In this document: positions 1 through 41,572 of the stretch, piece after piece
Layout of the letters: the number at the start of each line of letters is the position of its first letter
Position numbering within the stretch: the first letter of the stretch is position 1
Origin: Flammeovirgaceae bacterium
GTDB taxonomy: Bacteria > Bacteroidota > Bacteroidia > Cytophagales > Cyclobacteriaceae
Direction: 5' to 3'
Length of the DNA stretch: 41,572 nt
NCBI GenBank assembly: GCA_021300095.1
Contig: JAJTHV010000024.1
Coordinates: 1-41,572 of the forward strand
The notes under the pieces: generated by a model
The model's input: the letters and a program-made list of their open reading frames with translations, nothing else
What the model was told of the DNA's origin: nothing
Databases searched by the model: none
Position numbers and translations under genes: made by a program

Positions 1-84
1 ACAGTAGTGTTGGGCAGGAACCATATCGTCCAAGCGTGTGAAGAATTCACTTTGAAGTCTGTCGTTTCCTAAAATGTAGTGCAT
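1..84 (-). CDS. Transposase, N-terminal fragment (3' part outside the window)
   Basis: Reading the minus strand from the ATG at 84 to the window edge gives 28 uninterrupted codons, starting MHYILGNDRLQSEFF and followed by TRLDDMVPAQHYC. The pattern M-x-Y-I-x-G-x-x-R-x-Q followed by a leucine/aspartate-rich stretch resembles the start of IS1182/IS5-like transposases, which have a short N-terminal segment before the helix-turn-helix and the DDE catalytic core. The core lies beyond the window, so nothing can be said about activity. The start sits 57 bases inside a candidate element end at 141, a normal spacing for such elements. The family call is an inference from the N-terminal pattern alone. 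Confidence 0.45.
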   Translation of the reverse strand, partial: MHYILGNDRLQSEFFTRLDDMVPAQHYC

Positions 85-141
85 ATCTATTGTTTTGCCC
101 TATAAAGATAAAAACATTAGATGTATTTTTACACAGCCTCT
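1..141 (-). mobile_element. Right end of an insertion sequence (left part outside the window)
   Basis: Read on the minus strand from 141, the sequence begins AGAGGCTGTGTAAAAATAC. This resembles the AGAGGCTGT-type terminal inverted repeats seen on several Bacteroidota insertion sequences. It lies just upstream of the transposase start at 84. The opposite end and the target-site duplication cannot be checked here, so the boundary at 141 is approximate. Confidence 0.4.
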
Positions 142-197
142 AATTTTTGAGACAAAGTATTTTAAACGGAGACGGAAGAAAGTGCAGGAGCATGGCT

Positions 198-205
198 TAA
201 CTTTG
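198..205 (+). promoter_or_regulatory. Candidate -7 element before the LEA-like lipoprotein gene
   Basis: TAACTTTG matches the Bacteroidota -7 consensus TAnnTTTG exactly. It ends only 7 bases before the ATG at 213, so if real the mRNA would start at or beside the start codon. No good -33 TTTG is seen at the usual distance. Confidence 0.3.
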
Positions 206-212
206 AATTTCT

Positions 213-671
213 ATGAGACGAAATCGGATAACCTCTTTTTTGATTGTTGCCTTAGCAGCCATTGTGTTTGCGTGTGCGCCTAAGGAGCAAGTGGTATTTA
301 AGTCAATCAATAATATACTGTTGGATGGCGATATGGGAGGCACGCCACTACTGAAAGGCGATGCCCTTTTTTTCAATCCAAACAAAATACAAACCCGGCT
401 GAAGGAAATAAAAGTGGACGTGATGGTAGATGGCAAAAAAGCAGCCGAAGTGGATCAGATAATGGATTTGCTTATTCCTAAGCAGTCTGATTTTACAGTA
501 CCCATTCAGGCGAAATTGTCTTTGCAGGACATGGGGCTTCTAGATGCTGTGATCGGATTTTTTGGAGGGAAAAAATATCAGGTTCAGTTTGTAGGATACA
601 TCCGAATTGTGAAACATGGAGTTACCATTAAAGTGCCGGTGAAATACAACGAAGAAATTAAGTTGAAATAA
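213..671 (+). CDS. LEA/WHy-type (late embryogenesis abundant-like) lipoprotein
   Basis: A 152-residue lipoprotein. Residues 1-20 form a charged then hydrophobic leader ending in VFAC, and Cys21 is the probable lipidation site. The rest is mostly beta strand, with features of LEA type 2/WHy domains: an early 'G..LLKGDALFFNPNKI' segment containing the typical N-P-N turn, then 'DFTVPIQAKLSL' and a C-terminal 'VTIKVPVKYNEEIKL'. WHy domains occur in stress-related and envelope proteins; no enzymatic activity is expected. It is the first intact gene after the insertion-sequence end. The sensor kinase starts 17 bases after its stop, so the two may be co-transcribed. Family assignment is by overall pattern and is fairly secure; the specific role is unknown. 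Confidence 0.65.
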   Translation: MRRNRITSFLIVALAAIVFACAPKEQVVFKSINNILLDGDMGGTPLLKGDALFFNPNKIQTRLKEIKVDVMVDGKKAAEVDQIMDLLIPKQSDFTVPIQAKLSLQDMGLLDAVIGFFGGKKYQVQFVGYIRIVKHGVTIKVPVKYNEEIKLK

Positions 672-688
672 ACCGGTTTTGCCCAACC

Positions 689-1543
689 ATGAACTTCCCC
701 ATTGTTCTGTTAATCAGCTTGCTTGTAATCGCCATTGCATGGTTAGGGCACACGATTATCAAGCTGAAGGCAAAAAACAGAATCATAACGCTACAAGGAA
801 ATGAAATTGAGCGACAGCTACTTGAACTCAATAAGAAAAGTGAAGAGCTAAAAGAGATCGTTCATCAAAATCAACAAATCATCAGTTTGGTTTCGCACGA
901 TTTGAAGGGGCCTTTCAATCGCATCTTTGCCTTGGTGCAATTGCTTAATTTAACCTCACAAAATCTATCAGACGAGCAGCGCGAATACATGGATAAGATC
1001 CACCAGATTGTAGCCGATGGCCTGGGGATGATGCGCAACTTGCTCGACAATCGAAAACTGGAAGATAAGGGCATAACGATTTTGCACGAAAAATTGAATT
1101 TGTCATCTCTACTTCAAACACTGGTGAAGAATTATGAAATACTTGCATCCAAAAAGAAGATTGCCATCCATTACCAAAGCGATGCCACCGTTATGCTGGA
1201 GAGCGATAAAAGTTATTTGAATCGCATCTTTGAAAACCTTCTCTCCAACGCATTGAAATTTTCAGAAAGCGGTAAAAATATTTATGTGAGTCTATCAGAA
1301 AGAGCGTCTGGTATTGAAGTCAGCGTGCGTGATGAAGGCCCCGGCATTCCACCGGAAGATCAGCTTAAATTATACCACAAGTTTCAACGTTTAACGGCAC
1401 GACCCACCGCAGGGGAAAGCTCTACCGGATTAGGACTTTGGATAGTGAAAAGCGTGGTAGAAAAACTGGAAGGTACTATTGATTGCGAAAGCGAAGAGGG
1501 AGTTGGATCGACCTTTACCGTTCGCTTAAAAAGAACTAATTGA
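689..1543 (+). CDS. Membrane-bound sensor histidine kinase
   Basis: A 284-residue kinase of two-component signalling. One N-terminal membrane helix (about residues 3-24) is followed by a coiled-coil linker (about 28-66) and no recognisable sensory domain. The phospho-acceptor box is 'SLVSHDLKGPFNRI' with His70. The ATP-binding domain shows the N box 'FENLLSNALKF' (Asn183/Asn187), the G1 box 'DEGPGIP' (Asp215) and the G2 box 'TGLGLWIVK' (247-250). With essentially no sensor region, the signal probably comes through the membrane helix, the linker or a partner protein. The last 8 bases overlap the end of a response regulator on the opposite strand, which is the obvious candidate partner although it is not in the same operon. 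Confidence 0.9.
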   Translation: MNFPIVLLISLLVIAIAWLGHTIIKLKAKNRIITLQGNEIERQLLELNKKSEELKEIVHQNQQIISLVSHDLKGPFNRIFALVQLLNLTSQNLSDEQREYMDKIHQIVADGLGMMRNLLDNRKLEDKGITILHEKLNLSSLLQTLVKNYEILASKKKIAIHYQSDATVMLESDKSYLNRIFENLLSNALKFSESGKNIYVSLSERASGIEVSVRDEGPGIPPEDQLKLYHKFQRLTARPTAGESSTGLGLWIVKSVVEKLEGTIDCESEEGVGSTFTVRLKRTN

Positions 1544-1913
1544 AGAGATAGTCATCGTCATTTCCTTCCAGCACCGCTGTAAGTGATTCGATTACACTTT
1601 CATCCTTGATAACATAGTCTCGCACCCCTTTTTGAATGAAACTGAGCACCATGTTGCCATCGTCTAGTGCGCTGAGCATGATCACTTTATGTGAATCTTT
1701 GATTTCATTTTTGATCGATTCGAAAAGCTCAATTCCGGTCATTCCGGGGAGCTTGTAATCAACGATAAGGGCATCAGGGATACCACTTTTCAGGGCAGCT
1801 AAAGCTTTCTCAGCCGAATCAAAATGAGTTATCTTATAACCCGGCTTTAGGCCAAGCGATTTCTTGATAAACTCTGCATAGATAAGGTCGTCTTCGATCA
1901 GGTAAATGTTCAT
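1536..1913 (-). CDS. Single-domain response regulator (CheY-like receiver)
   Basis: A 125-residue receiver domain with no output domain. The acidic pocket is 'IYLIEDD' (Glu7, Asp8, Asp9), the phospho-acceptor is Asp52 in 'ALIVDYKLPGMTG', the switch Ser is in 'MLSALDD' (Ser81) and the conserved Lys is in 'DYVIKDE' (Lys103). I chose the ATG at 1913 rather than a TTG two codons upstream because it opens directly into the first beta strand. Its 3' end overlaps the 3' end of the histidine kinase by 8 bases in convergent orientation. Without an output domain it must act by protein-protein contact or pass phosphate on in a relay. Pairing with the adjacent kinase is an inference. Confidence 0.9.
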   Translation of the reverse strand: MNIYLIEDDLIYAEFIKKSLGLKPGYKITHFDSAEKALAALKSGIPDALIVDYKLPGMTGIELFESIKNEIKDSHKVIMLSALDDGNMVLSFIQKGVRDYVIKDESVIESLTAVLEGNDDDYLFN

Positions 1914-1999
1914 GGCCAAATGATAGAACCCTGCAATATAGCAACGATATTCTTTTCAGACACGACCCGAACCATTAAAAATGAAGGAGTTCGACAAAC

Positions 2000-2443
2000 C
2001 TACTGGGTTTTAACTGTTACCCAGTTCGCTGCGGCCTTCGAAATCAATTCAGCCTGCTTTTTATTCCACTCTTCGCGCACCTTTACATTATAATTAAGGT
2101 AAAGCTTGTCATCGACAATGGTCCATGCATCCGGTTGGGTCTCAGCTTTGTAGCCGCGGCTCATGCCAAAAGCGCAATAGCCACCAAATTGTGGAGTGTA
2201 TTTTTCGGGATTCGAATTGAAAAGCGCTAGGTTTTTAGAGGAAGCAAAGTGCCATTTGGCACCCTTATAGTCTGCAACAAATTCAGCGCTCCCTTTAGTT
2301 GGTACGCTGTCCGTAAAATAGCTTACCGGATCATAGCCACGAATAGCGCCATCCTTTGTTGAAAAAACTTCTGGTTTTTGGGCCATAACGGCTAAAGATA
2401 AAGCCGTGAGTAGAATCGTAAAAGCGATCTTTTGCATATTCAT
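2000..2443 (-). CDS. Secreted YHS-domain protein
   Basis: A 147-residue protein with a signal peptide (about residues 1-21, cleavage after 'LAVMA'). It is followed by one YHS domain from about residue 34 to 95: 'GYDPVSYF', then 'WHFASSKNLALF', then 'FGGYCAFGMSRG'. The single Cys in the last motif and the surrounding tyrosine/phenylalanine residues are typical of the family, which is associated with metal-ion handling, including copper and heavy metals. The C-terminal segment (about 100-147) is helical and lysine-rich. The start could be Met1 or Met3; both follow an A-rich stretch. It lies downstream of and on the same strand as the FISUMP lipoprotein, 61 bases away, so co-transcription is possible. 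Substrate metal and partner are not visible in the sequence. Confidence 0.8.
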   Translation of the reverse strand: MNMQKIAFTILLTALSLAVMAQKPEVFSTKDGAIRGYDPVSYFTDSVPTKGSAEFVADYKGAKWHFASSKNLALFNSNPEKYTPQFGGYCAFGMSRGYKAETQPDAWTIVDDKLYLNYNVKVREEWNKKQAELISKAAANWVTVKTQ

Positions 2444-2504
2444 TTTTTTATAAATATGAGCAGATCGCTTTCATCCAATCGTCAAGTTGCGGACATTCCT
2501 GTAA

Positions 2505-3767
2505 TCAATCTTTCACACAACGAATCGACATACCATCATTGGAAGCTCCGGTGCTTTTGGTGCGCAACGAAGTTAAATTGTTGGTCAGGTAAAAAAACTC
2601 TGCCGACTGAGAGCTCCACCAATAGCCATCGGTTCCAATATCAGCAAACAATCCGTTGTTGCTTAAACAGATGCGGCAATAAGATCCTCCGGGCAAACCC
2701 GTAAAACCACTTTCATTGGTAGCACCCTCATTGGGTGTAGCCCAGGTGGTGGATATGGCCTTCATTCTCCCGCCTGCCATATCTAAGCCTCCCAACGAAC
2801 TCGCCAGCGTGTACCAATCACTGCTGGAGGCAATATGCCAACCCTGCATGCAAACATTTTTTGTGTTGGTCACCGTGTATCCGTTATAGAGATAGCCGTA
2901 GGTTGGCAAATTTCCAGCGTTGCCATTGTAGATTGTGTAGGCACTTTCATTGGTGGTTTTAAAATCACTCTCCGCCAGCGATGCTAACGAAGTGCCATCA
3001 TTAAACTTCGTTACTTTTAGATTTTCAGCCATCCAGATTTTTAATCCAATCACTACCGTTTTGTATTTGTTCCCATCCACATCAGTTACTTCACCGTAGA
3101 CGGGCGCAGGCAGCAATAATACTTGAATTTCATTTCCATAAAATGTGCCATGCTTGTTGATGGCATAACCCCGAACATAATAAGGCACACCCGATGTAAG
3201 CGAAGTGATGTTGTGAGAAAACTCGAGACTGCTTCCGGTGTCGGTATGTTTGTTTTTAGTGAGATCCGGATTTTTAGAGGTGCTCCAGCAAATCCCTTTT
3301 TCGAGCAACGGATCAGTCCAGCTATAATTTAGTTTAATGGTCATCTTAGCCGAGGTTGCTGTTCGTTCAGTCGGATTTTGGGTGATGACCTCCGGAGTGA
3401 TCATAGCTAAATCAAAGATGATCTGATTGCCGTAAAAGGTTTTTCCGCCCAACGTTACATAAGAACGAATGTAGTATTTACCAACACTCAGTCCGCTGAT
3501 CACAGTTTGAAAAGAGCCGCCTCCTGTTCCGTCTTCCGAATTTTCGGATGTGTTTCCCAGTTCCGGATTGGACATTCTGCTCCAGCAAACCCCGCGTGCC
3601 GTTATTTGGTCAGCAAGATTTGTTGTTATTTCTCCACCCGTTGTAAGCGAAGTGAGCGTAACGTCAGATACCGGAGTGGTCGTGATTTTTGGAGGATTCA
3701 CCCCCTCTTCTTTTGAACACGATGCCAACACAGAACCAACAAAAGCAATCCACAAAAAACGTTTCAT
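2505..3767 (-). CDS. FISUMP-domain lipoprotein with two fibronectin-like repeats
   Basis: A 420-residue surface or periplasmic lipoprotein. The leader ends in 'SVLASC' with lipid-bearing Cys17. Two beta-sandwich repeats follow (about 27-118 and 122-218), each with a 'GVCW/GICWS...NP' signature and a 'Y.V/IRGYA/SYV...G..FYGN' signature. From about residue 222 to the end comes the FISUMP domain (named from Fibrobacter succinogenes major paralogous proteins): 'GLKIWMAENLKV', 'GYLYNGYTV', 'CMQGWHIASSSDWYTL' and the closing 'MSIRCVKD'. The paired cysteines in the FISUMP part suggest a disulphide. Such proteins are common as surface lipoproteins in Bacteroidota and Fibrobacteres, and their ligand is generally unknown. 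Architecture is secure; function is not. Confidence 0.85.
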   Translation of the reverse strand: MKRFLWIAFVGSVLASCSKEEGVNPPKITTTPVSDVTLTSLTTGGEITTNLADQITARGVCWSRMSNPELGNTSENSEDGTGGGSFQTVISGLSVGKYYIRSYVTLGGKTFYGNQIIFDLAMITPEVITQNPTERTATSAKMTIKLNYSWTDPLLEKGICWSTSKNPDLTKNKHTDTGSSLEFSHNITSLTSGVPYYVRGYAINKHGTFYGNEIQVLLLPAPVYGEVTDVDGNKYKTVVIGLKIWMAENLKVTKFNDGTSLASLAESDFKTTNESAYTIYNGNAGNLPTYGYLYNGYTVTNTKNVCMQGWHIASSSDWYTLASSLGGLDMAGGRMKAISTTWATPNEGATNESGFTGLPGGSYCRICLSNNGLFADIGTDGYWWSSQSAEFFYLTNNLTSLRTKSTGASNDGMSIRCVKD

Positions 3768-3989
3768 AAGTTAATGAGTTTATCAGCAAAATTGAGTAGA
3801 GCAAAATAGAAAAGTGCTATCTGAAATGAGTGTGACCAGAATGTGTATTCAGAAAGTGTCGATTGATCTATGAACCGAATGACTCAATCAACAGAAAGAG
3901 TAGTTTATCGGAGCAGGAAATCGACAAATTATTCGTTGTAACCTTTTTCCAACTATCTTTCCAATTCTTTTCAAAATCAGATTGAGGTA

Positions 3990-5189
3990 ATGAAGAAAGC
4001 AGGTGGTGTAGTTGTTTTGTGGTGTTGCATCGTTCATTTAGTTGGAGCTCAGTTACAACCGGGCAACCGCAAACCTGAAAAAGACTTGATTGATGTTGGC
4101 GGCCAGATTTTGAAAGCAAAGTGGCTGACCAAACACGATACTATCTCTAAAAAATCGGGTCGAGTATATTTTTCAGGAGCCCCCTCTTTGGGGTATTCAC
4201 TCACCAGTAATCTGGCAGCTATTTTTGTTGGCGACTTTGCCTTTTTTACCAGCGAGGTAGATGACCAGAAAATTTCGATCGTGTATTTGGATGTGCTCTA
4301 CACCCAAAAAAATCAATTTGTATTTCGTGTTCAAAATAACTTATGGACGAAGAACAACACCTTCAACATCGTATCCGACTGGCGTTACTATTGGTATCCG
4401 CAAAAAACCTATGGTTTAGGTATTCAATCCCGCTTGGACGATGCGGTAGATCAGACTTATTCGTATCTGCGTTTTCATCAATCCATTCTCAAATCCTTTA
4501 AAACCAACTGGTATGCGGGAGTTGGTGTTGCCATTGATCATCACTACAGTATCACGCAGGAAAACGGAAGCCAGCAATTAAACGATGAAATTGCCCGATA
4601 TGGAATTGGAAGCCAATCAACCTCATCGGGTTTTCTTTTTCATCTATTGTACGATAGCCGTGTAAATTCAATTAATCCGTGGGGAGGCGCGTATGCCAAT
4701 TTTGTGTATCGTCCCAACTTCACTTTTTTAGGAAGCGATGGTGCCTGGCAAATGGTGCAGGTTGATTTACGCAGGTATGTGCCGTTTCCTAAAAAGAGTC
4801 AGAACATTTTAGCCCTTTGGAGTTATAATTGGTTTTCATTTGGAGGAAATGCTCCTTACCTGGATTTACCAGCAACAGCTTGGGATGCCAGCAGCAACAT
4901 TGGCAGAGGATATATTCAAGGTCGGTATAGAAGCAAGAACCTGGTCTATCTTGAATCAGAATATCGATTTCGAATTTCGCGGAGTGGTTTGTTTGGAGGC
5001 GTGGTGTTTGCGAATGCACAAAGTGTAACGGAATGGCCTTCCAATAATTTCAATGCCATTGCTGTGGGTGCCGGTGCCGGCATGCGTATTAAATTCAATA
5101 AACACTCACGCACCAATGTTTGTATTGACTACGCATTTGGGCAAGGAGGTTCGCAAGGCGTGTTTGTCAATCTGGGAGAAGTGTTTTAA
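3990..5189 (+). CDS. Barrel-only outer-membrane protein of the bacterial surface antigen (D15/Omp85) type
   Basis: A 399-residue protein with a signal peptide (about 1-20, ending 'HLVGAQ'). Almost all the rest is alternating amphipathic strands typical of a beta-barrel. Near residues 310-330 it carries 'NIGRGYIQGRYR', which matches the conserved Arg-Gly-Tyr loop motif of D15/Omp85 barrels, followed by 'VYLESEYRFRI'. It ends in a hydrophobic/aromatic final strand closing with Phe. There are no POTRA repeats between the leader and the barrel, unlike the real BamA at 12106, so it is unlikely to be the essential insertase. The start is supported by a GAGG-like site 5 bases before the ATG. It converges with pdxJ, with 8 bases between the stops. 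Cargo or role is unknown. Confidence 0.7.
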   Translation: MKKAGGVVVLWCCIVHLVGAQLQPGNRKPEKDLIDVGGQILKAKWLTKHDTISKKSGRVYFSGAPSLGYSLTSNLAAIFVGDFAFFTSEVDDQKISIVYLDVLYTQKNQFVFRVQNNLWTKNNTFNIVSDWRYYWYPQKTYGLGIQSRLDDAVDQTYSYLRFHQSILKSFKTNWYAGVGVAIDHHYSITQENGSQQLNDEIARYGIGSQSTSSGFLFHLLYDSRVNSINPWGGAYANFVYRPNFTFLGSDGAWQMVQVDLRRYVPFPKKSQNILALWSYNWFSFGGNAPYLDLPATAWDASSNIGRGYIQGRYRSKNLVYLESEYRFRISRSGLFGGVVFANAQSVTEWPSNNFNAIAVGAGAGMRIKFNKHSRTNVCIDYAFGQGGSQGVFVNLGEVF

Positions 5190-5197
5190 GTGATTCG

Positions 5198-5923
5198 TTA
5201 ATTCGTTAATTCAGTTAGCTCGCGTAGATAGAGTTGAATTGTATTTTCCAATCCCAAATACAGCGCATCGCAAATCAATGCATGCCCGATCGAAACTTCA
5301 TCCAGTTGCGGAATATTTTGTTGCAGGTAACGCAGATTGTTCAAATCTAAATCATGCCCCGCGTTAATTCCTAAGCCGATGGAATGAGCGGCTTCAGCCG
5401 CTTCGATATAAGGTTGTATAGCCTTTTCTCTGTTTTGATGATAATGAGCAGCATACGGCTCGGTGTACAATTCAATGCGATCCGCTCCAGCCTCCTTGGC
5501 CCCTTGCACCATTTTGACAGAAGGATCGACAAATACTGAAACACGCACGCCCTGTTGCTTTATTTCAGCAATAATTTTTTGAAGAAACACCGCGTGCGTG
5601 ATCGTATCCCAACCGGCATTCGATGTAATCGCATCAGGTTTATCGGGAACAAGTGTGGCCTGTGCAGGCTTCACTTCTTTTACAAGTTGAAGAAATCGTT
5701 CATCGGGGTAGCCCTCAATATTGAACTCGGTAGTTACTACTTTTTTAAGTTCAATAACATCGCGAAAGCGAATGTGCCTTTCGTCCGGCCGCGGATGAAC
5801 CGTAATTCCCTGTGCTCCAAAACGCTCACAATCCATTGCCACTTTAATCACGTTTGGATTATTGGCTCCGCGTGCATTGCGAAGCGTTGCTATTTTATTG
5901 ATGTTTACAGAAAGGCGTGTCAT
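5198..5923 (-). CDS. pdxJ: Pyridoxine 5'-phosphate synthase
   Basis: PdxJ condenses 3-amino-2-oxopropyl phosphate with 1-deoxy-D-xylulose 5-phosphate to form pyridoxine 5'-phosphate, the last ring-forming step of the DXP-dependent vitamin B6 route in the cytoplasm. I chose the ATG at 5923 (241 residues) because the family begins '[19 protein letters not shown]'; the longer reading frame to 5953 adds 10 atypical residues. Expected active-site positions are present: His43, Arg45 and His50 in '[11 protein letters not shown]', Glu70 in 'EFNIEG', His190 in 'INAGHDLDL' and the phosphate-binding 'SIGHALI' near the C-terminus. Length is normal for the family. It is transcribed away from the plus-strand block beginning at 6128. 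Confidence 0.96.
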
Positions 5924-6127
5924 AGGAGCAAAACTATCCAAAATTTCAACCACTTAGAAACGATGACAGATACAGATTACCGTGCCATTGTTCTCTTCTT
6001 CTATCTGTTCAAATATGTTAACAAAGAACCGTGCCCGGAATTTTCACGATCGAGAAACAGGGATCGTCATTCGATTTTTTCTTCGCCAATTCTTGCACTA
6101 ACTTTACAAGGTTAAATAAGACATACC

Positions 6128-6580
6128 ATGAGCTTAAAGACCCAGATTGACAACGACATTAAAGCAGCCATGCTGGCAAAAAACAAAGATGAACTGACCG
6201 CTTTGCGAAGCATCAAGTCCATGATTTTATTAGCCGAAACAGAAAAAGGAGGAAGCGGAGATTTGGCTCAAGATATTGAGGGTAAGCTACTCATGAAAGC
6301 TGCCAAACAACGGAAGGAATCAGCAGAAATATTTCAGAAAGAAGGTCGTGATGATTTAGCTAAAAAAGAATTGCTGGAATACGAAGTCATCAGTCGCTAT
6401 TTACCCAAACAATTGACGGAGGAAGAAATTTCAGCCGAGTTGAAAAAGATTATCGAACAAGTGGGCGCCAAAGGTCCGCAAGATATGGGAAAAGTAATGG
6501 GCACCGCAACCAAGCAATTGGCAGGCAAAGCCGATGGCAAAGTGATTTCTGAGTTAGTTAAAAAACTGTTGGCTTCTTGA
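6128..6580 (+). CDS. GatB/YqeY-domain protein
   Basis: A 150-residue soluble protein matching the YqeY family from end to end: 'SLKTQIDNDIKAAMLAKNK' at the start, 'LRSIKSMI' in the second helix, 'RYLPKQLTEEEI' at about 97-108, and the C-terminal 'GPQDMGKVMG' followed by 'GKADGKVISELVKKLL'. The C-terminal domain is the one shared with GatB of tRNA-dependent amidotransferase, where it contacts tRNA; the stand-alone protein's role is not settled. Its stop overlaps the TTG start of the CvpA gene by 3 bases (TTGA), indicating translational coupling. The stretch upstream to pdxJ (5924-6127) holds no gene I can support; a weak -7-like TAACTTTA lies at 6099-6106. Confidence 0.9.
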   Translation: MSLKTQIDNDIKAAMLAKNKDELTALRSIKSMILLAETEKGGSGDLAQDIEGKLLMKAAKQRKESAEIFQKEGRDDLAKKELLEYEVISRYLPKQLTEEEISAELKKIIEQVGAKGPQDMGKVMGTATKQLAGKADGKVISELVKKLLAS

Positions 6581-7083
6581 GCACCATTGATATTGTAATT
6601 GCATTGATTTTGGCAATTGGCGGATACCTTGGTTACAAGCGAGGTTTTTTAATGGAACTGTTTTATTTGCTCGCGCTGGTGCTGGGTGTTTTTTTAGGCT
6701 TTAAGTTGATGGGTAAAGGAATGCAAATCCTTCACGAGCAATTCAATGCCGATCAAACATTTCTGCCCTATCTGGCCTTCATCATTATTTTTGTTTTGGT
6801 GATTTTGTTGGTCATTTTTTTAGGTCAGCGAGTTAAAAATTCGGTCGACCAAACGTTTTTAGGTAAAGTAGATGCCATTGCCGGAGCAGCATTGGGCGTG
6901 ATTAAATACTCGTTTTGTTTAAGCATCATTATCTGGCTTGCCCAATCATTAAAAATAGAATTGCCTCAAAATTGGATGGAAGACTCTCGATTATATCCAT
7001 TTACGGCCAAAGTGGCCGAAAGAACTTCTTCTTTTTTAGGTCAATTCATCCCTTTTTTCAAAGAAATATTCAGACAGTTCTAA
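6577..7083 (+). CDS. CvpA-family inner-membrane protein
   Basis: A 168-residue membrane protein with about four transmembrane helices. The first (about 3-20) ends in the CvpA hallmark 'GGYLGYKRGFLMEL', and the others lie near 24-43, 62-84 and 100-123. The family is named after Escherichia coli CvpA, needed for colicin V production, and is linked more generally to envelope integrity; its molecular function is unsettled. The start is a TTG at 6577 overlapping the stop of the YqeY gene. It is favoured because it places the first helix and the K-R-G motif at the expected distance from the N-terminus and because no in-frame ATG lies before the first helix. No Shine-Dalgarno is needed under coupling. 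Confidence 0.85.
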   Translation: MSTIDIVIALILAIGGYLGYKRGFLMELFYLLALVLGVFLGFKLMGKGMQILHEQFNADQTFLPYLAFIIIFVLVILLVIFLGQRVKNSVDQTFLGKVDAIAGAALGVIKYSFCLSIIIWLAQSLKIELPQNWMEDSRLYPFTAKVAERTSSFLGQFIPFFKEIFRQF

Positions 7084-7128
7084 GGTTCAGTTTTTTTTAG
7101 TTAATTATCATCAAATAAATCAATTCGA

Positions 7129-7893
7129 ATGGGGCTGGTTGTAAAAGAACAACATGATTTTAAGTACGTAGACGAAGGCCAGGGAGATGTGCTCATGCTG
7201 CTTCATGGCTTGTTTGGCGCCCTTAGCAATTGGGAAGAAGTGGTCAATCACTACTCCAAACACTTTCGCGTCATTATCCCCATGCTACCCATTTATGAAA
7301 TGCCCATCAAAGAAGCAGGATTGGGCGGCTTACGCGAATTTACCGAGCGTTTTGTTGAAATGATGAAGCTCGATAAGATGATGATCATGGGCAACTCATT
7401 GGGCGGACATGTCGGCATTTTGTATACTCTTCAAAATCCCACGAAAGTGACTAAGCTGGTGCTTACCGGTAGCTCGGGATTGTTTGAAAACACCATGGGC
7501 GGTTCGTACCCGCGCAGAGGGAGTTACGACTATATTCGTGAGCGCGTGGCTTACACATTCTACGATCCTAAAGTAGCATCAAAAGAATTGGTAGACGAAG
7601 TATTTGAGACCACCAAAAGCATTCCCAAGTGCATGCGGATAGTGGCCATTGCCAAATCGGCTCAGCGAAACAATCTGGCGCTGGAACTGCATAAAATAAA
7701 TGTGCCTACCCTGTTGGTTTGGGGCTTGAATGATACGATCACACCTCCAATGGTGGGTCATGAGTTCAATCGACTCATTCCAAATTCGGAATTGAAGTTT
7801 ATAGACAAATGTTGTCATGCACCGATGATGGAGCATCCGCAGAAGTTCAATGAAATGGTAGAAGATTTTTTGGTTAGACCCATTGCAAAATGA
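7129..7893 (+). CDS. Alpha/beta hydrolase
   Basis: A 254-residue cytoplasmic hydrolase of the alpha/beta fold. The oxyanion-hole motif is 'LLHGLFG' (His26-Gly27). The nucleophile elbow is 'MGNSLGG' with Ser90, the acid is Asp202 in 'VWGLNDTITPP', and the histidine is His230 in 'DKCCHAPMMEHPQKF', giving a complete catalytic triad. No signal peptide is present. The substrate cannot be read from the sequence; such enzymes include esterases, lipases and C-C hydrolases. The next gene starts inside its stop codon (ATGA), so it is translationally coupled to the CBS-domain protein, and it belongs to the long plus-strand block leading to nadK and bamA. Confidence 0.88.
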   Translation: MGLVVKEQHDFKYVDEGQGDVLMLLHGLFGALSNWEEVVNHYSKHFRVIIPMLPIYEMPIKEAGLGGLREFTERFVEMMKLDKMMIMGNSLGGHVGILYTLQNPTKVTKLVLTGSSGLFENTMGGSYPRRGSYDYIRERVAYTFYDPKVASKELVDEVFETTKSIPKCMRIVAIAKSAQRNNLALELHKINVPTLLVWGLNDTITPPMVGHEFNRLIPNSELKFIDKCCHAPMMEHPQKFNEMVEDFLVRPIAK

Positions 7894-8555
7894 TAGCTGA
7901 AGAGCTGATCAATCACATGATTCCACCGTTGAAAACTACGGACGATGCCGACAAGGCGATTGTGTGGATGGAAGAATTTCGCTGTAACCACATGCCCGTA
8001 GTGGAAAAAGGACAACTGCTGGGGTTTATCTCTGAAGAAATCATCTTAGAATCCAATGACATCGGAAAAAACCTGGCCGCCTTTCCGTTGGTTGGCAAAG
8101 ATTGTTTTGTGCACCAACATGCGCACTTTTACGACATCTTAAAAATTGCAGGTAACAACAAGTTGCAGATTGTAGCGGTTGTGAATGACGATCAACAATA
8201 TGAGGGCGTCATCACTGTGCAAGACATGATGATATCTTTTGCGCAGACTGCCTCCGTTCAAATGTCAGGAAGCATTTTGGTGCTCTCCATGGATTTGATT
8301 GACTATTCGTTGGCGGAAATCAGCCGTTATGTGGAGGAGAATAATGCCAAGGTGATCAGCAGCAACATGATTGAAGATCCGATGGATCAAGGCAAGATTA
8401 AGTTGACGCTTAAAATCAATCAAACCGATTTGAAACGAATTGTAGCAACGCTCGAGCGTTTCAATTATCGGGTGATCGGCCGCTATCAGGAAGCCCCACG
8501 TGAGGCTGATGATAAAGATAAAATAGACATGCTGTTGCGCTACTTAGAAATCTAA
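7890..8555 (+). CDS. CBS-domain protein with ACT-like C-terminus
   Basis: A 221-residue soluble protein. Two CBS motifs fill about residues 1-120: the first has 'ADKAIVWMEEFRCNHMPVVE' then 'LLGFISEEII', the second has 'FYDILKIAGNNKLQIVAVV' then 'YEGVITVQDMM'. CBS pairs bind adenosine nucleotides and act as sensors. The C-terminal part (about 125-205) has the beta-alpha-beta look of an ACT-type regulatory domain ('GSILVLSMDLIDYSLAEISR'). It overlaps the hydrolase by 4 bases and ends 9 bases before nadK. That position suggests, but does not prove, a link between adenine-nucleotide sensing and NAD(P) supply. The ACT assignment is less certain than the CBS one. Confidence 0.85.
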   Translation: MIAEELINHMIPPLKTTDDADKAIVWMEEFRCNHMPVVEKGQLLGFISEEIILESNDIGKNLAAFPLVGKDCFVHQHAHFYDILKIAGNNKLQIVAVVNDDQQYEGVITVQDMMISFAQTASVQMSGSILVLSMDLIDYSLAEISRYVEENNAKVISSNMIEDPMDQGKIKLTLKINQTDLKRIVATLERFNYRVIGRYQEAPREADDKDKIDMLLRYLEI

Positions 8556-8564
8556 TCCCTCACG

Positions 8565-9443
8565 ATGATTCGCATAGGCATACACGGCAAAGATTTTCAG
8601 AATAAATCCCTCCGGTTTTTAGAGCGAGTGCTGGATCACCTGAAGCGAAGCCAGGTAGAGATTTGGGTGTCTGAAAAGTTTTTAAAGCAATTCAAATCAT
8701 CACGCATAAGTGCATACAACCTGCGCTCTTTCAACCACGATGACAACCTGCATTCGCTTAACTATTTTCTTTCGCTGGGGGGTGATGGCACCCTGCTTGA
8801 ATCGGTAACCTACATCGGTAAATCGGAAATCCCCATTCTCGGGATCAACACAGGGCGCTTGGGTTTTTTAGCAACAACCAGCCGCGATGACATGGAAGAT
8901 TCACTCGATGGATTGCTAAACGGAAGTTATTCCATCGACAGCCGCTCCGTTTTAAAACTGATTTCGGCTCCCAAGCTTTTTGGCAAACTCAATTTTGCAT
9001 TGAACGACTTCACCATCATGAAGAAAGACACTTCTTCTATGATTACAGTTCATGTTTATGCAGATGGCGAGTTGATTAATTCCTATTGGTCGGATGGAAT
9101 TATTGTTTCAACGCCCACCGGCTCCACCGGATACTCACTTAGCTGTGGAGGACCCTTGGTTCATCCTAAATCAGAAAGTTTTGTCATAACGGCCGTTAGC
9201 CCGCATAACTTAGGCACTCGGCCCATTGTTTTATCAGACGACCGGGAGATCACATTTCAAATAGAAGGTAGAAGTAAAAAGTACTTAATTTCGCTGGATT
9301 CGAGGTTTGAAACGGTTGACGAGTCCGTCAAATTGAAAATCAAAAAAGAGAAATTTGAGGTAAAGCTCATTCAGTTAAGCTCTCAAAACTACTTTAACAC
9401 GCTGCGTCAAAAACTCAATTGGGGGGTCGATGCCCGTAACTAA
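8565..9443 (+). CDS. nadK: NAD kinase
   Basis: NadK phosphorylates NAD at the 2' position of the adenosine ribose using ATP or polyphosphate, giving NADP in the cytoplasm. The 292-residue protein has the signature 'LGGDGTLLES' with catalytic Asp74, then 'PILGINTGRLGFLA', the 'ALNDFTI' NAD-binding segment (Asp where many enzymes have Glu), 'GIIVSTPTGSTGYSLSCGGP', and the late 'TRPIVLSDD'. Length fits the family. The start is the ATG at 8565, 9 bases after the CBS gene, giving 'MIRIGIHGK', the usual first strand. It closes the first half of the plus-strand block; an 87-base gap with a promoter-like element separates it from the next gene. Confidence 0.96.
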   Translation: MIRIGIHGKDFQNKSLRFLERVLDHLKRSQVEIWVSEKFLKQFKSSRISAYNLRSFNHDDNLHSLNYFLSLGGDGTLLESVTYIGKSEIPILGINTGRLGFLATTSRDDMEDSLDGLLNGSYSIDSRSVLKLISAPKLFGKLNFALNDFTIMKKDTSSMITVHVYADGELINSYWSDGIIVSTPTGSTGYSLSCGGPLVHPKSESFVITAVSPHNLGTRPIVLSDDREITFQIEGRSKKYLISLDSRFETVDESVKLKIKKEKFEVKLIQLSSQNYFNTLRQKLNWGVDARN

Positions 9444-9499
9444 TTTCGTTGATTGACCGAATTTTCACCCAATCCTATTTCTACTTAAAGTTAATTTTA

Positions 9500-9507
9500 T
9501 ACCTTTG
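9500..9507 (+). promoter_or_regulatory. Candidate promoter -7 element before the DUF6089 gene pair
   Basis: TACCTTTG fits the TAnnTTTG consensus exactly and lies in the only sizeable AT-rich gap of the block. A T-rich tract around 9476-9480 sits at -33 spacing but lacks the G of TTTG. The expected transcript start, near 9514, leaves a 5' leader of roughly 17 bases before the ATG at 9531. Confidence 0.45.
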
Positions 9508-9530
9508 TCTTTGCCCCAATTTACCTCGTT

Positions 9531-10538
9531 ATGAGAAAGTTATGTTTTGCTGTACTCAGTGTTGCACTATTATTTGGTTCAGCCGGTGAATCTTTTGCGC
9601 AATTCAACAGAAAGTCGATTAAGAAAAATAATAAGAGAATCGCACATTATCGCGGTAAAAAATCAGGCTTTGCACGCCAAAATGTTTATTCCGGAATTGG
9701 AGTATCCATTAATGCGCTCAATTATTTCGGAGACCTTTCTCCATCGCCCAGTAAATTGAGTACCGATCTTTCTTTTACAAAACCTGGCTTCGGTGTCTCA
9801 TTGTTCCATCGCTTTGGCCCACGTTATACGCTTTTAGCTCAATATATGTATGGAACCATCAAAGGGTCGGATGCAGAATCAGCAGCATTGGGTAGCGCGG
9901 AAAGTGAACCAAGAAATCTTCGAAATCTTTCATTCAGCAATTCGATTCACGAACTTTCTGTGCTTGCCTACATCGATTTATTCGACAATCAGGCAACCTA
10001 TATCAGCCGTGTAAAATGGACCCCCTACTTGTACGTTGGAGGTGCATTGTATCTTCACAATCCACAAGCTATTGCTCCTAAAACTGATCTGACTGGACAA
10101 CCGCTGGCAGAAGCCGGCCAGTATGTAGACCTCCAACCATTAAAAACCGAAGGAAAAGCATACGGTTTAGTACAGTTCGCTATACCATTTGGCGCTGGCG
10201 CACGTTTTAGACTAAACGAAGTGATGGACCTTTGGGCAGATTTTGGTTTCCGCTATACATTCACCGACTATTTGGATGATGTAAGCAGCACCTACACGGA
10301 CTTAACAAAATTAACTCCGCTGGGTCAGGCGATGTCTTACAGAACCAATGAACTAGCTGGCTACCCCAAGGCAGGTAATACTCTACCTTCTGGCATTACA
10401 GGAGTAGATGTACAATATGGTTATGGCAGGGAAGGTGACAAGCGTGGCGGTGTAAATGAGAACGACATTTATATGGTTACGTCTATTCGCCTTACTTATA
10501 TTTTAGGAGCTACTTTCCACAAAGCTAAATTCAGATAA
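9531..10538 (+). CDS. DUF6089-type outer-membrane beta-barrel protein (first of a pair)
   Basis: A 335-residue protein with a signal peptide (about 1-23, ending 'GESFAQ'). A basic, lysine/arginine-rich stretch follows (about 25-50, including 'KSIKKNNKR' and 'YRGKKSG'). A predicted beta-barrel starts at 'YSGIGVSINALNYFGDLSP'. Typical features are 'PYLYVGGALYLHNP', 'FAIPFGAGARF' and the final 'VTSIRLTYILG'. DUF6089 is known to me as a Bacteroidota outer-membrane family next to uppS/bamA; its biochemical function is not established. The ATG of the following paralogue shares one base with its stop (TAATG). The basic N-terminal extension is absent from the second copy and might contact peptidoglycan or a partner, which is speculation. 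Confidence 0.75.
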   Translation: MRKLCFAVLSVALLFGSAGESFAQFNRKSIKKNNKRIAHYRGKKSGFARQNVYSGIGVSINALNYFGDLSPSPSKLSTDLSFTKPGFGVSLFHRFGPRYTLLAQYMYGTIKGSDAESAALGSAESEPRNLRNLSFSNSIHELSVLAYIDLFDNQATYISRVKWTPYLYVGGALYLHNPQAIAPKTDLTGQPLAEAGQYVDLQPLKTEGKAYGLVQFAIPFGAGARFRLNEVMDLWADFGFRYTFTDYLDDVSSTYTDLTKLTPLGQAMSYRTNELAGYPKAGNTLPSGITGVDVQYGYGREGDKRGGVNENDIYMVTSIRLTYILGATFHKAKFR

Positions 10539-11242
10539 TGGCGGGTGCGCGTTTCGCGAAATTACTCTTCTCCCCATTATTCCTTTTAGGTACTACGGCC
10601 TTTGGTCAAATCTCCCAGCGCACAGAAATTGGTGGCGGTCTGGGAGTTTTTAATTATACCGGTGATATCACCCGTTCGTATGACCTGACAACAGCCAAGC
10701 CGGCAGCTACTCTCTTTTACCGGACTAATATTAGCCGTGTTATCAGTTTTCGCACCTCACTTACGGGTGGTCAACTGTCGGGTAGCGACCGTCACGATCC
10801 GATTGATGCTTTTGCGGTTCAGCGCAATGCCTCGTTTGATTTGTTTTTGCTGGAGCTTTCCGGTTGCTTCGAGTATCATTTTCTGGATTGGAGAGACGAT
10901 AAACGAAGACTCCGCTTCACTCCTTACCTCTTTGGTGGAGTAGCTCTTTTTGGTTTTTCCGGCATTCCTCAAAATAAAACGGCAGAATATAGCACCGTGC
11001 AGCTCGGCATTCCTTTTGGTGGGGGCATGAAATACGTGTTGAATCCACGCTATTATATCTCCTTCGAAATTGGCATACGAAAGACCTTTTTTGATTACCT
11101 CGATAATGTTTCAGACGGAAACCCGTCTTTCAAGACCTATCAATATGGGAATCCGAATGATTACGACAACTACTTTTTTACGGGTATAACTCTTACTTAT
11201 ACCTTTTACGACATCCCCTGCGCTACCAATCCATACAGGTAA
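10538..11242 (+). CDS. DUF6089-type outer-membrane beta-barrel protein (second of a pair)
   Basis: A 234-residue paralogue of the preceding gene with a signal peptide (about 1-23, ending 'TAFGQ'). Shared landmarks are 'GGGLGVFNYTGDI' (matching 'GVSINALNYFGDL'), 'TPYLFGGVALF', 'LGIPFGGGMKYVL', an aromatic 'RKTFFDYLDNVS' matching 'RYTFTDYLDDVS', and a closing 'FTGITLTYTFYDIPC'. It lacks the basic stretch of its neighbour and is about 100 residues shorter. The 1-base stop/start overlap (TAATG) makes translational coupling and 1:1 production likely. Function is unknown; the location just before uppS and bamA suggests an envelope role. Confidence 0.75.
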   Translation: MAGARFAKLLFSPLFLLGTTAFGQISQRTEIGGGLGVFNYTGDITRSYDLTTAKPAATLFYRTNISRVISFRTSLTGGQLSGSDRHDPIDAFAVQRNASFDLFLLELSGCFEYHFLDWRDDKRRLRFTPYLFGGVALFGFSGIPQNKTAEYSTVQLGIPFGGGMKYVLNPRYYISFEIGIRKTFFDYLDNVSDGNPSFKTYQYGNPNDYDNYFFTGITLTYTFYDIPCATNPYR

Positions 11243-11341
11243 ATCCTTTCGTCAGTAGAACTATTTCAAAAATTTGATCATCACAACCTTACGAAGCCCG
11301 AACGCGATGGGATAAGTGGCTTAAAGTTTTGAAAAAAAGGC

Positions 11342-11349
11342 TACTTTTG
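11342..11349 (+). promoter_or_regulatory. Candidate -7 element directly before uppS
   Basis: TACTTTTG matches TAnnTTTG exactly and ends 7 bases before the GTG start at 11357, so transcription would begin at about the start codon. A TTTG at 11328-11331 is too close to serve as the -33 box. The rest of the 114-base gap (11243-11356) holds nothing else I recognise. Confidence 0.4.
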
Positions 11350-11356
11350 CACCCTT

Positions 11357-12100
11357 GTGGCTTCGCTAAGGCAAAATATTGACCCTCATAATTTACCCAA
11401 ACATGTGGCCGTTATCATGGACGGTAACGGAAGATGGGCAAGGCAAAAGGGCGCGGCCAGAATATTCGGGCACCGCAATGCCATTGAGGCTGTAAGGCAG
11501 GTTATTGAGGGAAGTGGAGAGTTAGGGATCAAGCATCTTACACTCTATGCCTTCAGCACCGAAAACTGGGGTCGGCCCAAAGAAGAAGTAGACGCGCTGA
11601 TGGAGTTGTTGGTGAATACGCTCCAGAAAGAAATCAGTTCGCTGCATAAGAATAACGTGAGACTGACAACGATTGGAGACACGGCACAGTTGCCCGCTGA
11701 TTGCCGCGAGAATTTGAAGAAGGCAATTGAAGGAACGAAAGGAAACACAGGGCTCAATCTGTTGATCGCTTTGAACTACAGCGGCCGATGGGAGATTGTG
11801 AAAGCAGCCCGGCAACTGGCCGAACAGGTGCAAGCCGGAAAGCTAAAGGCCGAAGAAATTACGGAAACGACCGTAAGCCATCTGATGGAAACAAAGGACA
11901 TACCGGACCCTGAATTGTTGATTCGCACCAGCGGTGAAATGCGAATCAGCAACTTTTTATTATGGCAGATTGCCTATACAGAACTATACATTACACCGAA
12001 GCTTTGGCCCGATTTCCGAAAGGAAGATTTGTATGAAGCGATATGTGAATATCAAAAACGCGAACGAAGATTTGGAAAAGTGCTGACCTCAATTGCTTAA
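11357..12100 (+). CDS. uppS: Isoprenyl transferase / undecaprenyl-diphosphate synthase
   Basis: A cis-prenyltransferase that extends farnesyl diphosphate with isopentenyl diphosphate to the long-chain polyprenyl diphosphate used as carrier for peptidoglycan and polysaccharide building blocks. The 247-residue protein has the catalytic 'VAVIMDGNGRWAR' with Asp22, 'GHRNAIEAVR', 'TLYAFSTENWGRP', 'LNLLIALNYSGRWEI', and the C-terminal 'DPELLIRTSGEMRISNFLLW' (residues about 190-210). The start is a GTG at 11357, giving the family-typical 'MASLRQNIDPHNLPKHVAV'. The next Met (residue 21) is inside the active site, so no alternative ATG is possible. BamA follows after 5 bases. The GTG start close to a -7 element hints at a leaderless or nearly leaderless message. 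Confidence 0.95.
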   Translation: MASLRQNIDPHNLPKHVAVIMDGNGRWARQKGAARIFGHRNAIEAVRQVIEGSGELGIKHLTLYAFSTENWGRPKEEVDALMELLVNTLQKEISSLHKNNVRLTTIGDTAQLPADCRENLKKAIEGTKGNTGLNLLIALNYSGRWEIVKAARQLAEQVQAGKLKAEEITETTVSHLMETKDIPDPELLIRTSGEMRISNFLLWQIAYTELYITPKLWPDFRKEDLYEAICEYQKRERRFGKVLTSIA

Positions 12101-12105
12101 CTTGA

Positions 12106-14823
12106 ATGAACCGGATTTTACTTACACTCTTACTACTCTCTAGCCTTGCAGCATCCGCTCAGTTTAGAAAAGGACGAACTACTGCAGCACCAACAGATCC
12201 TTCTGTGACGGGTGAGTTGAATTATCGCACACCTGCCGAATATATTATTGGTGGAATTGATGTTGTGGGTCTCAATGTATTGGATAAAAATGCGATGGTT
12301 TCACTTACCGGCCTGCGCGTTGGCGATAAAGTGAAGATACCCGGAGACGCCATTTCAAGTGCCATTCGTAAACTTTGGAAACATGGTTTGATTGGAGATG
12401 CTACAATTTCTGTAGACCGTATCGAAGAAGGTAAGGTATATCTTTCAATCCGTTTGGCCGAACGCCCTCGATTAACAGATTTCTATTTTGTCGGCATCAG
12501 CAACGGCAAGCAAAGTAGTCTGAAAGATGACCTTACACTGATCCGAGGTAAGATTGTAAATGATGCAACGATTCGTAATGCCGAACTAGCCGTAAAGAAG
12601 CACTTTGTAAAGAAGGGCTTTTTGAATACGGTTGTAAAAATTGCGCAAGAGCGAGACACCCTCAACCGGGGTGGTGTGCGGCTGCGAATCAATGTAGACT
12701 TAAAGTCGAAAGTAAAAATCCACGAGATTCAATTCAGCGGAAATAAAGATATCTCTTCCATTGTTTTGAAAAAGAAACTGAAAAAGACCAAAGAACATGC
12801 GCGCCTTTCCATCCATCGCGAAGTCATAGGCACATTGATTAAAACTAAAAAAGAAGATGTGAAAGATTTCTTGGGTGATTCGGTGCAGGCAGTCAGCTGG
12901 CGACAGGTGAAAGAGTTTTTTAATCGCACCGTGAAACTTAATTTCTTCACCAGCTCTAAGTTTATCCGGGCCGAATACGAAGAAGACAAGAAAAAACTGA
13001 TTCAGTTTTACAATACCCAAGGCTACCGCGATGCAGATATTGAATCGGATACGATTGTAAACTACAGTAACTCTAAAATTGATATTCTCTTTAAAATCAA
13101 TGAGGGAAGAAAGTACTATTTCAGAAATATCATCTGGACGGGAAACTACTTATATACAGCGGCTACGCTCAATAAAATTCTGGACATTAAAAAAGGAGAT
13201 GTATATAATCAGGAAATGATTGAACGCAAAACTTCTTTTAATCCAAAGGGCGCGGATATCAGCGGATTGTACATGGATGACGGATACTTGTTCTTCCGGG
13301 TAACTCCGGTGGAGGTTGCAGTAGTAGGAGATTCCATCGATGTGGAAATGCGCATTTTTGAGGGCGAACAAGCTACTATCGATGAAGTTACCATCAGCGG
13401 TAATGAACGCACCAGCGATCACGTAATCCGCAGAGAGTTAACTACCATCCCCGGACAAAAATTCCGCAGAGCAGATATCATCAGAACCCAACAGCAGCTT
13501 TCGCAGATGGGATTCTTCAATCCACAAAAAATAGAACAAGACATTCGCCCGAATCCGGCCAACGGAACAGTAAATATTGGTTGGAAGCTGGAAGAACAGT
13601 CCAATGACCAAGTGCAGTTATCAGGTGGTTGGGGTGGATTCTACGGATTTGTGGGAACGGTAGGCCTTACATTCAACAACTTCTCGTTGCGCAACGTGCC
13701 GCACGTAAAGAAATGGAGACCTTTGCCGGTGGGAGACGGTCAAAAGCTATCACTGCAAGCACAAGCGAATGGTAGATCTTTTCAGAGCTACAGTATTTCC
13801 TTTACAGAACCTTGGTTAGGTGGCAGCAGACCCAATGCATTATCAATCAGCTTGAATTACTCCGTATCGCGCCTTCCTACACGTGGTTTTAATGGTATTG
13901 ACTTTAGTGACAACTCATCGTTGCGCCAGTCCGGTATTACAATCGGCTTTGGAAGACGATTAGAATGGCCCGACAACTATTTCTCATTGACACACTCATT
14001 GTCCTATTTGGTGTATGATTACAGTAACTACTTCGGGTCAACCACACTTCCTACGGTAGGCACTACACGAAACATTTCGTTAACTACAACTCTAGCTCGA
14101 AACAGTATTGACAACCCAATGTTCCCTACATCCGGATCGTCCATTTCACTGGCATTGAGTTTAACACCACCCTATTCTTTCTTCCGTAGTTCCGATTACT
14201 ACAAAGATGTTACCCAGCGTTACAGTTTTGTGGAGTTGCACAAATGGATGTTTGACGCCAAGTTCTATGTGAAAGTGATTGGTAGCCCTAAGCCTACCGG
14301 CCGAAGCTTAGTGCTCGAAACAAAAGCGCATATGGGCTTTATCGGAACTTATAATGATATCATTAGCCCCGGACCGTTTGAACGATTCTTGGTGGGCGGT
14401 GCCGGATTGACGGGTGGGTTCAATTCTTTTGTATTAGGTCAGGATATAGTTGGGTTGCGTGGATATTTGGATAATCAGGTTACACCTCCTCTTTATTCAC
14501 AACGTGGCTTGCAGGCAGTAAATGGAATTGAAGGAGGTATCGTTTACAACAAATTTGGAATGGAGTTGCGCTACCCGGTGGTAACAAGCCAATCGGCAAC
14601 AGTTTACAGCTTTGTATTTACGGAGGCCGGAAATAACTGGGGCAATTACCAGGACTTTAATCCGTTTAACCTGTATAAATCTGCCGGTTTTGGAGCTAGG
14701 ATATTTATGCCAGCATTCGGCTTAATTGGCTTGAATTGGGCCTATGGCTTTGATAAACTTCCTTTTGCAACCGAAAAAAGCGGATCACAATTTCACTTTA
14801 CCATTGGTCAGCAAATCAGATAG
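12106..14823 (+). CDS. bamA: BamA, outer-membrane protein assembly factor
   Basis: BamA is the Omp85 insertase that folds beta-barrel proteins into the outer membrane. The 905-residue protein has a signal peptide (about 1-19, ending 'AASAQF'). POTRA repeats run from about residue 40 ('AEYIIGGIDVVGLNVLD', first POTRA) to about 490; the last opens with 'ATIDEVTISGNERTSDHVIR' near 425. A C-terminal 16-strand-type barrel follows, with 'VQLSGGWGGFYGFVGTVGLTF' split over its first strands, the conserved loop motif 'IVGLRGY' near residue 785 and the terminal 'FHFTIGQQIR'. One insertion in the POTRA region (about 230-300) is rich in lysine and makes it longer than proteobacterial BamA (about 800), as is usual in Bacteroidota. 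It sits between uppS and two Skp genes, a standard envelope-biogenesis arrangement. Confidence 0.93.
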   Translation: MNRILLTLLLLSSLAASAQFRKGRTTAAPTDPSVTGELNYRTPAEYIIGGIDVVGLNVLDKNAMVSLTGLRVGDKVKIPGDAISSAIRKLWKHGLIGDATISVDRIEEGKVYLSIRLAERPRLTDFYFVGISNGKQSSLKDDLTLIRGKIVNDATIRNAELAVKKHFVKKGFLNTVVKIAQERDTLNRGGVRLRINVDLKSKVKIHEIQFSGNKDISSIVLKKKLKKTKEHARLSIHREVIGTLIKTKKEDVKDFLGDSVQAVSWRQVKEFFNRTVKLNFFTSSKFIRAEYEEDKKKLIQFYNTQGYRDADIESDTIVNYSNSKIDILFKINEGRKYYFRNIIWTGNYLYTAATLNKILDIKKGDVYNQEMIERKTSFNPKGADISGLYMDDGYLFFRVTPVEVAVVGDSIDVEMRIFEGEQATIDEVTISGNERTSDHVIRRELTTIPGQKFRRADIIRTQQQLSQMGFFNPQKIEQDIRPNPANGTVNIGWKLEEQSNDQVQLSGGWGGFYGFVGTVGLTFNNFSLRNVPHVKKWRPLPVGDGQKLSLQAQANGRSFQSYSISFTEPWLGGSRPNALSISLNYSVSRLPTRGFNGIDFSDNSSLRQSGITIGFGRRLEWPDNYFSLTHSLSYLVYDYSNYFGSTTLPTVGTTRNISLTTTLARNSIDNPMFPTSGSSISLALSLTPPYSFFRSSDYYKDVTQRYSFVELHKWMFDAKFYVKVIGSPKPTGRSLVLETKAHMGFIGTYNDIISPGPFERFLVGGAGLTGGFNSFVLGQDIVGLRGYLDNQVTPPLYSQRGLQAVNGIEGGIVYNKFGMELRYPVVTSQSATVYSFVFTEAGNNWGNYQDFNPFNLYKSAGFGARIFMPAFGLIGLNWAYGFDKLPFATEKSGSQFHFTIGQQIR

Positions 14824-14826
14824 TAG

Positions 14827-15360
14827 ATGCGATTTTTGTTAGTTTGTCTATGTTTTTGTGTTTTCGGCCTGAATTTTGCCGTAGCACAGAAGTTCGGATA
14901 CTTTGACTCCGGCTTTGTGCTGTCCAAAATGCCCGAATATGCCAAGGCACAAGGAGAAATTGATCAGCTTTCGGCTGCCTGGCAGCATGAAATTGAAGAA
15001 ATGCAAAGTAAGGTAGATGCACTGTATCGCACCTTTCAGGCCGAACAAGTACTGTTGACGGAGGAGATGAAGCAAGAGCGACTGGAAGAGATAAAAAAGA
15101 AGGAAGCAGAACTAAAAGAGTATCAAAAAAAGGTTTTTGGATTTGGAGGGTTATTTTTTTTGAAAAAACAAGAATTGATTAAACCTTTGCAGGATAAGTT
15201 GTTTGACGCAGTTGGAAAAGTGGCCAAAGCAAACCGGTTGGCCATCGTTTTTGATAAGTCGGCAGAACTGGTGATGATTTATACAGACCCGCGCCACGAC
15301 TACACCGACTTTGTATTGGAAGAACTTGGATTAGGAGACCCAAATGATAAAATAAAATAA
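14827..15360 (+). CDS. OmpH/Skp-family periplasmic chaperone (first copy)
   Basis: A 177-residue periplasmic protein with a signal peptide (about 1-20, ending 'NFAVAQ'). The mature part begins with the family's first strand 'KFGYFDSGFVLSKMPEYAKAQ', which carries the Y-x-D and 'P-E-Y' pattern. A long charged coiled coil follows (about 45-115, rich in E, K and Q), then 'AIVFDKSAELVMIYTDP' and 'DYTDFVLEELGL' in the head domain. Skp chaperones unfolded outer-membrane proteins on the way to BamA, and the gene follows bamA by 3 bases. The coiled coil contains an unusual glycine/phenylalanine break ('FGFGGLFFLKK') near residue 105 that the second copy lacks, so the tentacle tip may differ. Confidence 0.88.
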   Translation: MRFLLVCLCFCVFGLNFAVAQKFGYFDSGFVLSKMPEYAKAQGEIDQLSAAWQHEIEEMQSKVDALYRTFQAEQVLLTEEMKQERLEEIKKKEAELKEYQKKVFGFGGLFFLKKQELIKPLQDKLFDAVGKVAKANRLAIVFDKSAELVMIYTDPRHDYTDFVLEELGLGDPNDKIK

Positions 15361-15379
15361 CCAGTAACTTAACTTTAAA

Positions 15380-15952
15380 ATGAGAACACTTCTTGTAATT
15401 CTTTTTTGCGGCACGCTATTTTCCGCACAAGCGCAGACACAAAAAATTGGCTATGCCGATTGGGAATATATTTTCAGTCAGTTGCCCGAGTTCAAACAAA
15501 TTGATAGCGAACTAAAAACACATGCCGATCAATTGCAGAATCAGGCAAAAGCAAAACAGCAAGATTTTGAAGCAAAGTACAAAGCATATCAAAATATGCC
15601 TGCTACTACTCCCGATGCCATCCGTGCCGATAAGGAGCGCGAATTGCAATCTTTGCAGGAGGGCTTCCAGAAATTTCAACAAGATGCGCAAACCTCTTTG
15701 CAAAAGAAGCAGCAAGATTTAATGGGGCCTGTGTATGCGAAAGTGGGCAAAACCATTGAAGACGTAGCGAAAGAAAATGGGTACACATTCATCCTCAATC
15801 CACAATTGGTATCAGGTGGTGATGTGATTCTTTACAGCGATGAACAGTACAACATTTCTGACCTGGTGTTGAAAAAATTAGGTGTTACACCTGCACCCGC
15901 AGCGCCCGCAACTCCTGCCACCACTACGAATACGCCTGTTAAGAAAAATTAA
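15380..15952 (+). CDS. OmpH/Skp-family periplasmic chaperone (second copy)
   Basis: A 190-residue paralogue of the preceding gene with a signal peptide (about 1-18, ending 'SAQAQ'). The start strand 'KIGYADWEYIFSQLPEF' matches the Skp fold. A glutamine- and lysine-rich coiled coil spans about 40-115, and the head domain returns with 'YTFILNPQLVSGGDVILYSD' and 'NISDLVLKKLGV'. The last 20 residues form a Pro/Ala/Thr-rich tail, probably disordered. The gap to the first copy is 19 bases, and the gene ends 23 bases before a strong terminator, so it is the last gene of the bamA operon. Glutamate racemase, which follows this pair in some Bacteroidota genomes as I recall, is not present here. Confidence 0.88.
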   Translation: MRTLLVILFCGTLFSAQAQTQKIGYADWEYIFSQLPEFKQIDSELKTHADQLQNQAKAKQQDFEAKYKAYQNMPATTPDAIRADKERELQSLQEGFQKFQQDAQTSLQKKQQDLMGPVYAKVGKTIEDVAKENGYTFILNPQLVSGGDVILYSDEQYNISDLVLKKLGVTPAPAAPATPATTTNTPVKKN

Positions 15953-15975
15953 TCCGGCAGCATATTTATTTGAAG

Positions 15976-16004
15976 CGCCCTGCACATATGTGTAGGGCGT
16001 TTTT
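15976..16004 (+). terminator. Intrinsic terminator of the bamA-skp operon
   Basis: The arms CGCCCTGCACAT (15976-15987) and ATGTGTAGGGCG (15988-15999) pair with one mismatch and are followed directly by TTTTT. It lies between the stop of the second skp gene and the convergent 5-oxoprolinase stop. The T run is on the plus strand only, so it should act on the plus-strand operon. Confidence 0.85.
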
Positions 16005-19000
16005 ATTTGCCCCAGCCACCACCACCCGGTGTATGCAACAAAATGCGATCACCTGGCTTTACGGATAAGCTATCCATCCCTTTCAGTTTTCTTTTCTTGC
16101 CGTTAGCTGCAATGTGAAACTGCTCACCGCATTTTCCGGGGCTGCCACCATTCATGCCATAGGGCATTTCTTGGCGATGTTGCGATAGAATATTGATATC
16201 CATTGCTTGATTAAACCTGATCTGACGAACAATTCCATTTCCACCTTTCCATTTTCCGTTGCCTCCTGAGTTTTTTCGAATAGCAAATTTTTCCAATACC
16301 ACCGGATACTTTAATTCCAACACTTCCGGATCGGTGATGCGGGTGTTTGTCATGTGCGAGTGAATGGCATCACACCCATCAAAGCCTTTTCCGGCTCCTG
16401 TGCCGCCACCGATCGTTTCATAGTAGCCAAGCTTTTTTTTGCCAAATAAAAAGTTGTTCATGGTTCCCTGGCTGCACGCTACTAGACGTAATGCTTTTAA
16501 AAGCGTGTCGGTTACGCGCTGACTGATCTCGGTGTTGCCACCCACCACAGCCGGAAGAGTACTGTTATCTGATTTCGTGAAATCAAAATCAGCAAATGGA
16601 TTCAACAAGCCTTTGGGTAATATAATCTCCACGAACTCCAATAAGCCTTCATTCATTGCGATCGGTTTGTTTACCCAAAGACGAATCACATACAACACGG
16701 CACTTTGAACAATAGCGCGTGTGGCATTTAAGTTGCCCGGATGAATTTTGGCAGAACCACTAAAATCAATAATTAGTTTGTCATTGATAGATGAAAGTGA
16801 AACGTTGATCATCGAGCCATCATCGAGCCGTTCAGTAGCTCGTAATCTTTTCTGTGGAAGAGTGCGCAGCTTACTTTGCAATAATCCAGAGGCATATTTT
16901 TTTAACTCGTTCATTTGCCGACACACTTCATCAACACCATGGTTGGAGCACAACTCCTGAAGATTCTTTTCACCTAAGTTGACGGAAGCAAGAGCGCCAT
17001 TTAAGTCGGCCAGATTTTCGTGCACCGAGCGAGTAGGGTAACGCGCTTGTGCAAACAACAATTCAATTTCTTTCCACCGGGCCTCTCCGGCTCTTACTAA
17101 ATAAGTAGGGCTGATAATGACCCCTTCTTCTTCCAGCGTAGTGGCATCTACCGGCATTGACCCGGGTTTTTTGCCTCCGATCTCCGCATGATGTGCCCGG
17201 TTGGCAACATACCCCACTAACTTTTTTTGAAAAAATACAGGCTTAATCAAAGTAACATCGGGAAGATGCGAACCACCATAGGCCGGATGGTTGGTGATGA
17301 TCACATCACCTTCGTTCAGGGAAATTACTTTCCGTACTTCACGCACGCATACACCCATGCTGCCAAGGTGTACCGGAATGTGTGGCGCATTAACAATCAA
17401 GTACCCTTGTGCATCCAGCACAGCACATGAAAAATCTAACCGCTCTTTTACATTCACTGAAAACGAAGTGCGTTGAAGCATGGCTCCCATCTCTTGGGCA
17501 ACTGATGTAAAACGATTGCTGAATAATTCCAACAATGCCTGTTGATTAAACTCTTTTTGCCGAATGGTTCGCTTTTCGGTTTTATCCAGAATCGCATGGT
17601 TATGCGCATCAATAAAAAACTGCCAACCTTTTTCAACAAACGTAGTTGAGTTATGACTGATCACGAGTGCGGGTCCGTTAATGGTGGCTCCTGCCCGAAG
17701 ATCTTCCCACTGAAAAATGGAGATGTTTTTCTCGCCTTTCTTTTTTTCAATGGGGTGATAGGGCTGTGGTTTCTTTTTGGAAGTCTGAGTTTGCGATTCA
17801 TCTACAGCGATGATCACCCGAATAGATTCCACTTCGATTTGTCGATTATTTACCCAATGGCCGTAAATGGATTTATACTTTTTTTGAAAAAGTCTTTTGA
17901 TCGATTCGGGCTTATCGAATTCAATTTCTAATGTACTCTCCTGTCCAGCAAAGCGAAGAAAGATCAGTTGCTTGGTTTTCTTGATGCGCGAAGAGAGATA
18001 TCCTTCAGCTGCTAATTTTTTTGATCCATCAGTAAAAATAGCGTTCAGCATTTTAGGTAGCTTGGGCAGAACGGTATCCAATGGTTTCAATACCAATTGT
18101 TCTTCAAAGCGTTCCGTTTTGGCGTGACCAATTCCATACGCGCTCAGCAATCCGGCATCATATGGAATTAAAATGCGATTCATACCCAGCATACTTGCCA
18201 ACGCACACGCGTGTTGTCCGCCTGCACCACCAAAACAAAGCAACGCGAAATCGGCTGGTGAATGACCTTGTTGAACAGACACACGCTTGATCGTTTCGGC
18301 CATTTTTTCATTGGCGATCTGAATCAAAGCCTCCAGCGTATCTTTTGCGGTAGCATTCGCTTGAGCGGCATTCATTTTTTTCACCAATTGGTCTAATGCC
18401 TCTTTCGCTTTCTCGGGATAAATAGGGATCGCAAAAAATTCAGGATGTAATCGACCTACCAATAGATTTACATCTGTGATAGTGAGTGGACCACCCGCAC
18501 CATAACATGCCGGCCCAGGGTAAGCACCTGCACTATGCGGGCCAACGGTTAGTTTGTAACCATCAAAATCACAAATGGAGCCGCCACCCGCAGCGATGGT
18601 TTCGATCGCTACGGAGGGCGAAAGAATTTTCGTTTCGCCTACTTTTGATTCAAATCGATAATCTAGCCGATTGTTGTACAAAGACACATCGGTGCTAGTG
18701 CCGCCCATATCAAACGTGATCAATTGATGGATATTTGATAATCGCCCCACGGTAGCCGCGCCCACGACACCACCAGCCGGTCCACTTAGCAAGCTGTCTT
18801 TCGGATAAAAGTGATCCGCATTCGAAAGACTTCCTGCGCTGGTCATAATTTTCAATTTTGCATGCGCAAGACCGCGTTGGATGTTGTTGACGTAGCTGTG
18901 AATGATCGGAGCCAGATACGCGTTCGCAACGGTTGTTTCGGCACGCGGAACAATTTTGATCTGACCGGATAAGCGATGAGACGTTGAGATGGAATAGAAG

Positions 19001-19752
19001 CCGGCTTGTTTCAATTTCTTTTCCAACAACAGCTCATGAACCGGGTTTACATAACTGTTTAAAAATGCGATCGCAATGGAATCAATCTTTGATTTTTTCA
19101 AAACGCGAATCAATTGATCAATCGCTTGTTGGGAAAGTTTTGTGATGACCAGACCATCTGCTCCGATACGTTCTTTGATTTCTGCCGTGAGTGAATAAAG
19201 TGGCTTTTCCTTTTCTACGTGCAATGCAAAAAGATCGGGCCGTTGTTGTGTTCCTATTAAAAGTAAATCCTGAAATCCTTCGGTAGTTATAAAAGCTGTG
19301 CGCGCGCCTTTTCGTTCCAGGAGCGCGTTGGTGCCTCGGGTAGAACCTAATTTAATTTCGATAGAAGGAAAAGTTTCTGCCAATCCGGTTTGAGTGAGCA
19401 AACGGGCTGCAAACACAGGTACTTCTTCGTTGGATGAAATTTCGAAAGAACACCCTGCTGCATTACGAAGCGATCCTTGAATGGTCAGAATTCGTGTGAC
19501 TGGATCAAGCGCGTGAACAACTGCCTTTTGTTTTGAATTCAACAAACGTAATTCGAATCCTTCGAAAATATCTTTGGTTGTTGGAAGAGATATCTCTACC
19601 TGAAATGAATTCCGCGAAAGCGCTTGTATAATTTTTCCGCGCAACACGCCCGAGCTTAGTACCTTCAGGCGATTAACTTTTTGTGAAGGGTCAATGGCAA
19701 TGCAGTCGGTAAAAGTACCGCCCGTGTCCATCCATATTTTCCAGGGCGACAT
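16003..19752 (-). CDS. Fused hydantoinase A/B, probable ATP-dependent 5-oxoprolinase
   Basis: A 1249-residue cytoplasmic enzyme in which the HyuA and HyuB halves are fused, as in eukaryotic-type 5-oxoprolinase (about 1290 residues), which hydrolyses 5-oxo-L-proline to glutamate with ATP. The N-terminal half opens with 'WKIWMDTGGTFTDCIA', the nucleotide-phosphate loop of the ASKHA fold. It continues with 'LGSTRGTNALLERKGARTAF', 'SAGSLSNADHF' and 'TFDMGGTSTDVSLY', and ends near residue 690. The B half starts near 735 ('EFNQQALLELFSNRF') and shows 'NHPAYGGSHLPDVTL', 'ETIGGGTGAGKGFDGCDAI' and 'MPYGMNGGSPGKCG'. Substrate could instead be another cyclic imide or hydantoin. It shares one base with the stop of the upstream lipoprotein gene (TAATG). 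Confidence 0.87.
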   Translation of the reverse strand: MSPWKIWMDTGGTFTDCIAIDPSQKVNRLKVLSSGVLRGKIIQALSRNSFQVEISLPTTKDIFEGFELRLLNSKQKAVVHALDPVTRILTIQGSLRNAAGCSFEISSNEEVPVFAARLLTQTGLAETFPSIEIKLGSTRGTNALLERKGARTAFITTEGFQDLLLIGTQQRPDLFALHVEKEKPLYSLTAEIKERIGADGLVITKLSQQAIDQLIRVLKKSKIDSIAIAFLNSYVNPVHELLLEKKLKQAGFYSISTSHRLSGQIKIVPRAETTVANAYLAPIIHSYVNNIQRGLAHAKLKIMTSAGSLSNADHFYPKDSLLSGPAGGVVGAATVGRLSNIHQLITFDMGGTSTDVSLYNNRLDYRFESKVGETKILSPSVAIETIAAGGGSICDFDGYKLTVGPHSAGAYPGPACYGAGGPLTITDVNLLVGRLHPEFFAIPIYPEKAKEALDQLVKKMNAAQANATAKDTLEALIQIANEKMAETIKRVSVQQGHSPADFALLCFGGAGGQHACALASMLGMNRILIPYDAGLLSAYGIGHAKTERFEEQLVLKPLDTVLPKLPKMLNAIFTDGSKKLAAEGYLSSRIKKTKQLIFLRFAGQESTLEIEFDKPESIKRLFQKKYKSIYGHWVNNRQIEVESIRVIIAVDESQTQTSKKKPQPYHPIEKKKGEKNISIFQWEDLRAGATINGPALVISHNSTTFVEKGWQFFIDAHNHAILDKTEKRTIRQKEFNQQALLELFSNRFTSVAQEMGAMLQRTSFSVNVKERLDFSCAVLDAQGYLIVNAPHIPVHLGSMGVCVREVRKVISLNEGDVIITNHPAYGGSHLPDVTLIKPVFFQKKLVGYVANRAHHAEIGGKKPGSMPVDATTLEEEGVIISPTYLVRAGEARWKEIELLFAQARYPTRSVHENLADLNGALASVNLGEKNLQELCSNHGVDEVCRQMNELKKYASGLLQSKLRTLPQKRLRATERLDDGSMINVSLSSINDKLIIDFSGSAKIHPGNLNATRAIVQSAVLYVIRLWVNKPIAMNEGLLEFVEIILPKGLLNPFADFDFTKSDNSTLPAVVGGNTEISQRVTDTLLKALRLVACSQGTMNNFLFGKKKLGYYETIGGGTGAGKGFDGCDAIHSHMTNTRITDPEVLELKYPVVLEKFAIRKNSGGNGKWKGGNGIVRQIRFNQAMDINILSQHRQEMPYGMNGGSPGKCGEQFHIAANGKKRKLKGMDSLSVKPGDRILLHTPGGGGWGK

Positions 19753-20234
19753 TATTTGATGCTGCGAATCACGTTTCGTTTAGACATGCGAATGCCCAAT
19801 GCTTTGGTAAACTCTACGGAGCCATCTTTCTTTTCAAGCATCAGCGGTTTGGTATACAAAATCGAATCTTTTCCCATTTTTTGAACATTGTCGCTTAGGC
19901 TTGCGCTGCTGCCTCCGGTTATGTAGGCTTCAATTACTTTTTGTTCGATGGCACGCAGGGTGGAATCATTGGTTTGCATGGCGATGATTTCTACCTCAAA
20001 TGCTTTTTCGAGCGAATCGATTAGTGTAGTATTATTTAATTGTTTGTCTCTTTTTTCAATCAGTGTTGCGATCGTGCGCCCATTGGCAAAGGCAGCTTCG
20101 GTAATGTCGGCTTCAGCGATTTTCTTAATCTGGCTTTCTTCGCGCTCTTCGCGAATTTTTCTTTTTTGTTCTTCTGTCAGGGTGCCATTGCACGCAGCCA
20201 GCGACACGCAAAATATCCACACAAACTTCTTCAT
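19752..20234 (-). CDS. Small lipoprotein of unknown function coupled to the oxoprolinase gene
   Basis: A 160-residue lipoprotein whose leader ends 'SLAAC' (Cys15). It continues with a highly charged helix (about 20-45, E/K/R-rich), then 'DITEAAFANGRTIATLIEKR' (about 43-62), 'AIEQKVIEAYITGGSSASL', and the C-terminal 'DSILYTKPLMLEKKDGS' and 'KALGIRMSKRNVIRSI'. The layout is reminiscent of Tll0287-like (DUF3365) sensor domains, but no CxxCH heme motif is present, so I do not claim that family. A -7-like TAACTTTC lies upstream on the minus strand at 20260-20253. Overlap with the oxoprolinase start by one base implies co-translation of a periplasmic lipoprotein with a cytoplasmic enzyme, an odd pairing with no evident mechanism. 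Confidence 0.7.
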   Translation of the reverse strand: MKKFVWIFCVSLAACNGTLTEEQKRKIREEREESQIKKIAEADITEAAFANGRTIATLIEKRDKQLNNTTLIDSLEKAFEVEIIAMQTNDSTLRAIEQKVIEAYITGGSSASLSDNVQKMGKDSILYTKPLMLEKKDGSVEFTKALGIRMSKRNVIRSIK

Positions 20235-20323
20235 AGCTTACAATTCGATAACGAAAGTTAAGACATAATCAGACACAAACATGGAGGTGTATGAAATTGT
20301 AATGTGTCGCGACTTGATTTTAT

Positions 20324-20331
20324 TAACTTTG
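20324..20331 (+). promoter_or_regulatory. Candidate promoter -7 element of prfA
   Basis: TAACTTTG matches TAnnTTTG exactly; a TTG at 20297-20299 is a possible but somewhat distant -33 box. The implied transcript start near 20338 rules out the GTG at 20304 as translation start and supports the ATG at 20349. Confidence 0.5.
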
Positions 20332-20348
20332 CGCCCTTTACGGAAGTT

Positions 20349-21419
20349 ATGATTGAAAAGTTAATCGAGATAAAGCACCGCTTTGAAGAGGTAGGATTGC
20401 TATTGGTGCAGCCGGATACGCTCAGTGACCAGAAAAAATTTGGGCAATTGAGCAAAGAATACCGCGATTTGGAGAAGGTGGTAACGAAATACGATGCTTA
20501 CCAGCAAACGCTGGACGGCATGCAACAGGCGAAGGATCTTTTGCAAAAGGAGAAAGATCCGGAGATGCGCGAATTGGCCAAGCTGGAACTGGAGGAGTTG
20601 GAGCCCAAGCGTGATGCCTTGGAGGCTGAAATCAAAGAAATGCTGATGCCCAAAGACCCGAACGATTACAAGAACTGCATTCTTGAGATCAGGGCGGGAA
20701 CGGGTGGCGATGAGGCTGCCATTTTTGCAGGAGATTTATGGCGTATGTATCAGCGCTTTTGCGATCGCATAGGCTTGAAGATGTCGGTGTTGGATGTGAC
20801 GGAAGGTACCGCAGGCGGATACAAAGAGGTGATCAGCAGTGTGGAGGGAGATGGAGCCTTCGGCATTTTCAAATATGAGTCAGGTGTACACCGTGTGCAG
20901 CGCGTTCCGGAAACGGAAACGCAAGGTCGCGTACATACGTCCGCAGCTTCGGTAGTTGTGTTGCCCGAGGCGGAAGACGTGGATGTAGAAATCAATCCGG
21001 CCGATATTGAAGTAATTACTTCGCGTTCGGGTGGTGCCGGTGGACAGAACGTAAACAAGGTGGAGACGAAAGTGCAGATGACGCACAAGCCGACAGGTAT
21101 TGTAATTACATGTCAGGTAGAGCGCTCGCAGCATGGCAACCGTGCACGCGCGATGGTGATGCTCCGTGCCAAGCTTTACGAATTAGAATTAGAGAAAAAG
21201 AATGCGGGCATCACGGCATCGCGTAAAAGTCAGGTGCGCAGTGGCGATCGCTCGGAGAAAATCAGAACCTACAACTATCCACAAAGCCGCGTGACGGATC
21301 ATCGCATAGGGTACACACAACACAATTTACCGGCTGTGATGAATGGTGAGGTAGATGAGTTTATCAACCAGTTGAAGATTGCTGAGACTGCGGAGAAGAT
21401 GGCGAATAACACGAACTAA
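20349..21419 (+). CDS. prfA: Peptide chain release factor 1
   Basis: RF1 recognises UAA and UAG stop codons in the ribosomal A site and triggers hydrolysis of peptidyl-tRNA. The stop-codon-reading tripeptide appears as Pro-Glu-Thr (187-189) in '[17 protein letters not shown]', where Escherichia coli has PAT. The catalytic GGQ is at 231-233 in '[15 protein letters not shown]'. RF1 rather than RF2 is supported by that P-x-T motif (RF2 has SPF). Other landmarks are '[15 protein letters not shown]' and '[16 protein letters not shown]'. I chose the ATG at 20349 (356 residues, family-normal) because a longer frame from a GTG at 20304 would start upstream of the likely promoter -7 box and add atypical residues. 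Confidence 0.96.
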
Positions 21420-21433
21420 TTTGAAAATGAATC

Positions 21434-21510
21434 AATTTGAAAATTTGAGAATGAAAGCCTTATCCAAGTCGGCTTGATTTTCAAATTAAATCATCTTCAA
21501 ATTTTCAAAT
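21434..21510. repeat. Long AT-rich inverted repeat between prfA and a convergent lipoprotein gene
   Basis: AATTTGAAAATTTGA at 21434-21448 has its exact reverse complement at 21496-21510 (15 of 15 bases). Inside the loop a second pair, AAGCC and GGCTT, flanks TTATCCAAGTC, giving a nested hairpin. Further partial copies (TTGAAAAT at 21421, ATTTTCAAATT near 21477) surround it. The right arm reaches the stop codon of the minus-strand gene. It may act as a bidirectional transcription stop or be a dispersed palindromic repeat. Confidence 0.65.
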
Positions 21511-22052
21511 TAATTCCCTTCCTCCGATTGCTTAATCTGTTCGTCTAAGATTTTATCGATGATGGCAAGTTGACGTTCGTCAATTTTTTGGTTTACGCGG
21601 GCTTGCTTTTTCATGAAGCGAAACATGGCGTTCTTTTTGATTTCGTACGCGATAAACACGGTATATTTTTTCTCTTTTTCATTGTAGAATTTCTTTTCAC
21701 CTACTTTTCGAATGTCGGCAAGATCGGTATTCATCACCTCGCGGGCAAGACTTTGAAACTTCTCGGCCACATCGGCACCGCGTTCATTTTCTGTTTGGCC
21801 CATATAGTTATCGGCCACTTGTTTCATCGTGGTGTTTACCTGACCGGCCAAGTAAGTTTTAGCTTCGATATCGGCTTTGCCACGGGCAATGTTATCGGAT
21901 GAGCTTTCGCCCTTGCCGGTAGCACGGAAGAAGCGATTGTTGGATTCATAGGCATTGCCGGAGAAGGGCTCGCTTACTTTTTTCCCGAAAGGACTGTTGG
22001 CGCATGCGCTGGCGAATAGGGCAATTGCAATGGTGATAAGTGCGTTTTTCAT
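21510..22052 (-). CDS. LPP20-like lipoprotein
   Basis: A 180-residue lipoprotein with a leader ending 'LFASAC' (Cys17). The mature protein shows 'FFRATGKGESSSDNIARGKA' then 'DIEAKTYLAGQVNTTMKQVA', the alanine-rich helix pattern of LPP20/FlgP-like lipoproteins. It continues with 'LADIRKVGEKKFYNEKEKKY' then 'TVFIAYEIKK', the characteristic second half of that fold. A long basic/acidic helix closes the protein. LPP20-like proteins sit on the periplasmic or outer face of the outer membrane, and their precise function is mostly unknown. Its 3' end abuts the large inverted repeat downstream of prfA. The annotation is by pattern, moderately confident. Confidence 0.65.
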   Translation of the reverse strand: MKNALITIAIALFASACANSPFGKKVSEPFSGNAYESNNRFFRATGKGESSSDNIARGKADIEAKTYLAGQVNTTMKQVADNYMGQTENERGADVAEKFQSLAREVMNTDLADIRKVGEKKFYNEKEKKYTVFIAYEIKKNAMFRFMKKQARVNQKIDERQLAIIDKILDEQIKQSEEGN

Positions 22053-22145
22053 AGTGTTAACTTTAAATCTGATCTAAATTAAGGAAAAATTGTGCCAGAA
22101 ATATCAAGCCAAGCCTTATACCTTCCTTGAAGAGCCATTAGTCTC

Positions 22146-22177
22146 TTTGGCTATATCAATAAAGACACTTATTTTTA
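22146..22177 (+). promoter_or_regulatory. Candidate promoter of the antitoxin gene
   Basis: TTTG at 22146-22149, a 20-base spacer, and TATTTTTA at 22170-22177 fit the Bacteroidota -33/-7 layout (one mismatch in the -7 box). The expected start near 22184 is just ahead of AAAAGG and the TTG start at 22198. Confidence 0.45.
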
Positions 22178-22197
22178 ATTATTCAAAAGGTAGCACA

Positions 22198-22428
22198 TTG
22201 AGAGGATCGGTCGCATTGCGAAATCAAACCAAAAAATTTATTGATCAGGCAGATATTAAAACTGTGCGAATGGTTTATGCCATGTTAGAAGCTGAAAAGG
22301 AAAATGACTGGTGGGATAGCTTAGACCCCAAAGAGCAAGCTTCCATTGAACGAGGCATGAAGGATGCAGAAGAGGGGCGTGTTTATTCTCATGACATAGT
22401 GATGAAAAAGATTAAAAAATGGCGTTAG
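22198..22428 (+). CDS. Type II toxin-antitoxin system antitoxin (addiction-module component)
   Basis: A short acidic protein of about 76 residues. Key features are 'LRNQTKKFIDQADIKTVRMV' in the N-terminal helix, 'WWDSLDPKEQASIERGMKDA' and 'EEGRVYSHDIVMKKIKKW' at the C-terminus. The latter two are the usual toxin-wrapping segment of antitoxins paired with RelE/ParE-type toxins. No ATG precedes the conserved region. I selected the TTG at 22198 because an AAAAGG site lies about 8 bases upstream and a fitting promoter precedes it; the open frame extends back to 22090 with no family-like residues. It overlaps the toxin frame by 10 bases (22419-22428), as such pairs often do. With a truncated toxin next to it, it may be a relic. 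Confidence 0.65.
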   Translation: MRGSVALRNQTKKFIDQADIKTVRMVYAMLEAEKENDWWDSLDPKEQASIERGMKDAEEGRVYSHDIVMKKIKKWR

Positions 22429-22622
22429 AAGTAATCTGGTCAAGAGAAGCTTTTAAAACCTATTTTAGTAATATTCAGTATTTAAAGATTCAATGGTCAG
22501 CCAAAGAAATTGACCGCTTTATCAGACAAGCTGAATATTGCCGGCTCCAAATACAAAAGAAAAAAGTCATTTTGCTGTCATTTTGGAACACTCGTCAAGA
22601 TCCTGAAAAACTACAATTTTGA
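22419..22622 (+). pseudogene. Internally deleted RelE/ParE-type toxin
   Basis: A 67-residue frame whose ends match the toxin family: 'ALEVIWSREAFKTYFSNIQY' then 'WSAKEIDRFIRQAE' at the N-terminus, and 'ILLSFWNTRQDPEKLQF' at the C-terminus. Full-length relatives are about 95-100 residues. The central beta strands, where the conserved basic/aromatic residues and the 'TLYYRI'-type strand belong, are missing, because the second helix runs straight into the last strand at about residue 48. The junction is in frame, so the reading frame survived an internal deletion of roughly 30 codons. The product is unlikely to be an active mRNA-cleaving or gyrase-binding toxin. Its 3' end overlaps the end of the convergent methyltransferase gene by 12 bases. 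Confidence 0.65.
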
Positions 22623-23324
22623 TTGAACAATCAATTGCCATCGAAAAGCCCATTTCCATTTTAGTTGATAATTGGTAATTCCGGCTTTGGATAAAATATC
22701 TTTCAGCTCGTTTTTAGTAAAAGCCCGTTGTACTGAAAGAGGTGCATCAAATTTTACCATAGCCGATTTTGAGAAAATTTGAGTTAACCATTTGATCGAG
22801 TAATAAGCCAGCGGATGACGATGGATGTCGTTGACGATAATTCCAATGGTAGTTTGTTGATGCAACGACTTGAAAATAGCCACCAATTGCTCTTCGGTAA
22901 AGTGATGAAGAAACAACGTGCAAAGCACGATATCAAATTTCCGATCACGAAATTCTTTTGAGAAAATGTTTACCGCCTCGAAAGAGATGTTATCAAATTT
23001 CAATGAATGTGTTTTGGCGAATTCAATAATGTTTGGATTGGCATCGATGCCCAGAAGTTTTAAGACACGATTTTCCTGTGACATTTTTTTTGTGATCAGC
23101 CGTAACATTTCTCCGCTGCCACAGCCTAAATCGGCAATGGTTATTTCCTGATTTTTGCTGTGATTTTTGAGAACTTTATTCAGCGCATGTAATGTCACTG
23201 CATTTCCACCGAGCCATTGATTGATAAAATCCAATTCGCGCAGCGTTTGGTCAACTACCTCACCCTGGCAGTCCAGGTCATCCATGATTTCAATTTCAGA
23301 AGAACGATTGCGTAAGGATGCCAT
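22611..23324 (-). CDS. Class I SAM-dependent methyltransferase of the polyketide locus
   Basis: A 237-residue cytoplasmic methyltransferase. Motif I is 'ITIADLGCGSGEM' (Asp65, Gly67, Gly69, Gly71). Motif II has the ribose-binding acid in 'LLGIDANPNIIEFAK', and motif IV is 'KFDIVLCTLFLHHF'. The N-terminal lead 'SSEIEIMDDLDCQGEVVD' and the 'NDIHRHPLAYYSIKWL' region resemble methyltransferases that accompany type III polyketide synthases in Bacteroidota and actinobacteria. It starts 11 bases after the stop of the synthase gene on the same strand, so they form an operon. The likely substrate is the synthase product (O- or C-methylation of a phenolic ring or pyrone), an inference from position. 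Confidence 0.85.
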   Translation of the reverse strand: MASLRNRSSEIEIMDDLDCQGEVVDQTLRELDFINQWLGGNAVTLHALNKVLKNHSKNQEITIADLGCGSGEMLRLITKKMSQENRVLKLLGIDANPNIIEFAKTHSLKFDNISFEAVNIFSKEFRDRKFDIVLCTLFLHHFTEEQLVAIFKSLHQQTTIGIIVNDIHRHPLAYYSIKWLTQIFSKSAMVKFDAPLSVQRAFTKNELKDILSKAGITNYQLKWKWAFRWQLIVQSKL

Positions 23325-23335
23325 GAATAAATTAT

Positions 23336-24436
23336 TTATGAGTGAACTTCAACTTCTAGCACCATGCTTTCCAGCGTGAGACCAGGACCGAAAGCAAAAC
23401 TTAAAATTTTCTTGCCGTCATCTGTTTTATGCAATGTGGAGGCAAGTTCGTGCAACACGAATAAAACAGTAGGTGACGACATATTGCCATGGTTTTTCAA
23501 CACACGATACGCAAATTGATTTTGCTCTTTGCTGATCGACAACTCCATTTCAATCGCCTCTAAAATTTTCTTTCCACCCGGATGAATGGCAAAGAAAGAA
23601 ATATCAGACAACCGGAAGTTTACTTTCTCGAGCAGCGATGCTGTTAATTTTTTAATGCCTCCTTTGATTACTTCCGGTACATAGGATGAAAGTCGCATTT
23701 CAAAACCAAAATCACCAATGGACCAGGCCATATCGTGCTCACCCGATGTGGCAATATCACAAAAGAAACTGATTGGTTTTAGATTGATACCTTCTCTTGG
23801 TTGAGCTTCTACTAATAGGGCTGCTGAGCCATCGGCAAACAAGGAATTGGCCAACAGATTGTCTTCGGTTGCCTCGCGCTGAAAATGGATACTACACAAC
23901 TCAACACAAACAACCAACACTTTGCCTTGAGGATTTTGTTGGCAAAAAGAATGAGCCAACTTCAAGGCATTGAAGGCAGCGTAGCAACCCATAAAGTTAA
24001 TGCAGGTTCTTTCAATAGACGACTTTAAACCGAGTACTTTCACCAGATCTATATCCAATCCGGGCGCATAAAGGCCAGTGCAACTCACCACCACTAAATG
24101 CGTGATTTCAGATCGTTTCAAATCAGCAGCTTGTGATAAGCATTTTTCGGCCGATGAAGTAGCCAGGTGAATGGCGTGCTTTTGAAACAACTCCGCGCGT
24201 TGCTTGGTGGAGGGGAAGGTATCGGTTGTGTTGGAGTAAAACTCAAAACGTTCTGTTTTGCTGTAGTCGTTCAGAACAGAGTAGCGCGTTTCGATGCCGC
24301 TCATTCGATGAAGAGCCCGCAGCTTTCGTTCATCATCTTCAGATAGTTTCATAGCTTTCACCATAAAGTTGGCGATGGCGGTTTGTTCAATCTGATGTTC
24401 GGGATTGGCAATACCCATGGACGTGATGTAGCTCAT
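23336..24436 (-). CDS. Type III polyketide synthase (chalcone/stilbene synthase family)
   Basis: A 366-residue homodimeric-type condensing enzyme that extends an acyl-CoA starter with malonyl-CoA and cyclises the chain without a carrier protein. The catalytic triad is visible: Cys151 in 'CINFMGCYAAFNALKLA', His285 in 'FFAIHPGGKKILEA' and Asn318 in 'KNHGNMSSPTVLFVL'. The C-terminal 'LSFAFGPGLTLESMVL' matches the GFGPG-type loop. Length is normal (about 350-400). The starter unit cannot be read; related bacterial enzymes make alkylpyrones, alkylresorcinols or phloroglucinol (one from the flavobacterium Zobellia makes phloroglucinol). The methyltransferase follows by 11 bases and a UbiA-family gene diverges upstream over an 80-base gap. 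Confidence 0.93.
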   Translation of the reverse strand: MSYITSMGIANPEHQIEQTAIANFMVKAMKLSEDDERKLRALHRMSGIETRYSVLNDYSKTERFEFYSNTTDTFPSTKQRAELFQKHAIHLATSSAEKCLSQAADLKRSEITHLVVVSCTGLYAPGLDIDLVKVLGLKSSIERTCINFMGCYAAFNALKLAHSFCQQNPQGKVLVVCVELCSIHFQREATEDNLLANSLFADGSAALLVEAQPREGINLKPISFFCDIATSGEHDMAWSIGDFGFEMRLSSYVPEVIKGGIKKLTASLLEKVNFRLSDISFFAIHPGGKKILEAIEMELSISKEQNQFAYRVLKNHGNMSSPTVLFVLHELASTLHKTDDGKKILSFAFGPGLTLESMVLEVEVHS

Positions 24437-24516
24437 AGTTCAAGTATAACAAAATTCCGACCGCAATGATTTACAAAAGTTTGAGATGAATTGAAATCAA
24501 AGAACTATTTTTAAGA

Positions 24517-25410
24517 ATGAAGTATTTCTACTCCATTTTTTTGCATCTGCGCATCCCCTTTTCATTTTTTCTGATGCCGGTGTATCTCTTTGCGTTGGCC
24601 ATCTCACCTAATTTTGGTGAAAGCCGATTGATTTGGTCGTTCATCATTGTTCACTTGTTACTATATCCGGCCAGCAATGCCTACAACAGCTATTTTGATA
24701 AGGATGAGATGAGCATTGGTGGTTTGAAGAACCCACCACCGGTCAATAAGGGTTTGTATTACACCTCGCTGGCCTTTGATCTGCTTGCCATTGTGTTGGG
24801 CTATTTAAAAATCAACGCCTTGTTTGCTATCATGTTGTTGATTTATGGCGTGGTGTCGAAAGCGTATAGCCATCCTTCCATTCGCCTAAAGAAATACCCG
24901 ATTGCAGGGTGGTTAACCATTGGAATTTTTCAGGGATTCTTCACTTTTTTAATGTGTTATGTAGGTATCAATGGATTTGAATTAAGCAATCTCAGTCAGG
25001 TCAAGGTTTTAATTCCTGCCTTGTTAACCAGCATAATGCTTTGGGGTAACTATCCGATGACGCAGGTATATCAGCATGAAGAAGACACGAAGCATGGCGA
25101 TCGAACAATCAGTTTGATGTTGGGTATCAGAGGCACGTTTATTTTTGTGCAAGCCCTGTTTGCAGTAGCGACCATTTGTTTTCTGATTTACTTCCATCAA
25201 TTCCATTCCATGCAAATGGGGTATGCATTTTTAGTGGCCATGGCTCCGGTTGTTACCTTTTTTATGTATTGGTTTTATTTAGTGTGGAAGGATGCCTCTC
25301 AGGCTAATTTTTCTTTCACCATGTGGCTCAATTTCATCTCTTCTTGCTGCTTAAACGGGTTTTTCATTTACTTCTGGATAAGTTCTAGTCATCTAGATCA
25401 GTATTTCTAG
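24517..25410 (+). CDS. UbiA-family prenyltransferase
   Basis: A 297-residue integral membrane enzyme with about eight or nine helices. The first Asp-rich motif is 'NAYNSYFDKDEMSIGGL' (Asn57, Asp61, Asp63), corresponding to the NDxxD site that binds the prenyl diphosphate through Mg. The second is 'YQHEEDTKHGDRTISLMLG' (Asp190, Asp195), corresponding to the DxxxD site. 'YSHPSIRLKKYPIAG' is the usual intervening loop. UbiA enzymes attach polyprenyl chains to aromatic rings (ubiquinone, menaquinone, tocopherol, heme o). The first motif starts with N-A-Y-N rather than the more usual N-D, a mild deviation. Divergent position next to a type III polyketide synthase suggests the aromatic acceptor may be its product, which remains an inference. 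Confidence 0.85.
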   Translation: MKYFYSIFLHLRIPFSFFLMPVYLFALAISPNFGESRLIWSFIIVHLLLYPASNAYNSYFDKDEMSIGGLKNPPPVNKGLYYTSLAFDLLAIVLGYLKINALFAIMLLIYGVVSKAYSHPSIRLKKYPIAGWLTIGIFQGFFTFLMCYVGINGFELSNLSQVKVLIPALLTSIMLWGNYPMTQVYQHEEDTKHGDRTISLMLGIRGTFIFVQALFAVATICFLIYFHQFHSMQMGYAFLVAMAPVVTFFMYWFYLVWKDASQANFSFTMWLNFISSCCLNGFFIYFWISSSHLDQYF

Positions 25411-25466
25411 CAAATCACCAAGTGGGAGCCAAGCGATTAAATCTCAGCTGATTAAGAAATTTTGTT

Positions 25467-25474
25467 TAGTTTTG
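25467..25474 (+). promoter_or_regulatory. Candidate promoter -7 element of the giant repeat-protein gene
   Basis: TAGTTTTG matches TAnnTTTG exactly. The implied start near 25481 leaves a leader of about 15 bases and supports the ATG at 25496 over an upstream TTG at 25472. Confidence 0.45.
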
Positions 25475-25495
25475 TTACCCCCAAAACCTCAAAAT

Positions 25496-28400
25496 ATGAA
25501 ACGGCTCCCCCTTTGGCTGCTTTTAGTAGTAATTTTATGCCCTTTTCTTTCCAATAGCCAATCTCCCGGTGGTGTAAGTACAAATTTGCGGACCTGGGTA
25601 AAAGGTGACGTGGGTGTTACCGGCACTACCAACGTGAGTGTGTGGGCCGATCAAAGTGGTTTAGGAAATAACTTTTCGCAAGGCACAGTAGCAAATCAGC
25701 CGGCACTGGTTACCAATGATATAAACGGCCACGCCACGATCAATTTTTCAGGTAGCACTACAATTATGACGCCCGGTGCAGCCGTTGCTAATTTGAATAC
25801 TACAGTTTTTACTGTAGCCATTCCGATGATCAACACATCCTGGCGCACGATGTTCAGGGGAACGGCAAGTGATCATCCGCTCATCGTTCAATCGGGTGGA
25901 ACTACACTAGGTTATTTTGATAATGACAATGGCGGATTGCAGTCCAGCGGTTTCACTTGGTTGCAAAATGAAGTTGCCATGGTTGGCCTTGAAATGCGCG
26001 CAAGCAATGTAAACTTTCGTAAAAACGGTGTACAGGGCTTATCCATTTCAACCATCAACTTATCCGGACTCAGCCTAAATTTTTTCGGTAACTTTCAAGG
26101 GAATGGTCAGCCATTTGGAAGAATAGCTGAAACAATTATCTACAACTCGGCCACTGCACTTACAACAACAGAAAAGGAAAGAATAGAAAGTTATCTAGCC
26201 ATTAAGTATGGCCTTACATTGGCGCATAATTATTTAGCGAGCGATGGATCGGTGCTATGGGATGTGACGGCCAACGCAGGGTTCAATAACAACATTACCG
26301 GAATTGGACGTGATGATGCGTCTGCATTGGATCAACAAGCCTCCAGCAGTATCAATACAGCCGGGTCGGTGAGAATGGATGAAGGTGCTGCTTTTGCTTC
26401 TGATCTTAACTTTATTTTGTGGGGCGATAACGGAGCTACTGGTTCCAATTCGAATGTGCCCTCTCCCTACTTTTTCAGATCCGCTAAAACATGGCGCGCG
26501 GCAGTTATTGGTACGCCTGGCAATGTGACCTTTTCTGTCAATCTGCAAACGATCGGATTTCCGGTTACAGCATCAGCATCGGACTACGTATTGTTAAAAG
26601 ATACTGATACGGATTTTTCTTCAGGGGCCACCACACACACGGTCGGTGCCAATTTAGTTGGCAATACATTAACCTTTACGGGAGTTAGCTTTAACAACGG
26701 AGATTATTTTGCGATAGCCGCTGTAAATGCTGGTTTACCGGGTGGTGTAGCTGGGCCTATTTTCTGGGTGAAGGGTGATGTGGGAGTTACAGGTACAACT
26801 GACGTAAGCAGTTGGACTGATCAAAGCGGATTGGCGACCAACGCAACCCAAGGTACATTAGCCAATCAACCCTCTCAAATTGTCAATGATTTGAATTTTC
26901 ATTCAACCATTGATTTTTCTGGTAATACGGATTTCTTCTCAATCACCAACGCTCCTGCCAATTTGAATTCTACCATTTTTACGGTGGCCATTCCCCGTAT
27001 AAATACGAATTGGAGAACCATGTTCAGAGGTACAACCAGTGATCATCCATTGATTATTCAAAGCGGAGGCACAGGACTTGGTTATTTCGATGGTGACAAT
27101 GGTGGATTTAGGTCGAGCGGGTTCACATGGTTGCAAAATGAAGCTGCACTGGTAGGTGTAGAAATGAAAGCGGGAGATGTAAACTTTAGAAAAAATGGTG
27201 TGCAAGGAACTTCTATTGCCACAATCAATTTGGCAGGATTGAACTTAAACTCTTTCGGTAACTATACAACCAATAGTCAGCAGTTTGGGCGTATTGCTGA
27301 AACTATTATCTACAACTCGGCAACTCCCCTTACGGCTACTGAGAAAGAAAAAATTGAATCGTATTTGGCCATCAAGTATGGCATTACCTTATCGCACAAT
27401 TATCTTGCTAGCGATGGTTTTGTTTTATGGAACGTAACTACCAATGCTTCTTATAACAATAACGTAACAGGTATTGGCCGAGACGATCTTTCATCATTGG
27501 ATCAGCAAAAATCATTGAGTGTAAATTCAACAGGATCTGTGACATTGGATAAAGGGGCCGCTTTTACTACTGATAAAAGTTTTATTTTATTTGGTGATGA
27601 TGCAGGCGCTGGCTCAAGCTCAAATGTATCTGTTACTTATGCTGCGCGCGCTACACGCATTTGGAAAACAGCGGTAACTGGCACACCGGGGGTTGTAAAT
27701 TTTAGCGTTAACCTTCAATCGATTGGTTTTCCAAATACGGGTGCTGCTGCTGATTATGTATTACTTCAAGATAGTGATACCGATTTTAGTACAGGGGCAA
27801 CAGCACACACCAGCGGAGTAACATTGGTAGGCAATACACTTTCCTTCACAGGTGTTAGTTTTAATGATGGTGCGTTTTTCACCGTTGCCGCTGCGAATGT
27901 TTCTTTACCGGGTGGTATTGCCGGAAACCTAACCGTTTGGCTGAAAGCAAATGCTGGTTTAGAGAGAGCAGGTAACGTGGCCGCTTCCAATGGCGATGCA
28001 TTGGTTCGCTGGGTGGATCAAAGCGGGTTCGGTAGAAATTACACCGCTGTTGCAGGCCCTACCATGCAATCCAACACACTCAACTTCAACCCCGCAGCTG
28101 AAATTTTGGCAGGTGGTTTTGATGCACCAGTAGGTTCGGAATTATCCAACGATTGGACAGTGTTTTTCATTTCTCAAAAATTGGCATCTGATAATAACGG
28201 CCGTTTATTTGATGGACACACGGGAAATTTTTTGTGGGCGCATTGGGGAACATATACCAATAGCATTTTCCTTAACAGTATACCATCTAATTTTAACTCT
28301 GGGATTGCCACTACTACAGGAATTCAAAATTTACGTCTGCATTCCTATAAGCGCGAGTCTGTAGGCGGAACTCTAGAAGCGCGCGCTGATGGCACGCTGT

Positions 28401-31400
28401 TGAGCACTTTTGGGTCGAGCAATAGTGCAAACGGAATTCGAATAGATATCAATACAGGAGTATTTAGTGCAGGAGAAAGCTCTCACTCACGTGTAGGTGA
28501 AATGATTATTTATAACTCTGCCCTATCTTCTACTGATGTAAATAAAATTGAGAGTTACCTAGGTGTCAAATACGGCATCACTCTCACACATGATTACGTA
28601 GCTACTAATGGTACTACTCTTTGGGATGTAACTGCCAATACTGGATACAACAATAATATTACGGGCATTGGTCGCGATGATGAAGCAGGATTAAGCCAAC
28701 CAAAATCACTAAGCATCAATGCGAGTGGATCGGTCACACTTGATAAAGGCGGTGCATTTGGAACAAACAAAGATTTTATTTTGTGGGGTGATAATGGTTT
28801 GACTGGAACGAGTGCCAATGTTTCTTCTTCCTACTCTGCACGTAGCAATAAGATTTGGAAGACTTCCGTTAAAGGAACCCCGGGCGCAGTTGATTTTAGT
28901 GTGAACTTGCTCACCACCGGATTCCCTAATTCCGGAAATGCGGCCAGCTACGTAATCTTAAAAGATACCGACACAGATTTTACTTCGGGTGCTACAACAC
29001 ATAATACAGGAGCTTCCATTGTAGGCAACACCTTGTCATTTACCGGTGTCACATTTAATGATGGCGAATTTTTCACCATCGCAGCCTCTAATATTATTTT
29101 GCCGGGTGGAATTGCCGGAACTGTTTTTTGGGTGAAGGGTGATGAGGGTGTAACAGTAACAACCGATGTAAGCAACTGGGCCGATCAAAGTGGAATTGGC
29201 AACGATGCATTTCAAAACACGGCAGCTAATCAACCTTCGCTACTGAACAATGCGGTTAACTTTCATGCAGCCATTGATTTTTCCGGCAGCACCGATGTAA
29301 TGACGCCCATTACAGCACCCGCTAACTTAAATACGACAGTGTTTACAGTGGCCATCCCCGCTGTAAATACAAGCTGGCGTACGATGTTCCGCGGAACTGT
29401 AAACGATCATCCAATAATCGTTCAATCAGGTGGAACCCAGTTAGGCTATTTTGATAATGATAACAATGGATTTAAAGCTTCAGGATTTACCTGGCTACAA
29501 AATGAAACAGCTCTGGTTGGATTAGAGATGCGCACCGGAGACGTCAACTTCCGGAAAAACGGAGCGCAAGGAGCTTCGATCAATACCATTAACTTAGCTG
29601 GATTGAATTTGAACAACTTCGGAAATTCTCAAGGCGGAACTCAGCCTTTCGGTAAAATAGCTGAGACCATCATTTTCAACACCGTCTCGCCATTAACCAC
29701 TGCAGAGAAAGAAAGAATTGAAAGCTATTTGGCCGTTAAGTATGGCCTTACATTAACTCACAACTATGTTGCCGGAGATGCTTCGGTGTACTGGGATATT
29801 ACCAATAACGCAGGATACAATAATAACATCACTGGTGTGGGTCGTGATGATGTTTCAGGATTAGATCAACGCAAATCCAAGAGTTCAAATAGCGGCTCTG
29901 TATTGACGATCGAAAAAACTTCTTCGTTTGCCACTAATAAGGATTTCTGGATGGCTGGAGATAATGGCGGTTCGCTTGGCGCGTCAACGACTAATACACA
30001 TCCTTCTTATCCGATGCGGGTTACGCGTGTGTGGAAAGCAGATTTAAATGGAACACCTGGTGTAGTCGATATCAGTTTTGATTTGGGAACAGGTATTTAT
30101 AATAGTGGCTTGGTAACAGACTATGCGTTGCTATTTAAAACTGGCGATACAGATTTTAGCACCGGAGCAACCGCCTACACCACCGGTGCAAGTATTGTAT
30201 CGAATGTAATCACCTTTACAAATGTGCCGATAGCCGATGGAGATTTTTTCACATTGGCATTGCCGCGAGTCGTTGCTCCGGGTGGCGTCATCAATGGGCT
30301 GAATGTTTGGCTAAAAGCAAATGACGGAGTCTATTCAGATGCAGGCGTAACGCTCGCTACGGATGGAGGAACCGTACAGCGTTGGGGTGACCAAACAACT
30401 TTATCGAATCATGCAACGAATACGGGTTCTCCTGTTTGGAATTCTTCCAACAACCTGATCAACTTCAATCCGACATTATATTATGATGGTGCTAGTGGTC
30501 ATAATTTGACATACAGCTCTACCAACCAATACACAGTTGTTACAATGGGTCGAATGGAGGGAACGCAGAATAGAAGAATGTTTTCAAGTAGAACGGGTAA
30601 CGTATTGCTTGGTACATGGAATGGTAGAGAAGATGTGTTTTATTTAGATGCCAATCCAAGTTTGCTGACGGGTCTAACAGCAAGTACTAATCCAAAACTA
30701 TACACCACCACACGGGCCTCTTCAGGAGCTTATCAATTTTTGCGCAATGGATTCCCCTTATATTCAGGAGCATCTTCCTTTAACTCAACCGTACGTTTAG
30801 GCATAGCTAATGGCGGTGCACAAGCGGGAGAAGCGAGCCGAGCTTATATTTCGGAAGTGATACAATATGATCGAGATTTATCAACATCAGAATTGAATCG
30901 CGTTAACTCGTATATGGCTATTAAGTATGGAGTAAGTCTTGACCAGACTACCCCAACCAATTATGTTTCTGCTAATGGTACGGTGGTGTGGGATGCCACC
31001 GTTAACTCAGGATACAAATTTAATATCACTGGCATTGGCCGAGATGATGCATCGGGTCTAAGCCAACCCAAGTCAAAAAGTATCAATGCCGGAGCACCTG
31101 TAATTGTTGATAAGGGCGGTGCGTTTGCTAGCGATTTGGATTTTATGGTTTGGGGAAGTAATAGCTCTTACTTAACACCTACTAATATTAATGCACATCC
31201 TTCGTATCCCTATCGGGTTGGAAAAATTTGGAGAATGGATATTTCAGGTACACCAGGAACAGTTTCAGTAAGTTTTGATCTAAGTGCAGGTATTTACAAT
31301 ACCAATAATCCGGTAGACTATGCGTTGCTTATTAAAAATGCAGACAACAATTTTGGTACAGGTGCTACAGCACACACCACCGGAGCATCGTTTAACGGAA

Positions 31401-34400
31401 CCATCCTCACATTCACAGGAGTGAATTTTACAGATGGTGACTTCTTCACATTGGCGTTGCCCAATGTGCCTGCTCCCGGAGGTGTAGTAAATGACATGAC
31501 CTTGTGGTTGAAATCCGACAAAGGCGTATCAGGCGCATTAAATGCCTCTGCATGGGATGATCAAAGCGGTAACGGATTTAATGTATTGCAAAATTCGGCA
31601 GGTAATCAGCCCGCTATACAAACGAATAGAATCAACTTCAACCCTACGTTACAGTTTGATGGTGCCAATGACTTCCTCTCGTTAACAGGAGGTATTTTGG
31701 GCAATGTTAACACCTTCAATGATGTCTATGCATTTGTAGTTTCTCGCACCAATACGATAAGCGCCAGTTCTATTTTCTTTGAAACCACCAGCGGTGCAGG
31801 GCCTCAATTTAATTTCCATTCTCCCTGGAGTGATAACAATTTATATTGGGATGCGGGTAACTCCGGAACCAATCGCCTGGGAGTAAACTGGGGTGGCACA
31901 ATCAACACACCCTTTATGTGGGGATTGCAAGCCAGCACCACAGCTACCCCAACTGGGGCACGACAGGACATTTATCGAAATGGTTTCCGTATAGCGAATG
32001 ACGCTACCATGAATGGTTTTACCGGAAACAACAATAACTTCTTTATAGGATCAAGCTCTGCAACTAGCAATTTCTACAATGGTGATATTGGAGAAGTAAT
32101 TATTTACACGGGGCCACTGACAACCATTAAAACACAACAGATTCAAAGCTACTTGGCGTTGAAGTATGGTATCACAATCAATGGTTTTGATTACCTCTCA
32201 TCAGCGGGCACATCGATTTACAGAAACACGACCGCACAGGTCAGCTATTCACGCGATATTGCTGGTATTGCTCGCGATGATAATTCGGCTTTGGATCAGC
32301 GCAAATCAAAAACCATTAATACAACTGGCGATTTGATTACCATCGCAAATGGAGACTTTACTACACCTACCTCATTCACCAATAATTTGGAGTCGTTAGT
32401 GTGGGGACACAATGGTTTAGTAACACAAGCCGATGCTGCTACGCCAGCTTACACGCATAATGGTGTTAGTATCGTTCGGCAACTTGCCAGAGTATGGTCG
32501 ACAGAAAAGATTGGTTCACCTTCTGGAAATGCAATTGTTGAAGTAGATATGAGCTTCGTTATCGGCCCAAGTGGGCCAGGTACAAATAGTACCTCAGATA
32601 TTCGATTGTTAGTAGATAACGATGCAACTTTTGGTAATTCATCTGCCGGAGAGCGAGCTTATAATTCCACTTCTATTGCAGGAAATAAAATTTATTTTTC
32701 AGTACCGTATGTGGATATCCCATCTAATCAAGGGTTCTTTTCAATAGGCTCGGTCAACGCGGCCACGGCACCTTTAACAACTCCATCACCGGGGGGACTT
32801 GCTGTGGATTTACGTTTGTGGATAAAGGCTGATGCAGGAGTAACAGGAGGAGTTAATGCCTCAGCATGGACGGATCAAAGTCCGAATGCGTTTGTGTTAA
32901 ACCAAGCGAACGGAGCGAATCAGCCAACCGTCCTAGCAACCGGTGCCAATAGCAATCCTGCCATTCAATTTGATGGAGTGAGTGATGACATGGTGATTAG
33001 TAATGGTGTGTTTAAAACATTGACGCATTCGGATGTTTATATCTATGCGGTTTCTAAGGCACTGACGATTAAGAGTGCCAAGTTAACTAACGAAAACACC
33101 GTTAGTGGTACGTCCGGGTTTTATGCGCCTTGGGTAGATAATAATATTTATTGGGATGCAGGTGACGCGGGTGCAAACAATCGACTGCTAACTGCTTGGG
33201 GAGGTGCGATCAATGTCCCTTATCTATGGTCAGCCGGTGCGAGTATAACAGCTACACCATCATCAGCGAAGCAAGACATTTTGAGAAATGGATTGCGTAT
33301 AGCAAATGACAACACATTTACGGCCTTTACGGGAAACAACACCAACTTTACACTTGGCTCGCAAGTAGGAAGTAATTATTATAATGGTGAGTTATCAGAA
33401 ATGATCATCATCACCAGCCCCATGACCAGTGCACAGCAACTTCGCTTGCACAGTTATTTGGCGGTGAAGTATGGCATTACATTAGATCAAACGACACCTC
33501 AAAATTATGTGGCATCTGATGGAACTGTGATTTATGATGCGGTAACAACGAATAGTGGTTTCCGTTCTGATATTGCCGGCATTGGTAGAGATGATATTTC
33601 TGCACTTGATCAACGCAAATCGCAAAGTGTCAATCCTCGTTCTGCTGTACAAATAGATAAGGGTGGAGCTTTCGCTACAGACAAAACATTTTTAATGTGG
33701 GGCAGTGACAATGCTGTTCTTGGTCTCACTACTACCAATGCGCATCCATCGCTAACCTATCGTGTAAGCCGCGCTTGGCGTACTGACTTTACCGGAGCAC
33801 CCGGGGCGGTAAATGTAATCTTCGACTTAAGTGCTGGCATTTATAATAGTGGTAACGCTGCAGATTATCTATTGCTTGTAAAAAATTCTAACTCTAATTT
33901 TTCAACAGGCGCAACCACCTACACTGGCACCTTGGTTGGAAGTTTATTAACATTCTCGGGAATCAATTTTGTGGATGGAGACTTCTTCTCCTTGGGAGTT
34001 GCTAACATGCCTGCGCCCGGTGGCGTAGTGCCGAATCTTCATTATTGGATAAAAGCAGATGCTGGAGTAACAGGTGCAACGACAGTTTCAGCTTGGGCCG
34101 ACCAAAGTGGAAACGGATTTAATGTGATTCAAAATGCGGTAGCTAGCCAACCTACTTTGCAGAATAACCGCACCAACTTTAACCCGGCATTGCAATTCGA
34201 TGGCACCAACGATCAACTTACACTTTTTGGTGGAATCATGGGAACCTCTACGTATACCGACTTCCATGCGATCATGGTGACGCGAACGAATACGGTTGTG
34301 GCAAGTTCTGTGTTTTTTGAAACACAAGCATCCGGTGGTCGCATTAATATTCATCTTCCTTGGAGTGATAACAATTTGTATTGGGATGCCGGCTCGGCAG

Positions 34401-35896
34401 GGGGATCACAGCGACTAAACACACCTTGGGGAGGAACAGTTGCCACCAATTATGTGTGGAGTTTTACAGCAAGAACCACCGCGACTCCTTCCGGAGCTCG
34501 GCAGGATATCTACCGTAATGGAAGAAGAATTGCCAATGATATTACCATGGCATCTTTCACTGGCAACAATAGCAATTTTATTTTAGGGTCAGCTGGCGGA
34601 GGAAGTTATTTCAATGGTGACATAGATGAAGTAGTGTTCTATAAAGGACCTTTATCATTGTCGCAATTGCAACGTATTCAAAGTTACTTGGCTATTAAGT
34701 ATGGCATCACCTTGGACCAGACTACCGCTAGCAGTTATTATGCTTCTGATTGGAATGGTACTACCGGCACGGTGGTTTGGGATGCAACAACTGCCGGAAC
34801 TTATCGAAATGACATTACGGTAATTGGTCGTGATGATAGTTCTGGTCTTAGCCAAAAGCAGTCCGCTAGCGTAAATGCAAATAATGTATTGACGATTGGA
34901 AATACAGACATTGCAGCAGATAATAGTTCGAACTCAAATTCATTTATTGCGGATAAGAGTTTCTTTTCATGGGGTCATAATAATCAAGTAATGGCCGCAT
35001 TGACGGGCACAGACTTCGGAACCACTGTAAATGCAGAAGTGATATTGGCGCGCCTGGCTAGAACTTGGTTTTCGAAAGAGACTGGCACAGTTGGAACATT
35101 AAAATTGCGCTTCAATATGGCCAATGTAGTAGGAGTTAGCGGGTTTGTGGGGAATAACGACTTGAACGATGTTCGATTATTGGTGGACGCAGATGGAGTA
35201 TTTGCAACAGGATCAACTTCCATTGCACCATCCAGTGTAAACAACACCACGGATATCGTGGAGTTTGATTATGATTTTGCAGCAGGAACCGGCTTCTATT
35301 TTTCGATAGGCAGTGTTAATCTGGCAACCGCACCATTGCCAGTTGAGTTGATCAGCTTTACAGCAACACCAGATCAGGATGGAGTTATTTTGAAATGGGC
35401 AACAGCTTCGGAATTAAATAACGAGTATTTTGAAGTGGAATCTTCTATTGATGGAAAAAACTGGAGCGTTGTGGCTAAAGTAACGGGTATGGGTACTAAA
35501 TCTACCCGCACGGATTACCAACAACTCGATGCAACTCCCTATCAGGGAATATCCTATTACCGTTTAAAGCAAGTTGATTTTGACGGAAAATCAACCTATT
35601 CGAATATAGAGCAAGTTGATTTTCATAATAGTATTAAGTTGACAGTGTCGCCTAATCCATCGAATGGAAACAGTACAGTTAAACTCAAGCTGAATGCCGT
35701 GCCATCGGGTTCACAATTGTTGATACGCGTCACAAGCTTGCAAGGCATTGAGCTAGTGCGTCATCAGATTCAACTGACAGAAAAGAATAGTGTAGAGCAA
35801 CAATTGGATGTGAAAGGATTAGCGAATGGAACCTACCTCATCACAGCCGAGTTTGACGGACAAGTTCGTCAGGCGAAACTGATTGTAACTCACTAA
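25496..35896 (+). CDS. Giant T9SS-secreted multi-module protein (LamG-like repeats)
   Basis: A protein of about 3466 residues. The signal peptide spans about 1-22 ('LLLVVILCPFLSNSQ'). Eight tandem modules of roughly 390-440 residues fill 23-3280. Each module has a concanavalin/LamG-like beta-sandwich half opening 'PGGV...W.K.D.GV...W.DQSG', a joining segment 'IESYLAIKYGITL', and a second half with 'ITGIGRDD.S.LDQ.KS.S.N', 'DKGGAFATD..F..WG' and 'R.WK....GTPG.V..S..L'. A fibronectin-like domain ('LPVELISFTATPD', 'SYYRLKQVDFDG') covers about 3281-3375, and a type A T9SS sorting domain ('VSPNPSNGNSTVKL' to 'QAKLIVTH') covers 3386-3466. It is probably exported through T9SS and surface-anchored or released, acting in adhesion or glycan binding. 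No catalytic residues were recognised. A terminator follows 13 bases after the stop. Confidence 0.85.
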   Translation: MKRLPLWLLLVVILCPFLSNSQSPGGVSTNLRTWVKGDVGVTGTTNVSVWADQSGLGNNFSQGTVANQPALVTNDINGHATINFSGSTTIMTPGAAVANLNTTVFTVAIPMINTSWRTMFRGTASDHPLIVQSGGTTLGYFDNDNGGLQSSGFTWLQNEVAMVGLEMRASNVNFRKNGVQGLSISTINLSGLSLNFFGNFQGNGQPFGRIAETIIYNSATALTTTEKERIESYLAIKYGLTLAHNYLASDGSVLWDVTANAGFNNNITGIGRDDASALDQQASSSINTAGSVRMDEGAAFASDLNFILWGDNGATGSNSNVPSPYFFRSAKTWRAAVIGTPGNVTFSVNLQTIGFPVTASASDYVLLKDTDTDFSSGATTHTVGANLVGNTLTFTGVSFNNGDYFAIAAVNAGLPGGVAGPIFWVKGDVGVTGTTDVSSWTDQSGLATNATQGTLANQPSQIVNDLNFHSTIDFSGNTDFFSITNAPANLNSTIFTVAIPRINTNWRTMFRGTTSDHPLIIQSGGTGLGYFDGDNGGFRSSGFTWLQNEAALVGVEMKAGDVNFRKNGVQGTSIATINLAGLNLNSFGNYTTNSQQFGRIAETIIYNSATPLTATEKEKIESYLAIKYGITLSHNYLASDGFVLWNVTTNASYNNNVTGIGRDDLSSLDQQKSLSVNSTGSVTLDKGAAFTTDKSFILFGDDAGAGSSSNVSVTYAARATRIWKTAVTGTPGVVNFSVNLQSIGFPNTGAAADYVLLQDSDTDFSTGATAHTSGVTLVGNTLSFTGVSFNDGAFFTVAAANVSLPGGIAGNLTVWLKANAGLERAGNVAASNGDALVRWVDQSGFGRNYTAVAGPTMQSNTLNFNPAAEILAGGFDAPVGSELSNDWTVFFISQKLASDNNGRLFDGHTGNFLWAHWGTYTNSIFLNSIPSNFNSGIATTTGIQNLRLHSYKRESVGGTLEARADGTLLSTFGSSNSANGIRIDINTGVFSAGESSHSRVGEMIIYNSALSSTDVNKIESYLGVKYGITLTHDYVATNGTTLWDVTANTGYNNNITGIGRDDEAGLSQPKSLSINASGSVTLDKGGAFGTNKDFILWGDNGLTGTSANVSSSYSARSNKIWKTSVKGTPGAVDFSVNLLTTGFPNSGNAASYVILKDTDTDFTSGATTHNTGASIVGNTLSFTGVTFNDGEFFTIAASNIILPGGIAGTVFWVKGDEGVTVTTDVSNWADQSGIGNDAFQNTAANQPSLLNNAVNFHAAIDFSGSTDVMTPITAPANLNTTVFTVAIPAVNTSWRTMFRGTVNDHPIIVQSGGTQLGYFDNDNNGFKASGFTWLQNETALVGLEMRTGDVNFRKNGAQGASINTINLAGLNLNNFGNSQGGTQPFGKIAETIIFNTVSPLTTAEKERIESYLAVKYGLTLTHNYVAGDASVYWDITNNAGYNNNITGVGRDDVSGLDQRKSKSSNSGSVLTIEKTSSFATNKDFWMAGDNGGSLGASTTNTHPSYPMRVTRVWKADLNGTPGVVDISFDLGTGIYNSGLVTDYALLFKTGDTDFSTGATAYTTGASIVSNVITFTNVPIADGDFFTLALPRVVAPGGVINGLNVWLKANDGVYSDAGVTLATDGGTVQRWGDQTTLSNHATNTGSPVWNSSNNLINFNPTLYYDGASGHNLTYSSTNQYTVVTMGRMEGTQNRRMFSSRTGNVLLGTWNGREDVFYLDANPSLLTGLTASTNPKLYTTTRASSGAYQFLRNGFPLYSGASSFNSTVRLGIANGGAQAGEASRAYISEVIQYDRDLSTSELNRVNSYMAIKYGVSLDQTTPTNYVSANGTVVWDATVNSGYKFNITGIGRDDASGLSQPKSKSINAGAPVIVDKGGAFASDLDFMVWGSNSSYLTPTNINAHPSYPYRVGKIWRMDISGTPGTVSVSFDLSAGIYNTNNPVDYALLIKNADNNFGTGATAHTTGASFNGTILTFTGVNFTDGDFFTLALPNVPAPGGVVNDMTLWLKSDKGVSGALNASAWDDQSGNGFNVLQNSAGNQPAIQTNRINFNPTLQFDGANDFLSLTGGILGNVNTFNDVYAFVVSRTNTISASSIFFETTSGAGPQFNFHSPWSDNNLYWDAGNSGTNRLGVNWGGTINTPFMWGLQASTTATPTGARQDIYRNGFRIANDATMNGFTGNNNNFFIGSSSATSNFYNGDIGEVIIYTGPLTTIKTQQIQSYLALKYGITINGFDYLSSAGTSIYRNTTAQVSYSRDIAGIARDDNSALDQRKSKTINTTGDLITIANGDFTTPTSFTNNLESLVWGHNGLVTQADAATPAYTHNGVSIVRQLARVWSTEKIGSPSGNAIVEVDMSFVIGPSGPGTNSTSDIRLLVDNDATFGNSSAGERAYNSTSIAGNKIYFSVPYVDIPSNQGFFSIGSVNAATAPLTTPSPGGLAVDLRLWIKADAGVTGGVNASAWTDQSPNAFVLNQANGANQPTVLATGANSNPAIQFDGVSDDMVISNGVFKTLTHSDVYIYAVSKALTIKSAKLTNENTVSGTSGFYAPWVDNNIYWDAGDAGANNRLLTAWGGAINVPYLWSAGASITATPSSAKQDILRNGLRIANDNTFTAFTGNNTNFTLGSQVGSNYYNGELSEMIIITSPMTSAQQLRLHSYLAVKYGITLDQTTPQNYVASDGTVIYDAVTTNSGFRSDIAGIGRDDISALDQRKSQSVNPRSAVQIDKGGAFATDKTFLMWGSDNAVLGLTTTNAHPSLTYRVSRAWRTDFTGAPGAVNVIFDLSAGIYNSGNAADYLLLVKNSNSNFSTGATTYTGTLVGSLLTFSGINFVDGDFFSLGVANMPAPGGVVPNLHYWIKADAGVTGATTVSAWADQSGNGFNVIQNAVASQPTLQNNRTNFNPALQFDGTNDQLTLFGGIMGTSTYTDFHAIMVTRTNTVVASSVFFETQASGGRINIHLPWSDNNLYWDAGSAGGSQRLNTPWGGTVATNYVWSFTARTTATPSGARQDIYRNGRRIANDITMASFTGNNSNFILGSAGGGSYFNGDIDEVVFYKGPLSLSQLQRIQSYLAIKYGITLDQTTASSYYASDWNGTTGTVVWDATTAGTYRNDITVIGRDDSSGLSQKQSASVNANNVLTIGNTDIAADNSSNSNSFIADKSFFSWGHNNQVMAALTGTDFGTTVNAEVILARLARTWFSKETGTVGTLKLRFNMANVVGVSGFVGNNDLNDVRLLVDADGVFATGSTSIAPSSVNNTTDIVEFDYDFAAGTGFYFSIGSVNLATAPLPVELISFTATPDQDGVILKWATASELNNEYFEVESSIDGKNWSVVAKVTGMGTKSTRTDYQQLDATPYQGISYYRLKQVDFDGKSTYSNIEQVDFHNSIKLTVSPNPSNGNSTVKLKLNAVPSGSQLLIRVTSLQGIELVRHQIQLTEKNSVEQQLDVKGLANGTYLITAEFDGQVRQAKLIVTH
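25562..26734 (+). repeat. Module 1 of the giant protein (class A-x)
   Basis: First half class A ('FTVAIPMINTSWRTMFRGTA', 'GFTWLQNEVA', 'NFRKNGVQG'); second half class x ('FSVNLQTIGFPVTASASDYV'). About 391 residues. Confidence 0.8.
26735..27903 (+). repeat. Module 2 of the giant protein (class A-x)
   Basis: First half class A ('FTVAIPRINTNWRTMFRGTT', 'NFRKNGVQG') and second half class x ('FSVNLQSIGFPNTGAAADYV'). Closest relative of module 1, with clear similarity also at base level. Confidence 0.8.
27904..29098 (+). repeat. Module 3 of the giant protein (class B-x)
   Basis: First half class B ('NGDALVRWVDQSG', 'VFFISQKLASDNNGRLFDGH') joined to a class x second half ('FSVNLLTTGFPNSGNAASYV'). 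Confidence 0.8.
29099..30273 (+). repeat. Module 4 of the giant protein (class A-y)
   Basis: First half class A again ('FTVAIPAVNTSWRTMFRGTV', 'NFRKNGAQG') but the second half is class y ('THPSYPMRVTRVWKADLNG', 'SFDLGTGIYNSG'). Confidence 0.8.
30274..31471 (+). repeat. Module 5 of the giant protein (class B-y)
   Basis: First half class B ('GGTVQRWGDQTTLSN', 'MGRMEGTQNRRMFSSRTGN') with a class y second half ('AHPSYPYRVGKIWRMDISG', 'SFDLSAGIYNTN'). Confidence 0.8.
31472..32784 (+). repeat. Module 6 of the giant protein (class C-z)
   Basis: First half class C ('FHSPWSDNNLYWDAGNSG', 'ARQDIYRNGFRIANDATMNG') with a longer class z second half ('IVRQLARVWSTEK', 'DIRLLVDNDATFG'). Confidence 0.8.
32785..34010 (+). 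repeat. Module 7 of the giant protein (class C-y)
   Basis: First half class C ('YAPWVDNNIYWDAGDAG', 'AKQDILRNGLRIAND') with a class y second half ('AHPSLTYRVSRAWRTDFTG', 'FDLSAGIYNSG'). Confidence 0.8.
34011..35336 (+). repeat. Module 8 of the giant protein (class C-z)
   Basis: First half class C ('HLPWSDNNLYWDAGSAG', 'ARQDIYRNGRRIANDITMAS') and class z second half ('ILARLARTWFSKE', 'DVRLLVDADGVFA'). Followed by the fibronectin-like and sorting domains. Confidence 0.8.
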
Positions 35897-35909
35897 AGAA
35901 AGTGTCAAT

Positions 35910-35940
35910 AAAAAAGCCTCGCATTTCACGGGGCTTTTTT
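35910..35940. terminator. Bidirectional intrinsic terminator
   Basis: AAAAAAGCCTCG (35910-35921) pairs with CGGGGCTTTTTT (35929-35940) through one G-U pair around a 7-base loop. The T tract on the plus strand and the A tract on the 5' side make it work in both directions. It separates the giant gene from the convergent Asp-box operon. Confidence 0.88.
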
Positions 35941-35962
35941 GTTTCATATAAATTTTGGATGG

Positions 35963-38900
35963 TTAATTCACTATTGGATTTTTCTTGATCATGATTACGT
36001 CTACTCCTTTTTCTTTTGCCAACGAATTAATCCGCTCCGTATTTTGCTGAATCGTTTGCTGTAATTTAGTTAGCTCTTCGTCAATAATTTTTGAAAGCTG
36101 CTGACGTACTTCTTCTCCTTGTTGTGTAGGTGGAAAATCTCCGGCAGCCTGCTCGCTCAGTAAGTGAGCCAATCGATTATTGATTTTGATTCCATAATTC
36201 AATGGATCTTGTACGCTCTTGTTTTTGGTTTGGTGTAAGTTGTTTTCGTGTTGCGTCAATTCAGTTTCAAACTTTTTCACCAAATCCAACAACTCTTTGT
36301 ATTGCGCTTCGCTGCCCATTTTATTTTTCAATGAACCAAGATCTTCTTTAATCTTTCGAATATCAATTACACCTTGATTGGCTTCGCTCACTTTGTCGCG
36401 CACTTTCACTAAGAAATCAAATTGTGCTTGAAATTCTTCTGCGGTGGTGTTGATGCGTGGGTCTTTCAAGATTTCAAATTCTTGTTCAAGACTTTGATCG
36501 TTCACTGTTAGCAGAACTTTGTATTTGCCGGGCACCACTTTGGGTCCAATATTGGGCGACCCATAAAACACCAGTCCCGGAAATGACTGAAACCCGGGGT
36601 AACGCATATCCCAAACAAAACGATTTCCACCGGCTTTTATCTTTAGCTGTTGATTTCGTTCTTTTGATTGGTTACTGAATGTGCGAATCACTTTCCCATT
36701 GTTTTCCACGAAAGTGATTTTTACTTCATCTTTTTCATCTAGCGCCTTTAGATAAAAATGAACCATCACACCGCCCGGATGATTTTCGCCTTCGCCCTTG
36801 CGCGGCTCGCGATATCCACCTTGACTTGGCATCCGGTAAGTGGGCATTGGCTTATAGAGGATTCGATCTTTTGATGCCAACTCTGAAGTTAGTTGCTGGA
36901 GAGGTGTTAGGTCATCAATCATCCAAAATCCACGGCCATGTGTTGCTGCAATGAGATTGTCATTCTTCACAGTAAGATCAGCAATTGGCACGGGAGGAAT
37001 ATTTAGTTTGAATGAATTCCAACTCGCGCCATCGTCAAAGGAAACCCACATTCCTTTTTCGGTGCCTGCATATAACAAGCCCGGACGCTTGAGGTCTGCA
37101 CGCACGACACGTGCAAACTCTTCGGAGGGAATTCCTTGCGTGATTTGAGTCCACGTCTTGCCATAGTCGGTGGTTTTGTAAATGTACGGAGTGTAGTCGC
37201 CAAACTTGTACGAGGTGGCAACTGCGTATGCACCGCCTTTCACAAATGGATTTACATCAATACTGTTCCACATGTTGTATTTTGGCGAAGTAGGTGGTGT
37301 TACGTTCTTCCAACTTTTCCCACCATCAGTGGTTACATGGATTAATCCATCATCCGATCCGGTCCAGATTTCATCTTTCGTAAAAGGTGATTCTGTAATC
37401 ACAAAGATGTTAGCATAATATTCAGCACCCGTATTGTCTTGTGTGATCGGGCCTCCGGATGATTTGATCGTTTCGGGTTCACCACGCGTCAGGTCCGGAC
37501 TAATCTCTTGCCAGCTTTGACCTCCATTGGTAGTGGCATGCAAGTGATTGGATCCGGCAAATAGTTTTTTGGGATCGTGTTTGCTGAACACCAACGGATA
37601 ATTCCAGTTGAAGCGATATTTCATTACTTCAACACCCGAACCCGCGGGAAGATCGGGCCACACATTGGTGCTACGCTCCTGACCGTTTTCGAGATTCTGC
37701 ATGCTCATGTAGCCTTTATAATCACTACCATAAATGATGGAAGGATTGAGCGGATCAGGAGCAAGATGCGCGCTTTCGCCAATCGAGAGCGCCACCCAAT
37801 CTTTATCAGAAATAGAACTTCCGTTGGTACGATGTGAAATTCGTACGCTCGTGTTGTCTTGCTGCGCTCCTAAAATGTGATACGGAAATGCGTTGTCGGT
37901 GGTGACGCGATAAAATTGTGCCGTAGGTTGATTATGATAAGTAGTCCAATTTTCGCCACCGTCATTTGAAATTTGGGCGCCACCATCATCTGCAATCGCC
38001 ATGCGCTTGTTGTTGGTAGGGTCGATCCACAAATCGTGGTGATCACCATGCGGTGCATCCTTCAGCTCAAATGTTTTGCCACCGTCCTTCGATACACCAT
38101 AACTCACGTTCATCACAAAGACTTTGTCTTCGTTTTGTGAATCAGCGTAAATGCGGCAATAGTACCACGCCCTTTGTAGCAATGCACGATCCTGATTCAC
38201 ACGTGTCCACGTGCTGCCGGCATCATCCGATCGGTAGATTCCGGGGGCTTCGGTGTTTTCAATGATCGACCAAATACGATTGGAGTTAACAGGTGAAACG
38301 GTCACTCCGATAATGCCATTGATTCCTTTCGGCATCCCGGGCTTGTCTGACAAATTTTCCCACGTCTCTCCACCGTCTGTACTTTTATACAATTTTGAAT
38401 CAGGGCCACCACTGTCCATGCGATAGCCATTGCGTTTCATGCTCCACATGGCAGCATATAGAATGCGTGGGTTGTTGGGATCCATCACCAAATCACCAGC
38501 CATGGTAGAAGAATTGATATACAGAATTTTTTTCCACGTGGTGCCGCCATCGGTGCTTTTGAAAATTCCACGCATTTCATTCGGCTTCCACAGATTCCCC
38601 ATTGCGGCCACATACACTACGTCTGCATTTTTTGGATGAATACGAATACGCGAAATATGTCGCGAATCTTTTAGCCCGATGTGTTTCCATGTTGTGCCCG
38701 CATCGGTTGATCGCCACACGCCCCAGCCACTCGATACATTGTTGCGCAACGTTTGTTCGCCTTCGCCCACATAGATTACGTTTGGATCACTAGGTGCTAC
38801 AGCTACTGCGCCAATCGTTCCACCAAAATAATTATCAGTGAGGTTCTCCCATGATTGCCCTGCGTCTTTTGTGCGCCACACTCCACCACCCACAGTGCCG

Positions 38901-39094
38901 AAGTAATACAAATTCGGGTTGCCTACTACACCTGTGACGGTACATGATCTACCTCCGCGGTAAGGCCCCACTTCGCGCCAACGTACGCCAGAGTAAAGAG
39001 CAGCATCAAACGAAAGTGTAGCTGTCTGTGGTTTTTTTTGTGCCCACACATCTGCGACAAGCAGGGCAAGTATGAAAAGAACGATTTGCTTCAT
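35963..39094 (-). CDS. Secreted Asp-box beta-propeller protein (sortilin/VPS10-like, 'glycosyl hydrolase' BNR type)
   Basis: A 1043-residue protein with a signal peptide (about 1-18, ending 'ADVWAQ'). About eleven Asp-box motifs (S/T-x-D-x-G-x-x-W/F) run from about residue 74 to 700: 'RTKDAGQSW', 'RSTDAGTTW', 'KSTDGGTTW', 'KSTDGGETW', 'RSDDAGSTW', 'VSKDGGKTF', 'SNDGGENW', 'TTNGGQSW', 'TTDGGKSW', 'KTTDYGKTW', 'SFDDGASW'. This is the hallmark of sortilin- and sialidase-like propellers. The region 740-870 is a beta-sandwich ('GGNRFVWDMRYPGF', 'VVPGKYKVLLTV') and 880-1030 is a coiled-coil helical tail. No T9SS sorting domain is present. Asp-boxes are structural, so the 'hydrolase' name does not establish catalysis; no sialidase Arg triad was identified. 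It starts 6 bases after its paralogue's stop. Confidence 0.8.
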   Translation of the reverse strand: MKQIVLFILALLVADVWAQKKPQTATLSFDAALYSGVRWREVGPYRGGRSCTVTGVVGNPNLYYFGTVGGGVWRTKDAGQSWENLTDNYFGGTIGAVAVAPSDPNVIYVGEGEQTLRNNVSSGWGVWRSTDAGTTWKHIGLKDSRHISRIRIHPKNADVVYVAAMGNLWKPNEMRGIFKSTDGGTTWKKILYINSSTMAGDLVMDPNNPRILYAAMWSMKRNGYRMDSGGPDSKLYKSTDGGETWENLSDKPGMPKGINGIIGVTVSPVNSNRIWSIIENTEAPGIYRSDDAGSTWTRVNQDRALLQRAWYYCRIYADSQNEDKVFVMNVSYGVSKDGGKTFELKDAPHGDHHDLWIDPTNNKRMAIADDGGAQISNDGGENWTTYHNQPTAQFYRVTTDNAFPYHILGAQQDNTSVRISHRTNGSSISDKDWVALSIGESAHLAPDPLNPSIIYGSDYKGYMSMQNLENGQERSTNVWPDLPAGSGVEVMKYRFNWNYPLVFSKHDPKKLFAGSNHLHATTNGGQSWQEISPDLTRGEPETIKSSGGPITQDNTGAEYYANIFVITESPFTKDEIWTGSDDGLIHVTTDGGKSWKNVTPPTSPKYNMWNSIDVNPFVKGGAYAVATSYKFGDYTPYIYKTTDYGKTWTQITQGIPSEEFARVVRADLKRPGLLYAGTEKGMWVSFDDGASWNSFKLNIPPVPIADLTVKNDNLIAATHGRGFWMIDDLTPLQQLTSELASKDRILYKPMPTYRMPSQGGYREPRKGEGENHPGGVMVHFYLKALDEKDEVKITFVENNGKVIRTFSNQSKERNQQLKIKAGGNRFVWDMRYPGFQSFPGLVFYGSPNIGPKVVPGKYKVLLTVNDQSLEQEFEILKDPRINTTAEEFQAQFDFLVKVRDKVSEANQGVIDIRKIKEDLGSLKNKMGSEAQYKELLDLVKKFETELTQHENNLHQTKNKSVQDPLNYGIKINNRLAHLLSEQAAGDFPPTQQGEEVRQQLSKIIDEELTKLQQTIQQNTERINSLAKEKGVDVIMIKKNPIVN

Positions 39095-39100
39095 AAGCTC

Positions 39101-41572
39101 CTAGTTGTTGATTGTTGCGTCTTTTGTTTCCGTAATCAAAGCCGGCATGTTTTTATCTTTAAACAGCTTGTTGTATTGTTGAATGTCGCTGTTGATTAAG
39201 ATTTGCATTTGCTGCTTGTATTTTACCCAGTCGGCTTGCACATCGCGCGCTCGATCTTGCGCACCTTTGGTCAGGCGTGGATCGTGAGTATCGGCTACGC
39301 CACGCAATTGCAAAAATTCTGAGTTGAGTTTGTTTGGGAAGTTGATCACATCTTGGAAATTCTTGCTGCGAGGTTCGATCAAGTTGCTTTCCCACTTTTC
39401 AATTTTCTTGATCAGCTCTTTGCCCGTGTTGATGATTTCTTTTGCATCGGCATTGTCTTTCAGTGATTCATTGTAGGTTTCAATTTGTTTTTTCACCTGA
39501 CGCATTTTGTTCACCGACTTATGGAGCTCTTCAAACTGATCTCCGGCTTGTTTTAAAAACTCTTGCTGAGCAGCCCACTCTGCCGGGGTAGCAGTAATTT
39601 TTGGGTCAGAAATAATTTCAAGTTCGGTTTCAGAAATCACACCTTTGTGAGAGATACGTGCTTTGTATTTACCAGGAGCCACGCGATAGCCCTGGTAATC
39701 GCCATATACAAAAACACCGGGCACGCCACTCAGTGCTTCTGTTCTGAAATCCCACGCAAAGCGATTTACGCCTGCTTCGGCAGGAATGGTTTGTTTAGCA
39801 GGAGGACCTCCGGGATAAGGCTTGAAGTTTTCATCTTTTTTGTTGGTGTAGCTGCGAATCACTTTTCCACTCATATCCAAAATATCGAGCGTTACTTTTG
39901 TGGTATCAGCTTTGTCTTTCAGATAGTAATCCAACAATACACCGTTGGCCGGATTGCGACCCAAGCCTGGAATATCTCCAAAGTATTCAGGAATGGTAAC
40001 AGATGATAAGCGATAGGTTGGCTTCGGAGTGAAAATTTTCAAACTCACATCTACCACACCTTTCGTTTGTTGAATGGCACCCAAATCATCTAATATCCAG
40101 AAAGATCTTCCCGCGGTAGACGCCACTAAATCATTATCACGAATGATTAAATCGGTAACGGGCACCACCGGTAGGTTTAACTGAAATTTGCTAAAGGAAT
40201 TTCCACCATCGGCAGACAAATAGAAACCTCTTTCTGATCCGGCATACAATAAGCCTTTTATTTTTTTGTCTTCGCGAATTACTTTGATAAAATCATCGGC
40301 ATCTACACCATTTCCAATTTTGGTCCAGCTTTTACCATAGTCGGTAGACTTGTAGGTCATGTTGCTGTAGTCGCTGAACTTGTAACGTGAAGCGGAAATG
40401 TAAACGGTAGCAGCATCGTGTGGAGAAACTTCGATGGAGTGAATCATTCCTTCGGGTAAACCAGCTGGTGTTACGTTTGTCCACGTTTTGCCACCATCTT
40501 TAGTGAGCTGTACTAATCCACAATCGCTACCGGTGTAAATCACTCCTGCTTGATGGGGTGATTCAATCACATAATAAATGGTGTTGTAGTTTTCGCCACC
40601 TGCCCCTTCGTTGGTGATGGGTCCACCGCTTACATCTTGTTTGGTGGTATCATCGCGTGTTAAATCCGGAGAGATGACATCCCAACTTAAGCCACCATTG
40701 GTTGTTTTGAACAACACATTGCCGGCATGATACATTGTTTTAGGATCATGTGGTGAGTTGATGAGTGGTGCATTCCAATTGAAGCGGTACTTCATCTTTT
40801 TGGGCGCGTACGCTAAGTTGGTAGAAGGGTACTCTTGTAAATCTTTCACTTCACCTGTGCGTCTATCCAGCACATCGATCTGACCTTGATAGCAACCTCC
40901 GTATAAAAATTCAGGATGGTTGGGATCGTTGAAAGCAACCCACGCACTTTCGCAGCCGGGTCCATTGATCCAATCTTTGTCTGTAATTCCAAAACTTCCG
41001 TTGCGGCTCGGTGTGGCTACTGAGGAATTGTCTTGTTGGCCGCCATATACCCAATATGGAAACTGATTATCGGCAATGACTCTATAAAACTGTGAGGTAG
41101 CCTGATTGTTGAGCGGAGAAAATGTGCGACCGGTGTTGTAGCTGATTTCGCCACCTCCATCATCTGCCAAAGCAAAGTTTTGATTGTTCTTTGGGTTAAT
41201 CCATAAGTCGTGCGTATCGCCATGGCCTACGCGAATGCTAGAAAATGTTCTTCCTCCATCGATGGAGCGCATCATCGGTGCGTTGAGCACATATACCACA
41301 TCGGCATTGACCGGATCGGCAAACACTTCCATATAATACCACGAGCGTGAAGTAATATTTTGATCGGTAGAGAGTAAATTCCATTTCTTACCACCATCAT
41401 CCGAGCGATACAATCCCGCTTTTGATTTCTCTGCTTCCACAATGGCAAACACACGATTAGGATTAGCGCGTGAAACGCTCACGCCAATTTTTCCCATTTC
41501 CTTGGGCAAGCCTTCATTGATTTTAGTCCATGTTTCACCACCATCTGTCGATTTCCAAATGCCGCAGCCGGG
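39101..41572 (-). CDS. Secreted Asp-box beta-propeller protein, paralogue, 5' end outside the window
   Basis: A reading frame of 823 codons plus stop, open to the window edge. The first visible residues are 'PGCGIWKSTDGGETWTKINE', an Asp-box, so the true start lies beyond 41572 and Met codons inside (41497 or later) are not starts. It parallels the downstream gene along its length: 'MGKIGVSVSRANPNRVFAIV', 'DTHDLWINPKNNQNFALADD', 'RVIADNQFPYWVYGGQQDN', 'GVIYTGSDCGLVQLTKDGG', 'GRSFWILDDLGAIQQ', then a beta-sandwich with 'GVNRFAWDFRTEAL' and 'VAPGKYKARISH', and a helical tail. The two genes are tandem duplicates in one operon, this one first. Function as for its neighbour is unproven. Confidence 0.82.
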   Translation of the reverse strand, partial: PGCGIWKSTDGGETWTKINEGLPKEMGKIGVSVSRANPNRVFAIVEAEKSKAGLYRSDDGGKKWNLLSTDQNITSRSWYYMEVFADPVNADVVYVLNAPMMRSIDGGRTFSSIRVGHGDTHDLWINPKNNQNFALADDGGGEISYNTGRTFSPLNNQATSQFYRVIADNQFPYWVYGGQQDNSSVATPSRNGSFGITDKDWINGPGCESAWVAFNDPNHPEFLYGGCYQGQIDVLDRRTGEVKDLQEYPSTNLAYAPKKMKYRFNWNAPLINSPHDPKTMYHAGNVLFKTTNGGLSWDVISPDLTRDDTTKQDVSGGPITNEGAGGENYNTIYYVIESPHQAGVIYTGSDCGLVQLTKDGGKTWTNVTPAGLPEGMIHSIEVSPHDAATVYISASRYKFSDYSNMTYKSTDYGKSWTKIGNGVDADDFIKVIREDKKIKGLLYAGSERGFYLSADGGNSFSKFQLNLPVVPVTDLIIRDNDLVASTAGRSFWILDDLGAIQQTKGVVDVSLKIFTPKPTYRLSSVTIPEYFGDIPGLGRNPANGVLLDYYLKDKADTTKVTLDILDMSGKVIRSYTNKKDENFKPYPGGPPAKQTIPAEAGVNRFAWDFRTEALSGVPGVFVYGDYQGYRVAPGKYKARISHKGVISETELEIISDPKITATPAEWAAQQEFLKQAGDQFEELHKSVNKMRQVKKQIETYNESLKDNADAKEIINTGKELIKKIEKWESNLIEPRSKNFQDVINFPNKLNSEFLQLRGVADTHDPRLTKGAQDRARDVQADWVKYKQQMQILINSDIQQYNKLFKDKNMPALITETKDATINN

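Follow-up and report, generated by a model that had tools for sequence, protein, structure and literature searches.

The window (the whole stretch of 41,572 nucleotides analysed) carries a giant open reading frame at 25472-35896 on the forward strand, encoding 3474 amino acids; the source assembly comprises 4.66 Mb in 473 contigs, is 92% complete and is probably a MAG. Judging from the sequence, the probable start is the ATG at 25496, and the N-terminus (25472-25564) is hydrophobic by eye and carries a putative Sec signal peptide. There follow, all on the same strand, eight modules of approximately 390-440 amino acids each at 25565-35335, a linker (35336-35644) and a T9SS type A C-terminal sorting domain (35645-35887). 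Each module is split by a segment of the form S-Y-[LM]-[AG]-x-K-Y-G, and we refer to the modules as M1 to M8 and to their first and second halves as H1 and H2. The eight two-part modules described in an earlier sequence-only reading of this DNA are real, and their coordinates needed adjustment by only a few bases.

The sorting domain is matched by TIGR04183 (26.7 bits against a cut-off of 23) and by PF18962 (32.8 bits against 27), and is included in the 40 of 41 sorting-domain matches in the source assembly that score above cut-off. The same genome encodes SprA (TIGR04189, 2357.5 bits, in a match containing one TGA and one TAA), the one component on which presence of the T9SS machinery was judged. 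From these sequence matches the giant protein is probably a T9SS type A cargo located on the cell surface.

The giant gene is flanked by a UbiA-family prenyltransferase gene (24517-25407) and by two Sortilin-Vps10/BNR genes (35966-41509). In the congeners G041, G045 and G008 the same two flanking genes are only 1.9-2.5 kb apart, with no part of the giant gene between them, and it is therefore an accessory gene. A DNA polymerase IV-like gene (by eye) takes its place in G041 and G008, so this is a variable site. Searches of the source assembly (92% complete) with a single query and with a profile found no match to the second half outside the giant gene, and on this search of second halves we rejected donor paralogues at other places in the genome.

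The first halves had been assigned by sight to three classes, of which two hold. Class A (M1, 25565-26188; M2, 26738-27358; M4, 29102-29722) shows 69-71% protein identity and forms a clade (96/98), and class C (M6, 31475-32146; M7, 32789-33451; M8, 34016-34681) shows 47-60% and likewise forms a clade (95/97). The proposed class B (M3, 27908-28552; M5, 30278-30907) has only 32% identity and consists of two old lineages, B1 and B2, whose relatives in other genomes form separate sets in a 70-row tree; first halves 3 and 5 nonetheless pair in a 24-row tree (99/96). Pfam Laminin_G_3 was matched above its gathering score in the first halves of M6 (28.9 against 27.6) and M8 (43.3) and was not listed for M1, M3 and M5 when each was scanned alone; of 35 first halves examined, 13 matched it at E<=0.01. 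AlphaFold models of M3, M4 and M6 (mean pLDDT 87-88), representing B1, A and C, were matched with Z scores of up to 17.8 (M3 residues 1-222, to a trans-sialidase), 19.2 and 20.2 (M4 and M6, each best to domain 4 of AbnA), respectively, to targets that we take to be ConA-like. Class A and C first halves together gave Z 18.4-20.2 against the AbnA entries at 13-17% identity, and a profile of all eight first halves weakly matched the AbnA domain (E=0.0014). We conclude that all three are ConA/LamG-like jelly rolls in the models, as would be M1 by its kinship with M4; the fold matches listed covered M3, M4 and M6, and the model of the M5 first half contains low-confidence stretches. On this fold the first halves are likely to bind glycan or polymer, and from fold and export signal alone the giant protein is likely to act as a multivalent surface lectin.

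The three classes proposed for the second halves fared less well. Class x (M1, 26189-26737; M2, 27359-27907; M3, 28553-29101) holds, with 62-66% identity and a clade at 91/99 (not starred). The y second halves (M4, 29723-30277; M5, 30908-31474; M7, 33452-34015) share 51-58% identity and are not a clade, yet a y clade is not rejected (AU p=0.387); since the M4 second half is equally near to those of M2 and M3 (52%) as to that of M7 (51%), y is a loose group. The z second halves (M6, 32147-32788; M8, 34682-35335) are only 38% identical, no closer than those of M7 and M8 (41%), and although joined in the 24-row tree (95/98) they are separate deep clades, z6 and z8, in the 70-row tree.

None of 35 second halves matched Pfam-A, and none NCBIfam, at E<=0.01, and profile searches of PDB sequences found no credible relative. 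The Pfam name DUF8202/PF26628 was considered for the second half; that accession is absent from the Pfam copy searched, the name was not found in the open literature searched, and we do not adopt it. In an AlphaFold model of M3 and M4 together (mean pLDDT 87, pTM 0.83) the second half is nearly all beta; a fold search, in which first halves fill the match lists, did not name its structure, which is no argument for a new fold. We therefore describe it as a predicted all-beta domain, of a family absent from the Pfam-A and NCBIfam copies searched, that is likely to serve as a scaffold. Relatives of the second half are encoded by at least 587 of the 594 stretches scanned across genomes, and matches at E<=1e-6 occur in 76 of the 196 genomes sampled from the family and in 26 of the 62 from the genus. 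Among the matches listed, the nearest named relatives are a Cyclobacteriaceae MAG and a Flammeovirgaceae MAG, and six others (L098, L109, L111, L118, L133 and L139) come from MAGs labelled Acidimicrobiia, Rhodospirillaceae, Pacebacteria, Patescibacteria or Caldilineaceae. Contigs with module relatives that are labelled outside Bacteroidota may reflect binning errors or transfers.

The central claim of the sequence-only reading was that first and second halves group differently, and for modules 1-5 separate trees of the two halves bear this out. With 24 rows from three species, the first halves reject a (1,2,3) clade (AU p=0.0014), and the second halves reject both a (1,2,4) clade (p=7.7e-5) and a (3,5) clade (p=2.7e-8); the conflict is thereby confirmed for modules 1-5. 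That for M7 hinges on rooting, as the unrooted 24-row second-half tree places 6, 7 and 8 on one side, weakly (42/73). The case for it comes from wider sampling: in the 70-row tree the M7 second half groups with module 7 of G084 (95) and the M7 first half with module 6 of the same genome (98), the second half of which is of z6 type. Tandem duplication of whole modules as the sole cause is rejected by the AU tests together with the sliding identity described below.

Sliding identity also locates the switches. Between M3 and M1/M2 identity is 25-47% in the first blocks of H1 and 4-29% over most of it, climbs approximately 20-30 alignment columns before SYLAIKYG, and is 47-82% through H2. M4, on the other hand, stays nearer to M1 than to M5 until approximately 30-45 columns past the junction, near a GRDD motif. 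As M3 switches before SYLAIKYG and M4 after it, the joint is a zone and not a point, and the two sharp junctions that had been proposed, at SYLAIKYG and PGGV, are replaced by switch points that, in the window and its relatives taken together, spread from about -25 to +75 amino acids around SYLAIKYG. In the model of M3 and M4 a helix (residues 208-222) closes the jelly roll, with the corresponding SYLGVKYG of M3 at its end. The stretch conserved among modules begins at the end of H1 and takes in the initial 70-80 residues of H2, and inter-module identity peaks at the joint (mean 0.62 at 0 to +20). It could be argued that no recombination took place, and that whole modules were duplicated while rate differences or convergent selection between the halves distorted the trees; z and B are indeed weak classes with long branches, and the M7 conflict varies with rooting. 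However, AU rejections in both halves and the abrupt change in identity between M3 and M1/M2 speak against this reading, which we regard as very improbable.

The array was then compared with those of congeners. All eight modules recur in identical order in G004, G016 and G009, the array of G009 being split over two contigs, and synteny of the locus extends to both sides in G004 and G016 and to the right side in G009. For all 23 congener modules whose two halves could be read on a single contig, the best match of either half was the same window module, and module positions correspond to cross-species clades in the 70-row trees of both halves, with one exception (the first half of G016 module 5, unresolved against modules 5 and 6 of G222). 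Orthologous identity is similar for both halves (86-98% for H1, 83-97% for H2), and therefore rate differences do not explain the incongruence, a further point against a history free of recombination. Of 48 half-module comparisons, 44 allowed an estimate and gave dN/dS of 0.02-0.08, dS being saturated in the remaining four; these values are whole-half averages, which a few fast sites could escape. Diversifying selection, for which these values give no sign, was rejected. No exchange between modules is visible among the window and its congeners over dS of approximately 0.4 to more than 2. From the constant content and order of the modules, together with purifying selection, we conclude that the mosaic is old and has been frozen in this lineage. 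The suggestion that the locus is generating binding diversity is accordingly not upheld here, given the constancy of the array in three congeners and the low dN/dS. Against G004, dS is patchy along the giant gene (0.43 in the M7 second half, 0.46 in the M5 first half and 2.17 in the M6 first half), which may reflect recombination between species.

Beyond the congeners, the comparison gives a different picture, in that the arrays of diverged relatives are shuffled. At identity cut-offs of 40% and 45%, 27 modules from six genomes (G052, G222, G084, G198, G126 and G246; the second G222 gene was left out) could be assigned. The same window module was best for both halves in 12 of these, several of them at the C-terminal end, and different window modules were best in the other 15. 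Heads of the A, B1, B2 and C types are each paired with more than one type of second half across the diverged arrays. The z6 and z8 second halves were found with C heads only, and z8 is the terminal type, being last in the window, in G084, in G198 and in a remainder of the G222 array, so some linkage persists at the C-terminal end. Across 51 ORFs the second half of the last module shows lower similarity to the rest (0.43 against 0.49, p=6e-6), and its first half does not.

We asked how far the two halves are independent in the family as a whole, using 541 within-ORF pairs in 99 ORFs from a set of 322 modules that remained after length filters. Mean block correlation was 0.37 within H1, 0.42 within H2 and 0.06 between them. 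H2 was alike (>=0.6) in 79 pairs, and in 53 of these H1 was unlike (<0.35); H1 was alike in 28 pairs, with H2 unlike (<0.45) in 8. Tests centred on each ORF were restricted to 51 ORFs and 429 pairs, leaving out the near-orthologous L067, L068 and L069 and ORFs with fewer than three module pairs. Here similarity in H1 and similarity in H2 were uncorrelated (r=0.003, with 517 of 1000 shuffles as high), and the within-half controls gave 0.54 and 0.61 (0 of 300 shuffles as high in each case). Among the ORFs with at least four modules the between-half correlation was positive in 12 of 28, against 23 and 25 of 28 for the within-half correlations. It should be noted that within-ORF pairs are not independent, that one genus (Roseivirga) contributes several of the ORFs, and that the 51 ORFs are mostly from Bacteroidota, with some loci labelled otherwise.

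Correlation with the H1 core falls across the joint from 0.48 (-50 to -20 amino acids) through 0.34 (-20 to 0) to 0.10 (0 to +20), and the H2 tail shows the opposite trend, with correlations of 0.08 (0 to +20), 0.27 (+20 to +50) and 0.44 (+50 to +80); blocks inside the H1 core and H2 tail, being self-correlated by construction, are omitted from these figures, and because the joint is highly conserved, with little variance, correlations there are lowered and noisy. A weak link (0.22) persists between the parts next to the junction. When H2 of modules i and j was compared with H1 of modules i+1 and j+1, the register expected from tandem duplication, the correlation was not significant (r=0.07, p=0.27; wrong-register control 0.05; 0.11, p=0.08 for C-part against N-part), so either breaks also fall near PGG, between modules, or the record is too old to read. 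By mean values only, H2 is most alike in adjacent modules.

Recent events in relatives are the best demonstration that recombination near the junction, which had been put forward together with gene conversion as the cause of the mosaic, does take place. The isolate contig L147, from Algoriphagus pacificus, carries across modules 2, 3 and 4 an exact repeat of 1298 nt with a period of 1197 nt; module 3 combines the head of module 4 with a second half that is that of module 2 beyond +126 nt. Repeat length and period place the crossover within 101 identical nucleotides, at +126 to +226 nt of H2. An exact repeat could in principle be an assembly fault. L072, from MAG G222, contains a 1343-nt repeat at 87.6%, in which the stretch from m4+3 to m5+148 recurs as m5+3 to m6+148; its copies differ by 12%, so misassembly of identical repeats is not easily the explanation. 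Both repeats are tandem duplications with both ends just inside H2 that made new pairs of halves. The earlier argument that the pattern excludes tandem duplication must therefore be withdrawn, as a duplicated unit that begins and ends inside the second half yields it. The L147 duplication, exact and with ends in the middle of H2, also disfavours the absence of recombination for the family. A single relative of the duplicated L147 head (73%) was detected, in G364, on a stretch that holds just two modules, and the ancestral order for the Algoriphagus duplication is therefore not settled by it.

These two are the only clear duplications in 100 non-redundant multi-module ORFs (351 modules, selected under a slightly different redundancy rule from the set of 99). 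Nine of these ORFs contained 11 self-matches (>=85%, >=120 nt), every one of which begins -26 to +176 nt from the junction; eight are short (120-215 nt) and fall where conservation is strongest, one of them belonging to the L147 event, and these eight may reflect conservation and not events. A further tract, of 552 nt at 86%, is shared by modules 1 and 2 of Pareuzebyella sediminis (L151); it is restricted to H2, ends near the next PGG and looks like a replacement of H2, that is, conversion. It is the one recent case with a clear tract end at PGGV, which had been proposed as a regular junction.

A potential explanation that would not alter module number is gene conversion, in which H2 is copied non-reciprocally in place and homogenised while H1 stays different. 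The L151 tract fits this, as do the second halves of modules 1-4 of G052, which form a clade of their own despite first halves of types A, A, B1 and B1, and across the family the best match lies in the same ORF more often for H2 (84 of 299) than for H1 (54 of 299; discordant 47 against 17, p=0.0002). However, the two longest recent events extend beyond H2 across the following H1, as tandem duplications and not as conversion in place. We consider conversion unlikely as the main process; because H2 more often resembles another module of its own ORF, it probably contributes.

Alternatively, H1 cassettes may have been exchanged between genomes, a horizontal replacement of lectin halves to which recombination within the protein would be secondary. 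The best match of H1 lies outside its own ORF in 245 of 299 cases; a C7-type first half has a z6 second half in G084 module 6 and a y second half in the window; and one module type is found at position 2 in G222 and at position 6 in G198, although the second-half join there involves long branches. Vertical sorting of shared ancestral types makes the same predictions, though, H2 is likewise closest outside its own ORF in 215 of 299 cases, and no recent transfer of H1 between species was seen, so that we give this explanation little credence.

The reading that we favour, and consider fairly probable, is that the giant protein is a T9SS-exported lectin-like array in which out-of-register recombination at the conserved joint uncoupled the halves, and that the array is now fixed in this lineage. 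Each module would comprise a ConA/LamG-like jelly roll followed by an all-beta H2, with the conserved stretch spanning the joint providing the homology. Unequal crossing-over between copies paired out of register would duplicate or delete tandem units, accompanied by a degree of H2 conversion, and the H1 of one module would in this way be joined to the H2 of another; repetition over time would uncouple the halves. In the window lineage these events would be old, after which the array was fixed and conserved between species. As inter-module identity is highest at the joint, recombination there would need no special system. We infer that the window array was made by the same process. A broader and more tentative proposal is that in giant T9SS proteins across Bacteroidota the joint (the SYLAIKYG helix and the first third of H2) is a universal coupling on which heads and scaffolds assort freely, which if true would amount to a bacterial combinatorial lectin repertoire inside single genes.

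The closest precedent found is the adhesin region of the gingipains and HagA of Porphyromonas gingivalis, for which strain-variable combinations of modules, termed "combinatorial modularity", and recombination have been described (PMC5266723). Both are T9SS-exported surface proteins of Bacteroidota built of modules; whole domains vary between strains in the gingipain case, whereas here the halves within modules are uncoupled, and four species share one module order. Cleaved adhesin and DUF2436 domains were not listed for the window protein in a whole-protein Pfam scan (E<=1). In the CshA/CshB NR2 (PAD family) adhesive domains, domain shuffling likewise reuses a mutable ligand-binding fold across multi-domain surface proteins, but the summary of that study concerns the spread of one adhesive family and not two halves assorting within a tandem module (PMC10952558). 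A biphasic evolution of protein repeats, in which new repeats diverge fast and each is then conserved, has also been described (PMC5120217); the window is similar in that its paralogous modules have diverged and its orthologous modules are conserved, and differs in that the unit being duplicated is offset from the domain pair, repeats being treated as units in the summary of that study. Domain 4 of AbnA from Geobacillus stearothermophilus (PDB 5hon, an arabinanase), the top fold match to class A and C first halves, is by contrast a single accessory domain of an enzyme.

Repeat shuffling is thus already known, and half-module assortment is a variant of it; no description of this module family or of such assortment was found in the literature searched, which did not extend to subscription papers. 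What the family adds is that a repeat protein can gain new domain pairings through simple out-of-step duplication, without a dedicated system, as supported by the family-wide statistic and the two recent duplications. It also brings to light a widespread domain, the second half, that the Pfam and NCBIfam copies searched lack, and the arrays provide a test of whether head swaps alter what a bacterium binds.

Two further observations concern the relatives. The G222 MAG has two related multi-module genes (among L072, L073 and L173), both of which run off contig ends, with no blastn similarity between their upstream flanks; a third contig of this MAG carries the remainder that ends in a C8-z8 module. 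In L147 the six modules are followed, within 6437-20231, by a second array with repeats of approximately 110-120 amino acids by eye and direct repeats at a spacing of 699-702 nt, and one ORF therefore holds two unrelated repeat arrays.
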